Assembly: GCA_024998625.1 (NCBI GenBank)
Contig: JACOEL010000010.1
Coordinates: forward strand, 1 to 64,000
Length of the DNA: 64,000 nt
Direction of reading: 5' to 3'
Source of the DNA: Nitrospira sp.
GTDB lineage: Bacteria; Nitrospirota; Nitrospiria; Nitrospirales; Nitrospiraceae
The position numbers and the translations under genes are program-made. How positions within the stretch are numbered: position 1 is the stretch's first letter; the number at the start of each line of letters is the position of its first letter. This document shows positions 1 to 64,000 of the stretch, in pieces. The notes under the pieces are model-generated. The model was given only the letters and a program-made list of their open reading frames with translations. It was not told the origin of the DNA and made no database searches.

Positions 1-2
1 CC

Positions 3-101
3 GATGCACTGGATTGCCTTGAACCAGACAGTGGCGACCGACCGATTCTGGCCGATGGCAGTCCTCGCCCCTTAGCCGAAGTCCACGACCGACGGCTATG
101 A
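3..101 (+). CDS. Possible C-terminal end of a gene entering from the left
   Basis: A 32-codon open frame runs in from the left edge and stops at TGA 99-101. It is too short to recognise and has no family signature. It is listed only because no other frame in this stretch looks coding. Confidence 0.2.
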   Translation, partial: DALDCLEPDSGDRPILADGSPRPLAEVHDRRL

Positions 102-119
102 GAAAGAGGGACTTACGCC

Positions 120-256
120 GATCCGTATAAGAACCTGTGATACATGGCCGATGGACCATCACTCATTGCACCACCGTCTATGATGGGATATTGTCCACGA
201 TCATTGAAGGTGTGTGATGCGGATAGCACATGGCAGATCCGGTTCTTATATGGATC
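120..256. repeat. Inverted-repeat element A (GATCCGTATAAGAACC arms, 121-bp period)
   Basis: GATCCGTATAAGAACC at 120-135 is matched by its near-perfect inverted copy GGTTCTTATATGGATC at 241-256. A weaker direct copy (TGATGCGGATA, 215-225) lies 41 bp before the end of the right arm. The same layout and the same 121-bp arm-to-arm distance recur at 14522-14658. Element A lies upstream of the ATPase gene at 385. The function is unknown; a promoter/operator or the end of a small mobile unit are both possible. Confidence 0.55.
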
Positions 257-384
257 CGTCTAAACATTGTGGGCGTCAAGCGCGGGCAGCCTGTGTTTTC
301 AAAGTGGAGCGGTGATTCGCCGTATCCTTACGCAGTCGGTATTCGTCTACGCGTAGCAAACTGGCCATATTGGGGGTACAAGGG

Positions 385-1494
385 ATGCGTCTTATTCAGT
401 TTCGCGTTCAGAACTTCCGGAGCGTACAGTCGACGGACTGGATCGACGTCATGTCTATCACGGCATTCGTCGGCCAGAACGAGGCCGGTAAGAGCAACCT
501 CTGTGAAGCTTTGTACCGTGTGAATCCCGCGCTGCCTGACCAGTTCAAAGTCGATGAGGACTGGCCCGTCGATGATTGGGGAAACAAGGACGGCAAGGCG
601 CTCGTGTGCGAGGCGCGCTACGCTCTGGATGGCGTCGACGAGACAAGAGCCCTGATCACGGCTGCCGGACTGTTGTGGACGCCGCCGGCTCCGGCAGCAG
701 AAGCAGAGCCCGTGCCTGAGCCGGCCTCGCAGCCGCCGGTGAATCTTGTTCTGCGCGTGGGGAAGTACTACGACAACCGCCGCGTGTTTTCGATTGAAGT
801 AGGTGAGGCCCCTGCTCGGACGTTGGACGGTGCAAAGTTGGAAGCATGGGCCAGTAGCAACCTTCTGAAGCACGTATACATCCGCGAGTACGATTTTCCT
901 TCGTCGCGCGCCGAACTCAACGAGCTTGTGAAAAAGCGGACCGACCAAGGCTGGGATAAGCTCAACCCAGGCGAGCAAACCATCTTGATCGTGTTGGAGC
1001 TTGCCCGGATCGCCGTGGATGACTTCATCTCGAAAGGCGGAACCCCGGACGGACGGACATTGCGATCGTTCGATAAGCGCCAGGCATCCGCCTACCTCAC
1101 GCAGCAGTTTTCGAAGCTATGGAAGCAGAAGGAAGTGCGCTTCGACATCGACGTGGACGCCACGACCTTGAATATTTTTGTGGAAGACGCTGGCCTCGGA
1201 ATGCCCGTGCGGCTGGACAAACGGTCCACCGGGTTCCGCTGGTATGTGGCTTTCGCCTGGAAGTTCACCCACGCTACCAAAGGGGCCTACAGGAACACAG
1301 TGCTGATCCTTGAAGAGCCCGGAATCCACCTTCACTATGACGGACACAAGGATTTGCTCGGCGTACTGGGCGACCTGGCCGAAACGAACACGATTCTGTA
1401 CACTGCATATTCCGCTGAATCCGGCCGCCGATTCCGAGCGAATCCGGCCACCCCTCGGAGCCCCGCGACGCAGGGCCTCAGTGATCTGTCTTGA
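385..1494 (+). pseudogene. AAA ATPase (OLD/RecF-like), truncated by an IS21 element
   Basis: The N-terminus has the SMC/RecF/OLD-type start (RLIQFRVQNFRS) and a Walker A loop (GQNEAGKSNL, near residues 31-40). The later EEPGIHLHYDGH segment fits the Walker B/D-loop region of this ATPase class, whose members are often DNA-repair or phage-defence proteins. ATG 385 follows an AGGG ribosome site. About 339 residues are native. At about 1403 the reading frame enters the IS21 end, which supplies about 30 foreign residues before a stop at 1492-1494. Any C-terminal domain, such as the TOPRIM nuclease of OLD proteins, is therefore missing, and the gene is probably inactive. It is downstream of repeat element A and may be a remnant of a defence locus. 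Confidence 0.75.
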
Positions 1495-2242
1495 GTGGCC
1501 GACTTCCGTCCGATTTTGCCAGCCGTTTGCGCATCGATTCTCCCTTGAGCGTGATCTTATAGGCATTGTGTACGAGCCGGTCAAGAATGGCATCGGCGAG
1601 CGTCGGCTCCCCGATCGCCGCATGCCAGTGATCGATCGGGAGTTGACTGGCCACGAGGGTGGCCCGACGTCCATGGCGATCATCGAGGAGTTCCAAGAGA
1701 TCGCGGCGATGCTCGTCGGTTAAGGGAGCCAAGCCCCAGTCATCGAGGACCACGAGGTCGGTCTTGGCGAGACTCCGGAGCACGCGCCCATAGCGGCCAT
1801 CGCCTTTGGCGATCGCGAGTTCCCGGAAGAACCGCGGGAGTCGCAGATACAAGGCGGAGCAGCCCAGCCGACAGGCCATCTGGGCCAGCGCACTGGCCAG
1901 GTACGTCTTGCCCGCACCCGTGGGGCCCACGATCAACACATTGTCGTGACTGCGAATCCACTGGCCGGTCGCCAGCGCGGTGATCACCGTTTTGTCGAGG
2001 CCACGCGGGTGGCGATAATCGAGATCTTCCAACGTGGCGCTGCCTGGGAGCCGGGCCTGAGCGAGGCGGCGGGTCAGACGGCGATTCTCTTGCATCGTCC
2101 GCTCCCGATCGACTAACAACCCCAGCCGTTCCTCGAAGCTCAGCCGCTGCACGTCGGGCATCTCCAGTTGTTCCGTCAGGGCGGTGGCCATGCCGGTGAG
2201 CTTCAGGGCCTCCAGTGTCGCGAGTGTGGGATGGCGTAACAT
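1478..2242 (-). CDS. istB: IS21-family helper ATPase IstB
   Basis: This 254-residue protein is full length for IstB, the DnaA-like AAA+ ATPase that helps the IstA transposase pick and capture target DNA. Walker A is GPTGAGKT (near residues 104-111) and Walker B is LVVLDDWG (near 162-169). The C-terminus has the usual NAYKITLKGESMRKR motif of IstB proteins. The start codon overlaps the end of istA, as in most IS21 operons. The gene looks intact, but its partner istA is truncated, so the element should not be able to move by itself. Confidence 0.92.
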   Translation of the reverse strand: MLRHPTLATLEALKLTGMATALTEQLEMPDVQRLSFEERLGLLVDRERTMQENRRLTRRLAQARLPGSATLEDLDYRHPRGLDKTVITALATGQWIRSHDNVLIVGPTGAGKTYLASALAQMACRLGCSALYLRLPRFFRELAIAKGDGRYGRVLRSLAKTDLVVLDDWGLAPLTDEHRRDLLELLDDRHGRRATLVASQLPIDHWHAAIGEPTLADAILDRLVHNAYKITLKGESMRKRLAKSDGSRPLKTDH

Positions 2243-3290
2243 CAGATTCCTCCTTCGTGGTGTTGGTAATAGGTGGTGCCGCGGAGATGGTCGTGTGCAA
2301 TTGGGAGGGGGACCGTCGGAACCGACTCGGGGAGCGGCTGCTGATCGAGTCCGGTCTTGAGGATCGACTGGACACTCTTGTAGGCGATGGCGTCAATCGC
2401 CTGGGCGCGGCGACACGCGGCCTCCACCCGCGCTGGGCCGTAGAGGCGTTCCAGCCGCAAGACCCCGAGGCACGAGCGATAGCCTTGTTCGGGATGCCGG
2501 CGGCGGGTCAAGAGCGTATTCACCACCGCCGCCGTGGCGGGCCCAATGGTCTCCGCCCACTGAATCAGCCGTGACGGCGACCACGCCAGATACCGTTGGT
2601 GCGACGACGGGAGATGCGCGGCGACCGTGGTGTGCCGGCCACGCTCGGCGCTCCGCACATGGCTCGCCACCCGCTGGCTCTTGTGGAAGCACTCGACCGT
2701 GGTCACGGTCAGCCGCACGTCGAGGGCCGTATGGACCAACGGCGACGGGACGCTGTAGTAGTGGCCCTCGACCTCGAGATGCGAATCGAGATTGACCCGC
2801 GCCGTCCGCCACTCGGCAAAGACGTACGGCTCGAGCGGGAGCGGCTGCAGGGCCGGACGATCGACGGCCTCAAATTTAGACTGCCGACAGCCGGTGAGTG
2901 TCTTGAAGGGACGGCGATTCAGTTGGTCCAAGCAGGCGGCGATCGCCGTGTTGAGCTCCGCCAGACTAAAGAAGGACTGATGGCGCAGCCGGGCCAGGAT
3001 CCAGCGCTCCACGAGTAGCACGCCTGCTTCGACCTTGGCCTTGTCCCGCGGTTTGCGGACGCGGGCCGGAATCACCGCGACCCCATAGTGCCGGGCCAGA
3101 TCCGCGTAGGTGGGGTTCAGCTCCGGTTCATACCGACAGGCCGTGGTGACACCGCTCCGCAAGTTGTCGGGCACGACGATCTGCGGGACGCCACCGAAAT
3201 AGGCGAAGGCCCGGACATGGGACCCGGTCCAATCGGGCAGCGTTTGCGTCCAGGTCGCCTCGGTGTCAGCGGTCATCCAATAATCCCCAG
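2242..3290 (-). pseudogene. istA: IS21-family transposase IstA, N-terminal half missing
   Basis: The frame matches the second half of IstA. It has the second catalytic aspartate (VPDNLRSGV), the catalytic glutamate ([10 protein letters not shown]) and the C-terminal beta-barrel region with HYYSVP. The N-terminal helix-turn-helix and first catalytic aspartate are absent because homology ends near 3290, at the border with IS element 2. The open frame continues into the neighbour to 3408, but those residues are not IstA. It overlaps istB by TGATG-type coupling. It is a remnant and is expected to be inactive. Confidence 0.85.
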
Positions 3291-3291
3291 G

Positions 3292-4540
3292 TGTGGTCAT
3301 TGAATTTTCCCCACCCTCTATCAGAAGGAGGAGGGAGATGGGACTTGACGAGACGAGCGCGTCGACGATCATGCGTGCCCAGGTGGACCAATCTGGGGAG
3401 GCGCGCATGGTGGATCAGGGGCGATGGGCGGAGATCCGACGGTTGTTTCACGAGGAGCGGGTATCTATTTCGGAGATCGGGCGGCGGTTGGACGTGGATC
3501 GCAAGACGGTGCGCCGCAGTCTGCGGCAGACGACGTGGCACCCGTACCGCCGGGCCGTCGTGGCGGAGACCCTGCTGACGGCCCATGCCGAGTTTGTGCG
3601 GGACCGTGCCCCGCAGGTCGGGTATTCCGCGCGGATTCTCTATCAGGAGTTGCGGGCGAGTCGTGGCTACACCGGCAGTTATGAGACCGTGAAGCGGTGT
3701 GTGGCGCCCTTGCGCGAGGTCCAGCTCCAAGCGGAGCGCGCGCTCCTGCGCTTTGAGACGCCGCCGGGACAGCAAAGTCAGATTGATTGGGGCCAAGCCA
3801 CTGTGCCGTTCCGCGCCGGCCCTGTTGTCATGCACGTGTTCGTGCTCACGTTGGGGTTCAGCCGCCGCGGGTTCTATTACGCCTGTGCCGATGAGCGGCT
3901 GGCCCAGTTTCTTGAGGCGCATGAACGGGCCTTTGCCCATTTCGGGGGCCACACCCGCGAACATCTCTATGACCGGCCACGGACGGTGTGTTATGCGGAT
4001 GAGACCGGGCGGCGGATCTGGAATCCCACCTTCAAAGCGTTTGCCGACTACTGGGGCTTCGAGCCGCGGGTCTGTCGGCCCTATCGGGCGCAGACCAAGG
4101 GCAAGGTCGAATCGGGCGTGAAGTATGTGAAGCGGAACTTCCTGCCCGGGCGGACGTTTGTCGATGTGGTGGACTTCCAAGCCCAGCTCGATGAATGGAA
4201 CGCGACCATCGCGGACTGTCGGCTCCACGGCACGACGCACGAGCTGCCGATCGCGCGCTTTGAGCGAGAACGCGGGCAGCTGGTGCCGCTGGCGGGCCAG
4301 CGCGGCTTCCAGCAAGAGGCCCGGGTCTCGCGCATCGTGGCCGAGGACTATTTGGTCAGTCTGGCGACCAACCGGTATTCCGTCCCCTTCCGGCTCATCG
4401 GCCAGCGGGTCGAGGTGCTGCGACGGGGTGACACCGTGCACATCTTCCATCGCGACCGCGAGGTGGCGACGCATCCCGTCTTACCCGGGACCCACCAATT
4501 CTGCATCCTGCCGGAGCATGGCCCGGGTGGCCTGGACACG
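3292..4540 (+). mobile_element. IS21-family element 2, right part lost
   Basis: The left end begins TGTGGTCATTGAATTTTCCC at 3292, a sequence typical of one IS21 subgroup. The following plus-strand istA is of a different subgroup from element 1. The element has no istB and no recognisable right end. IstA homology fades near 4540. Elements 1 and 2 lie head to head and both are deleted at or near the junctions, so this is a decayed IS nest. Confidence 0.75.
3338..4540 (+). pseudogene. istA: IS21-family transposase IstA, C-terminus lost
   Basis: The start ATG 3338 follows GGAGGAGGGAG; ATG 3407 is a possible alternative. A helix-turn-helix (SISEIGRRLDVDRKTVRRSL) is followed by the DDE core: IDWGQ, then YDRPRTV, then KGKVESG. 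The C-terminal part (PVLPGTHQF, then PEHGPG) is recognisable to about 4540. After that the frame stays open to 4750 but reads unrelated sequence. No istB follows. The transposase is probably inactive. Confidence 0.85.
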
Positions 4541-4640
4541 CGGACGAGAGTTTGGGCTGTGTTTGCTCAGCGTGCAGCCGGTGGATCACAGCCGCCTTCA
4601 GCGGTTCGTGGCCGGGCGTGTGCGTCAGCGGGTGTCGTGA
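4541..4640 (+). pseudogene. Short orphan fragment, possibly the tail of a PilZ-type protein
   Basis: Right after the IstA homology ends, a different plus-strand frame ending at TGA 4638-4640 reads EFGLCLLSVQPVDHSRLQRF. This resembles the last strand and helix of PilZ domains (hydrophobic strand, then a 'ped..rLrrF' helix). It is only about 33 residues long, so the assignment is weak. It would be host or island DNA stranded between the IS remnant and the truncated gene at 4720. Confidence 0.25.
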
Positions 4641-4694
4641 GCGGCATCACGCCGGTGTACACGGTCGGGCACAGACGAACAGGCGTTCCATCCG

Positions 4695-5261
4695 TCATGA
4701 TGGCGGGCGCGAGGGGTTCCAGGGATCCTGCACAATCGGGCGGTATTTGAGGTAAATCTGGGTATCACCAACCCCTGAGTCAGTCGTCCACGGTCCCCCT
4801 TTCCCCTGATTGAACTGCGCACTGGAATTGGCCCACCAGAATGAACCGGAAAGACCGACGTTGAGCTCCAAATGATTCGTCAGGCCATACGCCATCGTCA
4901 CAACCGGGGCGATTTGATACGAATGGACGGGTGACGACGTGCTGTTCGTCGTCAGATCATTGCCGAACTGCTTTTCACTGATTTGAGAGAAGATGAATGG
5001 ATGAACCGTAAACTGCCCTTGCGGATGGACATCGACACCACTGATGAAAATCGGCCCGTTCGAAAGCGGGTTCCAGCTTTGGCGGTAATTCTGAATTTCT
5101 TGATCGGTCGGAACCCAATCGAGAGCAAGGGCCTTGGCTGGTACTGATACCGCCAACCCAAGTTTGATCCAGAGTAAGCAGGCTACGCGACCTATTATCC
5201 TGGACCGGTTGAACGTCTTTCCTCGCGGCTGCTCCTGAAGCACAAACGAGTGTCTTGCCAT
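4695..5261 (-). pseudogene. Truncated outer-membrane protein (transporter-like beta-barrel)
   Basis: ATG 5261 follows a strong GGAGGAG ribosome site. An N-terminal signal peptide (hydrophobic LLWIKLGLAV, AKA-LA cleavage region, near residues 28-47) leads into a beta-barrel-like sequence with a NHLELNVGLSG strand and the repeat-like GDTQIYLKYRP. Barrel proteins with this start normally run to more than 280 residues. Here homology ends near 4720 and the last residues look foreign, so the 3' end was lost in the rearrangement that left the IS nest. The call is by general features only. A Crp-like palindrome lies about 100 bp upstream. Confidence 0.6.
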
Positions 5262-5362
5262 TCACTCCTCCAGTAAATCGTAGAGATATCTGCATGAGTC
5301 CATGTATGAAACGACCAACGGCTGAACGCCGCTGTAACTACCAGGTCACATCGAGAGGAGAC

Positions 5363-5378
5363 TGTAAGGCTGCTTACA
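5363..5378. promoter_or_regulatory. Crp/Fnr-like palindrome
   Basis: TGTAAG-GCTG-CTTACA is a perfect inverted repeat. It lies 102 bp upstream of the truncated outer-membrane gene (start 5261) and just behind the PiT gene. It is one of ten related sites in the window. Confidence 0.6.
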
Positions 5379-5381
5379 CAA

Positions 5382-6506
5382 TCAGGGGAGCAGGAGGTAG
5401 GCGAGTGCTGAGAGGAATGCAGCAGCAGGCAGTGTCACCACCCAGGCAAGGACCATGTCTCGGACGGTCGTCCAACGTACGGCACTCACGCCTTTCAACA
5501 ACCCGATTCCGATAATGGCCGAACTGCTGACGTGCGTCGTTGAGACAGGCAATCCCATCAATGCCGAGACGAACACGAGAGACGAGGTTGTGAGATTTGC
5601 AGACAATCCCTCGCTGTGATTCATCTGAGTGACCTTTTCAGCCAGCACTTTCGTAACGCGGAGTCCTCCGAGGTAGCTGCCGAGCCCCATGGCCACTGCG
5701 ACGCCGATGATCGCGGCACTCTGCGCTGCGACGCTGGGCCATGATGCGATGGCGCTCCCGAGCAATAACATCGCGGCAATCTTGGGCGCGTCATTCGTCC
5801 CGCGCGCCAAGGAAGCTAACCCGCTCGAACACCAATGGATGCTGTCCAGTCCAACCGTGAGCCCGTTCAGTCCAGCCCGGTCGCACTGAGCCGGAACAGC
5901 CATCACCGGTCGCCCCAGAGTCGTACTTTGAAAAAGCGTCCGCGTCGCCCCCTGTCCATCGATCATAACCAGCGCCCGAGCCGTCGGCATCACACACAGG
6001 CAAGTTCCTTCCCAACGAGCCGCCAGCCTTCGCGTGAGTGGATGCAGCACGAGAGAGAGCGCCAACGCCAAGAGAGGGCTCAGAATGAGCGGCAGAACAA
6101 TTTTCTTTCCAATCCCCTCCCAGAGCAGTCCCTCTCTTCCAAATGCGAGGAGGCCCGCCCCGACGATGGCCCCAGTCAGCGCATGAGTGGTCGAAACGGG
6201 CAGTCCTGTCCGCGAAGCGACGAGGACCCAGAGCATGGCGCCAATGAGCACGGCCACAACGAGATTGGGCGAAGCAGAGACGCCAGGTGCCAGCAATCCT
6301 TGACTGAAGGTCTTGACCATGGCCGTGGCGATCACTCCTGAAAGAACAGCACCAAGGACCGTCCAGACTGTCCCCCAGAGAATGGCCGTGCGATACCCCG
6401 TCACCCCGCTTCCAACAAGGGTGGCGATGGCCTTGGAGACATCATTAGCTCCGTTGGCAAACGCCAATGCCAGCAGCAGCACGAAAGCGACGATCGAGAC
6501 ATCCAT
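5382..6506 (-). CDS. PiT-family inorganic phosphate transporter
   Basis: This 374-residue inner-membrane protein has the duplicated PHO4 architecture. The first copy has FANGANDVSKA (near residues 16-26) and GLPVSTTHAL. The second has RGTNDAPK and GLPVSTTHVS. About ten hydrophobic segments surround a central soluble loop. PiT carriers import metal-phosphate with protons and also admit arsenate. It starts 10 bp after arsS and closes the arsM-arsR-arsS operon. The context suggests a role in arsenic metabolism, for example phosphate uptake during arsenate exposure, but the substrate cannot be read from sequence. Confidence 0.9.
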   Translation of the reverse strand: MDVSIVAFVLLLALAFANGANDVSKAIATLVGSGVTGYRTAILWGTVWTVLGAVLSGVIATAMVKTFSQGLLAPGVSASPNLVVAVLIGAMLWVLVASRTGLPVSTTHALTGAIVGAGLLAFGREGLLWEGIGKKIVLPLILSPLLALALSLVLHPLTRRLAARWEGTCLCVMPTARALVMIDGQGATRTLFQSTTLGRPVMAVPAQCDRAGLNGLTVGLDSIHWCSSGLASLARGTNDAPKIAAMLLLGSAIASWPSVAAQSAAIIGVAVAMGLGSYLGGLRVTKVLAEKVTQMNHSEGLSANLTTSSLVFVSALMGLPVSTTHVSSSAIIGIGLLKGVSAVRWTTVRDMVLAWVVTLPAAAFLSALAYLLLP

Positions 6507-6515
6507 GGATTCGTC

Positions 6516-7571
6516 CTATCCTCTCGATGCTGTTCCAGCGACCGCCCCGCCACAGGAAGAACCCGCGCCTGCCGTGCAGCCGTAGCAATGGTTGCGTGTG
6601 ACAATCTGGCGTTGATTCAGTTTCACTGGATCAAAGTCACGAATATGGGAGGGCAGGCCGAGATCTATCGGCAGTTCGAGCATCTGATTGAAGTCGCAGT
6701 CATAAAGCGTACCCTCCCACCCGATGGAAATCATCGACCGACACATCACGCCGGTGGCCGCTGCAGGGTTGAAGGCGTTGGCCAACCGCTCCATATACTG
6801 CTCGTAGTTGCCGCTCTCCACGAGAAACTCGAGATATCGGCTCACTGGCATGTTGGTGATCGTATAGAGATGGGTGAACTCGATGCCATGGCGAACCCGA
6901 AGTTCTTTCCGAAACTGCGCTTCGATGGCCTCTTGCTTGGGAGGGAGAAAGGCGCCGACCGGATTGTGCACGAGATTCAAGAGCAGGCCGCTCTCGGGGC
7001 GGCCGTAGCCCAGCCCATTCAACAGGCGCAGTGCCTCGATCGACTTCTCGAAAATGCCGTTGCCCCGCTGCGCGTCGGTCTGGCTGGCACGGTAGGAAGG
7101 CAGTGAGGCAATAATTTCAACTCGATGCATCGCCAGAAACTCGGCCAAGTCTGCCTGTGAAGGGATCAGGAGCACGGACAAATTACAGCGATCCATCACA
7201 TGTCGTCCGAGTCCGCGAGCTTGTTCGACCAACCATCGGAAATTGGGATTCAGTTCCGGTGCGCCCCCCGTGAGATCGACCGTGGGAATGTCGGTTGTGG
7301 CGAGCGCCTGCATGCACAGCGCTGCCGTGTCTCGCGACATGCGTTCGGTCCGATCCGGGCCTGCGTCTACATGACAGTGCTTGCAGGTCTGGTTGCAGAG
7401 TTTCCCCACGTTGATCTGAAACACCGTCATCCCGGTCGCTCGAAGCGGGAAGAGACCGGCTTGATCGAGCCGGGTCTTAAATGACGAATAGCCGTGCGTG
7501 TCGGCGAGCAGCTTGAGCTGTTCAGATGCGGAGGCCAGCGGATGCTGTCCCCCCAGCAGGGTCAGCGGCAT
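6516..7571 (-). CDS. arsS: Arsenosugar biosynthesis radical SAM protein ArsS
   Basis: This 351-residue radical SAM enzyme carries the cluster motif CNQTCKHC (cysteines 59, 63, 66), the ArsS start region LRATGMTVFQINVGKLCNQ and a cysteine-rich C-terminal domain (CYGC...SCGG) of the DUF3641 type. ArsS enzymes act after ArsM and build arsenosugar precursors from dimethylated arsenic. ATG 7571 is chosen because GAGG lies 8 bp upstream; GTG 7589 is possible. It stands between arsR and the PiT gene in a minus-strand operon. Confidence 0.9.
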   Translation of the reverse strand: MPLTLLGGQHPLASASEQLKLLADTHGYSSFKTRLDQAGLFPLRATGMTVFQINVGKLCNQTCKHCHVDAGPDRTERMSRDTAALCMQALATTDIPTVDLTGGAPELNPNFRWLVEQARGLGRHVMDRCNLSVLLIPSQADLAEFLAMHRVEIIASLPSYRASQTDAQRGNGIFEKSIEALRLLNGLGYGRPESGLLLNLVHNPVGAFLPPKQEAIEAQFRKELRVRHGIEFTHLYTITNMPVSRYLEFLVESGNYEQYMERLANAFNPAAATGVMCRSMISIGWEGTLYDCDFNQMLELPIDLGLPSHIRDFDPVKLNQRQIVTRNHCYGCTAGAGSSCGGAVAGTASRG

Positions 7572-7619
7572 GTCGGGGTCCTCACACACACAACAGTCGA
7601 TCTCACGAGCCCAGCCACC

Positions 7620-7976
7620 TCAGCGTGCATGTGTCACCGCGGTCAAAACCGTTTCAGGGAATCGCACCTCACAACACCCAAAATTCAGGGCCTGCCCTTG
7701 CCGATTCGCTAACGCCCGTTTGACGGTCGGAGCAATGCGATAGCAGACTTGCTTGCCCTCCCGGAGTCCTTCGACTAACCCGGCATCGCGAAGAATGCGA
7801 AGATGATGGGAGATGTGCGGCTGCGGGCAGCGTAATTCCCGCGCAAGCTCCATCACGCATTTCTCTTCGACCAGCAGGGACTCCAGAAGACGCAGTCGGG
7901 TCTTATCCGCCAGCGCTTTCAGCACCGTGGCACATTGGCCCGTGGTCAGGACATCGCCTATCGAGGCACGCTTCAT
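7620..7976 (-). CDS. arsR: ArsR/SmtB-family metalloid-responsive repressor
   Basis: This 118-residue winged-helix repressor has the recognition helix region CPQPHISHHLRILRDAGLV (near 50-68) and the wing GKQVCYRI. Cysteines 15, 40, 50, 78, 101 and 102 could bind As(III). The classic ELCVCDL motif is changed to EEKCVMEL, so the sensing site probably uses a different cysteine set, perhaps including the C-terminal GCC. The start ATG overlaps the arsM stop by one base. It probably represses this operon and is released by arsenite. Confidence 0.9.
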   Translation of the reverse strand: MKRASIGDVLTTGQCATVLKALADKTRLRLLESLLVEEKCVMELARELRCPQPHISHHLRILRDAGLVEGLREGKQVCYRIAPTVKRALANRQGQALNFGCCEVRFPETVLTAVTHAR

Positions 7977-9163
7977 CAACAACAGGCTCCATCAGGGGAG
8001 CAACTCACGGCTTCACCGCTGACCATCTGGCCTGCGCGATTGATCATCGCAAAATGAGGCGCGTAGCCGTCAGTTTCTAATACGCCACGCGTCTTGGAGC
8101 AGATCTCCAATGGCTCACCCCGGCGGTAGACATGATGGTCATCGTCGTGCGCTTCCAGGAAGGGTCCGGCCAGCAGCGCAAAATCACCTTTCCACACACA
8201 GGGTGTTTGTTCAGGAAGCACCGCCACCCATCTCGGATCTGTCTGTTCGAGCGTCACCGGGTCTTGTGACAAGATAAACAGCAGTGCAAACGGCGGCTGG
8301 CTCAGCACGAGAGCTGAGTCCGGTGTGAGTGTTTGAGGAGCTCCGCGTCGGTAGCTTGTGCCCCGTTCATCTACCACGCGGCTGAAGGGGCCGCGGAGCG
8401 TGGCATAGCGTGGGCTTAATGCCGGTGCATTGGCCGGGAGTTTGTAGCCGGTCAACGTCACCGAGAAGAAGTGAATACCCTCGATCCGCTGCCAGGGGGA
8501 CGACTTGATCAGATGGATGCCGATAAACCCCGCCTCCGTCATGCCAGCCATATAGTCGGTGAGTGTGAGGGCGCCAGACAGGCAATCGCCCCATTTCTCC
8601 GCATCATGAACCAGATACTGAGGTACGGGCTGATCCGCGACGATGTCCGAAATAGTAAACCGTCCGCCCGGCTTAGAAACGCGGAACATTTCACGGAAGA
8701 CCTTGCGCTTGTCCGGGGCCAAGTTGATCACGCAGTTGGAGATGATCAAATCAACCGTGCCCTCTTCTACCGGCATGGAATCGGCCATGCCTTTGCGAAA
8801 CTCGACATTGGAAGAGGGGTAGCCGAGATTGCCGGCCACGATCACGGCGTTCCTGCGCGCGATCTCCAACATCGTATCGGTCATGTCGATGCCGATCACG
8901 CGGCCCGTCGGGCTGACAAGGCGCGACGCCTCGAAGCAATCGATCCCGCCTCCAGATCCGATGTCCAGGACGGTTTCGCCGGCGCTCACGGTTTTCAGCC
9001 CTGCGGGCGTGCCGCAGCCATAGGAAATTTTGAGGACTTCTTCGGGAATGAAGGTCTTGAGGTGGCTCATGTCATAGCTGGTCGGACAACACATGTGTTC
9101 ACCCGAGCTGGCCGCCCGGGCGTATCGATCGCTGACGGCCTGAGTAATGTTCTCTCCTGGCAT
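7976..9163 (-). CDS. arsM: Arsenite S-adenosylmethionine methyltransferase ArsM
   Basis: This 395-residue protein begins with a class I methyltransferase domain: motif I VLDIGSGGGID at 65-75, and the conserved ArsM cysteines at 50 (SYGCG), 144 (SNCVINL) and 194 (GDCLSG), plus C25-C26. The roughly 120-residue C-terminal extension, ending DGACC, is the domain seen in long ArsM forms. It methylates trivalent arsenic in the cytoplasm and supplies ArsS. It is first in the operon arsM-arsR-arsS-PiT. GGGGAG precedes ATG 9163. Confidence 0.9.
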   Translation of the reverse strand: MPGENITQAVSDRYARAASSGEHMCCPTSYDMSHLKTFIPEEVLKISYGCGTPAGLKTVSAGETVLDIGSGGGIDCFEASRLVSPTGRVIGIDMTDTMLEIARRNAVIVAGNLGYPSSNVEFRKGMADSMPVEEGTVDLIISNCVINLAPDKRKVFREMFRVSKPGGRFTISDIVADQPVPQYLVHDAEKWGDCLSGALTLTDYMAGMTEAGFIGIHLIKSSPWQRIEGIHFFSVTLTGYKLPANAPALSPRYATLRGPFSRVVDERGTSYRRGAPQTLTPDSALVLSQPPFALLFILSQDPVTLEQTDPRWVAVLPEQTPCVWKGDFALLAGPFLEAHDDDHHVYRRGEPLEICSKTRGVLETDGYAPHFAMINRAGQMVSGEAVSCSPDGACC

Positions 9164-9296
9164 GGCTCCCCCGCTAAGTCATGAACATATGAAGAGACGT
9201 CTATGTATGAAACTGACCGAGTTGCCTTCAATCTCCAGCCGGGCACCAAGATGAATGCGTCAGAGGGGAAGGATACAGCGAGGAGGACGAAGGTTC

Positions 9297-9312
9297 TGTA
9301 AGCTGGCTTACA
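9297..9312. promoter_or_regulatory. Crp/Fnr-like palindrome
   Basis: TGTAAG-CTGG-CTTACA is a perfect inverted repeat between the divergent arsM (start 9163) and merR-type (start 9468) genes. It is one of ten related sites. Confidence 0.65.
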
Positions 9313-9418
9313 TTGAGTCGTACCCTGTAAGTGAGAGCATCGCCGCGCGAGGAATCCGTCACCAGCACAGAGTACTTCTGACAGGGCGGAGCATGGATCA
9401 GGTAGATTCCTCGTCCCC

Positions 9419-9450
9419 TTGACTCGGTACCATAGTATCAGGTGTAGCCT
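9419..9450 (+). promoter_or_regulatory. MerR-type promoter/operator with 20-bp spacer
   Basis: -35 TTGACT (9419-9424) and -10 TAGCCT (9445-9450) are separated by 20 bp, the overlong spacing that MerR activators correct. The spacer holds the imperfect dyad CGGTAC-CATA-GTATCAG. It is 18 bp upstream of the merR-type gene, so the regulator probably controls its own operon. Confidence 0.65.
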
Positions 9451-9467
9451 CTTCCCACGGAGCGACT

Positions 9468-9911
9468 ATGACATCCCAACGTACGATTGGCTGGCTCGCA
9501 AAGTCGGCTGGCGTTCATGTCCAAACAGTTCGGTACTACGAGCGGCAACAGCTCCTCTCGCCTGTCGGCCGTCGGCCGTCCGGATATCGTGTCTATGACC
9601 ACGAGGCAGTGGCACGACTCCGATTCATCAGAAACGCGAAGGCACTGGGATTCACGCTTCGAGAGATCGGTGAATTACTCAGCCTCCGAGTGAATGGCCG
9701 GGCGCGTTGTGGCGACGTGCAGCGGAAGGCAGAAGCTAAATTGCATGGCGTTGAAGCGAAGCTGACAGACCTCCAGGCTTTGGCCCGCGCGCTGCGCGGA
9801 TTGATCCGCATGTGTCAGGCTGGTCAGCCCATCGATCGTTGTCAGATTCTGCGCCAGATGGAAAGAGAACAACCCGCCTCACAACAATCACAGAAACGGA
9901 GGACATCGTGA
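9468..9911 (+). CDS. MerR-family heavy-metal regulator with Hg-type cysteine triad
   Basis: This 147-residue regulator has the MerR N-terminal winged helix (IGWLAKSAGVHVQTVRYYER). A long dimerisation helix follows. Cysteines 81, 116 and 125 match the spacing of the mercury-binding cysteines 82, 117 and 126 of MerR. The short loop MCQAGQPIDRC differs from standard MerR. It may sense Hg(II), another soft metal or a reactive electrophile. It overlaps the next gene by GTGA, so it is the first gene of its own operon. No merT, merP or merA with HMA domain is adjacent. Confidence 0.88.
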   Translation: MTSQRTIGWLAKSAGVHVQTVRYYERQQLLSPVGRRPSGYRVYDHEAVARLRFIRNAKALGFTLREIGELLSLRVNGRARCGDVQRKAEAKLHGVEAKLTDLQALARALRGLIRMCQAGQPIDRCQILRQMEREQPASQQSQKRRTS

Positions 9912-10303
9912 CACGTCCGAACGACACACGGTTTACGGAATTGCGTCGCCTCAGTCCGCAAGTAACAGGCGGGTTGCTTCGCATGCGCCAGGCAGCCTAT
10001 CGCGATGGGGCGGTTCCCGCCAAACATAAGCTCCTCACCGCGATGGCGATCTCCATCGCGATCCGATGCGAACCCTGCATTCGCGCCTATGTCCGGATGG
10101 CGCACGAGAAAGGCAGCACACAAGAAGAACTGATCGAATTCCTTGAGGTGGCCATGACCATGCAAGGTTGTCCCGGCGAGGAATGGGCGCTGAAGGCCTA
10201 TGCTGCCTATAAGGAATCTATCGGTCCTGAGACGACTTCGGATGCCGCAGGTTGCTGCGATCACCAAACGCCAAGCGATACCGATGAAGAGGAGGCACCA
10301 TGA
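9908..10303 (+). CDS. Carboxymuconolactone decarboxylase (AhpD-like) family protein
   Basis: This 131-residue all-helical CMD-fold protein has the redox motif CEPC at 54-57 followed by the helix IRAYVRMAHEKG. CMD/AhpD proteins with CxxC are usually peroxidases or disulfide reductants. The C-terminal tail (AGCCDHQTPSDTDEEE) is acidic and has two extra cysteines, which might bind metal. GTG 9908 overlaps the merR-type stop and the end overlaps the next ATG (ATGA), so it is translationally coupled on both sides. Confidence 0.85.
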   Translation: MTRPNDTRFTELRRLSPQVTGGLLRMRQAAYRDGAVPAKHKLLTAMAISIAIRCEPCIRAYVRMAHEKGSTQEELIEFLEVAMTMQGCPGEEWALKAYAAYKESIGPETTSDAAGCCDHQTPSDTDEEEAP

Positions 10304-10836
10304 AACGACGATTCGCTCCCCTGCTCATGACCTTCACAGCCCTCGTCTTGAGCACGGGACTTTGGATTCCTGCAGCATCCGCGGCCAACATCTTGATCCA
10401 TATGAAAACATCGCTTGCCGTGGACGATGCACAAATCTGCGCGGTACCAAACGTTGCCTGGGCAGCCGTGAAGGCTGGGCATAAGGTGACGATCCTGGTG
10501 GATGCGAGCGCCGTCACGTCGGTGACGAAAGGCTTCGGGTGGTTCAGGATGCTGATCGGGGCTGAATCCACCGCGCTGGATCGAGCTGGCTTGCCGGAGC
10601 GAGAACGACAGAGCCTCTCCGAACAGATGGACGTCCCGCTGGAGCAAGTCCCGCACAATTACGGCGAGTACTTCGATTTGCTCAAGAACAAGCTGGGCGT
10701 TGAAATCTACGGGAATCAGACCATGATGCTGCTCTACAAGATCGATCCGGCGCGGGTGGCTGCCTCAATCACGCCGATTCCGTTGCCCAGGATGGTCCAG
10801 TTGTTCGAGGCGGCGGAGCGGATTGTGGTCTATTGA
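10300..10836 (+). CDS. Exported DsrE-fold protein
   Basis: This 178-residue protein has an N-terminal signal peptide (about 28 residues, cleavage near ASA-AN) and a DsrE/DsrF-like Rossmann domain: ILIHMKTSLAVDD at the first strand and then KAGHKVTILVDASAV. The conserved sulfur-carrier cysteine of DsrE is not obvious; one cysteine is present near residue 47. It would act in the periplasm. It is coupled by ATGA to the CMD gene and belongs to the MerR-controlled operon. Confidence 0.8.
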   Translation: MKRRFAPLLMTFTALVLSTGLWIPAASAANILIHMKTSLAVDDAQICAVPNVAWAAVKAGHKVTILVDASAVTSVTKGFGWFRMLIGAESTALDRAGLPERERQSLSEQMDVPLEQVPHNYGEYFDLLKNKLGVEIYGNQTMMLLYKIDPARVAASITPIPLPRMVQLFEAAERIVVY

Positions 10837-10905
10837 CCGGTAGCCTGGCATGTCGGGTGGGCAGTGGGCTGTACTCGGGTCAGCCGGGTGGATCATCAGT
10901 AGCGA

Positions 10906-11283
10906 TTAGATGCGCGTCCGCTTGCTGAAGTAGGTCCACACGTCGATCGTATCGAGCACCAGGGAGAGGGCCATGGAGACCGACAAGACCTGCAAGTAGT
11001 GTTTAAACGACGCCTCAGCGGCTGGAATCTGAATCATCAGATATGCCAGCAACGGGACCCATGGAAGGTGGCCAAGCCCAAGGATCTTGGCGAATCCAAA
11101 TCGCGCATAGAGTCCCATCATGAGCATCGCGCTCGCGAGAAAGTTCATGAGGATGAGCCTGGCGAGGGCTTCCTGCCAGAAGGCGAGACTCGCCATGTTG
11201 ACGAGCATGAGAAACAGCACCCACAACGATACCCAGAGGGGCTGCTCCGTCAATTCGATGAAAAATCGTAAGGGGCTTCTCAT
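10906..11283 (-). CDS. Four-helix inner-membrane protein, family with 21452-21850
   Basis: This 125-residue protein has four hydrophobic segments and the signature SAMLMMGLYARFGFAKILGL, followed by GH and PLL. The protein at 21452-21850 shares this signature and overall layout, so the two are paralogues. No known function is recognised. It lies next to DsrE genes on both sides, as does its paralogue. ATG 11283 has no strong ribosome site. Confidence 0.75.
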   Translation of the reverse strand: MRSPLRFFIELTEQPLWVSLWVLFLMLVNMASLAFWQEALARLILMNFLASAMLMMGLYARFGFAKILGLGHLPWVPLLAYLMIQIPAAEASFKHYLQVLSVSMALSLVLDTIDVWTYFSKRTRI

Positions 11284-11393
11284 GGACGGGATTTTTTCGA
11301 CGTGAGCGATCAGCCCTGCGCTGAGGGTCAGTGAAAGGGACGGGCACCCGACCGTGGTGGTAGCGCCGGCCGGATGCCCAAAGGTTCACGGCG

Positions 11394-11750
11394 TTAGAAT
11401 GTGATGACCTGATACCCCTGGGACACGAGCTTCTTGAAGCTCGGATGACCGTCGTATTCTCCCGTCAGCTTCACGCCGCAGGCCACGACCTGATCCTTCA
11501 CCCCAAACGCGCCCGCGCAAAAGTCGCACGCCCCGCTGATTCGATCCTTCACCGCCACGTAGAGCCCGTGAGCCATGTGATCGGGCTTCTCCAGCTCCGG
11601 GATCCACTTGGGCCCGGCGCCGTCGAAAATGAGTTGGACGTCGTCATGGGCGTCTTTGAACTCTTTGACGGCTTCCATTGCGTTCACCACACGCCCCAAC
11701 CCTTCATGCGTGTCTGTGTCGGCTAATACCACGATTGCAACCTTGGGCAT
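11394..11750 (-). CDS. Cytoplasmic DsrE-family protein
   Basis: This 118-residue DsrE/DsrF-type protein has no signal peptide. The first strand is VAIVVLADTDTHEGLGRV, and a CDFCAGAFG motif near residues 75-83 and ACGV near 91 carry cysteines where sulfur carriers have theirs. It is a paralogue of 20350-20724, which has CACAEVFG and SCGV at the same places. AAGGAG precedes ATG 11750. A degenerate Crp-like site lies about 120 bp upstream. Confidence 0.8.
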   Translation of the reverse strand: MPKVAIVVLADTDTHEGLGRVVNAMEAVKEFKDAHDDVQLIFDGAGPKWIPELEKPDHMAHGLYVAVKDRISGACDFCAGAFGVKDQVVACGVKLTGEYDGHPSFKKLVSQGYQVITF

Positions 11751-11872
11751 ACGGCACTCCTTTCATAACGAACAGGTGAAGAGTGAGAGATTTTCTCCGT
11801 CTCATCGGCGGACCGGTCGCGGCGCGCTGCCGAAACAGTCTACGCACTCTACTGCGCGGCACACGGAAGTTC

Positions 11873-11888
11873 TGTGGGCTGGATTACA
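11873..11888. promoter_or_regulatory. Degenerate Crp/Fnr-like palindrome
   Basis: TGTGGG-CTGG-ATTACA lies 123 bp upstream of the DsrE gene starting at 11750. It is the weakest of the ten sites. Confidence 0.4.
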
Positions 11889-11926
11889 AGTGCACGAAGA
11901 AAGTCGCGACGACAGAATGAAGCACG

Positions 11927-11942
11927 TGTGAACCGCCTTACA
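11927..11942. promoter_or_regulatory. Crp/Fnr-like palindrome
   Basis: TGTGAA-CCGC-CTTACA lies 73 bp upstream of the zinc-ribbon gene at 12015. Confidence 0.55.
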
Positions 11943-12014
11943 GATCCTCAGTGAGATACTCGATAGGATGCGCGCATGGTAGCGAACTATTTCCCATCCA
12001 CAAGGAGGTGAACC

Positions 12015-12224
12015 GTGACCTGTGAACGATGCAACGGACTGATGGTACGGGAGCAGATTTGTGATCTTCAGGGACGGAGCAGCCTGTGCGTGGATGGCTA
12101 CCGCTGTCTGCTCTGCGGCGACCTGGTCGATGCGCTGATTCTTGAGAACCGAAGGCGGTCCATAGCCTCAGTCGAACCCATTCTGTTCACCAGTCCCCGT
12201 ATACCGCGACTGGTGCCGGCCTAA
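12015..12224 (+). CDS. Small zinc-ribbon protein
   Basis: This 69-residue protein has two CxxC pairs (CERC at 3-6 and CLLC near 31-34), so it probably binds one zinc ion. AAGGAGGTG lies before ATG. No enzymatic domain is present. A second small cysteine-rich gene and a CBS protein follow in the same direction. Confidence 0.65.
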   Translation: MTCERCNGLMVREQICDLQGRSSLCVDGYRCLLCGDLVDALILENRRRSIASVEPILFTSPRIPRLVPA

Positions 12225-12277
12225 GCCGAGAGCGATCTAACCGAAGACCATACACCCTGTTCGAGAGGGAGGCAGCC

Positions 12278-12556
12278 ATGACGCGCCCAGACGACCCAGT
12301 GATGGCTTTACGTGTTCAGCTTGGCCAATTCCCCTGTCCGGCTTGTGGAGCCCACGAACTGATGCCAAAACTGCAGTGCGATTACTATCCTGATGGCTGT
12401 CTCTGGTTTGTGTGCTGTGGAGGCTGCCAGACGCAGTACCACCTGGACCATCGGACTGTGCCAGACAGGGGACAGCATCGGCGCGGCGCGGTCATCGGGG
12501 ACGGAGTCACGAGTGATATGAGCGAAACTAAGGGAGGTTCTCATGCGAATCCATGA
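12278..12556 (+). CDS. Small cysteine-rich (zinc-ribbon-like) protein
   Basis: This 92-residue protein has CPAC near 20-23 and CCGGC near 46-50, a treble-clef or ribbon-like spacing. The middle contains CDYYPDGCLWFVC. The C-terminal third is hydrophilic and without features. The gene overlaps the next one (CBS protein, 12543) by 14 bp, which suggests coupling. Its function is not recognised. Confidence 0.6.
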   Translation: MTRPDDPVMALRVQLGQFPCPACGAHELMPKLQCDYYPDGCLWFVCCGGCQTQYHLDHRTVPDRGQHRRGAVIGDGVTSDMSETKGGSHANP

Positions 12557-13005
12557 TGTGATGTCTACGGGAGTCGTCATAGGTACACCGATAGAAACAG
12601 TGCGGAATGTTGTCGTCAAAATGCTGGGCCGGCATTGCGGGGCCATTCCGATCGTCAGCGCCAATAGGGAACTACTCGGGATCGTGACGCTGCGCGACGT
12701 GATGCTGCCGATGTACCCCCAACTATGGCGATTACATTCACGACGCCGTGCACAGCCGGGACTTTCTGAAAATGGAGCACAATTATCCCGAGGTGCTGGG
12801 GAAGAAGGCCGAGGAGATCATGGTGCGCAACCCGTTGACGGTCTCACCGCAGACGCCCATCCTCGAAGCCGCTTCCTATATGGGGCTCAAGAACTTTCGC
12901 CGCCTCCCCGTCGCTGATCATGGAAAGCTCGTCGGTATGGTCAGCATCGGGGACATTCACCGCGGGCTCTTCTTCGCACGCGGAGGATGTGAGGTAGAGT
13001 CATGA
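12543..13005 (+). pseudogene. CBS-pair domain protein with a single-base frameshift
   Basis: The first half (MRIHDVMSTGVVIGTP, then IVTLRDVMLPMYP) is one CBS motif. The second half (EEIMVRNPLTVSPQTPILEA, then LVGMVSIGDIHRGL) is another, but in the next frame. Removing one C from the five-C run 12716-12720 joins them into a 153-residue protein reading MYPNYGDYIHD across the joint, a continuous and sensible CBS pair. CBS pairs bind adenine nucleotides. GGAGG precedes the ATG. Either the base is a sequencing error or the gene is broken. Confidence 0.8.
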
Positions 13006-13010
13006 GCGGA

Positions 13011-13229
13011 CGAATAAATCAAAGTCTCGCCCGATGAGCAGCCGTCGGCTGCTTGTGATGGTGTTCCTACTCAGTATCCCACTCAGGCGCATGCCTATAA
13101 AGAAAGGAGGTGACATTATCCGTGTGCCGGAAGAGATTCTGCCGCACTTTAGAATCAACGGTCGCTCGCAAACCGGAGCCGTAATGGCGTTCGTGCACGT
13201 TCCCGCGAACATCGGTCTGGGTGGATGTC
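13011..13229. other. Gap with no convincing gene
   Basis: A strong ribosome-site-like AAAGGAGGTGA lies at about 13101-13111, and a 43-codon GTG-started frame (VPEEILPHFRINGRS...) runs from about 13122 to 13249. It overlaps the end of the SDR gene and is not a recognised family, so it is not called. Confidence 0.3.
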
Positions 13230-13997
13230 CTAGTTCCGACCAGCCATGACACCGCCATCGACATCCCAAATAGCCCCGGTCACCCATTGCGCGTTGTCGC
13301 TGAGCAGGAAGTCGATGGTTCGAGCGACATCCGCTGCCGTGCCGATCCGGCCGATCGGGTGAAAGCTGTCGAAGGTGGCGAGCGTGGCGTCGATCTGGTG
13401 TGGGTCGATGAAGGCCCCATAAATCGGGGTTTTGACCACCGCCGGCGACACCGCGTTGACACGAATCTTGTGGGTGGCCAGTTCGATCGCCATATGCTGC
13501 GTAAGCGCGTGCAAGCCAGCCTTCGCCATCGAATAGGCCGACGAAGGGGTTGCCTTGATGGCCTGTTGTGCCCACATCGACCCGATATGCACGATGGAAC
13601 CTCCGCCATTGGCCGCCATGTTCTTGGCCACGGCTTGCGAAATGAAGAAGAGCGCCCGGTTGAGGTCCAGATACGTATCGTACTCTTCACCTGTATGATC
13701 GAGAAACGGCGTCGGCTTGAAATAACCCGCCGCATTCACCAAATACTTAATGTGACGGGCGTGATGGCCAATGAATGCGATCAAGCGCTGCACATCATTC
13801 GGCTCATACAGGTTCGCTTGAAAGAATTCCACTGGACCGTACGAGGCCAGTTCGCTCCTCGCCTGGTCGAGTTTGTCCGATCGGTTGCCCACAATCACCG
13901 TTGGAATGGTTCGCTCGAGCAACAGCTTCGCCGTGGCAAGACCGATTCCGCTGGACCCTCCGACAATCAATGCTATGGGTTGGTCGACTGGTTGCAT
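13230..13997 (-). CDS. Short-chain dehydrogenase/reductase (SDR)
   Basis: This 255-residue classical SDR has the dinucleotide loop GGSSGIG (near residues 13-19), NAAGY (NAAG motif), and the catalytic S...YSMAK set ([10 protein letters not shown], then SAYSMAKAG). The end, [15 protein letters not shown], is typical of the family. AAGGAGGT is 8 bp before ATG 13997, which decides the start. It is divergent from an HxlR-type regulator that probably controls it. The substrate is unknown. Confidence 0.9.
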
Positions 13998-14079
13998 CGA
14001 ATGACCTCCTTCTTGGGTTATGGTAAAAGGGCTCAATATCCCGACGCAGTCTACAAAGATGTGCGGCGTGACGACAGCA

Positions 14080-14110
14080 GGTACAATCCGGTGTGGTAGG
14101 TACGAATCGG
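14080..14110. promoter_or_regulatory. Direct repeat, candidate HxlR operator
   Basis: GGTACAATCCGG (14080-14091) and GGTACGAATCGG (14099-14110) form an imperfect direct repeat with a 19-bp period. They lie between the divergent SDR and HxlR genes, where an operator is expected. Confidence 0.35.
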
Positions 14111-14176
14111 TCTATCTTGAAGAGCTCACGCGCGAAAAAAATCTCTCGACAATCGGCTCCGGAGCGGAGCGCCAGA

Positions 14177-14461
14177 ATGGTCGAAACGATCTACGGGTGC
14201 AAATGGTCGCTGACGGTCTATCGACTGTTGGCGAACGGGATCAATCGGCCGGGTGAGATGGTGCGCAGCGTCGAGGGGCTGACGGCCAAAGTGCTCAATG
14301 AGTGCCTGCGCCGAAACATGGCATTCGGGATCATCGCCCGGACTACCTACAACGAGAGCCCGCCGCGTGTGGAATATGCCGTCACCCCGTTCGGCAGGAA
14401 ATTCATCCGCATTCTGGATGCGCTCGAGCAGCTGCAAGACGAGATCATCACAGAGGCATGA
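14177..14461 (+). CDS. HxlR-family transcriptional regulator
   Basis: This 94-residue winged-helix protein has YGCKWSLTVYRLL at the first helix, RPGEMVRSVEGLTAKVLNEC at the recognition helix, and the wing YNESPPRVEYAVTPFGR. HxlR proteins often sense aldehydes or oxidants through an N-terminal cysteine, and C9 here (YGCKW) is placed to do this. ATG 14177 is preferred; a GTG at 14093 would add a basic 28-residue leader that overlaps the presumed operator. It is divergent from the SDR gene. Confidence 0.8.
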   Translation: MVETIYGCKWSLTVYRLLANGINRPGEMVRSVEGLTAKVLNECLRRNMAFGIIARTTYNESPPRVEYAVTPFGRKFIRILDALEQLQDEIITEA

Positions 14462-14521
14462 GCGGTGGGCCGGTGGGGAACGTGGTGCGGCGATTTCAGG
14501 ATACGGGAAGACTGTTGTGCG

Positions 14522-14658
14522 GATCCGTATAAGCCCCCGTGCTCAATGCTTCCGTAGTCGCAATTCGTTGAAACGAGGGCAGCTATGGCGTATGGTTCGA
14601 AAACGGCAGCGGCGTGTTATACGGACAGGAAGCGGTTCATCCGGTTCTTATGCGGATC
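14522..14658. repeat. Inverted-repeat element B, same layout as element A
   Basis: GATCCGTATAAG (14522-14533) is matched by GGTTCTTATGCGGATC (14643-14658). The arm-to-arm distance is 121 bp, as in element A (120-256). A direct half-copy TTATACGGAC (14617-14626) lies 41 bp before the end of the right arm, again as in A. Element B ends 32 bp before the HEPN-like gene. The sequence between the arms is not conserved between A and B. Confidence 0.55.
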
Positions 14659-14689
14659 GGCCGAAACGTTGTTGGGCGGCGACGAAGAG

Positions 14690-15301
14690 ATGAGCGATGA
14701 ACGCGACAAGGCGTTCCGCGGATGGGCGAAGCTCCTCAATCCGGACGAGCTTCGCACGAACCTCGTCCGTGCCTCGATCTTCCTTACTGCCTATGAATTT
14801 CTGCGACAGGCGCTGATTGAGCATCTTGAAGGCTTCTTTTCTGACGGGTGGGACGTCAATGGGCCGATCCTCGGTGAGGACTACCGCTGCAAGGTGTTGT
14901 CACTTCATCAGATGCCGTTCTTTGCGTCGGCGATCTGGTTCCGAAACTCCGGTGCACTCAGCGACGACGACCTCGGCCGACTCCGCGAGATTCGAGAGCA
15001 TCGGAACTTCGTCGCTCACCACATCCCGGAGATCCTTGGGAGCGTCGAAGCAGAGGTCCGTCCGGACCTGCTACGCGCCATCGCCGACATCGTTCGCAAG
15101 ATCGACATCTGGTGGATTCGCGAAGTGGAGATTCCCACAAATCCAGACCTCGACTCGACCGCTCCGGACGAGACCGATCTCGATGCGACCTTCTCAATGC
15201 GGATGGCGGTGCTCGATTTGCTTCTTCAAGTGGCAGACGGAAACGAGGAGACCCTCAGGCAGTTGTACGAGCAGTTCACGAAACGAGGCGTGGTGCACTA
15301 G
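14690..15301 (+). CDS. HEPN-like protein, probable defence gene
   Basis: This 203-residue, mostly helical protein contains REHRNFVAHH. R105 to H110 fits the RX4H motif of HEPN ribonucleases. No full family match is recognised. It is followed 36 bp later by an AbiJ-type protein, another abortive-infection family, and is preceded by inverted-repeat element B. ATG 14690 is chosen because the frame upstream runs through element B and looks non-coding. Toxin, or a partner of the next gene, is an inference. Confidence 0.6.
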   Translation: MSDERDKAFRGWAKLLNPDELRTNLVRASIFLTAYEFLRQALIEHLEGFFSDGWDVNGPILGEDYRCKVLSLHQMPFFASAIWFRNSGALSDDDLGRLREIREHRNFVAHHIPEILGSVEAEVRPDLLRAIADIVRKIDIWWIREVEIPTNPDLDSTAPDETDLDATFSMRMAVLDLLLQVADGNEETLRQLYEQFTKRGVVH

Positions 15302-15337
15302 TACGGATGACGACGCGAGAATCCAAAAGAGGACCCA

Positions 15338-16195
15338 TTGGCGAACGAACTCTCTGAAGTCACTCGCCGAGCAATCGTCGACTTCATCGTCGCGTCTGAA
15401 ATCGACTGGGCGGGTCGGCTCGGCGAAGACGACTTCTTGGCCCGCCTGTACGACTTGACCTCGATGCCTTCGACCGACCACCGGTTCGAGAACGCGGCGG
15501 GTGACATCTGGAAGCATCGGATCATGAATTTCGACTGGACCGCGGATTGGGTTTTCTACGACCCGCGCTTCAACCTGCTTTGGGCATCGGACGACGAGTT
15601 CTTGCGCTTCCTCTGCGAGACAGTCCATCCAGTCGTTCGCCCGGATTCCGACGCAGCCCGAGAGCTCGTCGGTGCCTATAACAGGGAGTTGGCTGCAGAC
15701 GGCTGGTCTCTGGTCGAGGCGAAGCAGATCTCGGGGAAGCCCGTCTACGCGTCGCAGAAGATTGGTCAGCGCACGCAGGTTTTTGAGGAGCCTACAGGCT
15801 GGCAGAAAGTTGATCGCCAGCTCCAAGAGGTCCGCCTTCGGATCGACACAGCTGCGTCCGAAGAGCAATACCAGGCCGTCGGCTTGCTCTGCCGCGAGGT
15901 CCTTATCTCCGTCGCTCAGGAGGTGTATGACCCCTCCCGCCACCCACATCAGGGCACGGTAGCTCCAAGTGAGACGGACGCGGCGCGAATGCTCGAGGCG
16001 TTCTTTTCTGCAGAGCTCGCCGGCAGCTCTAACGAGGAGTCTCGCGCTCACGCAAAGGCCGCTCTGCGCCTCGCGCTGGCATTGCAACACAAGCGAACCG
16101 CTGACTTTCGGATGGCAGCACTGTGCGCGGAGGCTACGTCCTCAGTTGTCAACATACTCGCCGTCCTTGCTGGTCGGCGCGGACGCCTACTGTGA
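15338..16195 (+). CDS. AbiJ-type (NTD3) abortive-infection protein
   Basis: This 285-residue protein begins with a region I associate with the AbiJ N-terminal domain 3: IDWAGRLGEDDFLARLYDL (near 23-41), the DRF/GDIWKHR segment, and DEFLRFLCETVHPVVRPD (near 86-103). The C-terminal half is helical (GLLCREVLISVAQEVYDPSRH) and may be the effector. Lactococcal AbiJ proteins stop phage infection. The gene follows the HEPN-like gene and is followed by an attC-like repeat, so the pair may be a mobile cassette. Confidence 0.65.
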   Translation: MANELSEVTRRAIVDFIVASEIDWAGRLGEDDFLARLYDLTSMPSTDHRFENAAGDIWKHRIMNFDWTADWVFYDPRFNLLWASDDEFLRFLCETVHPVVRPDSDAARELVGAYNRELAADGWSLVEAKQISGKPVYASQKIGQRTQVFEEPTGWQKVDRQLQEVRLRIDTAASEEQYQAVGLLCREVLISVAQEVYDPSRHPHQGTVAPSETDAARMLEAFFSAELAGSSNEESRAHAKAALRLALALQHKRTADFRMAALCAEATSSVVNILAVLAGRRGRLL

Positions 16196-16215
16196 ATCGA
16201 CACCGGCGCGTCGCC

Positions 16216-16329
16216 GCCCAACACGCCGCTGAAGCTGACGGCCGCGGGCTTCAGTCGCGCGGATACCCGCGCTCGACACGGCCATGGTAGGGTCACGCGC
16301 GGCCGCAGATTAGCGGCCATCCGTTTGGC
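16216..16329. repeat. Integron attC-like imperfect hairpin
   Basis: GCCCAAC (16216-16222, fits RYYYAAC) is followed after two bases by GCCGCT (16225-16230). The matching AGCGGC (16312-16317) and GTTTGGC (16323-16329) lie at the other end. The inner pair CTGAAGC (16229-16235) / GCTTCAG (16248-16254) adds a small stem. The nested box order resembles an attC site, but GTTTGGC departs from GTTRRRY by one base. No integrase is in the window. Confidence 0.45.
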
Positions 16330-16350
16330 CCACCCAAGGGAGAATAGGAC

Positions 16351-16845
16351 ATGAAATTAGGAACAGTCGCTCTCACTCTCGGCCTCGCCATGGTGACCTT
16401 TGTGACGCCGAGGCTTTTGCCGGCCGAGCTGTTGGCCCCGATCCCCAGCCTCAACATGTCCCCGGACCTTCAGCAACTGTTCCAGGCAGAGATGAGGGAG
16501 CTTCTGCTTGGCACGCAGCACATTGCGGGGGCTCTACCGATCGCGAATTGGGACGGCATCGCCGACTCCGCCATGGCCATGCGAAACAGCTACGTCCTTG
16601 AACAGAAACTCACGACGACCCAGAGGCACGACCTCGAACAGCTACCCGAACAATTCAAGGCCTTCGACGAAGCGTTTCATCTCAGAGCCGAGAAGCTAGT
16701 GCACGCGGCCAAGGCTAAGGATGCCGAGGCCGTCTCGTTTCACTTCTCCCGGCTGCTGGATACCTGCGTCGCCTGTCATTCGACCTATGCCAAGACGAAG
16801 TTTCCGAACTTTCGATCGGAGGGACGAGCTGAACACCGTCACTAG
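16351..16845 (+). CDS. Cytochrome c'-like protein
   Basis: This 164-residue exported protein has a signal peptide of about 25 residues, four predicted helices, and a single CVACH haem-binding motif at 139-143 close to the C-terminus, as in cytochrome c' and c-556. These are periplasmic proteins that bind NO or pass electrons. GGGAG precedes ATG. It sits alone between the attC-like repeat and the sigma-54 regulator. Confidence 0.8.
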   Translation: MKLGTVALTLGLAMVTFVTPRLLPAELLAPIPSLNMSPDLQQLFQAEMRELLLGTQHIAGALPIANWDGIADSAMAMRNSYVLEQKLTTTQRHDLEQLPEQFKAFDEAFHLRAEKLVHAAKAKDAEAVSFHFSRLLDTCVACHSTYAKTKFPNFRSEGRAEHRH

Positions 16846-17071
16846 AGCTTCGGGCGGGCGCAAAGCTATCGGGCTCAAGTCTTGTCTAGTGCATGGCGCT
16901 GAGATCGATCCAGCGGCGCGTGGATCACGTCACTGCCGGACCTAGCCTCTTCCAGAATGACCATGCCAGCGGCGGTTTCTCGACGTTCTGGCGCCTGTCG
17001 TCTTCCGCGTTCACTTGCGGCGACACGCCCGATCGTTCGGCCGTGCGACTCCATTGCACACACACATCCGC

Positions 17072-18658
17072 CTACGGCCGTTTGATCCCCAGCGCCTTGA
17101 TGCGTGACGCGAGCGTCGTCGGTTTCATGCCTAGCAATGCCGCCGCGCCATCTGCGCCGAAGATCTTCCCCTTGGTCAATCCGAGCGCATGGACGATACT
17201 CTCCCGTTCCTGGCGTCTCAACTCATCCCTGGTCGCCGGCCTTGGCGATTCCGGCGTTGGGTGAGAGACGGCGATCGGCATCGACCGCTGAGATGGTTGG
17301 AGCTGGATGTGCAATGGCCCGCCCTGGGCGAGAATCACCGCGCGTTCCACCACGTTCTGAAGTTCGCGGACGTTGCCCGGCCAATCGTGGCCGACCAAGA
17401 GGCTTGAGACGGCCGGCGTCAAGCGCGGCGTCCGCCGATTCAGCCGTTGGGCGCTCCTGGCGATGAAATGCCGCGCCAGCGCGGGAATGTCTTCGCGCCG
17501 CTCCCGTAGCGGGGGAATGTGGATCGGGAACACGCTGAGGCGGTAGAACAGATCTTCCCGGAAGCGGCCGGCCTCCACCTCGCGCTTCAAGTCCCGATTT
17601 GTCGCGGCGACGATCCGCACGTCCACCTTGCGTGTCCTGGTTTCCCCGACGCGCTCGAATTCGCCTTCTTGCAGCACGCGCAGTAATTTGGCTTGCATCG
17701 GCAGCGGCACTTCTCCGATTTCGTCGAGGAACAGCGTGCCGCGGTCCGCCAGCTCGAAGCGGCCGGGCCGGTCGGACAGGGCGCCGGTGAAGGCGCCTTT
17801 CGCGTGGCCGAAGAATTCGCTTTCGAACAGCGCGTCCGGTACGGCGCTGCAATTCACTTTGATCATAGCCCGGCTTTTGCGCGGACTCCGGTCATGGATG
17901 GCGCGGGCCACCAACTCCTTGCCTGTGCCGCTCTCTCCGGTGATCAGGACCGCCGCGTCGGTCGGGGCCACGAGCTGCACCTGTCGCAGCACGTGCTGGA
18001 GCGCCTGACTCTCTCCGACGAATTCTCCCATGCCGAGCGCCGCCGTGACTTCCTCGCGGAGATACAGATTTTCTTCCTCCAGGCGGGCGCGGAGGAGGTC
18101 GATCTCCTCGCGAGCGCGGGCGTTCGCAATGCTCACTGCGGCGTAGTCGGCAAACACCCGCAGCCATTCGAACGCCTCCGCATCCAACCGACCGCGATCG
18201 AAGAGGGCCAAGACTCCAAGCATCTCTCCATGAAAGATCAACGGCTGGGCCGCAAATGTCTGAATGCCCTCGCGCGCAAACCAGGCAGAGTCGGCGATCC
18301 ATTCTTCATCGCCCCGGACGCCGGCGAGCCAGAGCGCTTCTCCGTTCAAGGCGACACGACCGATCTTACGCTCACCGATCGGGCAGCGGTGAAAGCTGCC
18401 GTCGATGCGGCTGTAATCGACGTGTGTGTCCTGCGGCACGCCGGCGCTGGCGACGAGGTGCAGAGCCTTCGCGCTGTCCGCAGGGTCTTCTTCTCCCCGG
18501 CACACAGGGCAGGATTGGTTGGGGATCGTCAGCCAGATACGGGTCAGGACGGTGTTCGGGCATTGCGCGATGCCCTCGGTGATCGTTCGCAGGACCTCTT
18601 GCAGCGTGCCTTGCCGAGCCGTGACCACCATGACCTGCGGGAGCTGATGTGGATTCAT
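17072..18658 (-). CDS. Sigma-54-dependent activator with GAF sensor and Fis DNA-binding domain
   Basis: This 528-residue NtrC-class activator has an N-terminal GAF-like domain (about 1-185; a C-V-C-R and HRC cysteine pattern could bind a ligand or metal). Then comes a linker coiled coil (REEIDLLRARLEEENLYLR), a AAA+ core with Walker A GESGTGKE, the sigma-54 contact loop GAFTGA and Walker B FLDEIGE, and a C-terminal Fis-type helix-turn-helix. ATG 18658 is preferred; GTG 18712 is possible. It is divergent from a -24/-12 promoter at 18791 that heads a six-gene operon and probably activates it. Confidence 0.9.
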   Translation of the reverse strand: MNPHQLPQVMVVTARQGTLQEVLRTITEGIAQCPNTVLTRIWLTIPNQSCPVCRGEEDPADSAKALHLVASAGVPQDTHVDYSRIDGSFHRCPIGERKIGRVALNGEALWLAGVRGDEEWIADSAWFAREGIQTFAAQPLIFHGEMLGVLALFDRGRLDAEAFEWLRVFADYAAVSIANARAREEIDLLRARLEEENLYLREEVTAALGMGEFVGESQALQHVLRQVQLVAPTDAAVLITGESGTGKELVARAIHDRSPRKSRAMIKVNCSAVPDALFESEFFGHAKGAFTGALSDRPGRFELADRGTLFLDEIGEVPLPMQAKLLRVLQEGEFERVGETRTRKVDVRIVAATNRDLKREVEAGRFREDLFYRLSVFPIHIPPLRERREDIPALARHFIARSAQRLNRRTPRLTPAVSSLLVGHDWPGNVRELQNVVERAVILAQGGPLHIQLQPSQRSMPIAVSHPTPESPRPATRDELRRQERESIVHALGLTKGKIFGADGAAALLGMKPTTLASRIKALGIKRP

Positions 18659-18670
18659 GCGGGGCATGCT

Positions 18671-18722
18671 ACGAAATATCGTCCGCAATTTCAACGGGAA
18701 GTCGTAAGTCACGAATATTCGT
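18671..18722. promoter_or_regulatory. Paired palindromes, candidate upstream activating sites
   Basis: ACGAATATTCGT (18711-18722) is a perfect 12-bp palindrome. ACGAAATATCGT (18671-18682) is a near-copy 40 bp away. They lie about 70-120 bp upstream of the -24 element at 18791, the usual range for sigma-54 activator binding, and also just upstream of the activator gene. Confidence 0.5.
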
Positions 18723-18790
18723 AGTGTTTGGGATGAGATGAAGTCCTAAACAGTATTGATTTTTCAACTACTTGGAGATTCTTGGCTACA

Positions 18791-18806
18791 TGGCACGGCA
18801 TCTGCT
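18791..18806 (+). promoter_or_regulatory. Sigma-54 promoter (-24/-12)
   Basis: TGGCACGGCATCTGCT matches TGGCACG-N4-TTGCW except for one base. GG (18792-18793) and GC (18804-18805) are correctly spaced. It is 60 bp upstream of ATG 18866. Confidence 0.7.
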
Positions 18807-18865
18807 CAGGCAGGTGCGCAATCGCGTATTCGGCGCGGGTCACCCTAACAACTCAAGGAGACAAC

Positions 18866-19436
18866 ATGAATCGCATTGCACAACTCGACCCCCCAGGCCG
18901 CAACGGGTCAGACGAAAACCCTCTTCGATGGCGTGCAGGGAAAACTCGGCGTCGTCCCAAACCTGATTCGCGTACTGGGCAACGCCCCCGCTGCGCTTAA
19001 GGGGTATCTCACGTTCAGTGCCGCGCTCGCGGATGGACAGTTCAACCCGAAGGTTCGCGAGCAGATTGCTCTCACGGTCGCCCAGACCAACCAATGCGCC
19101 TACTGCCTCAGCGCGCACTCGTTCATTGGCGGCAAATTGGGGCTGACCCAGCAGGATCTCGCCGAAGCTCGCCAGGCCCATGCGACCGATCCGCGCACGG
19201 AGGCCATCCTCAAGCTGGCACAGAGCATTGTGACGCAGCGGGGTGAGTTGGGGGCGGCAGGCCTCGAGGATGCGCGCCGTGCGGGGCTGACCGACGGAGA
19301 CATCGTCGAGACGGTGGCGCATGTCGCGCTGAACACCTTCAGTAACTACATCAATCACATCGCTGGGACGGTCATTGACTTTCCTGAGGTCACGCTTGCG
19401 CAAGAGTGCGGCACGTCTTCGTGCGGCTGCCGGTAG
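18866..19436 (+). pseudogene. CMD/AhpD-family protein with a single-base frameshift near its start
   Basis: AAGGAG and ATG 18866 open MNRIAQLDP, the usual start of this family, but the frame then becomes nonsense. The rest (TLFDGVQGKLGVVPNLIRVL, with the redox motif CAYCLSAHSF) is in the next frame. Removing one C from the six-C run 18889-18894 gives a 189-residue protein reading AQLDPQAATGQTK through the joint. The tail (ECGTSSCGCR) has three more cysteines. It is first in the sigma-54 operon. Sequencing error and real mutation are both possible. Confidence 0.85.
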
Positions 19437-19499
19437 GCGGGGAGGGGCTGCGTCGGTTCACAAGACTCTCGTCATCAATTCAGGAGAAAGGGTGCCATC

Positions 19500-20303
19500 A
19501 TGAAGATCATCATTCGATCAATCGTTGCCTCGCTGGCAATCGTGACCCTCAGCCACCCGATCATCTCATCGGCGGAGGCACAGGAGCAGAAACCGACGGT
19601 GTCGCATTATGCCGGACCGCGAGAGGATGCGCCGATTCCCCGGCCTGGGTTACGACCCAAGAAAGGCCGGGTAGCGGTGGTCGTGACGGATCCGCAGAAC
19701 GACTTTCTGAGCTCGAAGGGCGTGGCTTGGGGTGTGGTCGGACAGAGCGTGCAGGAAAACCATACGGTCGAACATATCGAAGACCTGTTCAAGGCCGCCA
19801 ATTCCGCTGGTGTGCCGGTCTTCGTCAGCCCGCACTATTACTATCCGCGCGACCACCAGTGGAAATTCGGCGGTGCGCTCGAAGCCCTGATGCACAAGAT
19901 CGGCATGTTCGACCGCAAGGGGGCGTTGACCCAGGAGGGGTTTGCCGGGTCGGGTGCCGATTGGCTCGACCGCTACAAACCCTATATCGAAGATGGCCGG
20001 ACAGTCGTGACCAGCCCGCACAAGGTGTTCGGTCCCGAGTCGAACGATCTCATCTTGCAACTTCGCAAGGCCGACATCACCCAGGTCATCCTCGCCGGGA
20101 TGTCCGCCAATCTCTGCACGGAATCGCACCTGCGCGAACTGCTCGAGCAGGGTTTCGAGGTGGTCGTGGTGACGGATGCGACGGCGGCCGCCAAGCTGCC
20201 GGGGTTCGATGGTTATGAGGCGGCGTTTGTGAACTTCCGTTTGATAGCGAGCGATGTGTGGAGCACGGCCCAGACGGTACAGACGCTTTCGACGATTCAG
20301 TAG
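19500..20303 (+). CDS. Exported isochorismatase-family cysteine hydrolase
   Basis: This 267-residue protein has a signal peptide (about 27 residues, cleavage after AEA) and an isochorismatase/nicotinamidase fold. The catalytic set is D64 (TDPQNDF), K175 (SPHKVFG) and C206 (SANLCTESH). A cis-peptide-type LAGMSAN precedes the cysteine. Most relatives are cytoplasmic, so the export signal is notable. It probably hydrolyses a small amide or ester in the periplasm. It is second in the sigma-54 operon. Confidence 0.85.
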   Translation: MKIIIRSIVASLAIVTLSHPIISSAEAQEQKPTVSHYAGPREDAPIPRPGLRPKKGRVAVVVTDPQNDFLSSKGVAWGVVGQSVQENHTVEHIEDLFKAANSAGVPVFVSPHYYYPRDHQWKFGGALEALMHKIGMFDRKGALTQEGFAGSGADWLDRYKPYIEDGRTVVTSPHKVFGPESNDLILQLRKADITQVILAGMSANLCTESHLRELLEQGFEVVVVTDATAAAKLPGFDGYEAAFVNFRLIASDVWSTAQTVQTLSTIQ

Positions 20304-20349
20304 CGAAAGTAGAGCGATGGAACGAACCGATCAGGACACAGGAGGAACT

Positions 20350-20724
20350 ATGAAAACAGCGATTGTCATTTTGTCTGATCCCAAGGCCGGCGCGGAAGAA
20401 GCCTTGGGACGAGTGTTCAATGCCCTCGCCCTGGCTGCTGAATCCAAGCAACAGGGCGACGAGGTCGCCGTGGTGTTCAACGGCCCGGGGACGCGATGGC
20501 CGGCGGAGCTGACCAAATTGACGCATCCCGCCCACGCGCTCTATCAATCCGTGCGCGATGTGGTTCAGGGCGCATCCTGCGCCTGTGCCGAGGTCTTCGG
20601 GGCAACGGACGGCGTGCGGTCCTGTGGCGTCAAGACCGTGAACGATAACGCCGTATCTGGCACTGCCGGCCTCTTGAGCCTCCGGCGATACCTGGCCGAC
20701 GGATGGCATGTGGTGGTGTTCTAA
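20350..20724 (+). CDS. Cytoplasmic DsrE-family protein
   Basis: This 124-residue protein has the DsrE-type strand TAIVILSDPKAGAEEALGRV and the cysteine motifs CACAEVFG (near 77-84) and SCGV (near 95-98). It is a paralogue of 11394-11750. GGAGG lies 5 bp before ATG 20350. DsrE-like proteins carry persulfide sulfur or bind small thiols; the cysteine pattern allows this but does not prove it. It is third in the sigma-54 operon. Confidence 0.85.
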   Translation: MKTAIVILSDPKAGAEEALGRVFNALALAAESKQQGDEVAVVFNGPGTRWPAELTKLTHPAHALYQSVRDVVQGASCACAEVFGATDGVRSCGVKTVNDNAVSGTAGLLSLRRYLADGWHVVVF

Positions 20725-20792
20725 GAGAGATGGTGTGGACACCGGCGTGCAACGCTGTTGGGTTGCGCGCCGGTTGAACGGAGGACGACACG

Positions 20793-21419
20793 ATGGCGAC
20801 GAAATACTTAGATCTGGCGCTGACGGAGTCCGTGCGCCGAGCGCAGAAGCACTATTACGGCCATGCCGCGGAAATCGTCGATCCGCCTGACCGTGATCCG
20901 CTCGGTGAGGCGGAGGTCGAGTTCATCACGACTCGAGACAGCTTCTACCTGGGCACGGTCAGCGAAAGCGGATGGCCGTACGTTCAACATCGCGGCGGGT
21001 CTGCGGGCTTCCTGCGGGTGCTGAGCCCATCCAGGCTGGCGTTTGCGGATTTCAGGGGCAATCGCCAACTGCTGAGCACGGGCAACCTTCTGGTGAACGA
21101 TCGCGTGGCGCTGTTTCTGATGGACTACGCGAACCGGACGCGACTGAAGTTGTTCGGCCATGCCCGGGTCGAAGATGCACGAACCCAACCGGAACTCGTG
21201 GCGCAGTGGTCTGCTCCCGACATACACGCGAAGGTGGAACGGATCGTGTTTATCGATGTGGTGTCATTCGATTGGAACTGCCCGAAGTACATCACGCCAC
21301 GTTATGTCTTCGATGAGGTGGAGGAGGTTGTGGGACCGTTGAAATCCCGCATCGCCGAGTTGGAAGGGCAACTCCGGTCATTTCAGCATTCGACGGAGAT
21401 GGGACGCCTGTCGGTGTGA
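20793..21419 (+). CDS. Pyridoxamine 5'-phosphate oxidase-like flavin-binding protein
   Basis: This 208-residue protein has a split-barrel PNPOx-like fold: FYLGTVSESGWPYVQHRGG (near 49-67), LAFADFRGNRQLLSTGNL (near 83-100) and RVALFLMDYANRTRLKLFGHA. The last part is typical of flavin-nucleotide-binding members that reduce small electrophiles. A C-terminal coiled-coil helix (KSRIAELEGQLRSFQHS) follows. It is fourth in the sigma-54 operon. Confidence 0.85.
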   Translation: MATKYLDLALTESVRRAQKHYYGHAAEIVDPPDRDPLGEAEVEFITTRDSFYLGTVSESGWPYVQHRGGSAGFLRVLSPSRLAFADFRGNRQLLSTGNLLVNDRVALFLMDYANRTRLKLFGHARVEDARTQPELVAQWSAPDIHAKVERIVFIDVVSFDWNCPKYITPRYVFDEVEEVVGPLKSRIAELEGQLRSFQHSTEMGRLSV

Positions 21420-21451
21420 TCGTCATAGCCATTCGCGAAGGAGGAACGGAA

Positions 21452-21850
21452 ATGGGAACTCGGCATCAACTACGAAATCCCCTGATGTTTTTTAGCGAGC
21501 TCCTGCGTCAACCGAGAGGCGTGGCCGTGTGGGTGTTCGCCTTGATGGTGGTCAATCTGGCCGGCATGGTGTTTTGGAGCGAGCCGTTGGCTCTGGCCAT
21601 TGTGGCGGTCTTCCTGCTCTCAGCCATGTTGATGATGGGGCTGTACGCGGTATACGGGTTCGAGCGCATTCTCGGCTTGGGCCATGTCTTGTGGATTCCC
21701 TTGTTGGTCGTGCTGTTGATGCACCTGCCGCAGGCCGCCGGCGCATTCGCCGGCTATCTCATCGTGCTGGTTCTCTGTATCGGCATTTCGTTGCTGTTCG
21801 ATGTTCGCGACGTGTGGAACTACGTGTCAACCAAACGGGCGCGGCACTGA
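21452..21850 (+). CDS. Four-helix inner-membrane protein, paralogue of 10906-11283
   Basis: This 132-residue protein has four hydrophobic segments. The central SAMLMMGLYAVYGFERILGL is nearly the same as in the paralogue, and GH plus PLL follow in both. GAAGGAGG upstream of ATG 21452 decides the start over GTG 21416. It has no recognised function. Its repeated pairing with DsrE and CMD genes suggests a membrane partner for them. Confidence 0.75.
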   Translation: MGTRHQLRNPLMFFSELLRQPRGVAVWVFALMVVNLAGMVFWSEPLALAIVAVFLLSAMLMMGLYAVYGFERILGLGHVLWIPLLVVLLMHLPQAAGAFAGYLIVLVLCIGISLLFDVRDVWNYVSTKRARH

Positions 21851-21890
21851 GTCGATGGGTGCCGCGCCTACAGAAAGGAGTGTAACCGCC

Positions 21891-22781
21891 ATGACGACAT
21901 CTCAGCGTTCACTGTCGACGCCGCAGGCACCGATCTTGGGCCATCGTGTCTTCGGACAAGGCCGCGAAAAAGTTCTGCTGCTGCATCATTGGATGGGAGA
22001 CGCTTCCAGTTACGATCCGCTGATGCCGTACCTCGATCCACGCACCTACACGTATGTGTTCGCAGACCTACGCGGTTATGGCATGTCCCGGCACCTCACG
22101 GGAGCGTACTCCGTGGAAGAGGTATCGGCCGATGCCTTGCGGTTAGCCGACAGCCTCGGGTGGGAACGATTCCATGTCGTCGGCCACTCGATGACAGGCA
22201 TGGTCGCGCAGCGTCTAGCGGTCGATGACTGGGTCTCAGGTGCGAAGCGACTGAAAAGCGTGGTCGCCATCACGCCGGTGTCGGCCGACGGGTATCCCGC
22301 CGACGACGGGACGAAGCAATTCCTGTGGGACTTGATCCACCAGCAAGCCCTCTCGGAGCAGGGCTTCTCGATGTTGACGGGGCAGCGGCTCTCGGCTCTC
22401 TGGGCGCGCGAGCAAACGACCCGGCACTTCCAGACCTCTACGGCGGAGGCGCTCAAGGGGTACTACCGCATGTGGCTGGAAACCGATTTTTCTGAGGATG
22501 TCCGTCGGACCACGGTCGAGACGCCGATCCTCGTGATCGGTGGACGGCAGGATCTTCCCGGTTTCCAGGAAGACCATCTGAGACGGACTCTTGGGACCTG
22601 GTTCCAGAACGCGGCGTTCACCTTCATCACGGATAGCGGCCACTTTCCGATGGTTGAGACCCCGGTCTACTTGGCCAGCCCCATCGAGCGATTTCTCGAT
22701 TCTCACCAGACTTCCAACGAGAACGCACCGGCATCCGAGGAGAGTCGCGCGGAACTCCTCGCCTGTCACGATCCGTCATGA
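21891..22781 (+). CDS. Alpha/beta-hydrolase fold protein
   Basis: This 296-residue protein has the oxyanion region LLLHHWMGDASSYDP, the nucleophile elbow GHSMTG with S100, and a catalytic histidine in DSGHFPMVETP near residue 250. The elbow is GxSxT where most relatives have GxSxG. AAAGGAG lies 9 bp before ATG 21891. It is last in the sigma-54 operon. The substrate is unknown. The C-terminal tail is charged and lies outside the fold. Confidence 0.85.
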   Translation: MTTSQRSLSTPQAPILGHRVFGQGREKVLLLHHWMGDASSYDPLMPYLDPRTYTYVFADLRGYGMSRHLTGAYSVEEVSADALRLADSLGWERFHVVGHSMTGMVAQRLAVDDWVSGAKRLKSVVAITPVSADGYPADDGTKQFLWDLIHQQALSEQGFSMLTGQRLSALWAREQTTRHFQTSTAEALKGYYRMWLETDFSEDVRRTTVETPILVIGGRQDLPGFQEDHLRRTLGTWFQNAAFTFITDSGHFPMVETPVYLASPIERFLDSHQTSNENAPASEESRAELLACHDPS

Positions 22782-23128
22782 ACCGCTACGGTCGAGGGAT
22801 TTCGTGGACACTCCCCTTCCGTGTTCCAGGCAAGGCAGGACGGACCTGATTGCCTGTCGGGAATCACCCGCGGCTGGGCCGGCTCGCCGTTCCCAGCCGC
22901 TCGTGACGGCATCGGCCACGCGCCATTCATTCTTCCAACTGTAAGCTGCCTCACAGCGACGTAAGCGCGAGCCCGGTACCATGTGAGTGTCTCATGATGA
23001 GACCCCGGGCACTTCGCGCCCTCTGTGAAACAGGGGATTACCGACGATCATGTCGTGAGATCCTGAGTCGTTCGTCTGTGCTCGGAAGGCTGTGTCCCAA
23101 CTTACAACCGTTCCCTAAGGAGGTTCCA
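22782..23128. other. Intergenic region upstream of the bufferin cluster
   Basis: About 350 bp hold no convincing gene. The region contains the Crp-like site at 22940-22955 and a strong ribosome site (TAAGGAGGTT) in front of bufA. No clear sigma-70 or ECF promoter was recognised. Confidence 0.5.
22940..22955. promoter_or_regulatory. Crp/Fnr-like palindrome
   Basis: TGTAAG-CTGC-CTCACA lies 174 bp upstream of bufA, with no gene between them. Confidence 0.6.
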
Positions 23129-23464
23129 ATGAACGCCAATACGAAGAAACATGCCGTCATCCATTCCGCCTTGTTGGTTGCGTTGAGTTTTGCCGGCGCC
23201 CAGGCGGCGAGCGCCGCACCGAAGATGGCTGAATTGCCGGCGGGATGGGAGGCCTGCGGAGGCGTGGCCAAGGCGGGGATGAACGATTGCGCGGTGAAGA
23301 CCAGCCTCCATTCCTGCGTGGGTATGTCGAAGACCGACAATGAGGCCGATTCGTATGTGTTTCTGCCGAAAGGCTTGTGCGCCAAAGTCGCCAAAGGAAC
23401 GGTTCTGCCTATCACGAAGGACGACCTGGCGAAGATGAAAGAAATGATGATGAAGAAAATGTAG
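23129..23464 (+). CDS. bufA: Bufferin precursor, BufA1 type (DUF2282)
   Basis: This 111-residue protein has a signal peptide (about 29 residues, ASA-AP) and a core with four cysteines: C43 (WEACGG), C54 (MNDC), C63 (HSC) and C84 (KGLC). GVAKAGMNDC and VFLPKGLC match the bufferin pattern. Bufferins are ribosomal peptides whose cysteines are oxidised by a DUF692 enzyme. The mature product binds copper in the periplasm. The tail is rich in Lys and Met (KMKEMMMKKM). It is first in bufA-bufB-bufC-doxX. Confidence 0.85.
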   Translation: MNANTKKHAVIHSALLVALSFAGAQAASAAPKMAELPAGWEACGGVAKAGMNDCAVKTSLHSCVGMSKTDNEADSYVFLPKGLCAKVAKGTVLPITKDDLAKMKEMMMKKM

Positions 23465-23475
23465 GACGGCCAGCC

Positions 23476-24321
23476 ATGTCTGTTCAACATTCCACCCCGA
23501 TCCCGGCACTGGCCGGGATCGGATTGCGATCCCATCATTTTCGCGAAATCCTCGACGCGCCGCCTTCGGTCGCCTGGATGGAGACCCATCCGGAGAATTA
23601 CTTCGGCGAGGGCGGCGCCACGCTCCGTATCCTAGAGCGGATCAGGGGCCGGTACCCCTTGAGTTTTCACGGGGTCGGATTGTCGCTCGGCTCTACCGAT
23701 CCACTTGATCGCGTTCATCTCCGGAAACTGAAAACGCTGGTCGATCGTTTCGACCCGGCATTGGTGTCGGAACATCTTTCGTGGAGTTCCGTCGGCGGTC
23801 GTTTCCTCAATGAGCTGCTCCCGTTGCCCTCGACCGAGGAAAGCCTCAAACATGTCTGTTCACGGATCGACGAAATCCAGACGGTTTTGCAACGGCCCCT
23901 CCTTGTCGAAAATATCACCCGGTATCTGACGTGGCGCGAGTCCACGATCCCGGAAGGGGCGTTTATGGCCAAGGTCGCGCGAAGCACAGGGTGCGGAATT
24001 CTGCTCGATCTCAACAACGTCTATGTCAATGCCGTCAACTTTCACCTAGACCCGTTTGATTTTCTGGATGCGATTCCGGTTGAAGCAGTGCAGGAAATCC
24101 ACCTGGCAGGCTTCCATCGTTTCGGGAGCATGCTGATCGATACCCATGGCGAGGCGATCTGTCCGGAAGTCTGGGGCCTGTACCAATGGGCAGTTCACCA
24201 TATTGGGCCACGCCCGACGCTCATTGAATGGGATACTAATATGCCGCCGCTGTCGGTATTGGTGGAGCAGGCCGCGCAGGCTGATGCCATTCTTGGAGGC
24301 TGCCATGCCGAAGTTGTGTGA
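23476..24321 (+). CDS. bufB: DUF692 multinuclear iron enzyme, bufferin-modifying BufB
   Basis: This 281-residue TIM-barrel protein has the DUF692/MNIO metal-ligand motifs: METHPENYF (near 34-42), FHGVGLSLG, SEHLSW, VENITRY, LLDLNNVYVNA, EIHLAGFH and DTHG. Such enzymes use two or three iron ions and oxygen to convert cysteines of the precursor peptide to heterocycles. The gene follows bufA by 11 bp and overlaps bufC by 17 bp. Confidence 0.92.
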   Translation: MSVQHSTPIPALAGIGLRSHHFREILDAPPSVAWMETHPENYFGEGGATLRILERIRGRYPLSFHGVGLSLGSTDPLDRVHLRKLKTLVDRFDPALVSEHLSWSSVGGRFLNELLPLPSTEESLKHVCSRIDEIQTVLQRPLLVENITRYLTWRESTIPEGAFMAKVARSTGCGILLDLNNVYVNAVNFHLDPFDFLDAIPVEAVQEIHLAGFHRFGSMLIDTHGEAICPEVWGLYQWAVHHIGPRPTLIEWDTNMPPLSVLVEQAAQADAILGGCHAEVV

Positions 24322-25081
24322 CATCCAACAGGCCTTCGCCGAGGCCATTGTCGAAGGGACATGCCAGACGGCCACGGCAGCGATGGCAGCGGATGGATCG
24401 GCGCTGCGAAGCCTGGCGCTCTACCGCCGATTGATTCGCAACAACTTTGTGCAGGTGCTGCGGATTACCTATCCCGCGTTGCATCGGCTGGTCGACGACA
24501 ACTACTTCGGTGTATTGGCGCGCGGGTACATCAAGAAATATCCCTCGACCAGCGGCGATCTGTTTCTGTATGGACGCCATCTCCCGGCCTGGCTGCAACG
24601 CATCGAGGCGTCCCCGCTCCTTGTTGAACTGGCCAGGCTCGAATGGGCCTGTCACGAGGTCTATCAGGCGGCGGATTCGGTGCCGTTTCCGCCGGACCGG
24701 TTTCAGGCCATGGCCTCGGCGGATCCCTCGCGCGTTACCATCCAATTCCATCAGACGGTGCGGTTTCTGGCCTGTTCTCTCCCAGTCCATCGCGTCTGGC
24801 AGGCGCTCCAGCCGGATGCCACGCCGGACGTGGCCATCAGCCTGCCACTCCCGGAGGAACAGACCGGCCTCATCGTGGTCCGAAGCTGCGGCGCGGTGCA
24901 GGTCATACCGCTGGCCTGGCTGGAGTACCGCTTGCTGGAGGCCCTCTCACAGGGAGCCAGCGTGGCGTCGATTGAGCAACAGGTGCGAGAAGCTGAAGCC
25001 GGTGTCGATTTCACCCGGTTGATGACGACCCTGCTGCAGGCGCAGGTCATAGCCGGAATCTCCCTGAAGGAGGGCGTATGA
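24305..25081 (+). CDS. bufC: DUF2063 partner protein BufC
   Basis: This 258-residue protein has the DUF2063 N-terminal domain: LCDIQQAFAEAIVEG, then LALYRRLIRNNFVQVLRITYPALHRLV, with the FxxxARGYI region. In MNIO clusters this protein binds the precursor and presents it to the DUF692 enzyme. It overlaps bufB and is coupled to the DoxX gene by ATGA. Confidence 0.9.
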   Translation: MPKLCDIQQAFAEAIVEGTCQTATAAMAADGSALRSLALYRRLIRNNFVQVLRITYPALHRLVDDNYFGVLARGYIKKYPSTSGDLFLYGRHLPAWLQRIEASPLLVELARLEWACHEVYQAADSVPFPPDRFQAMASADPSRVTIQFHQTVRFLACSLPVHRVWQALQPDATPDVAISLPLPEEQTGLIVVRSCGAVQVIPLAWLEYRLLEALSQGASVASIEQQVREAEAGVDFTRLMTTLLQAQVIAGISLKEGV

Positions 25082-25611
25082 CGCAGCCAGCTGGTTTGCT
25101 GACACGTGCCGTTAATCGCGCCGTTCCTGTGTATCTCTGGCTGATCCACGGGCTGGAAGCGCTGACTCCCTTGTTCGATCTCTCCGTGCGGCTGTACCTC
25201 GCGAACATCTTTTGGAAAGGCGGGATGGTGAAACTGTCCAACTGGATGTCCACGGTGATGCTGTTCACCATGGTCTACGATGTGCCGGTTCTGCCGCCGG
25301 AGATCGCGGCCTATCTGTCGACGGCCGTTGAACTCGGCGGCTCATTTCTGCTGGCGATCGGTCTGGCCGGTCGTTGGGCGGCCCTCTCGCTCTTCGGCCT
25401 CAATATCGTTGCCGTGCTCTCCTACGGACAACTGTCCGAAGCCGCGACCCAAGAGGCATTTTATTGGGGTATCCTTTTCCTGTATTTTGTGTTGCACGGA
25501 CCGGGGTTGATCTCGATGGACGCCTTGTTGGATCGCGTCTATCGGCGAAGGCAGGCCATGAGTCGTGCCTGTGAGCCGGTCTACACACAGCCTGTCTCTC
25601 ACAGTGCCTGA
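25078..25611 (+). CDS. DoxX-family membrane protein of the bufferin operon
   Basis: This 177-residue protein has four hydrophobic helices and the DoxX signature RLYLANIFWKGGMVKLSNW (near 38-56). DoxX members often close bufABC operons. Their role is uncertain; electron transfer or help with export and oxidation has been discussed. ATGA overlap with bufC shows it belongs to the operon. Confidence 0.88.
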   Translation: MTQPAGLLTRAVNRAVPVYLWLIHGLEALTPLFDLSVRLYLANIFWKGGMVKLSNWMSTVMLFTMVYDVPVLPPEIAAYLSTAVELGGSFLLAIGLAGRWAALSLFGLNIVAVLSYGQLSEAATQEAFYWGILFLYFVLHGPGLISMDALLDRVYRRRQAMSRACEPVYTQPVSHSA

Positions 25612-25719
25612 CGAGGACATGCCGGCACTCATGACATTTCGGCTTGCAGACTTGTGCTTCAACGCAGCCAAAGAGGTCAGACTGATTGATGCGAGAACCG
25701 TGACCGAACCGGTGGACAC

Positions 25720-26982
25720 ATGAGCTCACCCGATCAAGAGAAGTCCGTTCATTCGAATCGAGAAACACCAGAAGAGGAACATGTTGGCCGGCGGACATGG
25801 CTGACTAGCGCAGTGTCGGCAATGGGCCTTACGGCCGCTGGCTTGATCGTCCCGTCACTTCTGCCGGCCGCAGAACAGCACCACAGCGATCCCACACGAG
25901 TCCCAGGCCGCATTCCCAGTCCTTATGGCACTCGCGCACCGGGAGAAACCGCCCAGCGCCTGACAACCGCGACCCATTCACTGACGCCTCATCAAGTCCT
26001 GCACGGCATCATCACGCCGTCGGCCTTGCACTTCGAATGCCATCATAATGGTGTGCCGACGATCGACCCCGACCAGCATCGGCTGCTGATTCATGGTCTG
26101 GTCGAACGGCCGCTGACATTCTCCATGAACGAGATGATGCGGTTCCCTTCCGTCACCCGGACGCTGTTCATCGAATGCTCCGGCAATTCGGGAAAAGAAT
26201 GGAGCGGCCCGACGGGCAAGACGGTCCAGGAGACGCATGGGTTGATGAGCACGAGCGAATGGACCGGCGTGCCGCTCGCGACGGTCTTGGCGGAGGCAGG
26301 CATCAGAAGTGAGACTGCTTGGGTATTGGCCGAGGGCAGCGATGCCGCGGCCATGACACGTAGCCTGCCGCTTAAGGATGTCATCAAAGACGTGCTGCTG
26401 TGTTATGCCCAGAACGGCGAGAGGCTCAGACCCGAACAGGGCCATCCGCTCCGGCTGGTGATCCCCGGCTGGGAGGGCAACGCCTGCATCAAATGGCTGC
26501 GGCGTTTGAAGCTCGGCACGGCGCCGTTCATGACACGCGAAGAAACGTCTCGCTATACCGACCTGATGCCGGACGGCACGGCCAGACAGTTTACCTTCGT
26601 CATGGAGGCCAAGTCGGTGATTACGAGTCCCTCCGGCGGCCAGCGGATCGAGCCGGGCTTCGTTGAGATTCGCGGCCTCGCGTGGAGTGGTCGCGGCAAG
26701 ATTGCCACGGTCGAGGTCAGCACGGACGGGGGCGGGAGCTGGAAGCCGGCGCAACTTCAGGTGCCGATCCTGCCCATGTGCCACACTCGTTTTCGGTTCG
26801 GATGGTGGTGGAAGGGAGACGACGTGCTGCTCCAGAGCCGCTGCGCCGATGAGACCGGATACGTTCAACCGACCAGAGCCGCGCTGGTGGCCGCGCGCGG
26901 CGCCCACTCGTCCTACCACTACAACGCCATTCAGACGTGGAAGATTGCTCGTGACGGGCAGGTGACGAATGTACACATATAA
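25720..26982 (+). CDS. SoxC-like molybdenum sulfite dehydrogenase
   Basis: This 420-residue protein starts with a Tat signal (GRRTWLTSAVSAMGLTAAG, near 23-41), as expected for a molybdopterin enzyme exported folded. The sulfite oxidase domain has the Mo-ligand cysteine C153 (LFIECSGNSG), then the HPLRLVIPGWEGNACIKWL region, and a C-terminal Mo-co dimerisation domain. The next gene encodes a c-type cytochrome and overlaps by 14 bp. Together they fit a SoxCD/SorAB-type sulfite oxidation pair in the periplasm. Confidence 0.9.
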   Translation: MSSPDQEKSVHSNRETPEEEHVGRRTWLTSAVSAMGLTAAGLIVPSLLPAAEQHHSDPTRVPGRIPSPYGTRAPGETAQRLTTATHSLTPHQVLHGIITPSALHFECHHNGVPTIDPDQHRLLIHGLVERPLTFSMNEMMRFPSVTRTLFIECSGNSGKEWSGPTGKTVQETHGLMSTSEWTGVPLATVLAEAGIRSETAWVLAEGSDAAAMTRSLPLKDVIKDVLLCYAQNGERLRPEQGHPLRLVIPGWEGNACIKWLRRLKLGTAPFMTREETSRYTDLMPDGTARQFTFVMEAKSVITSPSGGQRIEPGFVEIRGLAWSGRGKIATVEVSTDGGGSWKPAQLQVPILPMCHTRFRFGWWWKGDDVLLQSRCADETGYVQPTRAALVAARGAHSSYHYNAIQTWKIARDGQVTNVHI

Positions 26983-27517
26983 CGCAGCGCTGGCCGTCGT
27001 CAGCATGACGCTGTTCGGCGGCGGGGTGGGCTTCGCCGAGGAGTCGGCATCGTACGGTTTCGGAAGACCGGCGACAGTGGTCGAGGTTCAAGCCTGGGAC
27101 ATCGACATCGGTCCGACCGGTTCGGGGCTGCCGCCTGGTCGAGGGACCGTGCCACAGGGGGCGATCACCTATGCCGGCAAGTGTGCATCCTGCCACGGCG
27201 CCACCGGGATTGAAGGGCTACAGACGCAACTTATCGGTGGTCAGGGTTCGTTGGCCACCGATCATCCGGTCAAAACCATCGGCAGCTTCTGGCCCTACGC
27301 GACCACTCTGTACGACTACATTCGTCGCGCCATGCCGTGGAACGCTCCGCAATCGCTCACGCCGGACGAGGTCTATGCCGTCGTCGCCTGGCTGTTGCAT
27401 CAGAACGGCATCATTCCCGCCGACATGATTATCGATGCGCAGACGCTTCCCGCTGTGAAGATCCCGAATCGAGGAGGGTTTGTCTCCGACCCGCGTCCGG
27501 ATGTCCCGTCTCGTTGA
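26969..27517 (+). CDS. SoxD/SorB-like cytochrome c
   Basis: This 182-residue protein has a signal peptide (about 23 residues, GFA-EE) and one haem motif CASCH at 72-76. A likely distal ligand is the methionine in RRAMPWNAPQSL. The LTPDEVYAVVAWLLHQNGII segment is typical of SoxD-type cytochromes. It overlaps the SoxC-like gene and should accept its electrons. Confidence 0.88.
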   Translation: MYTYNAALAVVSMTLFGGGVGFAEESASYGFGRPATVVEVQAWDIDIGPTGSGLPPGRGTVPQGAITYAGKCASCHGATGIEGLQTQLIGGQGSLATDHPVKTIGSFWPYATTLYDYIRRAMPWNAPQSLTPDEVYAVVAWLLHQNGIIPADMIIDAQTLPAVKIPNRGGFVSDPRPDVPSR

Positions 27518-27550
27518 TGGCCCGAGGCTCCACCTGGTTGTTGCCCCTCG

Positions 27551-28318
27551 TTATTCCAACCTTTTCTTGAACGCAATATCCCCGTAATAGGCCTCAGCTG
27601 ATTCGCCCGTGTTGTCCGTATCCGTCATGATCGCCACGCCGGAAATCATGGGAGGGTCTTGGCCGAAGGCCCGCTTGTAGTCTTCATAGACGTTGCGTGT
27701 TTCCGTGATCCAGGTATTGAGCTTGGTCGAACCGCTTTCCACCACGATCATCTGCACCTGATCGGTAAAGGGATTCGGCACGACGGCGCCTACCGGCGCC
27801 CGGCTTTCCCAGATATAGTTGATGGCGCCCAGCGGCGGATATTGGCCATAGATCAGTTTGGCGGCTTCGTACTTCGCCTTCCCGAAGAGGCCGACTTTCC
27901 GACTGTCGTATTGAAACGTGACATAAATACGGGCTGGATAATCGTCTCCCTCTTTCTTGGCCACATCGCCGCCGTTCAAGACGTTCGAGACCTTCCACTG
28001 CCATTGAATGATCGGATAGTCCTTCGGATCGATCAGGACTTCTTTTGTCAATCCTGAAGAGGCGGCCTGGCTGGTTGCTTTGACGGCGACGCGGTCGCCG
28101 TCCTTCACGAGGCGATAGGTCGTGTGCTGGGGAATCTTGGGAAAGGTAAGCGGCTTCCAGCCGTCAGGCCAGGGGCCATCAGGGGTTTTCGAAGTAAACG
28201 AACCGATCTCGATGGCGATCGGAGGTTCGGCCTGCAACCGGGGCGGCTGGCCGAGGTCGAGTCCGAGGAGGGCGAACAATGCGATGCTGACTATCACGGG
28301 TGTTCTCTGTCGTGTCAT
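27551..28318 (-). CDS. DUF3047 exported protein
   Basis: This 255-residue protein has a signal peptide (about 30 residues) and the DUF3047 body: WKPLTFPKIPQHTTYRLV, then IIQWQWKVSNVLNGGDVAKKEGDDYPARIYVTF. A NYIWESRAP segment and the end DTDNTGESAEAYYGDI follow. This family is periplasmic, jelly-roll-like and of unknown function. It converges with the soxD-like gene and is about 50 bp beyond the end of the flavin reductase gene, both on the minus strand. Confidence 0.85.
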   Translation of the reverse strand: MTRQRTPVIVSIALFALLGLDLGQPPRLQAEPPIAIEIGSFTSKTPDGPWPDGWKPLTFPKIPQHTTYRLVKDGDRVAVKATSQAASSGLTKEVLIDPKDYPIIQWQWKVSNVLNGGDVAKKEGDDYPARIYVTFQYDSRKVGLFGKAKYEAAKLIYGQYPPLGAINYIWESRAPVGAVVPNPFTDQVQMIVVESGSTKLNTWITETRNVYEDYKRAFGQDPPMISGVAIMTDTDNTGESAEAYYGDIAFKKRLE

Positions 28319-28369
28319 GCGCCACGTCCTTTAGTCACGGTGTGAGATGTTTTGATACGGCGGCAGCTC

Positions 28370-29923
28370 CTACTTCCTCATCCATGAAAACCACTTACCC
28401 AAGATGTGCTGTTGGCCAGCGGTGAAGGTGGTTTTTCGCCACGCGTTGGCGACCTTCTTCACGACTTCACCTTGTGTCGGATACGGGTGGATGGTGGATG
28501 CCAACGTCTTCAGGCCCAGCCCCGCTTTCATGGCAAGCGTGAACTCATTGATCAAATCGCCGGCATGGGCCGCGACGATCGTGGCCCCCCAAATGCGATC
28601 CGTCCCTGCCTCCACATGGACCTTTGCAAAGCCCTCTGTGTCTCCGTCGAGCACCGCCCGGTCCACCTCGTCTAAGCGATGGGTGAATGTCTCTACCTTG
28701 TGCCCCTTCTCCTTCGCCTCAGCTTCGTACAGACCGACGTGGGCGATCTCCGGATCGGTGTAGGTCGCCCAGGGAATGACCAGCGAACTGACCCGCGCTG
28801 TGCCGAGCCCGAAGGGATGGGGAAAGAGCGCGTTCTGAATGACGATCTGGGCCATGGCGTCCGCCGCATGCGTGAACTTGTAGCGGGAGCAAATGTCGCC
28901 GGCCGCATAGATATTCGGATTGGTCGTGCGGAGGTGGTCGTCGACCGTGACGCCCGCCTTGTCATAGCCGACACCGGCGGCTTCCAAGCCAAGCCCGTCC
29001 ACGTTCGGCGTACGCCCGGCGCCCACGAGAATCTCGTCGACCGTAATATCGTACGCCCGGCCATGCGAGCCACCCGTCAGCCGCTTGCCGGTCTCCGTCT
29101 TCTGGATCGTCAACTCCTTGCCGCAACAGAATAAGGTCACACCGTCGCGAACCAGGGCTTTCTCAACAATGTCCGCCGCATCGCGATCTTCGTTCGGCAT
29201 GATCCCGTGCAACGCCTCAATCAGATACACCTGACTGCCGAACCGGGCGAAGGCTTGCGCCAGCTCACAGCCGATGGGTCCCGCGCCGATGATCGCCAGT
29301 CTCGCCGGCAACTCGGTCAGCGAAAAGACGGTTTCGTTGGTCAGATAGCCAGCTTCCTGTAACCCTGAGATGGGTGGAGCAGAGGCCCGCGCGCCGGTGC
29401 AGATGGCGGCTTTGGCAAAGTCTAACGTCGCGCTGCCGACTTGAACGGTCTGCGCGCTCGTGAATTGGGCCTGGCCCAGGTACACATCGACACCCAGGCC
29501 GGTAAACCGCTGGGCCGAATCTGTCCGGCCGAGTTGGGCGCGCAATGTCCGCATGCGCGTCATGACGGCGGGGAAATCCTCCTTCGCCTCGCCGGAGAAG
29601 CGGAGGCCGAACTCTTCACCTCGCCGCACATCCGCCCAGGCCCGCGAGGCCCGGATCAAGGCTTTGGACGGTACGCAGCCGACATTCAAGCAATCCCCGC
29701 CCATCAGGTGCCGTTCGATCAGCGCGACTTTCGCACCCAACCCGGCCGCGATGGCCGCTGTCACCAGCCCGGCCGCTCCGCCTCCAATGACCACCAGGTT
29801 ATATTGACCGGTCGGTGTCGGGTTCACCCAATGAGGCGGATGGACGTAGTTGATCAAGCGTTGATTTTGTTCATCGTCGGGTAGCATCACGTTGGAAGGA
29901 ACAGTCTTTTCAGGCGCGCTCAT
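28370..29923 (-). CDS. Flavin disulfide oxidoreductase (mercuric-reductase-like)
   Basis: This 517-residue FAD/NAD(P)H enzyme has GGGAAGLVTAAIAAGLGAKV at the FAD site, the redox-active pair GGDCLNVGCVPSK, the second Rossmann motif GAGPIGCELAQAFA and a C-terminal dimerisation domain (HPYPTQGEVVKK). It lacks the N-terminal HMA domain and the C-terminal vicinal cysteines of true MerA (it ends WFSWMRK), so mercury reduction is not supported. ATG 29923 has AAAGGA upstream. It follows a TVP38-type gene, a common pairing. Confidence 0.88.
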   Translation of the reverse strand: MSAPEKTVPSNVMLPDDEQNQRLINYVHPPHWVNPTPTGQYNLVVIGGGAAGLVTAAIAAGLGAKVALIERHLMGGDCLNVGCVPSKALIRASRAWADVRRGEEFGLRFSGEAKEDFPAVMTRMRTLRAQLGRTDSAQRFTGLGVDVYLGQAQFTSAQTVQVGSATLDFAKAAICTGARASAPPISGLQEAGYLTNETVFSLTELPARLAIIGAGPIGCELAQAFARFGSQVYLIEALHGIMPNEDRDAADIVEKALVRDGVTLFCCGKELTIQKTETGKRLTGGSHGRAYDITVDEILVGAGRTPNVDGLGLEAAGVGYDKAGVTVDDHLRTTNPNIYAAGDICSRYKFTHAADAMAQIVIQNALFPHPFGLGTARVSSLVIPWATYTDPEIAHVGLYEAEAKEKGHKVETFTHRLDEVDRAVLDGDTEGFAKVHVEAGTDRIWGATIVAAHAGDLINEFTLAMKAGLGLKTLASTIHPYPTQGEVVKKVANAWRKTTFTAGQQHILGKWFSWMRK

Positions 29924-29966
29924 GGGCGGGGTCCTTTCGGGTTGATGAGGGGGCATCGAGTCTCGT

Positions 29967-30785
29967 TCATGGGTGAGAGGGAGCCTCTGTACGATTCACC
30001 GGTTCAACCGGCTTGCCGGCGAATCGCCGGTACAGCATCTGCACCAGGGCGAGTAGTCCCAGCAAGGTGAACGCCAGGATCACGTGGGGTGAGGCAATTT
30101 CCTTGAGTGAATTGATCGTGCCCAACTGACGCCCGGCGTAGGCATAGACGAAGCTGCCGGGCACAATGCCCAGGGCCGTCGCGAGTACATAGGTACCGAG
30201 GCGAACCCGGGTCAGGCCCGACACCAAGTTGACCAGGAAGAACGGAAATAGGGGAACGAGCCGGAGCGTCACGAGGTAGCTGAACGCATTTTTTGCAAAC
30301 CCCTCTTGAATCGGACCCAGCTTCTGGCCGAACCTCTGCTCGACCCACCCGCGTAAGAGATAGCGGGCCGTCAAGAACGCGAGCGTGGCCCCGCTGGTCG
30401 CCCCGAGATTGACGAAGACGGTTCCCAACAGACTCCCGAACAGAAAGCCTCCCGTGAGGGTCAGAATCGTGGCGCCGGGAAGAGACAAACCGGTCACCAG
30501 GCTGTAGGTGGCGATGAAGCTCGCCACGGCGGCGGCGCGATGTTCGTCAGTGAAGGCCAAGAGCCGGTCTCGGTTCGTCTTCACCGTCTCCAGTGTGAGA
30601 TACGCATCCAGGTCAAACCAGAAGAATGCGCCGATCGCGAGTCCGATCGCTGCGGCGAAGATAATTTTTCCGAAGCGTGCCCCATTCGCTGATGTGGATG
30701 GCAACGAGGCCGGATGAGATGGTGATGTCGGCTGTGCCGTCTCGCACGTGCACGAATGTTCTCCTGCACACGATATGTCCTTCAT
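29967..30785 (-). CDS. TVP38/TMEM64 (DedA superfamily) membrane protein
   Basis: This 272-residue protein has a cysteine-rich cytoplasmic start (DISCAGEHSCTCE) and about six membrane segments. The VTT domain has GATILTLTGGFLFGSLLGT and a FLTARYLLRGWVE region, then RLVPLFPFFLVNLVSG. Relatives are lipid or anion handling proteins. ATG 30785 has GAAGGGAG upstream. It is first in a two-gene unit with the flavin reductase, and a Crp-like site lies 118 bp before its start. Confidence 0.85.
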   Translation of the reverse strand: MKDISCAGEHSCTCETAQPTSPSHPASLPSTSANGARFGKIIFAAAIGLAIGAFFWFDLDAYLTLETVKTNRDRLLAFTDEHRAAAVASFIATYSLVTGLSLPGATILTLTGGFLFGSLLGTVFVNLGATSGATLAFLTARYLLRGWVEQRFGQKLGPIQEGFAKNAFSYLVTLRLVPLFPFFLVNLVSGLTRVRLGTYVLATALGIVPGSFVYAYAGRQLGTINSLKEIASPHVILAFTLLGLLALVQMLYRRFAGKPVEPVNRTEAPSHP

Positions 30786-30902
30786 GAGGCTCCCTTCTAT
30801 TGACGGACTGAAGCGTGGCGCCGGTTCTGTTTTAGCTCGGTTTTCATGAGGGATAGGTGACTTCGTCATGCCTCCACAGTACCGGACTTCGGGATGAGAT
30901 TC

Positions 30903-30918
30903 TGTGAGCTAATTCACA
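30903..30918. promoter_or_regulatory. Crp/Fnr-like palindrome
   Basis: TGTGAG-CTAA-TTCACA lies 118 bp upstream of the TVP38 gene and in the gap behind the unknown gene 31009-32370. Confidence 0.6.
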
Positions 30919-31008
30919 ATGCAGAACGGAAGGGAGGTCAAGACGGCGCGCCACTCACGGAGCGGAGTTCCCGCCCTATCGCCCGGCTCAGGCGCCGGGC
31001 GATGGGTT

Positions 31009-32370
31009 CTATGAACGTTGTGGCAGTGCGAGGACGAAATGATTCAGCAAGGCATGCCGTTCGTAGCTGAGCAGATAGAGATGGAGAATCGAAAAATCAT
31101 CGGCATCCCAATGGAGCAGCGGCCCATCCAGGCCGATGGCATGGTGGTCGAGCCAACGGTCTTGTGCGTCGAGATGGAATCCATAGAACGTACGGTGGAT
31201 CGGAGGACTTGCCACGACCTGTTCATACGACTCAAAGAAGCCGGGGTTGCCGATACCAAGGGGAACCTGCCAGCCACGGTCGTACTGTTCCGGGGACGCG
31301 ACCGGAATCGTGGCCCAATCGAGCCCGCCGAGAATCAGGCGCGTCGGTTCGCCGGTCTGTGAGCTGCGAAAGTCGAGTTCGATCTCAAAGAGAGAGGGTG
31401 TTCCTCCGGATAGTTTCACCTGCCGTATCAAGGTCCCAGTCAACTCGGCAAGATAATGCAATTGAGTCTCTCGTGGATGGGCGCGGGAGTAGCGTCCAGG
31501 CGGAATAAAACTCGCGAACCGCACCGGTCCGCTGTACCAATCGCGATAGGTGGCGGCGACCGGCGTGAGAATGTTTGTTCGCTTCCGACGTTGTTCGCCA
31601 TTCGCAGCCACTGGTTCATTCCACCGTGCTGTGGCCAGGATTGGCCATTCCCGCTCAACCGTCCTGAGCCGATCCAGTCGAACCGGCGTCCCTGACGGAT
31701 CGACCCAGTGCTCGAGCGACCACCAGTAGGACCAATACGATAGTCCGTTCACCTGTTCAAATAGCTGCTTGTACAATCCGAGGGGGAACGTGAACCACAC
31801 ATGTTCATAGACGCGCTCTTCGCCATCTTCCGTCGTGAACAACAACAATTCCCACAAACCCGCGTTCAAACAGTTACGCGCGAGATCCACACGGGTCAGC
31901 GCTCGTTGCTCGAACCCGTCTCCGCCTTCGCGTACGTCAAGAAGGGGTGAGGGGCGATCAAATCGGACCTGTTGCCGGTTCCATTCCCGGTCGATCAACC
32001 CGATTGTCGTTAAATCCGGATCGATCTTCGCCCAGGGGGGAACGGCTGCAACGACATGCGCGAGGTCGACATCGGTCAGTTCGATGGCTGCGGATTTCGG
32101 CGAAGCGGGTTCGAGGAGGAAGCGGAAACGAGTGCCGTCCAGTTGCTCGACGATCATTTGCCGGTGAGAATACGTGCCGAAGACCGGACTCGTCTTCTCC
32201 GGATTTTCTGGATAGGCGTCTTTCGAGAATGCCGTCAGGGCAACAGTTTGCTGAGGCCGGTCGTCATAGCGAAGGGCGAACCAGGCAGATCCCGCAATTG
32301 CGACGATCGCGAGGCAGGCCAGCGACGCAATCGTCGCTCGTCTCTTGCCGCGAGCGGCTGGTGAGGCCAT
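31009..32370 (-). CDS. Unrecognised membrane-anchored protein
   Basis: This 453-residue protein has one N-terminal membrane segment (near 14-30) and a large, aromatic-rich outer domain with no known motif recognised. Visible blocks are RMQ-type beta sequence in the first 120 residues, YWSYWWSLEHWVDPSG in the centre, and DHHAIGLDGPLLHWDADDF near the end. The ATG 32370 start has GGAG about ten bases upstream. It is divergent from the Crp/Fnr gene, with a Crp-like site between them. Confidence 0.65.
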   Translation of the reverse strand: MASPAARGKRRATIASLACLAIVAIAGSAWFALRYDDRPQQTVALTAFSKDAYPENPEKTSPVFGTYSHRQMIVEQLDGTRFRFLLEPASPKSAAIELTDVDLAHVVAAVPPWAKIDPDLTTIGLIDREWNRQQVRFDRPSPLLDVREGGDGFEQRALTRVDLARNCLNAGLWELLLFTTEDGEERVYEHVWFTFPLGLYKQLFEQVNGLSYWSYWWSLEHWVDPSGTPVRLDRLRTVEREWPILATARWNEPVAANGEQRRKRTNILTPVAATYRDWYSGPVRFASFIPPGRYSRAHPRETQLHYLAELTGTLIRQVKLSGGTPSLFEIELDFRSSQTGEPTRLILGGLDWATIPVASPEQYDRGWQVPLGIGNPGFFESYEQVVASPPIHRTFYGFHLDAQDRWLDHHAIGLDGPLLHWDADDFSILHLYLLSYERHALLNHFVLALPQRS

Positions 32371-32531
32371 GGCCCTTATGCTCCAAGGTGAGGTCGCATA
32401 CAGCACCGACGGACAGAGTGGCTGACTATAGCGGGATTGAAGCCTCGGTTGCGAGATGGGACCGTGGAGGCACCAGGCCAGTCCAGAGTGGCAGATAGCC
32501 TTGTGCCCTGGCGTTGCCGGTCGGCTGGAAC

Positions 32532-32547
32532 TGTAAGCTACCTCACA
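32532..32547. promoter_or_regulatory. Crp/Fnr-like palindrome at the regulator's own promoter
   Basis: TGTAAG-CTAC-CTCACA lies 104 bp upstream of the Crp/Fnr gene (32652) and 162 bp from the divergent start at 32370. It suggests autoregulation. Confidence 0.6.
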
Positions 32548-32651
32548 GTTTGTTCCGGGCCAGATCGAAGACAATCTTGATTGGATGATTCAGCGGTTGC
32601 CTTCATGCAGGCAACCGAGTAGGCTCATACCATCTCAGTGAGCCAATTCTG

Positions 32652-33353
32652 ATGAACCAACCAGACACCGCTCCCAACAAACTTTGGTTCCTCAAGCACA
32701 TTCGACTTTTCGACGGGATTTCTCCTTCCGAAATGCAGGAAATGGAGAAGATTACCCGCATGGAAGAGGTTAAGAAGCGGCAGCCCTTGTACCTCCCTGG
32801 CGATCCGAGCAGCAATGTGTATCTCCTCAAAAAGGGGCGCGTCAAAATCGCCAATACGGCCTCAAGCGGGAAGGAAGTCACCTTCGACATCTTGGATCCA
32901 GGAGAAATCTTTGGTGAGCTTGATGTATTGGAAGATGCCCCCCGCTCGACTTCGGCGGAAACTCTCGATGACGCGCTCATCTGCGTCATTCCACGAAAAG
33001 ATTTCGATCAATACTTAGCCATGCACCCGACCGTGATGTTCAAGCTGACTAAGCTCATCGGTCTGCGGCTCAAAAAAATCCAGAGCCGCGTCGAGGATCT
33101 GGTTTTCCGCGATGTGCCGGCCCGCCTCGCCCATCTACTTGTAGAGCTGAGCAAAACCGAGGGGGTTGCTGAGAAGCAAGGTATTCGACTCAAGGTGAAG
33201 TTGACCCACCAGGAAATGGCCAACCTCATCGGTTGTAGCCGGGAGACGGTGAGTAGCACGCTTGGACAGTTCCGCGATGAGGGGCTTCTTCAACTCGATG
33301 GCCGGACCATGACGATTCTGGACCTCAAAGGGTTGTCCAGACTGCTTGGTTGA
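32652..33353 (+). CDS. Crp/Fnr-family transcriptional regulator
   Basis: This 233-residue protein has a cyclic-nucleotide-binding-fold domain (about 15-130; GRVKIANTASSGKEV and the loop GEIFGELDVLEDAPRS), a long dimer helix, and a C-terminal winged helix with recognition helix GCSRETVSSTLGQF at about 194-207. The R-E pair is the one CRP uses to read TGTGA. It has no Fnr-type N-terminal cysteines, so it is not an iron-sulfur oxygen sensor; the effector is unknown. Ten TGTRAG-N4-CTYACA-like sites, including one at its own promoter, may be its targets. Confidence 0.9.
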   Translation: MNQPDTAPNKLWFLKHIRLFDGISPSEMQEMEKITRMEEVKKRQPLYLPGDPSSNVYLLKKGRVKIANTASSGKEVTFDILDPGEIFGELDVLEDAPRSTSAETLDDALICVIPRKDFDQYLAMHPTVMFKLTKLIGLRLKKIQSRVEDLVFRDVPARLAHLLVELSKTEGVAEKQGIRLKVKLTHQEMANLIGCSRETVSSTLGQFRDEGLLQLDGRTMTILDLKGLSRLLG

Positions 33354-33421
33354 TATGGTTTCCCTCAGGCGACTCTCCTCCAGGGCGACGTGAGGTCCTC
33401 CGCTCATGCCAGCTGCCTCAG

Positions 33422-34333
33422 TCATTCCCGAATCGCCTTCGCCCGCTTCTGCAAATACGCGTTACGCACCGCCGCATAGAGATCGAGCGTCGCTTCCTCC
33501 ACGCCTTGGAATTTCTCCAGATTGAGGGCTCGGTCATTGGTAATTTCTCCGACACGCCTGCCCAGCTGGATCACGGAGGTCGTGGTCCGATTTTTATGGG
33601 CGATGGCCGAGGGCACCCCCTGGATCTCGATGAGCGGCAAGACGAGCCAGTTGATGGGGTCGAGAAAGATGTCCGCGAGGTATCCAACCCCGTCGCGGAG
33701 CGTGAGAGGCGGCAGAAGGGGAAGTACGAGGTACGGACCCGGTGGGACACCATAGTAGCCGAGCGTCTGACCGGTATCCTCTTCTGGCGTCCGCAAATTC
33801 ATCCGGGTGGCGATATCCAGGAACCCGCCCGCGCCGAGTGTGGAGTTCACAAGGAATCGTCCGGTTTCCATACCGGCCCCCGTGACTTTGCCCTGAAAGA
33901 CATTGTTCACGAAGCGAGGCACGAAACGAAGATTGTAGAAGAAGTTGCTGACTCCGATTTGGACCGCATCGGGCACGAGAAGATTGTAGCCTTGAGCGGC
34001 CGGTTTCAACACGAAGCGGTCCGCCTTGCGGTTGAATTCGAACATCGTGCTGTTGAACGATTCCCACGGGTCGTACTCGCCATCCGAGGGTTCCTCCGAC
34101 TTGGCAAAGGGATCGAAAAACTCATCGCGGTCCGATGCTGCGCCCGCCGACGAGTCTGCTTTTTTGATCGAAGCAGGCCGCGTCTCCGAGACGGCGGACC
34201 GGTTCGCCTGATCACTGGGTTGAAGAGCCGCAGGAGTCGTGCTGCAGCCTGTGATCCCCAGGCTGATCGCTACAACAAGGGAGAGCTCCCATCTTGCGAC
34301 CAGCCACCCACGAACGCCATGCACGATCCTCAT
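33422..34333 (-). CDS. mlaA: MlaA/VacJ-family outer-membrane lipoprotein
   Basis: This 303-residue protein has a lipoprotein signal with lipobox ITGC (near 26-29). The MlaA domain shows DPWESFNSTMFEFNRKADRFVL (split here near 85-106), then RFVPRFVNNVFQGKV, and ETGRFLVNSTLGAGGFLDIA. The family removes mislocated phospholipids from the outer membrane. The region between lipobox and domain is long and disordered. ATG 34333 overlaps the stop of the DUF2934 gene. Confidence 0.9.
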   Translation of the reverse strand: MRIVHGVRGWLVARWELSLVVAISLGITGCSTTPAALQPSDQANRSAVSETRPASIKKADSSAGAASDRDEFFDPFAKSEEPSDGEYDPWESFNSTMFEFNRKADRFVLKPAAQGYNLLVPDAVQIGVSNFFYNLRFVPRFVNNVFQGKVTGAGMETGRFLVNSTLGAGGFLDIATRMNLRTPEEDTGQTLGYYGVPPGPYLVLPLLPPLTLRDGVGYLADIFLDPINWLVLPLIEIQGVPSAIAHKNRTTTSVIQLGRRVGEITNDRALNLEKFQGVEEATLDLYAAVRNAYLQKRAKAIRE

Positions 34334-34524
34334 CGCTTGGATCGTCCTTCGACGCGCTCGAGCACCCGCCGTTCGGCCTCGGCCCAATGTTCGAGATCGT
34401 GGCCGTGCTCGTAGCCGCACAGGCAGTAGAGTTCGTACGCCAACTTCTGAATCTCCTCCTCCAAAGGAGCCTGATTCGCTTGTACCGGCTGCACCGCCGC
34501 AGATTTCTTATGGGTGGCTGCCAT
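34330..34524 (-). CDS. Small DUF2934 protein
   Basis: This 64-residue protein contains EEEIQKLAYELYCLCGYE followed by HGHDLEHWAEAERRVLE, the DUF2934 pattern (a short helix pair, function unknown). AGGGAGGT 7 bp before ATG 34524 decides the start. It overlaps mlaA and is probably co-transcribed. Confidence 0.75.
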   Translation of the reverse strand: MAATHKKSAAVQPVQANQAPLEEEIQKLAYELYCLCGYEHGHDLEHWAEAERRVLERVEGRSKR

Positions 34525-34616
34525 TGTCTGACCTCCCTTCATGAAGTGTGATCCCATTGACTGGGCCATGGTTTGTTCGAGCGTGCCTCAGGCTATCACT
34601 CGTGCCTCTTTCACTC

Positions 34617-34632
34617 TGTTACCTGGTTCACA
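34617..34632. promoter_or_regulatory. Crp/Fnr-like palindrome
   Basis: TGTTAC-CTGG-TTCACA lies 93 bp upstream of the DUF2934-mlaA pair. Confidence 0.5.
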
Positions 34633-34812
34633 CTTTGAAGGTTTTTTAATGTGATGGACGGTCTGTTCAGGAGATTCTGTTCCAGGGCCCGAAGCAGAGG
34701 GTGTCTTACGGCCTCGGAAGCGAAGTAGGACCTGGCGCCTGTCGGCGATGCCGGGTAGGCACAGGAGGCTGCTGGTCAGAGATGCAGCTCGGTGAGGGAG
34801 AGTCCGTCGTCG

Positions 34813-35586
34813 TCAGCGCAACGGTCCGCCGCAGGAATCGCATCGGGAGACGAGGCGTTCAACTGCAACAGCAGGTTGGAGGGCCGGAACCGGCACAGGA
34901 GCTTCCGCCGGCATCTCGCCGCGTAGCAGACGAACCCACCGTGCGGTCGGGTAGCGGAGCACCAGCTTGGGAATGAGCAGCATCATGCCCACCATCGCCA
35001 GACCGGAGAGGATCAGCAGCCATGCGCCCGATACCACCTGACTGCCCGCATAGGTCAGCGCCAGGGTCGGCGGAATCATGCCGGCAAACGTGACTGCGGC
35101 GAATGTCCGGAGGGACATGTTCGTCAGGCCGGCGCCGTAGCTGATGATATCGAACGAAAAAAGCGGAACCAGCCTGGCTAGAAATACGAAGATTGCCAAA
35201 TGGCGATCCGAGCAACGTTCACAAAAGGCGACGTTGGTACGCAGGAGCCGGGTCAGAACGTCCCGGCCCAGCGCCCGGCCGATGAGAAAACTCGCAATCG
35301 CGCCGATTTCTGCGCCGATAACTGCATAGGCCGTTCCCAACATCGGGCCGAAGGTGGCGCCGGCCGCGATGTCTAGCGGTAAGCTCGGGATCGGACTGAT
35401 CACCACGGCAGCGGCCATGAGGGCGATGAAGACAAGCGGTCCGAACGGGCCAGCCTCTCTCAGCCAGTCGGCAACCAGATGCGGCTGGAGGATTTCCTGG
35501 AGATCGAACCAGAAGACCATGGCTAAGGCGGCGAATGCCAGGGTGAAAAGGGCTCCGAGCTTTAGCCAGAGGGTGTTGAGTTTCAT
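34813..35586 (-). CDS. TVP38/TMEM64 (DedA superfamily) protein with a CxxC tail
   Basis: This 257-residue membrane protein has the VTT domain with PIPSLPLDIAAGATFGPMLG and the segment ASFLIGRALGRDVL, then RLVPLFSFDIISYGAGL. The last residues (RCDSCGGPLR) resemble half a zinc ribbon and are outside the domain. CERCSD near residue 130 adds another CxxC. It is a paralogue of the protein at 29967 and lies 18 bp beyond the PagL-like gene, so the two are likely one unit. Confidence 0.83.
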   Translation of the reverse strand: MKLNTLWLKLGALFTLAFAALAMVFWFDLQEILQPHLVADWLREAGPFGPLVFIALMAAAVVISPIPSLPLDIAAGATFGPMLGTAYAVIGAEIGAIASFLIGRALGRDVLTRLLRTNVAFCERCSDRHLAIFVFLARLVPLFSFDIISYGAGLTNMSLRTFAAVTFAGMIPPTLALTYAGSQVVSGAWLLILSGLAMVGMMLLIPKLVLRYPTARWVRLLRGEMPAEAPVPVPALQPAVAVERLVSRCDSCGGPLR

Positions 35587-35604
35587 GACCTTGCGCCTGT
35601 GGTC

Positions 35605-36252
35605 TCAGAAAAGTCCGGGTGTGAAGAATGATAGGCCAATGTACGGCAGCACTCCATTGATTCCGGTATTTCTGTCGCCGAGATTCGAGTTGGAAATGTG
35701 ATGGAACCGCACGCCCATTAGCCATGTCATCCGGTCCGTCACAAAATACTGCAGGCCGGGACCGGTCTCCAGTACGAACTCGAACTGGGTACTTTGTTCA
35801 GGAATCCGCGGCGCCAGATTAGTCCAGACCATCCCGGCGCCCACGTCCCAGAAAGGCATCCACCGTCCGAACGAGAGAAAATTGTATTTCAGGACGAACG
35901 ACCCTCCGACCGCCTCGGCGGCAAACGGTTTGGTAAACCGCGCAACCACCGGCTCAATCATCAGTTCGACATTGCCCTGCCACCAGTTCCTTCCCAACGG
36001 TTCAGTCAAGATCATTCCCGCGCGCGGCATCACAAAGACCGCGCTCCTGTTCGCCGACTCAGCGGCACCGATCGCCGTGGTACCTTGTGCGTATCCCACC
36101 GTCCCGCCGAGTTCGAAGACGCCTTTCCGCATGACCTCGCGAGCGTCAATCGACGATCTTTCCCCCGCGACCCCGGGTGAAGTCCACAGCACAATGCCGA
36201 GGAACATGGCAACGAGGAGCCCAGCCTGCGTAAGGCGGTGCTGCTCGCTCAT
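35605..36252 (-). CDS. PagL-like lipid A deacylase / acyloxyacyl hydrolase
   Basis: This 215-residue protein has a signal peptide (about 30 residues) and an outer-membrane beta-barrel pattern. The C-terminal RFHHISNSNLGDRNTGINGV holds the H-x-S set of PagL (the His and Ser of HHISN), which removes an acyl chain from lipid A. The last strand ends in an aromatic residue (LSFFTPGLF), as barrels do. GAAGGG precedes ATG 36252. Confidence 0.75.
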   Translation of the reverse strand: MSEQHRLTQAGLLVAMFLGIVLWTSPGVAGERSSIDAREVMRKGVFELGGTVGYAQGTTAIGAAESANRSAVFVMPRAGMILTEPLGRNWWQGNVELMIEPVVARFTKPFAAEAVGGSFVLKYNFLSFGRWMPFWDVGAGMVWTNLAPRIPEQSTQFEFVLETGPGLQYFVTDRMTWLMGVRFHHISNSNLGDRNTGINGVLPYIGLSFFTPGLF

Positions 36253-36367
36253 TGTGGCCCTTCGTTGCCCGTCCTTTCGTGTCTCCGTTCTCCCCATGAT
36301 GCCTCACACGGTCCTTTCTATCCGGCAATGGATGATGACAGGCTATCGCGCAGGCACCCCGAAGATC

Positions 36368-36383
36368 TGTGACGGTTCTTACA
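36368..36383. promoter_or_regulatory. Crp/Fnr-like palindrome
   Basis: TGTGAC-GGTT-CTTACA lies 116 bp upstream of the PagL-like gene (start 36252). Confidence 0.55.
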
Positions 36384-36549
36384 AACGGCGGACAATGTTT
36401 GGGGAGCAGAGAGTTGAGAGAGAACCACTCGCAGGCCTATTCGGCGATCGTCGCTTGCAGAGCATCCCCCATTGGGACGACCTCGAATGTCTTGGTCGGA
36501 GTGTGATGGGAGCAGCCCATCTTCGGAAGGAGGACTTGGTGCTTGCCGG

Positions 36550-37089
36550 TCAGCGATCCGGCCCGCCGTCCTGCCTGTGGTGTGACGCACCAGGAGCAGC
36601 ACAGCCCATGACACGTATGACGGTGGGAAACAGGCGTGCGATGGAGATGGCTTGGGCCAGCTCGATGATGCCCACCTCGCCGTAGCGACGCATGATGGCT
36701 TCGCGCCAATGGTCCTCTTCACCGCTTCCCCTCGCGACCGTTTCGGCAAAGAAATAGACTTCCGCCAGCTCCGGCGGCAATACGCCAGGAGATTCGTCGA
36801 GCACTGCATGCAGGAGTGGAAGTCTGAGACCGGCCAGTTGCGCGAGCCCTATCTCCATCTGAAGGCAGGTTCCACCGTGCTCATGCCGAGCCGTCACGAT
36901 GCGGGCCAGGTGATACGCCTCCGGGGGCAGAGCGCGCCGAAACCTCGCCAGCGGCATGATCTTGATGAACGTGAAAAAGTGGGTGGGCGACACACGAAGC
37001 ATCTGGCGTAGGTAGGACAATGGGCTGCCTTGGTCGTGTTCGATGGCACGCAGGCGCTTCTCCCCGAACCAACGCGTCACGGAAATCAT
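36550..37089 (-). CDS. Helical CMD/AhpD-like protein without an evident CxxC
   Basis: This 179-residue protein has the helical layout of CMD-type proteins: FFTFIKIMPLARFRRALPPEAYHLARIV (two parts), then a central CLQMEIGLAQLAGL where an active-site CxxC would lie. Only one cysteine is present there. The segment YGEVGIIELAQAISIARLFP fits the last CMD helix. ATG 37089 overlaps the DUF3179 stop (ATGA), so it is the last gene of the unit 38991 to 36550. Another open frame behind it (to 36437) reads VLLPKMGCSHHTPTKTFEVV, perhaps a small gene or lost tail. Confidence 0.6.
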   Translation of the reverse strand: MISVTRWFGEKRLRAIEHDQGSPLSYLRQMLRVSPTHFFTFIKIMPLARFRRALPPEAYHLARIVTARHEHGGTCLQMEIGLAQLAGLRLPLLHAVLDESPGVLPPELAEVYFFAETVARGSGEEDHWREAIMRRYGEVGIIELAQAISIARLFPTVIRVMGCAAPGASHHRQDGGPDR

Positions 37090-38114
37090 GGGGAGTTCCC
37101 CGTCGGTTGCGTAAATACGTGCGTGTCCGGATGAAACGCATACCAGGCGAACCAGAAGGCCATGACGGAGGGGAGCGGTGTGCCGTCGGCATCGATGACG
37201 GAGGCGCTGCGGGATTTCTGATTGAACCGTACCGTGATGCTCCTGCCGCCGACTTGATCGCCGACGGGCGTGCCGGCCTTCTTGAGTTCTGAAAATGGGT
37301 AGGCTTTGGCGACTCCGTCGATCTCCACTCCGACGACCCATTCCTTGGGATGGTAGCTGGGATCAAAGTGCGTGGTGTCGAACATCAGGTCCCGACGCTC
37401 GCCATATCCCAGATACGGATCGTCATCGTAGTTGCGGAAGGAGCCGGTTCGTGTAGACAGGACGAGGGTGGCAGGATGGGCGGCGCGCCATTCCGCCCAC
37501 GTCGTATGTTCGAGGAAGAGGGGCGCGAGCGTCTCCCCGGTCAGAGGACCGGCCACCGCGTGCATGCCGACTTGCGACCAGAGGCTTTCCGTCTGATGGT
37601 CGTACATAAGGAGGTCGCTTTGATACAACAGGCCGGAGACGCCGAATGTGTGTCGCCGTCCCTGGAGGGTGGCATCGAACGCGATGCCGGTTCCGCAGAG
37701 GGGGCAGTAGGTGACGACAATGGGTGTCTCTCCCAGCGAGTCGTTCACAATTTCATGCCAATTCAGAATCTTGATCGGGTAGGCCTTGGCAACTTGTCCG
37801 AGCGTAAGACCGAGCACACGATCGCCGTCGAGAAGAAACGACGCATCTCCGGCCGGCACGAAACGCGGCTCAAGAATGGCGGGGATGCCATCCTTGCCCG
37901 GTCCGCCGTCCACAATCTGGTCGAGCGGCACGTTGTGGCGGGTGAGGTCGAATGTGGTTGTCGGACGTTTCTCGAGTCCCAGCCAGGCCGCAAGAATCAA
38001 GAGTGCGCCGATTGCCAGGAACACCGTCCAGCGTCGGTCCGGAGACATCGGCCGCCGATAAACCGTCTCGCGGGAGACCGCTGCGGGGAAGGGGTTCGGT
38101 TGTGGCCCATTCAT
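37086..38114 (-). CDS. DUF3179 exported protein
   Basis: This 342-residue protein has an N-terminal membrane anchor (near 28-46). The DUF3179 domain follows with VVTYCPLCGTGIAFD, then SGLLYQSDLLMYDHQTESLW. The CPLC motif may be a redox or metal site. Its function is unknown. ATG 38114 is chosen because it overlaps the stop of the upstream frame (ATGA at 38111-38114). It is coupled to the CMD-like gene behind it as well. Confidence 0.88.
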   Translation of the reverse strand: MNGPQPNPFPAAVSRETVYRRPMSPDRRWTVFLAIGALLILAAWLGLEKRPTTTFDLTRHNVPLDQIVDGGPGKDGIPAILEPRFVPAGDASFLLDGDRVLGLTLGQVAKAYPIKILNWHEIVNDSLGETPIVVTYCPLCGTGIAFDATLQGRRHTFGVSGLLYQSDLLMYDHQTESLWSQVGMHAVAGPLTGETLAPLFLEHTTWAEWRAAHPATLVLSTRTGSFRNYDDDPYLGYGERRDLMFDTTHFDPSYHPKEWVVGVEIDGVAKAYPFSELKKAGTPVGDQVGGRSITVRFNQKSRSASVIDADGTPLPSVMAFWFAWYAFHPDTHVFTQPTGNSP

Positions 38115-38741
38115 CGGATGAACCAATAGATGGCTATCGCACACGAGAGCAGGACGATCACGGTGATCCTGCCCAGGATCCCAGCGCCCGCCTCTCGGTG
38201 TTCTTCTCCGGAGAGCGCGAGTTGGCTGACTCGCGTCGCTTCATAACTCAGATATTCTTCGCGCAAATAGTTGTTCACGACCGTGACGGCGTCCGAAAGC
38301 GATGGCCGGCATGATTCCGGACAGGTATCGGTCGAATGCCTTGAAAAAGCGAATGGTCGACAAGAGTTTTTCGCCTGTGGCTGGGTCGAGCGCGCTCCGA
38401 CAGAATGCGTCGGGCATGGCCGCGATGAAAAAGTTTCCGGCCTCGTTCGTCGAGACCGCTAAGGCGATGACACGCTTGGTTCTCCGATCCAGACATTCCA
38501 GGTTCATCTCGTCTTTGAAGAGCGTCCATGCCGTGTTGAGATACGACGGCCGATGGCGCATGTCCTCAAACAGTTCGGGTACGAACGAGATCTCGAACGT
38601 CTTGGCGATGTCCTGAAAGACGGTCTGAACAGCGATAGGGCGGGTGATGTCGGAATCGACCGGCGATGGCTCATCCCTTTCCGCTAAGGGGTGTGCAGCC
38701 CTAACTGTCCTGGTCTGGAGAACAGAAGACCGATCACTCAT
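38111..38741 (-). pseudogene. CMD/AhpD-like protein lacking CxxC, with C-terminal membrane anchor and a one-base frameshift
   Basis: The first frame (38741 to about 38300) is a CMD-type protein: RRTKRVIALAVSTNEAGNFF, where family members have a CxxC. Near 38295-38303 coding moves to the next frame, which reads DAVTVVNNYLREEYLSYEAT, a linker, and a membrane helix (ITVIVLLSCAIAIYWFIR). Its stop overlaps the DUF3179 start by ATGA. Removing one base gives 209 residues reading MPAI-LSDAVTVV. The start overlaps the thioredoxin-like gene by 8 bp. If unshifted, it would end at 38241. Confidence 0.6.
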
Positions 38742-38991
38742 CGCTTCCCCGTTCCCAGGCGCGCAACCGTTCCACCAGCCAGTCCTTCCTCGGGACCCCT
38801 GTGGCGAGGACGCGTCCGTCCAGCAAGAAGGCTGGAAAGACTATGACTCCGGAGAGGTCCGGATCACCTGGTACTGCAGTCTTGACGGTGATGTCCCAAT
38901 TCGGCAGTTCGTGCCGGATCTCCTCCGCTAGACTTCGAGCTGAGTGCTCGGACAGGCATCCCCCATGAACGAGAATATCAAGACGAGACAT
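38734..38991 (-). CDS. Small thioredoxin-fold-like protein
   Basis: This 85-residue protein has a beta-alpha-beta start (RLDILVHGGCLSEHSARSLAEEI; cysteine near residue 12), then GVIVFPAFLLDGRVLATGVP with the cis-proline-type FPAF. This resembles small thioredoxin-like proteins, but only one active-site cysteine is present. A Crp-like palindrome is 34 bp upstream. It heads the unit with the CMD-like and DUF3179 genes. Confidence 0.6.
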   Translation of the reverse strand: MSRLDILVHGGCLSEHSARSLAEEIRHELPNWDITVKTAVPGDPDLSGVIVFPAFLLDGRVLATGVPRKDWLVERLRAWERGSDE

Positions 38992-39024
38992 TGGGCCATT
39001 CTAGATTGAGCGCCCACAGCAATC

Positions 39025-39040
39025 TGTGAGGGGGCTTACA
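39025..39040. promoter_or_regulatory. Crp/Fnr-like palindrome
   Basis: TGTGAG-GGGG-CTTACA lies 34 bp upstream of the thioredoxin-like gene at 38991. It is the rightmost of the ten sites. Confidence 0.55.
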
Positions 39041-39042
39041 TT

Positions 39043-39556
39043 CCTAGAAAGTCAGTTTGCTGGATAAGCATTCACCTTGCCAGAGGCTGCATTGTTGGGT
39101 GTAGTTATGTGAGGTGTAATCAGCGGCATAAATCATCGTTACACGGCAGGATCACTTCAGCGTGCTACGGAAGCTATGTAGTAGTAAAAGCCCTACTGTC
39201 TATATAGACGGTCTGTTTGCTAAGTGCTGGAAAAACCTACGAGTTGATGCAAGGCAAGAAATATATAAGTCATTGGAATTATTACATTTAAGGTGCCTTG
39301 CCAAGGCGAGGGTCGCGGGTTCAAATCCCGTTTCCCGCTCCAAATCACACTCCTCCTCGGCACGCTTAGTACCCATATCGTTCTGAACAACCACGGTTCG
39401 TCCCTTTGCCCGGTGAAATCCTTCGTCTGTAGGTTTGTTCGGCCCAACAGGTCCTGTCTTAGCGCGTGGGCTTTCCAGTCGGGCACGCCGCTTTCTTTCG
39501 CTCCTGGTTATCCTCTGTTGTCTCAGTTGATGTCTGACGCCTGGCCTCAGTCGGTC
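39043..39556. other. Gene-free border region
   Basis: About 500 bp without a convincing gene. The left half (39050-39290) is clearly more AT-rich than its surroundings. It holds the tRNA-Gly fragment at 39292-39342. Frames across the tRNA fragment encode peptides such as SNPVSRSKS that are typical translation artefacts of tRNA sequence. Confidence 0.6.
39292..39342 (+). repeat. 3' half of tRNA-Gly(GCC), probable attachment-site scar
   Basis: The sequence holds an anticodon arm with loop TTGCCAA (anticodon GCC), a T arm GCGGG-TTCAAAT-CCCGT and the 3' acceptor TTCCCGC-T-CCA. The matching 5' acceptor GCGGGAA and the D arm are absent; the upstream DNA is AT-rich and unrelated. A tRNA 3' fragment like this is what site-specific integration into a tRNA gene leaves at one end of an island. 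Confidence 0.75.
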
Positions 39557-41761
39557 CTACTGTTGTGAGCGGGTGGTCGCTCGTTCCAGTGCGTGGAGCC
39601 TGCGCAGCAGGTTTTCGGCGGTGCTATGGTCTTCGGGCGTGAGGGAAGCGTGACCGAACCGGACTCGAGTATAGAGTTGTGTAAGGGCATCAGCGAAGGG
39701 CCAGGCTTCAGCCCATTCTTCTTGAACATGGCGAAGCAACTCCATGGGTGTCGTGCTCGCTGACTTCACGATGCCGCGTTGCGCAAGGCAGTGCAACATA
39801 TTGGTGTAGAGGGTGATGACGGTGCGTTGATGGGCTGAAAGCGCATCCGGGGGTGATGTTGCGCTTCTGGACGACCGTAGCAGCAGCCGACCCGCATACG
39901 TCGAGCCGATGGCCAGAATGACCAAGAGTACAATTTCCGGAATACCGGTCGATGTGAACGAGGACAAGAAGCGCCGGAACATCGCGGAGCTCCGAGCGGA
40001 GAGGGAATTGAGAGATTCGGAGAGTTTTGCCCGAACGGCTTCCCCGCTCTCTCGAATGCCTTGCACGACAGTGAGTTGATCGTTCGCGCTGAAGTGGACG
40101 AAGAGGCGATCCCATTGAAGCCGGACCGAATCCGTCACACGCTCGGCGGATTGCCACCAGGTTTGCCCGGTGTTCTCCGGAGCAGGAGGCGTTGGATCCA
40201 TCGTAATCCATCCTGACTGTGGGAAATAAACCTCCACCCAGGCATGCGCATCCCGTTGTCGAACCGTATAGTACCCGCCGAACTCATTCCATTCAGTTGC
40301 AAGGAATCCCGTGACCAGTCGGGCCGGGATCCCGGTGGCGCGGAGCAGCACCACCATCGCGGTGGCGTAATGTTCGCAATATCCTGTTTTCCGGGTCAGG
40401 AGAAAGTCTTCAAGCGGGTGAGCCGATTGGAGGGAGGGCACGTCCAGGTTGTAGCGATAGTTGGTCAGCAAGTGTGTGTGGATCAGGGCGACGGCCTGGG
40501 AGACACTGGTGGCCGGTTGAGTGACCCGATGGGCGAGATCAACGATCTGCGGACTGACGGAGGGAATTTGCAGATACTGCTGAAGGATAAAGTCAGGGTA
40601 CAGCAGCGCGGCGGCGGCCTGCTCCGCCGGATTGAGGTTGGTCGGTACGGAGTAAACCGTGTACTGGATGCGGGTGTGAGAAGGGAAAGCCAGGTGCAGA
40701 GATCCCGTCAGATCGGATTGGAGCGAGTGGAAATCACCTCTGACGGCGAAGGCAAGGGGGGCGCCGAACAGCACGGCCGTATCGAGCGGTTCCAGCAGAA
40801 TATCTTGTCGGAGTGCGCGTGCCTGGGGTGGCAGTTTGGCGCCCGGTGTTCGGAACGTGAAGGTGCCTTGGGGAAGTTCCGTGAGCATACGGCGGTGCAG
40901 CAGGTTGTTGCTCCAGGATTTTCCGTCATACCGATTGTAGGCGACGCCACGGAGATACAGCGGCCCCCGTGCCGAGGGAGTTCCGGGACTGTCCGGCAGC
41001 TCCACGCGCATGACGATGCTGGGATCCTGCTTCACCGGGGCCATGACGCCCAGATCGACCTGCTCTGAAAACCCCGTCGTTCGCAGGCTTTCCCCATGGG
41101 AGTGTTGCAACAGGCCAACCCCTACCCGTGGGATCGAAAAGAAAAAGAGCAACGTGAGGCCGAATGCGCCGGCTGCCATCGCATTGGTCGTCCAGAAAAA
41201 GCGGGCCGTCATGTGCGGCAGTGTCGAGTCGAGCGGTGCCGCGTGGCTGCCGAGCATCTGATGACCGGTACTCTCTTCGTGTTCCTGCAGCAGGTGATAC
41301 AGGAGCAGCGTCCAGACTCCGGCCACCAGATAGACAAAGAAGAAGGGGGCGTACCAGATTTGCGTGGTCAGCGCGGCGGAGGCCAGAAGCGTGATGAGGC
41401 TAATGGCATAGAGGTGAAGAAAATCCCGCCGCTGGTCGAGGTTCGAGAGTTTATTCACCAGGAGCAGCACGAGGAAATGGATTCCGGCCGGGAGAAGTTC
41501 CTGCGAGACGAGTAACAGATCGATCCAGAAGCCCGCGAAGGCGAGGAGGAGGAAAATATTCCATGTCAGAGCAGAGAGGCGGATCTGTTGCAAGACTCCG
41601 GACAGGCCTGAGGGGAGATTCACTCTCAGGAGTGCCACGGCGAAGGCTGCTCCGGACAAGACGAGAAGCCAGAATGGCAAGGCAATCGCGAGCGTCAGGC
41701 TCGCGAAGCCGGTTGCCGCCAGCAGAATTGAGCTAAGCCGGAAGGCTCGATCCAGCGTCAT
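39557..41761 (-). CDS. Transglutaminase-like membrane protein (TgpA type)
   Basis: This 734-residue protein has about six N-terminal membrane helices (1-210), then a periplasmic transglutaminase-like domain with catalytic C (KTGYCEHYATAMVVLLRA), H (RDAHAWVEVYF) and D (MDPTP). A further membrane helix near 600 and a cytoplasmic helical tail (DUF4129-like) follow. ATG 41761 is chosen; it overlaps the DUF58 gene by 29 bp. It is last in the MoxR-DUF58-transglutaminase cluster, which is widely conserved but poorly understood. Confidence 0.9.
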   Translation of the reverse strand: MTLDRAFRLSSILLAATGFASLTLAIALPFWLLVLSGAAFAVALLRVNLPSGLSGVLQQIRLSALTWNIFLLLAFAGFWIDLLLVSQELLPAGIHFLVLLLVNKLSNLDQRRDFLHLYAISLITLLASAALTTQIWYAPFFFVYLVAGVWTLLLYHLLQEHEESTGHQMLGSHAAPLDSTLPHMTARFFWTTNAMAAGAFGLTLLFFFSIPRVGVGLLQHSHGESLRTTGFSEQVDLGVMAPVKQDPSIVMRVELPDSPGTPSARGPLYLRGVAYNRYDGKSWSNNLLHRRMLTELPQGTFTFRTPGAKLPPQARALRQDILLEPLDTAVLFGAPLAFAVRGDFHSLQSDLTGSLHLAFPSHTRIQYTVYSVPTNLNPAEQAAAALLYPDFILQQYLQIPSVSPQIVDLAHRVTQPATSVSQAVALIHTHLLTNYRYNLDVPSLQSAHPLEDFLLTRKTGYCEHYATAMVVLLRATGIPARLVTGFLATEWNEFGGYYTVRQRDAHAWVEVYFPQSGWITMDPTPPAPENTGQTWWQSAERVTDSVRLQWDRLFVHFSANDQLTVVQGIRESGEAVRAKLSESLNSLSARSSAMFRRFLSSFTSTGIPEIVLLVILAIGSTYAGRLLLRSSRSATSPPDALSAHQRTVITLYTNMLHCLAQRGIVKSASTTPMELLRHVQEEWAEAWPFADALTQLYTRVRFGHASLTPEDHSTAENLLRRLHALERATTRSQQ

Positions 41762-42875
41762 TGAAAAGCTCTCTGTGTGACTGAGGAGACACGATGTAAT
41801 CGACCGGTGGAAATTCCTCATTTCGAGCGGGATCGGTCCAGGGTGAGAGCAGGATCGTCGGGCCTTCATGCACTTCTGCAAGCGCCCGGGCCATGGAATG
41901 TCGGATCGCAGCTCCCGTTGCCATCGGGCGCCGCTCGCAGAGCGCCAGGGCGTGAAATAGATGCAGCGCCTGGTCGGTGCCGCAGGCGAGCAGGTCCTGT
42001 TGATCGCCCAGTAGCAACCGAACCTGGTATCCGTCTTTCAAAAAGTGATCAATGAGGGAGGCGCCGATTGAGAGCGCCCGCTCGAAGCTGTGCTCTGCCT
42101 CGTCCGGCGCAACGGTCGAGATCGCCAACGTGATCGATCGTCTCTCTTCCGCCTCGGTTTCCTTGAGCATTAACTTCGAGGTGCGGGCTGTGGTCATCCA
42201 ATGAATGGCGCGGGAATCGTCCCCCGGCCTGAATTCGCGCAAGTTGTACAGTGAGTTACCCGGCCCGCAGTGAGCCCGCGCGAAATCCTGCCCCAGGGCA
42301 TTCAGTTCCAGCAGTTGCAGTGGCGGAAGGGGAATGATTTCCGGACAGACGATCAGCGTGGCTTCGAGTGGATGGAAGGATTTCTTGTAAAACAAACCGA
42401 AAGGAAACGGGGTCACGATACGAATTCCGTCGAGCCGGTAGGGTCCACGCTGCCGAACCAGTAGCGGGTACGAGCAGAGGGTGGAGGTTGCAGGCGCGAG
42501 GTGCGAGACATGAATCCCCCGGTCGAGATCTTTTCCGGCAACGACATCGAGGAGGCGTAACGAGACACTCGGGATACGTGATTTGTGATTGACGACCCGG
42601 AGCGTTGCGGTGGCCATCTGATTGACGAAGAGGTAGTCCGGGAGGTGCCGATGGAGATCCAGCCGTCGCACACATTGTTCCGACAGCAACCCGGACAGCA
42701 CGACCAGGCTCAGCATCATGGCCAGCAGGAGGTAGAACAGATTATTGCCAGTGTTGACGGCGGCGATCCCGACGGCCAGGGTCAGCAACAGGAAGCGGAC
42801 GCCTTCCGTTGTCACCCGGATGGTGCGGTCCCGGAACAGCCGGCGGAATAGAGCCTGGAGATTGTTGGTTGCCAC
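41733..42875 (-). CDS. DUF58 (von Willebrand-type) membrane-anchored protein
   Basis: This 380-residue protein has two N-terminal membrane helices and the DUF58 motif FRPGDDSRAIHWMTTARTSK. The usual core aspartate-serine region follows. It typically acts with a MoxR ATPase, whose gene lies 75 bp upstream, as a chaperone-like pair. The stop is overlapped by the transglutaminase gene. Confidence 0.92.
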   Translation of the reverse strand: MATNNLQALFRRLFRDRTIRVTTEGVRFLLLTLAVGIAAVNTGNNLFYLLLAMMLSLVVLSGLLSEQCVRRLDLHRHLPDYLFVNQMATATLRVVNHKSRIPSVSLRLLDVVAGKDLDRGIHVSHLAPATSTLCSYPLLVRQRGPYRLDGIRIVTPFPFGLFYKKSFHPLEATLIVCPEIIPLPPLQLLELNALGQDFARAHCGPGNSLYNLREFRPGDDSRAIHWMTTARTSKLMLKETEAEERRSITLAISTVAPDEAEHSFERALSIGASLIDHFLKDGYQVRLLLGDQQDLLACGTDQALHLFHALALCERRPMATGAAIRHSMARALAEVHEGPTILLSPWTDPARNEEFPPVDYIVSPQSHRELFNDAGSSLPA

Positions 42876-42950
42876 GCTGATGGACTACTGCCAGCCAGAC
42901 CGCATTCTTGCGACATTTCGCGTGATGCGGTGTTCGACCCCTGGCGGTTG

Positions 42951-43955
42951 CTACACGGGCACCGGGACAGTTTCAAGAATGTCTTGAATGACCCGTTCCG
43001 TGTGTTCGACGGTGTTCGTGCGCATCCCCTGGGACCGACTGAGCATGACACGGTGCGAGAGGACGGTCGGCGCAAGCTCTTTAATGTCTTCGGGGAGGCA
43101 ATAGGTCCGGTCGCGCACCAGAGCTAGGGCTTTCGCCGCTCTGCACAGCGCCAGGGCGCCCCGGGTACTTACGCCTAATGACAGCAGTTCGTTGTGCCTG
43201 GTGGCGAACACGATGGCGAGGAGATAGTCCATCAGGCTCTCTTCCATCCGGACCTTTTCTGCCTGCGCTTGAAGATCGACGATATGCTGCGCGCTGAGGA
43301 CCGGTTGAATTTCGTCGGCCGGGTGCAGCAGCTGGGGGCGATCCAGCACTTTCTTTTCCTCATCCGGAGTCGGATAGCCGATGCGAAGTCGCATCAGGAA
43401 TCGGTCGAGCTGCGATTCGGGAAGCGGGAAGGTGCCGTGATATTCCGCCGGGTTTTGTGTGGCGATGACCATGAACGGCTGCTGGAGCGGATAGGTTTGG
43501 TTGTCGACGGAAATCTGGGATTCGCTCATCGCTTCGAGGAGGCTGCTTTGAGTCTTCGGCGTGGTGCGGTTGATTTCGTCGGCCAGGACGATGTTGGCAA
43601 ACAGCGGGCCCGGCATGAACTCAAACGCTTGTTTTTGACGGTTGAACATGGAAATGCCGACGATATCGGAGGGCAACAGGTCGCTGGTGAACTGAATACG
43701 TTTGAAGGAACAATCGAGGGAGCGCGCGAGGCTATGGGCCAACGTGGTCTTCCCGACCCCAGGGACGTCCTCGATCAGGAGGTGTCCGCGTGCCAGCAGG
43801 CAGACAACGGCCATCTCGATCACCCGTGGTTTCCCTTTGATGACCTGCGCGATATTGTCCTGTAACGATTTGATAGATTGAGAAGAATTCACGATGGGAT
43901 GTGTCTGACGTGGGTTAGGGTCGGCACCAGGGACGTGATGCCCGAAGTCTAACAA
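42951..43955 (-). CDS. MoxR-family AAA+ ATPase
   Basis: This 334-residue protein has Walker A (EDVPGVGKTTLAHSLA), Walker B (VLADEINRTTPKTQSSLLEAM in the family layout), sensor 1 (IATQNPAEYHGTFPLPESQLDRF) and a helical lid. MoxR ATPases activate protein complexes together with DUF58 proteins. GTG 43892 is an alternative start that would remove a 21-residue leader of unclear value. Confidence 0.92.
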   Translation of the reverse strand: MLDFGHHVPGADPNPRQTHPIVNSSQSIKSLQDNIAQVIKGKPRVIEMAVVCLLARGHLLIEDVPGVGKTTLAHSLARSLDCSFKRIQFTSDLLPSDIVGISMFNRQKQAFEFMPGPLFANIVLADEINRTTPKTQSSLLEAMSESQISVDNQTYPLQQPFMVIATQNPAEYHGTFPLPESQLDRFLMRLRIGYPTPDEEKKVLDRPQLLHPADEIQPVLSAQHIVDLQAQAEKVRMEESLMDYLLAIVFATRHNELLSLGVSTRGALALCRAAKALALVRDRTYCLPEDIKELAPTVLSHRVMLSRSQGMRTNTVEHTERVIQDILETVPVPV

Positions 43956-44050
43956 AGGGTCTGGAGACCGTCAATTTATACGGACTTTCATGCGGGGGGA
44001 CATGCGAAGGTTGTGGGGGCTGCTACGTTGACGCGACTTTTGCGGGCCGG

Positions 44051-45379
44051 TCACGCGGTCTGGACTGGTTCAGGAACGAGAGTAAGAAACCAGGGGGGAG
44101 TTTCTTCCGCCATTCCCTGAAACCGTCGGGCCGTGCTGCTGGCGGGACGACCTTCGAACAGGGCGCCGCGCTGAATGGTCACTTGTCGGAATCGGTAAGC
44201 TGCGGTCCGGCCGGCAGGGGTGCAAAGCACCGAAGGAAAGGCCCGGCGCAACGGCGCGAGGTCGGATAACAGACAGGAGCCGCCGATTGGGAGGGCGGAG
44301 AGCTTGTGGTAGGTATCCCCGAAGACCTCGGGCAAATTCTGAGCAGATAGGATGAGATCCCGGGGTCTGACCCGCGGCTCTTCGATCAATTGCGACAGGA
44401 TCTCCCAAAACACTTGGGAATCCACGGCTCCCAAGACGCAGAGTGCTCCGCGCATGGCCATCAACTCCAGGAGGGCAAGCGGGCCGCGGATATCGAATTT
44501 CCAGGGTGGAAAGAGGAGACTCCGTCCCCCGTGTTGGACTTCGAGAGCGAACTCTTTGCCGTGCCTGACTTGTCGAGACTCGCCCTTTGTGCGTCGCAGT
44601 TCTTCAGCGAGGCAGGCTGGAGAGAGGCGCGTGGGTTCGTAGGCAAAGGTCGGGGTGGCCGGCGCCCAGCACGTGACGATCAGATAGCGCTCGGCAAGAC
44701 GTTGATCCTGTTCGAGCGGGTCGAGTGTAAACATGTCTTGATCGCCGTAAAAGCGAAATTGCAGTCCGGGCCTGGAGCGCAAACGGTTCAGGCGAAGCGG
44801 ATGGGCGTGCAGGGGACCGCCCAGTTGCGAGCCGGGATCCAACCGGTCAAGGCAGTGTAAAATGAGGGGCCTGTTTTGGGCGGCGAGCTGAGGTTCGTAC
44901 TGGGTGGCCAGCTCTTCGGCAAACGAAAGGTCACCGGCGCCCAGATCAAAGACGGAAGCCGGAGTCTCTTGTGTCAGCAGGTCGAAGGGGTTGTGGTGTC
45001 GGCGGATAAACAGGTCGATGGTGTCTGCCGTGACTGCCGGTAACGGCCATTTCGGGGATGGTTTCGATCGCACTCCAAAAAAAATGCACAGAGCTCGTAA
45101 GGCTTTGGAGGTCGGAAGTCCCGTCAGGTGCTTGAGCGACTCCGCGGAGGCGGTGCGGTTCGTGCTCTCGTGCTGCGGCGGCAGGGCTTCAACAAGGTTG
45201 CGTTTGATCGTATCCGGGACAGTCGAGGTTTCGATCGCGTTGACCAGCGCTTGAAGGGTCATCGGCCAGTGCGCGGCATTCACCAGGTGACGCGAGGCCT
45301 CCCAGGCTTGTGCATCCAGTGACCGCGCCGACGTGATCTGTTTCCGAAAGGCCGCCAGGTTGTCAGAGTCAACGTGCAT
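44051..45379 (-). CDS. Large hypothetical protein with a methyltransferase-like motif
   Basis: This 442-residue soluble protein has an all-helical first 120 residues. Then VFDLGAGDLSFAEEL (near 143-157) resembles motif I of SAM methyltransferases, and LILHCLDRLDPGSQLGG follows as a second strand. No catalytic motif is recognised in the C-terminal half. It stands alone. A methyltransferase role is only an inference from the glycine-rich loop. Confidence 0.6.
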   Translation of the reverse strand: MHVDSDNLAAFRKQITSARSLDAQAWEASRHLVNAAHWPMTLQALVNAIETSTVPDTIKRNLVEALPPQHESTNRTASAESLKHLTGLPTSKALRALCIFFGVRSKPSPKWPLPAVTADTIDLFIRRHHNPFDLLTQETPASVFDLGAGDLSFAEELATQYEPQLAAQNRPLILHCLDRLDPGSQLGGPLHAHPLRLNRLRSRPGLQFRFYGDQDMFTLDPLEQDQRLAERYLIVTCWAPATPTFAYEPTRLSPACLAEELRRTKGESRQVRHGKEFALEVQHGGRSLLFPPWKFDIRGPLALLELMAMRGALCVLGAVDSQVFWEILSQLIEEPRVRPRDLILSAQNLPEVFGDTYHKLSALPIGGSCLLSDLAPLRRAFPSVLCTPAGRTAAYRFRQVTIQRGALFEGRPASSTARRFQGMAEETPPWFLTLVPEPVQTA

Positions 45380-45518
45380 GATGCGATCAGTGGTGTACGG
45401 ATTTCTGTGTCGCGTGGGGTTAAGAGCTGTTGTGCGTGCGGGCAGAGTATCGGGCGCATTGTGAGGGAGTCAAGGGAGCCGCCTTGCGGCTACCGGGTCC
45501 GTATGTTAGGTAGACCAT

Positions 45519-46535
45519 ATGACTACATTCACTCCATCGTTTTCCCGGAATATTCGCCCAGTCTCGGGACGGTTGCTTATCCTGCTTGGTCTTATCCTGA
45601 TGATGTTTGGTTGCCAGGCGAAAGATCGCTCAGCGATTGTCACCCATCAGGCCTGGGACGAATGGGCGCTGGGCCAGGTGGTGGATGCCAGGACCGGTCT
45701 CGCGGTACCGATGCAGCCGTGGTTGGACGGACTGGCCACATACGATGTGATCTACCTGGGAGAAGAGCATCACAATCGATCGCATATTGACGCGGCGTTG
45801 ACGGTGTTGCGCTCCCTTATGAGCCAGGGGCGTCGGCCGTGGCTTGCGATGGAAATGTTCGGGTGGGACGGTCAGCCGGCGCTCGATCGCTATCTGCGTT
45901 CGGAGAAGAGTGTTCGCTCCGAGTTCCTGGAGCAAGTCTTGTGGAAGCAGAATTGGGGCGGCGCGTTTGAAGATTACGAACCATTGGCGCAGTTCGCGAA
46001 AGATCAACATCTTCCACTTCTGGCAATGAATCCCCCGAAGAGTCTGATCCGGCAGGTGGGCAAGCAGGGCTTGATCCAAGCCAAGGAACAGCCGGAGTGG
46101 CGTCAATGGGGCATGGAGGGGGAGGACATCGTCGATGCGCCTGCCTACCGGTCCCGGATTTTATCTCAACTCCAGGACTGCCACGGCGGTGGGTCCCCCG
46201 AGAACTATCAGACCATGTACGAAGCCTCCTTGGTCAGAGACGAGGGGATGGCGAAGATCCTGGCCTCGGCGATGAAGCAACTACGTGTCGAGGCCAGCTC
46301 CGGTCAGGGCCCCCTGCTTAGTTATACGGGCGGCGGCCATGTGCAATATCGGCTACCGGTCCCGGATCGGGTGGCTCGACGGGTTCCGGAAGGGCTTAAG
46401 CAGGTCACGGTTTATATGGCCACATTCGAGCGAGAGCGGGCTGCGGAGCTCCATCAGGCCATGCAAGAAGGAATTGCCGACTATGTGTGGCTGACTCCCC
46501 AGGGGGCTCAAGGACCTCCTCGACGCTGCCGATAA
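45519..46535 (+). CDS. ChaN-family lipoprotein
   Basis: This 338-residue protein has a lipoprotein signal with lipobox MFGC (near 29-32). The ChaN domain has YDVIYLGEEHHNRSHIDA, then RPWLAMEMFGWDGQPALDRYL. The family binds haem or iron in Gram-negative envelopes. The end (GGGHVQYRLPVPDRVARRVPEG) is also typical. No iron transport genes are adjacent. Confidence 0.85.
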   Translation: MTTFTPSFSRNIRPVSGRLLILLGLILMMFGCQAKDRSAIVTHQAWDEWALGQVVDARTGLAVPMQPWLDGLATYDVIYLGEEHHNRSHIDAALTVLRSLMSQGRRPWLAMEMFGWDGQPALDRYLRSEKSVRSEFLEQVLWKQNWGGAFEDYEPLAQFAKDQHLPLLAMNPPKSLIRQVGKQGLIQAKEQPEWRQWGMEGEDIVDAPAYRSRILSQLQDCHGGGSPENYQTMYEASLVRDEGMAKILASAMKQLRVEASSGQGPLLSYTGGGHVQYRLPVPDRVARRVPEGLKQVTVYMATFERERAAELHQAMQEGIADYVWLTPQGAQGPPRRCR

Positions 46536-46677
46536 GAATCTCTAGTGGCGGCGCGAACATTCTGCTTGGCCTCGATCCATTCCCCACAATTCCCCCCGCC
46601 TGCGGGATGGCCGTTCAGGAGAGCCTGTCATACACTCAGGTCTCGCCGGACGGGTGGACGTCAAAGGTGGTGATTCC

Positions 46678-47616
46678 ATGACACTGCGGCGATCACTCGG
46701 TAGGCTGCAAGGACGACTCAGCGGTACTAATCATTCCACAGGTGGCATTATGAAGGGCAGAATCGCGTGTTCGGCCGATCGTCTGAGTTTGTTGGAAGCG
46801 TCCATGATTAGCTCGGTGGTGGAGCCCAACGCGTTTCAAATCGGAAAGCAGTATCAGTCGGAACGCCGCGTGCAAATGACGGATGCGTCGGATACGGAAG
46901 TGACGTCTTCGGTCATGGGCAATTCCGGGTTGTACGAGCAGACGATTCGTCTCATTGATGGTCATCTGGAGGCCAGGTGTTCGTGCACGTTATCCGAGCA
47001 GCCGATCTGTCGGCACGGGGTGGCCGCACTGCTTGAGTATCAGCGGTGGTCAAAGGCTCGCATCGTCCCCAAGCCCAGAGTCGCCGCTCCCCGCCTCGAA
47101 GCAGAAAAACCAGTCGCTCCTGCCGTGCCTTCCGGTGATGTGAAGTTGAGCGAATTGAACCAGTTTACGGAGTGGATGCAGCGAGTGGTTCAGGCGATTC
47201 AAGCCGGCCATCCCGTTCCAGATCAACCCAATATCGGACCGGGCCTCGTGTCGACCTGGACGCAGATGATTCAACAGATGGATGAGCGCAGGCGAGAAAG
47301 CGAAGGCGCTCAGGTTGAGCTTGATGCGGACATTCGCAATCGAGAAGCTGTCGTGGCTCGCCTCACTCAGGATCTGGAGGCTTCAGTCAAAGAATCCAAA
47401 TCCCTACAGGTCATTTGTCGAGACCTTCAACGGGAGATTGAGGCGCAGAAGGCTGCGGCAAGCAAGACGACCGATCTTGCCCGGCAGGTTGAGCAGGTCG
47501 AAGTCGAGGTAAAAGCGATGGCCTCCCTGTTGACGGACAAGGGGCGGCGCTTGGAAGGTCTTTCGGATACCTGCCGAGAGGTGTCTTTGATGCTCAAGTC
47601 TTTGGGAAAGGCCTGA
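46678..47616 (+). CDS. SWIM zinc-finger protein with coiled coil
   Basis: This 312-residue protein has a SWIM motif, C101-x-C103-x7-C111-x-H113 (ARCSCTLSEQPICRHGVAALL region), which binds DNA or protein. A proline-rich linker follows. From about residue 190 to the end there is a long coiled coil (QVELDADIRNREAVVARLTQ and similar heptads). SWIM proteins often partner SNF2 helicases, but none is nearby. AAGGTGGTG precedes ATG 46678. Confidence 0.75.
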   Translation: MTLRRSLGRLQGRLSGTNHSTGGIMKGRIACSADRLSLLEASMISSVVEPNAFQIGKQYQSERRVQMTDASDTEVTSSVMGNSGLYEQTIRLIDGHLEARCSCTLSEQPICRHGVAALLEYQRWSKARIVPKPRVAAPRLEAEKPVAPAVPSGDVKLSELNQFTEWMQRVVQAIQAGHPVPDQPNIGPGLVSTWTQMIQQMDERRRESEGAQVELDADIRNREAVVARLTQDLEASVKESKSLQVICRDLQREIEAQKAAASKTTDLARQVEQVEVEVKAMASLLTDKGRRLEGLSDTCREVSLMLKSLGKA

Positions 47617-47684
47617 TTCGCCAGTCGGTGGTACTGGAAGCTCTCACCCCAATTTCCCTCTAATTCCCTCTCTGTGAAACCCCC

Positions 47685-47714
47685 TTGCGTCATCCATGGT
47701 CACTTCAGTACAAT
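47685..47714 (+). promoter_or_regulatory. Sigma-70 promoter for the small membrane protein
   Basis: TTGCGT (47685-47690) and TACAAT (47709-47714) with an 18-bp spacer, 40 bp upstream of ATG 47755. Confidence 0.5.
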
Positions 47715-47754
47715 GTGGGCCTCTTTGGGTATTCCTTGATTACAAGGGGGGATC

Positions 47755-47931
47755 ATGAACAAGCTGATAGCAGGATTGATTGCCGGTATCGGGGCGCTTC
47801 AGGCAACCAGTGCGTTTGCCAATGTCAGTGAAGGTCCACCGGACTACAGTGGAATCACGGGCCTGTATTACACCTTGATCGCTCTGATCTTGGGTTTCGG
47901 AGTCTACGACACGTTTTTCAAGAAGAGCTAA
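47755..47931 (+). CDS. Small 58-residue exported/membrane protein
   Basis: The protein begins MNKLIAGLIAGIGALQATSA, a signal peptide with a possible cut after AFA. The mature part is NVSEGPPDYSGITGLYY and a membrane helix (TLIALILGFGVYDTF), ending FKKS. AAGGGGGG precedes ATG. It has its own promoter and a hairpin behind it, which supports a real single-gene unit. No function is recognised. Confidence 0.7.
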   Translation: MNKLIAGLIAGIGALQATSAFANVSEGPPDYSGITGLYYTLIALILGFGVYDTFFKKS

Positions 47932-47950
47932 CCAGCTTTCAGGACCTTGT

Positions 47951-47999
47951 GGCGTGAAATGTTCCTCCGCATGATGTCGCGGGGTGGATGTTTCACGCC
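47951..47999. terminator. Hairpin terminator between convergent genes
   Basis: GGCGTGAAA (47951-47959) pairs with TTTCACGCC (47991-47999), followed by TTCTTCTTTTTC. The right arm contains the stop codon of the esterase gene on the minus strand, so it may stop transcription of the small gene and sit at the end of the esterase. Confidence 0.6.
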
Positions 48000-48793
48000 T
48001 TCTTCTTTTTCGCTGACGAGTTGTTGGTTGATGTGTCTTTCAGCACGGGGAGCAGGCTCCGGAGCACGTTCTCGACTACGATGCGATACCCTTCCGCCGT
48101 CGGGTGAATGCCATCAGCTTGATTGAGGGTTTTTTCTCCTCCGACTCCCTCCAGCAGAAATGGGATGAGTGGAAGCTCATAAAGCTGCGCGAGATCCCGA
48201 TACATGGCTTCGAATCGAGCGGTGTACTCTTCGCCGTAATTTGGGGGAAGCTTCATTCCCGCTAAGATTACTCGCACGTGCGCATCCTTTAACTGTCGGA
48301 TGATCGCGTCGAGGTGCGACTGGGTTTCAGGCAACCCGAGGCCCCGCAGTCCGTCATTCCCACCCAACTCAAGAATCACCACCCGCGGCTTTCCGGCAAG
48401 GACCCAGGAAACACGGCGGAGTCCTCCTGCTGACGTGTCCCCGCTGACCCCTGCATTGAGCACTTGGTAGCGATAGCCTAACGCGTCGAGTTGCTTCTGA
48501 AGCTGTGTGGGGTAAGACTGTTCCGGAGCGACTCCAAGTCCGGCAGTCAAGCTGTCTCCAAACGCGATGATGCGAGGTCGATCGTCAGGAGGAGTCGGCG
48601 TGGCCGGAATCGATTCGCGGGGGGGCGTGTGTTCGGCGGATGGAGGCGTTGTAGATGCAAGGCTGTCGGGTGAGGAAGGGACAGTGGACGTATTCGATTG
48701 GTCGCATCCTGATAGTCCGCTGAGGACCCATGTCAGGAGGCAGGCAGTTCCTAGGCGGGCGATAAACTTCAGAAGCTCCGAGCAGGTTAGCAT
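47993..48793 (-). CDS. GDSL-family lipoprotein esterase (TesA-like)
   Basis: This 266-residue protein has a lipoprotein signal (lipobox SGLSGC), a Ser/Thr/Pro-rich linker (about 32-70), and an SGNH hydrolase domain: FGDSLTAGLG (block I, nucleophile Ser), GVSGDTSAGG (block II), LGGNDGLRG (block III) and DGIHPTAEGY (block V). It matches arylesterase/thioesterase TesA. An ABC exporter of the YbbA/YbbP kind is divergent, as with tesA-ybbAP in other bacteria. The start is uncertain. Confidence 0.88.
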   Translation of the reverse strand: MLTCSELLKFIARLGTACLLTWVLSGLSGCDQSNTSTVPSSPDSLASTTPPSAEHTPPRESIPATPTPPDDRPRIIAFGDSLTAGLGVAPEQSYPTQLQKQLDALGYRYQVLNAGVSGDTSAGGLRRVSWVLAGKPRVVILELGGNDGLRGLGLPETQSHLDAIIRQLKDAHVRVILAGMKLPPNYGEEYTARFEAMYRDLAQLYELPLIPFLLEGVGGEKTLNQADGIHPTAEGYRIVVENVLRSLLPVLKDTSTNNSSAKKKKA

Positions 48794-48851
48794 CTGTACA
48801 GTATAATATGAAATCGTTTTGCGGGTACTCCATCGAGGAATCATCCAAGCA

Positions 48852-49556
48852 ATGATTACCACTCAGCATGTGACAATGCAGCTGGCCGCAGGCGGTCGGA
48901 CGGTGACCATACTTGAGGATGTCACGATAGACATTCCAGAAAAGCAAACGGTGGCGATTATCGGGCCTTCCGGGAGCGGTAAGTCCACGCTCTTAGGTCT
49001 GATTGCTGGGCTCGACCGACCCACCTCTGGAACCATTTGGTTAAACGGGGTCGAGATCACGGCGCTCGGTGAACAGGCGATGGCGCGACTGCGCTTGGCC
49101 AATGTCGGGTATATCTTTCAATCGTTTCACCTCATTCCAACGCTCACGGCTCTGGAGAATGTGTCGATACCGCTTGAACTCGCGGGTGACTCTCAGTCCC
49201 CGAGGCGAGCGGAGGAATTGCTGCACGCTGTCGGGTTAGGATATCGGATGTCGCACTATCCGGTCCAGCTTTCGGGAGGAGAGCAACAGCGGGTCGCAGT
49301 GGCGCGTGCGTTTGCCTGTTGCCCGCCGATTCTGCTGGCCGATGAGCCGACCGGCAATCTGGATTCCTCCACAGGCCGGCAGGTGATCGAACTGATCATG
49401 GCCCTGCATCGTGATGCCGGGACGACCCTGGTCTTGGTGACTCACGACCAGCACCTGGCCGCTTCCATGGAACGGGTGATCACGCTCCGGGACGGGCGAG
49501 TGGCGTCAGATCAACTCGCCTCACTTCACCATAGGATACCTGACCTCGAACCATGA
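48852..49556 (+). CDS. ABC transporter ATP-binding protein (YbbA/LolD type)
   Basis: This 234-residue ATPase has Walker A GPSGSGKST, Q-loop YIFQSFHLIPTLTALENV, signature LSGGEQQRV, Walker B ILLADEPTGNLD and H-loop LVTHD. The sequence group is that of LolD/MacB/YbbA. It overlaps the permease start (ATGA at 49553), so the two form one complex. Confidence 0.92.
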   Translation: MITTQHVTMQLAAGGRTVTILEDVTIDIPEKQTVAIIGPSGSGKSTLLGLIAGLDRPTSGTIWLNGVEITALGEQAMARLRLANVGYIFQSFHLIPTLTALENVSIPLELAGDSQSPRRAEELLHAVGLGYRMSHYPVQLSGGEQQRVAVARAFACCPPILLADEPTGNLDSSTGRQVIELIMALHRDAGTTLVLVTHDQHLAASMERVITLRDGRVASDQLASLHHRIPDLEP

Positions 49557-52225
49557 TTCCCTTCTGGCTCATGATGGCTTGGCGGGAACTCCGTTCAGCC
49601 TGGCGGCACTTTCTGTACTTTCTCGGCTGCATTGCCATAGGAGTCGGGGCAGTGGTCGGGGTCTCACTCTTTTCAGCCAATGTTGAGCGGGCCGTCCTGA
49701 AGGAAGCGCGCGGCTTGCTGGGCGGAGACCTGGAGATTCGCCTTTCCAGACCTGTGGGTGCAGCAGGCGCGGCCGTGCTTCAAGGGCTCACAGAGCGCGG
49801 GATTCTGCGCACACGAGTGAGTGAATTGGTTGCGATGGTGGCACGAGTTGATCGCGCACAAGGCGCGGCAGATGTGACGCAACTGGTCGAATTGAAAGCC
49901 ATCGAATCGGGCTATCCACTCTATGGAACTGTCCGGGTTGAGCCTGCCCGGCCGCTGATGGAACTGCTTCGGCCGACCGGAAATAGTTGTCGGGAGACCT
50001 GCCACGGGGCAGTGGTTCAGGAAAGCCTCCTGCTTCGATTGGGGTTGGTCGTGGGCGATGCGATCAAAATCGGACAAGCGTCATTCCTGATTACCGGGGT
50101 TATTCACACCGAGCCGGATCGAATGGCGAATATGTTCAGCCTGGGACCGCGCGTGCTGATTTCCCAAGACGGTCTCGTGGCAGCCGACCTCGTCAAACCC
50201 GGAAGTCGCCTTCGCGAACGGCATCTCCTCAAGTTACCCGCTGCCATGGCCCTGTCCCCGCTGCTCCATGAGCTCAGGGGGCGCCTTTCCGCGGAGTCCG
50301 CACGGCTGTCTTCCTATCGGGATGCTCAGCCACAACTCAAGCAGTTTCTCGACCAGCTGGCTCGGTACTTGGGGCTAGTGGGATTGACGGGGTTGTTTGT
50401 CGGTGGGATTGGCGTGGCCTTGTCGATTCAAGCATTCGTTCGGGAAAAACTCCAGTCGATTGCGATCCTCAAGACATTGGGCGCCGACACGAAGACCATC
50501 ATCTATTCGTATCTGGGACAAGCAGTCGGATTGGGATTGCTGGGCAGCGCGGTCGGCATTGGAATAGGGCTCCTGTTGCAGGCCGTGTTGCCGCAGGCCG
50601 TCTCCACCTTGCTTGCGACGGATGTTCTGCAGCAGGTTGAGTTTACGTCGGTGCTGTCTTGGACGGCGCTGGCGCCGCTCTCGAAGGGCTTGGGCCTGGG
50701 GGTGCTGACCACACTCTTGTTCAGTCTGTGGCCGCTCCTGACGATTCGAGCCATCAAGCCTGCGGTCATTTTCAGGCGTGAAGTGGAGGGGGCAATCCGT
50801 CCCGGGGTTCGGCCTGAGACATCGGTGTGGCGCCGCGGGATACGGGTAGTCACGGCGGATCCTGTTCGTGCCGTCACGGCGGCCGGCATTGGGCTTGGTT
50901 TGGCGGGCCTCTCGGTGTGGCAGGCCGGATCTCTGACGATCGGAGGGCTTTTTATCGGCGGCCTCCTAGTCGCTGCAGTGGCGTTAACCGCCACCGCGAA
51001 AGCACTCCTTCTCGGGATAGGTGCGTTGCCCAGCCCGCGCGCGCTTTCTCTGCGCCAGGCACTCGGCAACATTCAACGTCCCGGAGGCCAAACCCTGGGG
51101 GTGATGGTCTCCATTGGTGTCGGGGTCATGGTGATTCTCGCGATTGCATTGCTGGAACAGGCCTTGGTCCGTCAAGTCGGCGAGAACCGACCGAACGATT
51201 CACCGACCTTCTTTTTTGTCGATATCCAGCCGGATCAGGCGGAGGGCTTCTCCGCCTTGATTCATCGGCGCACCGGCGATATGGCTCCTGATTTGACTCC
51301 GCTCGTGCGGTCTCGATTGCATGCGATTAATGGCCAAGCGGTCACGGCTGAGCGGGAGTCCGAGCAGGAAGACCAACCCAGCCAGTCACGAGAGGAGAAG
51401 CGGAAGAACTGGTATGTGAATCGTGAATATGTGCTGACCTTTCTCGATCAGCTGCCTAAAGACAATAGAATTGTCAAAGGCACCTGGTGGAAGCCGGGGC
51501 AGGTCTTTGCGCGACCGCAGGTGTCTGTCGAAGAAGAAGCGGCAAAGAGTCTTGGCATTGATGTGGGCACCACTCTGGACCTCAATATCCAGGGGACGAT
51601 CATGCGGGCTGAGGTGAGCAGTATCAGAAAGGTCGAGTGGGGAAATTTTTCTACGAATTTCTATATGATCTTTTCACCGGGAGCATTGGACGGGGCCCCG
51701 ATGACTTATGTCGCGACGGTGCGCGTGTCCCCGCAGGATGAGGTGGCGCTGCAGTCGGCCGTGGTCGCCGCGTTTCCCAACGTGACGGCAATCAACATCG
51801 GTGAGGTGTTAAGCAGCTTCGCGCGGGTTCTCGACCGTCTGTCCCTGGCCATCCGAGCGGTGGCGCTGTTTTGCCTGTTGGCCGGGGCACTCGTCATGGC
51901 GGCGGCACTGGCGGCGACTCGGTATCGTCGTCTCTATGAGGCCGTGATTCTCAAGGCCCTCGGCGCGCCCCGTGCGTTAATTGCCCGGTCGTTTGCCGCG
52001 GAATATGCAGTGCTGGGATGCGTGGCGGGGGTGATCGGCGTCGTCCTGGCCAGCGTCTTTTCGTGGGCGATTCTGCGCTATATTCTGGAGTTGCCCTGGT
52101 CGCTGGAACCGTCGTTGCTGGGCATCGGGCTGGGCTGCACTGTGTTGCTCACCCTGGTCGTGGGATTCCTCAGTACGTACCGTCTGCTTGGGCAGCCTCC
52201 GTTGACTGTGCTTCGGCACGAGTGA
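49553..52225 (+). CDS. FtsX-like ABC permease (YbbP type)
   Basis: This 890-residue inner-membrane protein has an N-terminal helix, a periplasmic domain, then two FtsX blocks (near 265-400 and 770-880; AFVREKLQSIAILKTLGA and YRRLYEAVILKALGAPRALI) and a middle set of helices (about 430-560). This ten-helix layout fits YbbP. Together with the upstream ATPase it forms an exporter or lipid/lipoprotein-handling complex, often next to a TesA-type esterase, as here. Confidence 0.9.
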   Translation: MIPFWLMMAWRELRSAWRHFLYFLGCIAIGVGAVVGVSLFSANVERAVLKEARGLLGGDLEIRLSRPVGAAGAAVLQGLTERGILRTRVSELVAMVARVDRAQGAADVTQLVELKAIESGYPLYGTVRVEPARPLMELLRPTGNSCRETCHGAVVQESLLLRLGLVVGDAIKIGQASFLITGVIHTEPDRMANMFSLGPRVLISQDGLVAADLVKPGSRLRERHLLKLPAAMALSPLLHELRGRLSAESARLSSYRDAQPQLKQFLDQLARYLGLVGLTGLFVGGIGVALSIQAFVREKLQSIAILKTLGADTKTIIYSYLGQAVGLGLLGSAVGIGIGLLLQAVLPQAVSTLLATDVLQQVEFTSVLSWTALAPLSKGLGLGVLTTLLFSLWPLLTIRAIKPAVIFRREVEGAIRPGVRPETSVWRRGIRVVTADPVRAVTAAGIGLGLAGLSVWQAGSLTIGGLFIGGLLVAAVALTATAKALLLGIGALPSPRALSLRQALGNIQRPGGQTLGVMVSIGVGVMVILAIALLEQALVRQVGENRPNDSPTFFFVDIQPDQAEGFSALIHRRTGDMAPDLTPLVRSRLHAINGQAVTAERESEQEDQPSQSREEKRKNWYVNREYVLTFLDQLPKDNRIVKGTWWKPGQVFARPQVSVEEEAAKSLGIDVGTTLDLNIQGTIMRAEVSSIRKVEWGNFSTNFYMIFSPGALDGAPMTYVATVRVSPQDEVALQSAVVAAFPNVTAINIGEVLSSFARVLDRLSLAIRAVALFCLLAGALVMAAALAATRYRRLYEAVILKALGAPRALIARSFAAEYAVLGCVAGVIGVVLASVFSWAILRYILELPWSLEPSLLGIGLGCTVLLTLVVGFLSTYRLLGQPPLTVLRHE

Positions 52226-52255
52226 TCGCCTGCTGGATGTGTTCGGTCGTTCCCA

Positions 52256-54847
52256 TTACATCGCGACGCTTGCTAGCGCGGCACGAATGGCGTCGCGGTC
52301 GCGTGCACGGAATCGCACGGCGATGTGCAGCTGCTCCAGATACTGCTCCAGAGTCTTCCCGCCCAGGTCGATCTTCCGGGATGTGAAAAACGCTCTGACG
52401 TCCTGCTCCAATTCCGGAGTCGAAAGACCGGTGATCCCTCCGCACATGCGGCGCAGGCCGCTCTTGGGAAACTGCCGGTCCATGCGCTCCCAATTCGTCT
52501 TCACAAACTCCCAGGCTTTTTCGCGAATGTACACATTGTGCAACAGGCTGCTGACGAGGAAGGGCGCATCTTGAGTGCGGATCTCGTCGGTCAGGGTTTT
52601 CGCAAGGGTGCGCTCCAGCAGTTCGGGTATCCGGAAGGCCGCGAGTGAAAAGAGATAGCGGCGCTCTTCCTGCGGGGTGGAGGCCTTGTGGAAGCGGTTG
52701 AGAAATTCCTCATAGCGAGTGTCATCACCTGTAAAGGCCAGGATGGAAACGAGCGCCGGGATCACATTGGGGTCGATCGGTCGAGTCTGCTGCTGCAGAG
52801 CGGTGTAGGCTTCCAGCGCCTGGGCTTGCACCGTCTGGTCGCGACCCAATGTGCCCAAGGCGCGAATCACGTCACCGCGCAGTTCTTTCACAAGATCGCG
52901 TTCATCGGCATGCGGTGTCCATCCCAGATCCTGGAATGTCGGGGTGAGTCGATTGCGCACAACTGCGGCTAGCAGCGGTCGATCCTCCTCGCTGAGCAGG
53001 TGATTCATGGTGGAGAACGATCCCAATATCACGGCCCAGACGTGCGGATCCTGTTCGCCACGGAAATGTTCCGTCAAGCTGAGATAGTCGACAGGTGACA
53101 CCATGCCGGCGATGGTGGAGGCCCACGTGTCGTTCAGGAGATTGAACCGTTCCACGGGAGCCAGGGTTTTGAGGCCGGTCTGTTGCAGGCCATTGAGTAG
53201 CGCTGTGCTGTATCGAACGCGGTAGAATCCGTGCCCGCCCTCGTTCGCCAGTACCGATGTCCAATCCTTCGGTAACGGGATGCGGCTTTCCCGATCGCTG
53301 AGCAGCATGCGCCGGGTTTCAGCGCCCCGCTTGGTGTTGATGCGCAACAGGACGGGAACCTGCCAGAGTTGCGCAGGTGCCTCGGACGATGTCGCTGCAG
53401 AGCCTTCGGCGTAGGTGAAGCGACGTTGCGTGAGTGTCAGGTTGGAGGAAGAGTCGACGGCGAGCGAGAGCAAGGGGTATCCAGGTGAAAAGATCCATTC
53501 GTTCATGAGTGCCGGAACATTCTGTTGTGACGCATGTGCGAGCGAGACCCACAGGTCGGTGGTCTCTGCGTTCCCGTAGGCATGCGTCGCCAGATAGTGG
53601 CGGACGCCGTCTCTGAACACTGTCGGACCGACATGCTGTTCCAGCATGCGCAGGACCGAGGCTCCCTTTTCATAGGTCAGCACGTCGAACATGGCTTCGG
53701 CTTCTTTAGGCGCGCGCACGGGGAACTCAATCGGTCTCGTACTCAGCAGGCCGTCGACAGACAGAGCGGCAGCGCGTGAGACACCAAAGGCTGTCCAGCG
53801 TTCCCACTCCGGTTTCCAGGCATCGACCACCAGCATTTCCATGAATGTGGCGAAGGCCTCATTGAGCCAGAGCCCGTTCCACCAGGCCATGGTCACGAGG
53901 TCGCCGAACCACATGTGGGCATTCTCGTGCGCAACCACATCCGCAATTCGTCCCTGCTCCGTATGTGTGGCCGTGCGCTGGTCCAGCAGCAAGGCTGTTT
54001 CACGGAACGTGATCGCGCCAAGATTTTCCATCGCTCCGGACGCGAAGTCGGGGATGGCGATGAGATCCAGTTTGTCGCCCGGATAGGGGATGCCGTAGTA
54101 GTCGGCGAGAAAATTGAGCGAGTAGACGGCGATGTCCTGGCCAAATGGAGTCAGGTGTTGCTTGCCGGGCACGGACCAGAGTCGGACCGGGGTCTGCTGG
54201 GCCATGGTGGGAGCTGTGGCTTCGAGTTTCCCGACGATGAAGGCCACGAGATACGTGGACATCTTCATGGATTCCGCGAAGCGCAGCACTCGCTTCCCGC
54301 CCTCTGGTCGATCGTCCACAATCCGGGTATTCGAGATGGCGGTGAGAGCGGGATCGATTGCCAGGGTGACGGCGAAGACGGCCTTGAACTGGGGTTCGTC
54401 CCAACAAGGAAATGCCCGCCGCGCATCGGTCGCCTCGAACTGCGTCGCGGCCAGACTGTGCGCGATGCCTTGCTCATCCTTGTAACTGCTGCGATAGAAG
54501 CCGCGCAATTTGTCATTCAGTGTGCCGCGAAATGCCAGGCTCAATTTCCAGGCACCGGGTTGAATGACCGACGGGAAGGTGATGTGACATCGCTGGTGCT
54601 CCTCTTCCATCCGCACGGTCCCGGTGCGCGGCAGCGTCCCTTCGCCGGACAATGTCGCCGTCGAGACGTCCAATTCTGTTGCATTCAGGAGGATCTCAGT
54701 AGTCGGTTCGGTCACTGTCAGTGTGACGACTTCGTGGCCAGTGAACGAGTGTCCTTGAAGGTCGGGCTCGATACGCAAATCGTAATGAGATGGGATGACA
54801 TGGCGTGGGAGTCTGTATGGATCGTGAGTCGTCATAGTTGAATCCAT
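52256..54847 (-). CDS. M1-family zinc aminopeptidase
   Basis: This 863-residue peptidase has the exopeptidase motif GAMEN (SGAMENLG) and the zinc site HENAHMWFG-x18-NEAF, with HENAH in place of the common HELAH but both histidines and the glutamate kept. The C-terminal half is the helical ERAP1-like domain. It has no signal peptide. ATG 54847 is the first Met of the homologous N-terminus (Met 5 at 54835 is also possible). Confidence 0.9.
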   Translation of the reverse strand: MDSTMTTHDPYRLPRHVIPSHYDLRIEPDLQGHSFTGHEVVTLTVTEPTTEILLNATELDVSTATLSGEGTLPRTGTVRMEEEHQRCHITFPSVIQPGAWKLSLAFRGTLNDKLRGFYRSSYKDEQGIAHSLAATQFEATDARRAFPCWDEPQFKAVFAVTLAIDPALTAISNTRIVDDRPEGGKRVLRFAESMKMSTYLVAFIVGKLEATAPTMAQQTPVRLWSVPGKQHLTPFGQDIAVYSLNFLADYYGIPYPGDKLDLIAIPDFASGAMENLGAITFRETALLLDQRTATHTEQGRIADVVAHENAHMWFGDLVTMAWWNGLWLNEAFATFMEMLVVDAWKPEWERWTAFGVSRAAALSVDGLLSTRPIEFPVRAPKEAEAMFDVLTYEKGASVLRMLEQHVGPTVFRDGVRHYLATHAYGNAETTDLWVSLAHASQQNVPALMNEWIFSPGYPLLSLAVDSSSNLTLTQRRFTYAEGSAATSSEAPAQLWQVPVLLRINTKRGAETRRMLLSDRESRIPLPKDWTSVLANEGGHGFYRVRYSTALLNGLQQTGLKTLAPVERFNLLNDTWASTIAGMVSPVDYLSLTEHFRGEQDPHVWAVILGSFSTMNHLLSEEDRPLLAAVVRNRLTPTFQDLGWTPHADERDLVKELRGDVIRALGTLGRDQTVQAQALEAYTALQQQTRPIDPNVIPALVSILAFTGDDTRYEEFLNRFHKASTPQEERRYLFSLAAFRIPELLERTLAKTLTDEIRTQDAPFLVSSLLHNVYIREKAWEFVKTNWERMDRQFPKSGLRRMCGGITGLSTPELEQDVRAFFTSRKIDLGGKTLEQYLEQLHIAVRFRARDRDAIRAALASVAM

Positions 54848-55029
54848 GGTGTGTTTTTTTGACTGTCGATAGTTGTGCGGTGGATTCGGACGGCTCCAGG
54901 CCGCGGGCATGAAGAACAATGAGGTGGCGCCGTGCCAAGCACCCAACCACACTACTGCGTTGGTGAGGACTCGTGTGGTCAGTAGCGCCGCATGTCGTCG
55001 AGTGACGGGACGATCGGTCTGGTCGCCCT

Positions 55030-55746
55030 TCATGACTCCGCTGCAAGGGTGACATCGGCGCCCTGTGCATGGCCGACGATCAGGATGCTGGTCCGTCCAA
55101 TGAACAGTCCGGTTTCTACGATGCCGGGAATCTGGTTGAGTTCGATTTCGAGGGTGGCCGGATCGTTGATCTTCGGCATGTGCAGATCGAGGATCACGTG
55201 GCCTGCTTCCGTCTGGAACACAGCGCCGTTTCGCTCGCGCAAGACCGCGTTGCCTCCTGATGCCTGTTCGATGTTCCGTGCCGTGCTGCCCCATCCGAAC
55301 GGCACGACTTCGATCGGCAACGGAAAACTGCCGCCGAGCGCCGGCACGAGTTTCGTGTGGTCGACCATCACAATGAACTGTTTGGCTGCGGCTGCCACAA
55401 TTTTTTCCTTGAGCAACGCGCCTCCGCCGCCTTTCACAAGGTTCAGGGCGGGATCGACCTGGTCGGCTCCGTCGATGGCCACATCGATCATCCATGCGTT
55501 GTCGGATTCGATGAGGGGAATGCCGGATTGCCTGGCCAGAGCCGCTGTGTCGTGGGACGTCGGTACGGCGTGGATTCGGAGCCCTGTGCGCACGCGTTCA
55601 CCGAGGGCGATAATCAGATGCTTCGAGGTACTGCCCGTTCCCAACCCGACGACCATGCCGTCGTGTACATATTCGGCGGCTTTCAGCGCCGCCCGCTGCT
55701 TTTCGGAATCGAGATTAGATGATGGTTTCATGCTGGATGGTGTCAT
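55030..55746 (-). CDS. rpiA: Ribose-5-phosphate isomerase A
   Basis: This 238-residue enzyme has the RpiA motifs VGLGTGSTS (phosphate loop), DGADQVDPALNLVKGGGGALL (split motif) and KEKIVAAAAKQFIVMVD. It interconverts ribose-5- and ribulose-5-phosphate in the pentose phosphate pathway. It overlaps the glucokinase gene by 4 bp and belongs to a sugar-phosphate gene row. Confidence 0.95.
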   Translation of the reverse strand: MTPSSMKPSSNLDSEKQRAALKAAEYVHDGMVVGLGTGSTSKHLIIALGERVRTGLRIHAVPTSHDTAALARQSGIPLIESDNAWMIDVAIDGADQVDPALNLVKGGGGALLKEKIVAAAAKQFIVMVDHTKLVPALGGSFPLPIEVVPFGWGSTARNIEQASGGNAVLRERNGAVFQTEAGHVILDLHMPKINDPATLEIELNQIPGIVETGLFIGRTSILIVGHAQGADVTLAAES

Positions 55747-56828
55747 GCTGGAGTCGATGATGAGAGTTGTGCCGCCGTCGAGGCGGCGCCGAGCAGGGCG
55801 GTTTTGTCGTTCATCACGACCTTCACCGGAATCTGGCTCATGATCCGTTTGTAACGGCCCTTGTTGGTGAACCCGCGCATAAACGAGCCGTCTTGCAGCT
55901 TCTTCAGCAATTTGGGCGCGATTCCGCCGGCGACATAGACTCCGTCGAGTGTGAGCGCCTTGAGCGCCAGGTTGCCGGCTTCCGCGCCATAAATGGACGC
56001 AAATAAATCCAGGGCTTGTTTGGCGATTTCGGCTTGTCCCTTGAGTCCGGCGTCGGCAATCTCGGCGGCAGGATTGCCGACTTTGATCTTCTCCGCCAAC
56101 CAGGTCGGCTCATTTTTCTTGGTGTCGCGGAGATATTCGTAAATCGCATGGAGGCCCGGTCCGGATACGATGCGTTCGTAACTCACGTGGAGGTAGCTCC
56201 CCCGCAGATGGCGAAGCAAGTCGATTTCGCTGTCGCTGTTGGGGGCAAAGTCCGTGTGCCCACCTTCTGACGGCATGGGGCGGTAGCGAGTGCCATCCCA
56301 ATAGAGAATGCATTCACCGAGCCCGGTACCGGCCGCGATCAAGGCGAGGGCCTGTTTTTTCTTCGGCGGGGCGCCGGCGTTCAACACCACGATTTCATCG
56401 GGGTTCAGGAGGATGAGGCCATGGGCCGTTGCTTCGAGGTCGTTGAGCAGGCGCACCTGGGGGATGGCGAATCGTTCCGCGAGTGTCGTCCCATCAATGA
56501 GCCAGGGAAGATTGGTGGTGCGGCAACGGTTATCGATCACCGGCCCTGCCACGCCGAAGCACGCCGCCGTTAATGTGATGGGCTCTGGGAGAAGCTCCGG
56601 TGCCTCCGTAGTTCCTTCTGCCGGCGCTTCGACGGGCTCGCTTCCCGGCTCGTCTTCTGCTGGGGGCTTGGGCAACGGTGCACTGAGAAATTCTTCGATG
56701 ATTTCTTCGAGGGTCTTATAGTCCGCGCTATGGAAGCTATCTTCCCGCACCGGCTCGACCCGTTCAGTCGTCCAGTCGTAGAGCGCCAGATTGGTTTTTG
56801 TGCCTCCGATATCGCCTGCCAGGATCAT
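55743..56828 (-). CDS. glk: Glucokinase (bacterial Glk type) with an acidic insertion
   Basis: This 361-residue kinase has the phosphate loop AGDIGGTKTNLALYD, the glucose site (TTNLPWLIDG, LLNDLEATAHGL), AGTGLGE, and EGGHTDFAP. Between about residues 50 and 80 it carries a Pro/Glu-rich insertion that ordinary Glk proteins lack. It phosphorylates glucose with ATP. It lies between pgl and rpiA on the same strand. Confidence 0.92.
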   Translation of the reverse strand: MILAGDIGGTKTNLALYDWTTERVEPVREDSFHSADYKTLEEIIEEFLSAPLPKPPAEDEPGSEPVEAPAEGTTEAPELLPEPITLTAACFGVAGPVIDNRCRTTNLPWLIDGTTLAERFAIPQVRLLNDLEATAHGLILLNPDEIVVLNAGAPPKKKQALALIAAGTGLGECILYWDGTRYRPMPSEGGHTDFAPNSDSEIDLLRHLRGSYLHVSYERIVSGPGLHAIYEYLRDTKKNEPTWLAEKIKVGNPAAEIADAGLKGQAEIAKQALDLFASIYGAEAGNLALKALTLDGVYVAGGIAPKLLKKLQDGSFMRGFTNKGRYKRIMSQIPVKVVMNDKTALLGAASTAAQLSSSTPA

Positions 56829-56845
56829 GGTGCCTCTTGCGTTGA

Positions 56846-57607
56846 CTAATCGTCTGTGGTTGCGGTCAATTCGGATGCCGCGGCGCGGTCAAGATACCAC
56901 AACAGTCGTCCGGTCTCAGGCCGAATCAAAGCTGCGGGATACGGGCCTGGATCACCGAGCCGCTGCTCCAGTACACGTCGCACGACTGCGGCTTTGTTCC
57001 TTCCGGCGACGAGGAACAGTACCACACTCGCGTGATTGATCACACCTAGGGTGAGCGTCACCCGTGCCCGCGTTCCCTGGGGGGAAGTGCCGGGAACCAC
57101 CCAACGAGTCCCCTCGGTCAGTGATGCCGCACCGGGAAAGAGGGACGCGGTGTGGCCATCGTCGCCCATGCCCAGAAGGACAAGATCCAATCGTGGCCAT
57201 TGTCCGGGGACGGCTGCAGTGAGGTGACGCAGGGTGGTTTCGTAGTGAGCTGCCGCCGCTTCAGGCGGGTCTTCGCCGCGTATCCTGTGAATCTGTGCGG
57301 GGGGTATGTGCAAGGGGCTGAACAACATGGCGTTCGCCATGGCGAAATTGCTGTCGGCATGTGTAGGCGGTACGCTCCGCTCGTCGCCGAACAGAAAGTG
57401 CACCTTGCTCCAGTCGAGTTGCTGTGCGTACTCCTCGCTGGCCAGGATCGAATACAGGGTCTTCGGAGTTGAGCCGCCCGAGAGAGCCACGAGGAAACGA
57501 TTCCGCTGGGTGATCGCCTGCCTGCCCACTTCCAGGAAGAGGCCTGCAGCGGCACGGGTCAGTTCCTGGGTGTCAGGGAAGCGGTGGATTTCTGGAGCCT
57601 GGGACAT
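56846..57607 (-). CDS. pgl: 6-phosphogluconolactonase
   Basis: This 253-residue protein has the Pgl motifs ALSGGSTPKTLYS, FGDERSVPPTHADSN, and GMGDDGHTASLFPG. It hydrolyses 6-phosphogluconolactone in the oxidative pentose phosphate pathway. ATG 57607 comes one base after the pgi stop (TGACATG), so it is coupled to pgi. Confidence 0.94.
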   Translation of the reverse strand: MSQAPEIHRFPDTQELTRAAAGLFLEVGRQAITQRNRFLVALSGGSTPKTLYSILASEEYAQQLDWSKVHFLFGDERSVPPTHADSNFAMANAMLFSPLHIPPAQIHRIRGEDPPEAAAAHYETTLRHLTAAVPGQWPRLDLVLLGMGDDGHTASLFPGAASLTEGTRWVVPGTSPQGTRARVTLTLGVINHASVVLFLVAGRNKAAVVRRVLEQRLGDPGPYPAALIRPETGRLLWYLDRAAASELTATTDD

Positions 57608-57608
57608 G

Positions 57609-59312
57609 TCAACGGTGAGTGCGGCGTTTGGGCAGAGGACGTTTTTTTGCAGCGGGTTTACGACGACTGGCTTTGGCCGGTGTGAGCATGGCAATGAGGC
57701 TTCGGATGGTGCGGACGGGATTGGGGCCGAGGGCGATACGGACGGCCGGGCGCTGATGCGTCTGCAACGATTGAAGATCCCCGACAGCTTGCGCCTGTGC
57801 CAGCGTGCCGAAGGAATAGAACTTTTCGGGGACCGGAAGGTCGGGTTTCATGCTGTCCACGAATTCGAGGAACAGGCCGCTGTTCGGGCCACCTTTGTGG
57901 AGTTGGCCTGTGGAATGCAGGTACCGGGGACCATAGCCCGCCGTGGTGGCGATGTGGTGGCGCAGCATCACCACCTTGCGTAACGCTCGTATTGAGGCGT
58001 CCAGCTGAGGGCTGGGAGTGGTGTATGCCAGAATGGCCAGGTAGCGATTGGGCGTCGCTTGTTGGAGCAATTGAGTCAGTGCCTGCTTGGGCGTGAGCGT
58101 CGGCAGTGAGGGGAATCGTCCCTGCGTCTCAAAGTCTTTTAAGACGCGACTGGTGTTGTCTTTGCTCTCCTGCACATTCGGTTGATCGAACGGATGGATG
58201 CCGAGCGCGTGTCCTGCGACCGCTGTGGCGAACTCCCAACGGAAGAATTCCACGCCGAGGTCGTAGCGGTCCGCCAGGTTCAATCGAAATACCGGATGCC
58301 CGGCCCGTTGCAGCGCGATGATGGATCGATCCAACGCAGCATTACGGTCGCTTTTGAGTCGAAGCGCAACGAAGAGCCGATCGGCTCCATAGGCAGTTGG
58401 GGAGGCGAGGGGCTCGCCTGCCACGGGAACGAGACCGGTTCCCTCCTTCCCGGTGCTTTCCGCGAGAAGTTGTTCCACCCAGAGTCCAAACGAATTGAGG
58501 GCGGGGGAGGTCAGTAGAGTAACCTTGTCTCGCCCTGCCATGGCCATCGCGGCCATCATCCCTCCCAGGGCTGCTCCCGGGTTGTCCTTCGGCGATGACG
58601 TGTTCCTGCAGGATTCACGCATGGTCAGGGCCCGGCTGAGGAGTTTGCCCACGTCGAGTCCCAGCAGTGCCGCGGGCACCAGGCCAAAGTAGGAGAGGAC
58701 GGAGTACCGCCCGCCGATGTCTGGTTGATTGGTGAACGTGCGCCAAAACCCGCGCTCGCGCGCCAGCTGTTCGAGTCCGGTGCCGGGGTCCGTGATGGCG
58801 GCAAACTGGGCTCCGCCGCGATTGCCTTTGGTCCGCCGGACAAGTTCCCAGAAGTGAGCGAAGAGTGACATCACTTCAATCGTTCCTCCGGACTTGCTGG
58901 CCACGAGAAAGAGGGTTCGCGCCGGTTGAATCGCTTTCGTCACCTGACGAACCCAACCCGGGACGGTGGAGTCCAGCACCCAGAGTTTGGGGGACCATTT
59001 GGCAGAACCAAATGTGCAGCGGAGGACTTCGGGCCCCAAGCTGCTTCCACCCATTCCGAGAAGCACGACGTCGGTAATGCGAGCTTCCCGGGCGGCCTGG
59101 GCGAAGCTCCGTAACTCGGTGAGCCCGTCCTGCATGTGGTCGAGCACCGTCAGCCAGCCGAGCCGATTATCGATGTCAGTCGGACTGGGCTTCCAGAGGG
59201 TATGGTCTCGTGTCCAGATACGCTCGATCGTATGGCTGCTCGCCAGGTCGTCCAGCGTTTTGCTGATGGTCGGGTTGTCGAGCAGGAGCGATGCAGTGGG
59301 GCGGGTCGGCAT
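57609..59312 (-). CDS. pgi: Glucose-6-phosphate isomerase
   Basis: This 567-residue enzyme has VLLGMGGSSLGPEVL, VASKSGGTIEV and the C-terminal GPRYLHSTGQLHKGGP motif of the long isomerases. Length and divergence fit the type often fused to transaldolase, but no transaldolase domain is present. The C-terminus is lysine/arginine-rich (KKRPLPKRRTHR). ATG 59312 has GGAAGAGAG upstream. It is first in pgi-pgl-glk-rpiA. Confidence 0.92.
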   Translation of the reverse strand: MPTRPTASLLLDNPTISKTLDDLASSHTIERIWTRDHTLWKPSPTDIDNRLGWLTVLDHMQDGLTELRSFAQAAREARITDVVLLGMGGSSLGPEVLRCTFGSAKWSPKLWVLDSTVPGWVRQVTKAIQPARTLFLVASKSGGTIEVMSLFAHFWELVRRTKGNRGGAQFAAITDPGTGLEQLARERGFWRTFTNQPDIGGRYSVLSYFGLVPAALLGLDVGKLLSRALTMRESCRNTSSPKDNPGAALGGMMAAMAMAGRDKVTLLTSPALNSFGLWVEQLLAESTGKEGTGLVPVAGEPLASPTAYGADRLFVALRLKSDRNAALDRSIIALQRAGHPVFRLNLADRYDLGVEFFRWEFATAVAGHALGIHPFDQPNVQESKDNTSRVLKDFETQGRFPSLPTLTPKQALTQLLQQATPNRYLAILAYTTPSPQLDASIRALRKVVMLRHHIATTAGYGPRYLHSTGQLHKGGPNSGLFLEFVDSMKPDLPVPEKFYSFGTLAQAQAVGDLQSLQTHQRPAVRIALGPNPVRTIRSLIAMLTPAKASRRKPAAKKRPLPKRRTHR

Positions 59313-59486
59313 AACACGCTCTCTTCCGTTAGTGGAGAAACGAATCGATGGACCTCGGCTCGTTCGTATCTTAGGTTCGAGCGTGTAAAAAGGCAAACAA
59401 AGAGAGGCCAGAGGCCGCACAGGAGTTTCTTGAATGAGTGGGCGTGGTGCTGTGCGGTTGGAGCAGTCGCGCGGAAGGACGGGGAG

Positions 59487-60635
59487 TTAGGTTTCTTCTT
59501 CTTGATCACCTAGATCGGCCAGTACGAGAGAAATGGAATTCTGAGATTCCAGTGCGCCGACAATAGTGACAGGTGTTCCAACAGAAACTTGGTCAAAGAG
59601 CGCAGCAATCTGAGGATTATCCAACAGGATGCTGCCGTATGGTTGATCCGTGATGCCTTGTGCGATGCCATGGAGCTGGATCAGGCCGGGCATATGCTGA
59701 CTCTTGGGAATCAAGCCTGATTGCTGTGCTTCTTCAAAGCGGCGTCGATCGTCGGCATTGGGATAGTCGAGAATCAGGGCGCGGAAATAGGGGGTCTGTC
59801 CCGATCCGCGTTTGCGGTGAATGCGATATTCGCCTTCGGGCGTCGCGCCGTCGCCGTAGTGCTGTTTTGCCCGGATGCCTCTCGACCCCAGGCGGATGGG
59901 ATAGGTCAATACTTTCTTGCCGTTTTTGTACAGAGACAGCACTCGGTCGGCCTTGCTGATGACAATAGCTTGCGCACGATGGGTGCGGGACCATTCAATG
60001 GTTCGTTGGGCTGATTCTCGCCAGGCTGCGATGAGGTCGTCATCGGTATACCGGCCCAACTCGTTTGTCAGCAAGGCGGTTTGGGTGAGAAGTATTTTCC
60101 CCGCACGATCCGAAGCCTGGATAGCATGGTCGAACTGTCCCTGTTCAATGAACAGGCGAGCTTGTCGTACAAGCAGTTCGGTTTCAACCGGATGTTCGCC
60201 GAGTACCACGCGGCTGCCGATATCTCCTACGCGGGTGTTCAAGAAGCGGAGCCGTTGCTCGATCTTGGCAAGTTTTGTTTCGGCGGCGGTGCGTTGTGCT
60301 TGGAGGCGTGTGTTCACGTCGGCCACGAGCTGCGACCCTTCGATTTGCAGGCTTTCCAGGTCGGTTTCCAGCTCATTTTCTTCCCACGGCCAACGGACGA
60401 TATTTTCCTCGGATTGAATGCGGGCTCGTAGGGAGATCCATTGGCGGGAGAATTTTGAATAGGCTTCGGGGCTGATGTCGGATGCCCGTAGCGTGACGAG
60501 ATCGCGGTCGATGCTCTCAATGGCTTCGACCAGCTCGTCGGGGACCGTTTCGACGCACCCACCCACGCTCATTGCCAGGAGTCCGGCAAGAGCTAGGCCG
60601 CAGAAGGTGCGGCAAATGTGGTCCAGGTGTCTCAT
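59487..60635 (-). CDS. L,D-transpeptidase (YkuD) domain lipoprotein lacking the catalytic cysteine
   Basis: This 382-residue protein has a lipoprotein signal (lipobox VGGC), a helical/coiled-coil middle (residues 60-200) and a YkuD domain (IVISKADRVLSLYKNGKKVL, then YPIRLGSRG and LIQLHG). The usual SHGC active-site motif reads PYGS (QPYGSILLDN), so the cysteine is serine and the second histidine is tyrosine. It ends VGTPVTIVG as YkuD domains do. It is probably a non-catalytic peptidoglycan-binding relative. Confidence 0.83.
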   Translation of the reverse strand: MRHLDHICRTFCGLALAGLLAMSVGGCVETVPDELVEAIESIDRDLVTLRASDISPEAYSKFSRQWISLRARIQSEENIVRWPWEENELETDLESLQIEGSQLVADVNTRLQAQRTAAETKLAKIEQRLRFLNTRVGDIGSRVVLGEHPVETELLVRQARLFIEQGQFDHAIQASDRAGKILLTQTALLTNELGRYTDDDLIAAWRESAQRTIEWSRTHRAQAIVISKADRVLSLYKNGKKVLTYPIRLGSRGIRAKQHYGDGATPEGEYRIHRKRGSGQTPYFRALILDYPNADDRRRFEEAQQSGLIPKSQHMPGLIQLHGIAQGITDQPYGSILLDNPQIAALFDQVSVGTPVTIVGALESQNSISLVLADLGDQEEET

Positions 60636-61058
60636 CAGTTCATTCTATCTCGCACTGAGCGGTTCTCGCGAGCTCTTCTCGTTTTTGTCACGGACGCGTA
60701 CGGGCAAGCAGGGCCATTTCAGAATGCGTATATCTGGTTTCTGCAGGGGCGTCCGAAGGCTGCTAGGAATACATCCGATTCGTTAAGGCCTATGGCTCCG
60801 GGGTCTACCAACGCAAGCTGGATGCCAGGGTGGAAATTGTTGAGGACTGGAGCGATAATCTTTCCAGAACAATTAGTTAGGTCAATGCAGCAGGACGAGC
60901 CCGCTGTCTGTTTCTGTGGCATGTTTGTCACGTTCTGGCAAGAGTGCCTCAAGAGTTCGAGATTGAATAACGATCGCGCGGTCAGAAACCTTCCCCGATT
61001 CTAGCTCTGAGTCTCCTTCCACGGGCCTATGCATGGCTGATTGAAGCGAGCAGGTTGA
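60636..61058. other. Gap with no convincing gene
   Basis: About 420 bp. A plus-strand open frame (60618-61004) has no family features, no ribosome site and overlaps the start of the transpeptidase gene. No dnaA gene or recognisable DnaA-box cluster was seen although rpmH follows. Confidence 0.5.
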
Positions 61059-61087
61059 TTGACACCCTCCAATCCCGCCCCTATAAT
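61059..61087 (+). promoter_or_regulatory. Consensus sigma-70 promoter of rpmH
   Basis: TTGACA (61059-61064), a 17-bp spacer and TATAAT (61082-61087). It is perfect consensus, 44 bp upstream of rpmH. Confidence 0.85.
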
Positions 61088-61131
61088 GCGGCCTCTTCAT
61101 TGAAGAATGATCTCTCGACAAGGAGTGCGCA

Positions 61132-61269
61132 ATGTCGTTCACTTTTAAACAACCTTCGAATCTCAAGCGCAAGCGGGAACATGGATTTCGGAAGCGCATG
61201 AGCACCAAGAACGGCCGAAAAGTTATCGCTCGTCGTAGAGCCAAAGGCCGCGCTCGTCTCACCGTCTGA
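61132..61269 (+). CDS. rpmH: Ribosomal protein bL34
   Basis: This 45-residue basic protein has the L34 pattern [20 protein letters not shown] followed by [17 protein letters not shown]. It is a component of the large ribosomal subunit. AAGGAG lies before ATG and a consensus promoter drives it. It opens the conserved rpmH-rnpA-yidD-yidC-mnmE block. Confidence 0.97.
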
Positions 61270-61449
61270 TTCTTTCCTGCCGCTAGGCAATCTGCAAGTA
61301 GGCAACATTCAGGTGGGGGATGGTACACCTGGGGTGGGTCCTGTCGTCTTAGCCTGGTCGTAGTAAAAATGCGGCGACGCACGGTCTCGGCACGCGGCCT
61401 CTGGTCTTTGAGGCCTGGTCTGGACTGGTGACCCACAGGCAGGTGTGTT

Positions 61450-61818
61450 ATGTCGGCAGGGCAAAGAGCTGTTCCGTTTTTCTTGAAGCGTAGCCGGGAC
61501 ATCCAGCACATCAAGAAAAACGGCCGACGGGTTTCAACAGGACTATTCAATCTCCAGATTTGTCCGGGCTTGCCCCAGGATGCGATGTTGGGGATTGTGA
61601 TCGGGCGACGGTTCGGGACAGCAGTGCGTCGGAATCGGGCAAAGCGCCTGTTTCGGGAATTGGGCCGCGCGGTGCGCCCGGCATTAGTCCCAGGTCACAT
61701 ATTTCTCGTGTTTCCGAAACGAGAGTGCCTGAATCTGCCGTTTGCGGAGCTGCAAAACCTATGGCGAGGCACATTACAAAGGCAGCGGTTGGCCCGTTTT
61801 GGGGAACCCGCGCTCTGA
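61450..61818 (+). CDS. rnpA: Ribonuclease P protein component
   Basis: This 122-residue basic protein has [15 protein letters not shown] and the RNR motif region ([19 protein letters not shown]). It helps the RNase P RNA to mature tRNA 5' ends. It follows rpmH and overlaps yidD by 58 bp. Confidence 0.94.
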
Positions 61819-62024
61819 GGCGGCTGTGCATTGTCCTCTTGATGGTCTATCGAGCTTGTCTGTCCCCATTGCTCGGGCCTGCGTGCCGGTTCCATCCCAC
61901 GTGTTCCGTGTATGCCCAGGATGCCATCGAGCGGTATGGCGTTCTCAAGGGGCTTCTCATGGCGGGTAGGCGGTTGTTGAAATGTCATCCCTTCCATCCT
62001 GGCGGAGTGGACCCGGTACGGTAA
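61761..62024 (+). CDS. yidD: Membrane protein insertion efficiency factor YidD
   Basis: This 87-residue protein has [20 protein letters not shown] and [14 protein letters not shown], the YidD pattern with its conserved cysteines. The end [11 protein letters not shown] is typical. It lies inside the rnpA end and shortly before yidC, with which it works in membrane protein insertion. ATG 61761 is the first start that fits family length. Confidence 0.92.
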
Positions 62025-62070
62025 CTGTCGTGGCAATAACCCTTCAGCTTCAGTTCAGTACATAAATTCC

Positions 62071-63813
62071 ATGGAAAAACGCGTCATCGTCTTCCTTATC
62101 GTCTCCCTGGCCGTGATTATCGGTTACGACTACCTGCTCAAGGGTATGGGGCTGTTGCCGCCCTCTGAGCCGGTGCAGGTGGCTACAAATCCAAGCCCTG
62201 CAGCCGGGACAGGCAAGCTAGCGGGGGGAGCGGGAGATTCCGCAAAGGCTGCGAGTGGTGATCCGGTCTCCTCCATGAATCGTGCGCCCGCTTCTTCCGG
62301 CAATGCGACCGGAGCAGCAAGTGAGGAGCAGACGGTTGAAGTGGACACGGAACTGTTTCGTGCCAAATTCAGCAATCGCGGAGCCGTGCTTAAGTCCTGG
62401 GAGTTGAAGCAATACAGTGCGGCGGTCGAGCAGGGCTCACCGCCGGTGCAATTGGTGTATAGCGGAGGACGGTTCAAGGGACCTCTGGGCCTGGTGACCG
62501 GGGATCAAGCCGTGACCAGCGATCTCGGTTCTGCCCTCTATCAGGTCACCCAGGATCTCTCACATCTCGATAGCGCGCATCCTGTCGGTCACCTCACCTT
62601 CCGGTACCACGATGCCCAGAAGAATGTTGACGTGGAGAAGGAGCTGACCTTCCACCATGGATCCTACGTGGTGGACATTGCGATTCGTACTCAAGGGCTG
62701 ACGACTCCGGTGGATGTGACCCTTGGCACCAATTTCGGCATTGTGGAGTGGGGCGAAGGTTTCATCGGGCTCATGGGGTCGGCGTCATTGGTCGACGACA
62801 AGGTATTGAAAGAAACACCGGACGGCGAGGCTGAACGCAAAGGCGACGTGAAGTGGTCGGCCATTCAGGATAAGTATTTCTTAAGTGTGTTGATGCCGCA
62901 GAAGGCGTCGGCTGCCCTCGCGAAGAAGGAGGGGGACAAGCTGGTGTCGGCCGGTGTCCGCTTCGCCACGCCCGAGAGCGGGGCAACGATGGTGATGCAA
63001 CTCTACGCCGGGCCCAAAGAGTACGACACGCTGAAACGCTTAAACGTCGGGCTGGAAGATACGATCGATTTCGGCTGGTTTGTCTTCGGGAGTTGGGGCT
63101 TGGTCAAGGCGGTGGCCAAGCCGATTTTCTATGTGCTGCGATTCCTCTACGAATTTTCGCACAATTACGGGATCACGATCATTCTCTTGACCATGTTGAT
63201 CAAGCTGATGTTCGTGCCGTTGCAGTACAAGAGCTACAAGTCGATGAAGCAGATGCAGGTCATTCAGCCGAAAGTGCTGGCCCTGCAGACGAAGCTCAAG
63301 GATGATCGTGAACGGCTGAATAAAGAGCTGATCAAGCTCTATAAGGATCATCGGGTGAATCCGGTCGGCGGCTGCCTGCCGATGGTGCTGCAGATGCCGG
63401 TCTTCGTGGCGCTGTTCAATATTCTGTATATGACAATTGATCTTCGGCAGGCCCCGTTCATGCTCTGGATCAAAGACCTCTCTGTGCAGGATCCCTACTA
63501 CGTGCTACCGATCGTCATGGGCGCCACCATGGTCATTCAGCAAAAGATCACTCCGACCACGATGGATCCGACTCAGGCGAAAATCATGCTGTTTCTGCCG
63601 GTGTTCATGACGTTCCTGTTCGTGAACTTCCCTGCCGGCTTGGTGCTCTATTGGCTGACGAACAATACGCTCACGATCACCCAGCAGGTGGTGACCGAGC
63701 GGCTGTTCGGGAAAAAGTGGCAAGTGGCCGCGGCGGACGCCGACGCTGTGACCGGCGACGAACCGAAAGAGCCGAAGAGCAGCGGCAAGCGGCGCAACGG
63801 TCCATCCGAGTAA
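62071..63813 (+). CDS. yidC: Membrane protein insertase YidC
   Basis: This 580-residue protein has an N-terminal membrane helix, a Ser/Ala-rich linker, a periplasmic beta domain (about 95-340) and the five-helix insertase core. In the core, KSYKSMKQMQVIQPKVLALQ and NPVGGCLPMVLQMPVFVALF are conserved. The C-terminal tail is basic. It inserts inner-membrane proteins alone or with SecYEG. Confidence 0.96.
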   Translation: MEKRVIVFLIVSLAVIIGYDYLLKGMGLLPPSEPVQVATNPSPAAGTGKLAGGAGDSAKAASGDPVSSMNRAPASSGNATGAASEEQTVEVDTELFRAKFSNRGAVLKSWELKQYSAAVEQGSPPVQLVYSGGRFKGPLGLVTGDQAVTSDLGSALYQVTQDLSHLDSAHPVGHLTFRYHDAQKNVDVEKELTFHHGSYVVDIAIRTQGLTTPVDVTLGTNFGIVEWGEGFIGLMGSASLVDDKVLKETPDGEAERKGDVKWSAIQDKYFLSVLMPQKASAALAKKEGDKLVSAGVRFATPESGATMVMQLYAGPKEYDTLKRLNVGLEDTIDFGWFVFGSWGLVKAVAKPIFYVLRFLYEFSHNYGITIILLTMLIKLMFVPLQYKSYKSMKQMQVIQPKVLALQTKLKDDRERLNKELIKLYKDHRVNPVGGCLPMVLQMPVFVALFNILYMTIDLRQAPFMLWIKDLSVQDPYYVLPIVMGATMVIQQKITPTTMDPTQAKIMLFLPVFMTFLFVNFPAGLVLYWLTNNTLTITQQVVTERLFGKKWQVAAADADAVTGDEPKEPKSSGKRRNGPSE

Positions 63814-63834
63814 TTCCACACGATTGGGTGCGTC

Positions 63835-64000
63835 ATGCATGGCGCGCTGGACGATACGATCTGTGCTATCGCCACCCCTCCCGGCGAAGGGGGTATCGGG
63901 GTCGTCCGTATCAGCGGGCTTCACGCCTGTGATGTCGCTTCTCAAGTTGTCCGCCTCCGGTCCGGCAAATCCCTGCACGAACTTCGAACTCATATCATGG
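63835..64000 (+). CDS. mnmE: tRNA modification GTPase MnmE, start only
   Basis: The first 55 residues are present. [20 protein letters not shown] is the formyl-THF-binding start of MnmE, which with MnmG modifies the wobble uridine of some tRNAs. The gene runs off the right edge. Its place after yidC is the usual one. Confidence 0.9.

Follow-up and report, generated by a model that had tools for sequence, protein, structure and literature searches.

The 64-kb window analysed here, the first 64 kb of contig C3 of a Nitrospira genome (G000), carries at positions 39295 to 39343 (plus strand) a displaced 3' part of a tRNA-Gly(GCC) gene. This fragment is almost certainly the attR of a genomic island that entered through site-specific recombination, the most likely catalyst being a tyrosine integrase that recombines at the anticodon loop of the tRNA gene. 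As such it is an ordinary but well-supported end of a tRNA-integrated genomic island of a known kind. The right-hand part of the inserted island occupies positions 1 to 39294; its left end is cut by the contig start, and it is absent between the same flanks in G012, the nearest to G000 among the 28 Nitrospira relatives compared. The intact tRNA gene is on contig C4, which is unlinked to C3 in the assembly, so that neither the complete island nor its left side can be seen. With 39.3 kb in the window and 0.9 kb on C4, the island measures at least 40.2 kb in the assembly.

The attR core matches positions 943 to 991 of C4 (minus strand) in 49 of 49 bases. This exact shared stretch, GCCTTGCCAAGGCGAGGGTCGCGGGTTCAAATCCCGTTTCCCGCTCCA plus an A, takes in three bases from the 5' strand of the anticodon stem, then the loop TTGCCAA, everything 3' of the loop as far as CCA, and one additional base. 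The first-pass annotation of this DNA had described a 3' half kept from the anticodon arm to CCA, with the 5' half missing, and the identity to the intact gene bears this out; the fragment had been placed at 39292 to 39342, and its presence holds, although the left edge was off by three bases. ARAGORN called no tRNA gene in the window, which identifies 39295 to 39343 as a fragment, and an Rfam scan of the window gave nothing above threshold. No further copy was found in the window with up to three mismatches (0 expected by chance), and the only full-identity match in the whole genome was the intact tRNA-Gly gene. Base composition does not mark the island, as G+C is 0.54 to 0.66 throughout the window; mean GC skew is about 0.02 to the left of the boundary at 39.3 kb and about 0.09 to the right.

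The sole intact tRNA-Gly(GCC) gene of G000 lies at positions 943 to 1018 of C4 (minus strand, anticodon GCC). Its 3' side faces the end of C4, 942 bp away, and the start of an IS-like ORF (family judged by eye only) lies within these 942 bp. The first-pass annotation had proposed a search for such a gene; it exists, with the 49 bp shared at its 3' end, near a contig end and in the expected orientation. It had also proposed that the fragment was either attL or attR of an island of more than 39 kb; the island end is upheld, and because the intact tRNA lies on C4, the fragment is attR and not attL. A relative lacking the island, which it had suggested for comparison, is provided by G012, in which tRNA-Gly, 237 bp and the gene for a TgpA-type transglutaminase follow one another on one contig, with a DUF502-like gene on the other side of the tRNA, as in G000. 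The C4 flank and tRNA, joined to the window from 39344 onwards, aligned with G012 in one piece over 1300 bp (92% identity); the junction itself is free of gaps, and the larger indels are located 55 bp or more to its right. This unbroken alignment identifies the DNA to the left of the fragment as an insertion and the fragment as attR, and it looks just as expected from a precise insertion that duplicated the 3' part of the tRNA gene. Six other genomes share the uninterrupted site, the gaps in all seven being 113 to 290 bp. Three of the features by which Islander-type islands are recognized are present: an intact tRNA at one end, an identical fragment in direct orientation, and an uninterrupted site in relatives. 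Relatives with the same neighbours on both sides of the fragment, which would have spoken against an island, were not encountered; similarity of G001 (Candidatus Nitrospira defluvii, FP929003), G023 and G028 to the window begins exactly at the fragment and extends rightwards, and the DNA to the left of it is unrelated.

In the sequence of events that we propose, a circular element would have brought its own copy of the 3' part of the tRNA gene, and a crossover in the anticodon loop, presumably catalysed by a tyrosine integrase, would have split the host gene. The island's 3' copy would then have made the tRNA gene whole again at the left end, the attL now found at 943 to 1018 of C4, while the host's own 3' part would have been displaced to the right end, at 39295 to 39343.

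The right chromosomal flank begins with the TgpA-type transglutaminase gene (39557 to 41881, minus strand; Pfam TgpA_N and Transglut_core, and synteny), which adjoins tRNA-Gly in relatives with an empty site. The core-like genes that had been described to the right of the fragment were indeed seen (TgpA transglutaminase, MoxR, FtsX, PGI and YidC). Among the 20 genomes in which tRNA-Gly and TgpA are on a single contig, the gap between them is 113 to 290 bp in 7, 662 to 812 bp in 3 and 3.5 to 55 kb in 10. Displaced fragments are present in at least eight genomes, including G000; G028, and perhaps G026, carries more than one. The interval between tRNA-Gly(GCC) and TgpA is therefore an insertion hotspot in Nitrospira. 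No Nitrospira tRNA-Gly island was described in the literature searched, and as far as that search goes the hotspot is undescribed.

Contiguous complete elements at this site (in G001, G023, G028, G011 and G004) have the order tRNA, integrase (PF00589), cargo and 3' fragment. In all of them the two ends are identical from the anticodon loop as far as CCA, in keeping with Islander's anticodon-centred class (PMC4383910). Two integrase types, about 33% identical, adjoin the tRNA, one as in G001 and the other as in G004, and G018 has a third relative. In G001, G023 and G028, the DNA left of the fragment is an element of 4.1 to 4.4 kb encoding a tyrosine integrase of 407 to 409 aa and a Rep_trans protein; this element has variable cargo and is complete in G001 (L078, 394 to 4844), G023 and G028. 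An integrase related to that of this small element lies beside the tRNA or a fragment in G011, G005 and G026, and besides L078, the loci with the element or a related integrase are L079, L080, L083, L085 and L089. In G011 (L083, 290 to 4084) and G003 (L093, 220 to 4012), the interval contains ArsR-like, ACR3-like and PstS-like genes (identified by eye) and no integrase; perhaps these genes represent an older layer at the hotspot.

Repeats lie near both ends of the island. The palindrome ACTGTCTATATAGACGGT (39195 to 39212), a putative arm-type site of the integrase, is located about 82 bp inside the island end as measured from the fragment, and on C4 a tandem repeat, CCATAGGCGGTTTATAGGCGGTCC (motif ATAGGCGGTTTATAGGCGGTC), follows 46 bp after the intact tRNA; the two have TATAGRCGGTC in common. 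With up to one mismatch, TATAGACGGTC occurs a single time in the 64 kb, and the probability in 200 bp is about 0.0026, for a motif chosen after the fact. In complete elements at tRNA-Gly, the tRNA is followed at about 45 bp by tandem repeats, and related motifs are located about 130 to 170 bp inside the fragment end; this layout resembles that of G000, whose motif is its own. From this layout, the repeats near both G000 ends may be taken as putative arm-type binding sites for an integrase. In the short-gap relatives G007, G016 and G027, too, the tRNA is followed by the ATAGGCGGT repeat, which is thus by itself a weak indication of an arm site and may in part be native sequence or an old scar. 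After tRNA-Gly at L034, L038, L033, L091 and L083 (about position 4560) there is also the tandem repeat CCATAGGCGGTTTATAGGCGGTC or a degenerate version of it; some of the relatives bearing it have a short gap between tRNA and TgpA and no integrase beside the tRNA, and a scar, native sequence or an integrase-less element are possible origins.

An integrase had been expected beside the tRNA; in G000 none was found, either in the window or in positions 1 to 942 of C4, where the IS-like ORF start is followed by the contig end. A tblastn search of the window and C4:1-942 with the G001 integrase gave no match, and these regions thus hold no recognisable decayed copy of that type. None of the 14 PF00589 matches across G000 is at the tRNA-Gly site; one at the end of contig C14 was dismissed as a mere remnant that has no fragment next to it. 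Positions 1 to 600 of the window were likewise considered as an integrase remnant, and only a short repeat shared with contig C5 was found. Near the contig start (118 to 270) there is an inverted pair of GGTTCTTATAYGGATC resembling a repeat at position 74560 of C5, possibly a small transposable element or an IS end. The integrase of the G000 copy may lie in the unassembled gap between C4 and C3 or may have been lost; as none stands beside the tRNA, present mobility is unproven. Among the carriers of ATAGGCGGT (G007, G016, G017, G027 and CMX, a MAG introduced below), no integrase is listed within a few kb of the tRNA. It is conceivable, though rather improbable, that the island of the window belongs to a Nitrospira element family that is marked by ATAGGCGGT repeats beside tRNA-Gly, has no att-side integrase of its own and is moved in trans by unrelated integrases visiting the same tRNA, as a cis-mobilisable cargo island common to distant lineages.

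Accessory genes were found on the left side, as had been reported. IS21-type genes (1478 to 4750; Pfam IstB_IS21, rve and Mu-transpos_C_2) comprise IstB (1478 to 2242, minus strand) and transposase pieces at 2242 to 3408 (minus) and 3293 to 4750 (plus), and have a 91% copy elsewhere in G000. They are followed by cargo assigned through Pfam as a PHO4 phosphate transporter, a radical SAM/DUF3641 protein, an ArsR regulator, a methyltransferase and a MerR regulator (5382 to 9911). A bufferin-type cluster (22994 to 25611, plus strand) encodes a candidate small precursor, assigned by position, and, by Pfam, an MbnB/TglH/ChrH enzyme, DUF2063 and DoxX proteins. Further right are a pyridine-nucleotide-disulphide oxidoreductase and a VTT-domain protein (28370 to 30869, minus strand; Pfam) and a Crp-family regulator (32652 to 33353, plus strand; Pfam cNMP_binding and HTH_Crp_2). 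Neither conjugation genes (relaxase, type IV secretion) nor phage structural genes were recognised among the Pfam-scanned window proteins. Ten Crp-like sites had been said to stop at the fragment; with up to one mismatch to TGTGA-N6-TCACA there are seven, not ten, in the window, from 11927 to 39040, and none right of the fragment (1.5 expected; seven reached in 0 of 100 shuffles). All seven are on the island, which has its own Crp-family gene.

Blocks homologous to the island in the 28 relatives lie away from tRNA-Gly. A second copy of both ends was found by a pattern scan across 84,980 species genomes, in the MAG referred to as CMX. Its contig CAADGK010000007.1 (L199) matches window positions 28762 to 30800 at 88% identity, including the homologue of the oxidoreductase block, and carries the palindrome and the fragment; 39182 to 39358 match at 85%, including 110 bp left of the fragment, and the Crp-like site at 39025 is kept. 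The host flank beyond the fragment differs; it looks G008-like even though TgpA is 47% identical between G000 and CMX. The 48.9-kb contig CAADGK010000076.1 has at its start an intact tRNA-Gly and then an attL as on C4 (88% identity across 197 bp); after another 40 kb it matches window positions 5076 to 11970 at 83 to 89% identity in the same orientation, thereby joining a C4-type attL to cargo of the window within one contig. Cargo proteins of G000 and CMX are mostly 77 to 92% identical (90 to 92% for four of the five genes at 5382 to 9911, 89% for the Crp-family regulator), with two genes near attR at 56 to 59%. That the cargo is far more alike than the core TgpA protein supports horizontal transfer as the probable source of the shared cargo, although CMX, as a MAG, may be mixed. 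In the 20 kb beside the CMX attL, matches to G000 are confined to the attL arm, the att core and two short places on other contigs. The stretch of roughly 40 kb that separates attL from the shared cargo (L234 to L236) encodes an N6-methyltransferase, three recombinases, a DnaB-like protein, a patatin and a Schlafen/AlbA_2 protein, and next to attL are proteins of 924 and 434 aa without a known Pfam family. Three PF00589 proteins are present near this attL, the nearest at 9.8 to 14.3 kb from the tRNA.

Tandem duplication and decay of tRNA-Gly, without the action of a mobile element, could also leave a shortened tRNA close to a complete one. This is highly improbable, as the break at the anticodon arm is sharp, no 5' remnant is left and identity is 100%; moreover, the site in G012 holds one intact gene that leads straight into the same right flank, and other relatives carry differing DNA and integrases between tRNA and fragment. 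Equally hard to credit is a mis-join at a repeat, an assembly or binning artefact that might be suspected because C4 ends 942 bp beyond the tRNA and the window lies at the start of a contig: the fragment is 39 kb inside C3, the sequence on its right is orthologous to the empty site, and the 85% match over 39182 to 39358 comes from an unrelated assembly, CMX.

A more serious competitor, still unlikely in our estimation, is accretion at the hotspot, by which the fragment would be the attR of one element while the 39 kb to its left would comprise several elements or chromosomal DNA assembled through IS activity and homologous recombination; as the fragment would be attR under this reading too, our estimate refers to the composite origin. 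It would accord with the elements stacked at this site in G011, G004, G026 and G028, the IS21 genes at the left end of the window, the variable order and place of cargo blocks among relatives, and the missing integrase beside attL in G000. However, positions 1 to 39294 contain no second tRNA fragment, and CMX has an attL-type end followed by the block of 5 to 12 kb, and on another contig the block of 28.8 to 39.3 kb with attR, in the order and orientation of the window. The shared order and orientation of the two blocks favour the arrival of the 39 kb as one unit.

Reading the fragment as attR fixes one end of a large Nitrospira cargo island to the base. It also brings out, in this genus of nitrifiers, a tRNA-Gly(GCC)-TgpA hotspot that has served integrases of at least two kinds, and a clean case of cargo common to distant Nitrospira, with phosphate transport, arsenic/metal-type regulators and its own Crp-type regulator. 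In Islander, 3760 of 3919 islands have a 3' fragment and 2083 have an anticodon-centred site (PMC4383910). Its tRNA islands, like that of G000, have a regenerated tRNA at one end and a displaced 3' fragment at the other in the required orientation, but Islander demands an integrase gene between the ends, and none was found in the assembled part of the G000 copy. The N. defluvii element (FP929003, 296163 to 300644) has the same tRNA, side and right flank as G000 and a duplication of the same kind (46 bp), but it differs in its size of 4.1 to 4.4 kb, its arm-like repeat TGTGATAG, its cargo and an integrase type absent at the G000 site. The CMX island, while differing in the roughly 40 kb from attL to the shared cargo, with type I RM-like genes, three recombinases and a DnaB-like protein, has the same attL and attR ends as G000 and related cargo DNA (83 to 89% over 5076 to 11970 and 88% over 28762 to 30800).
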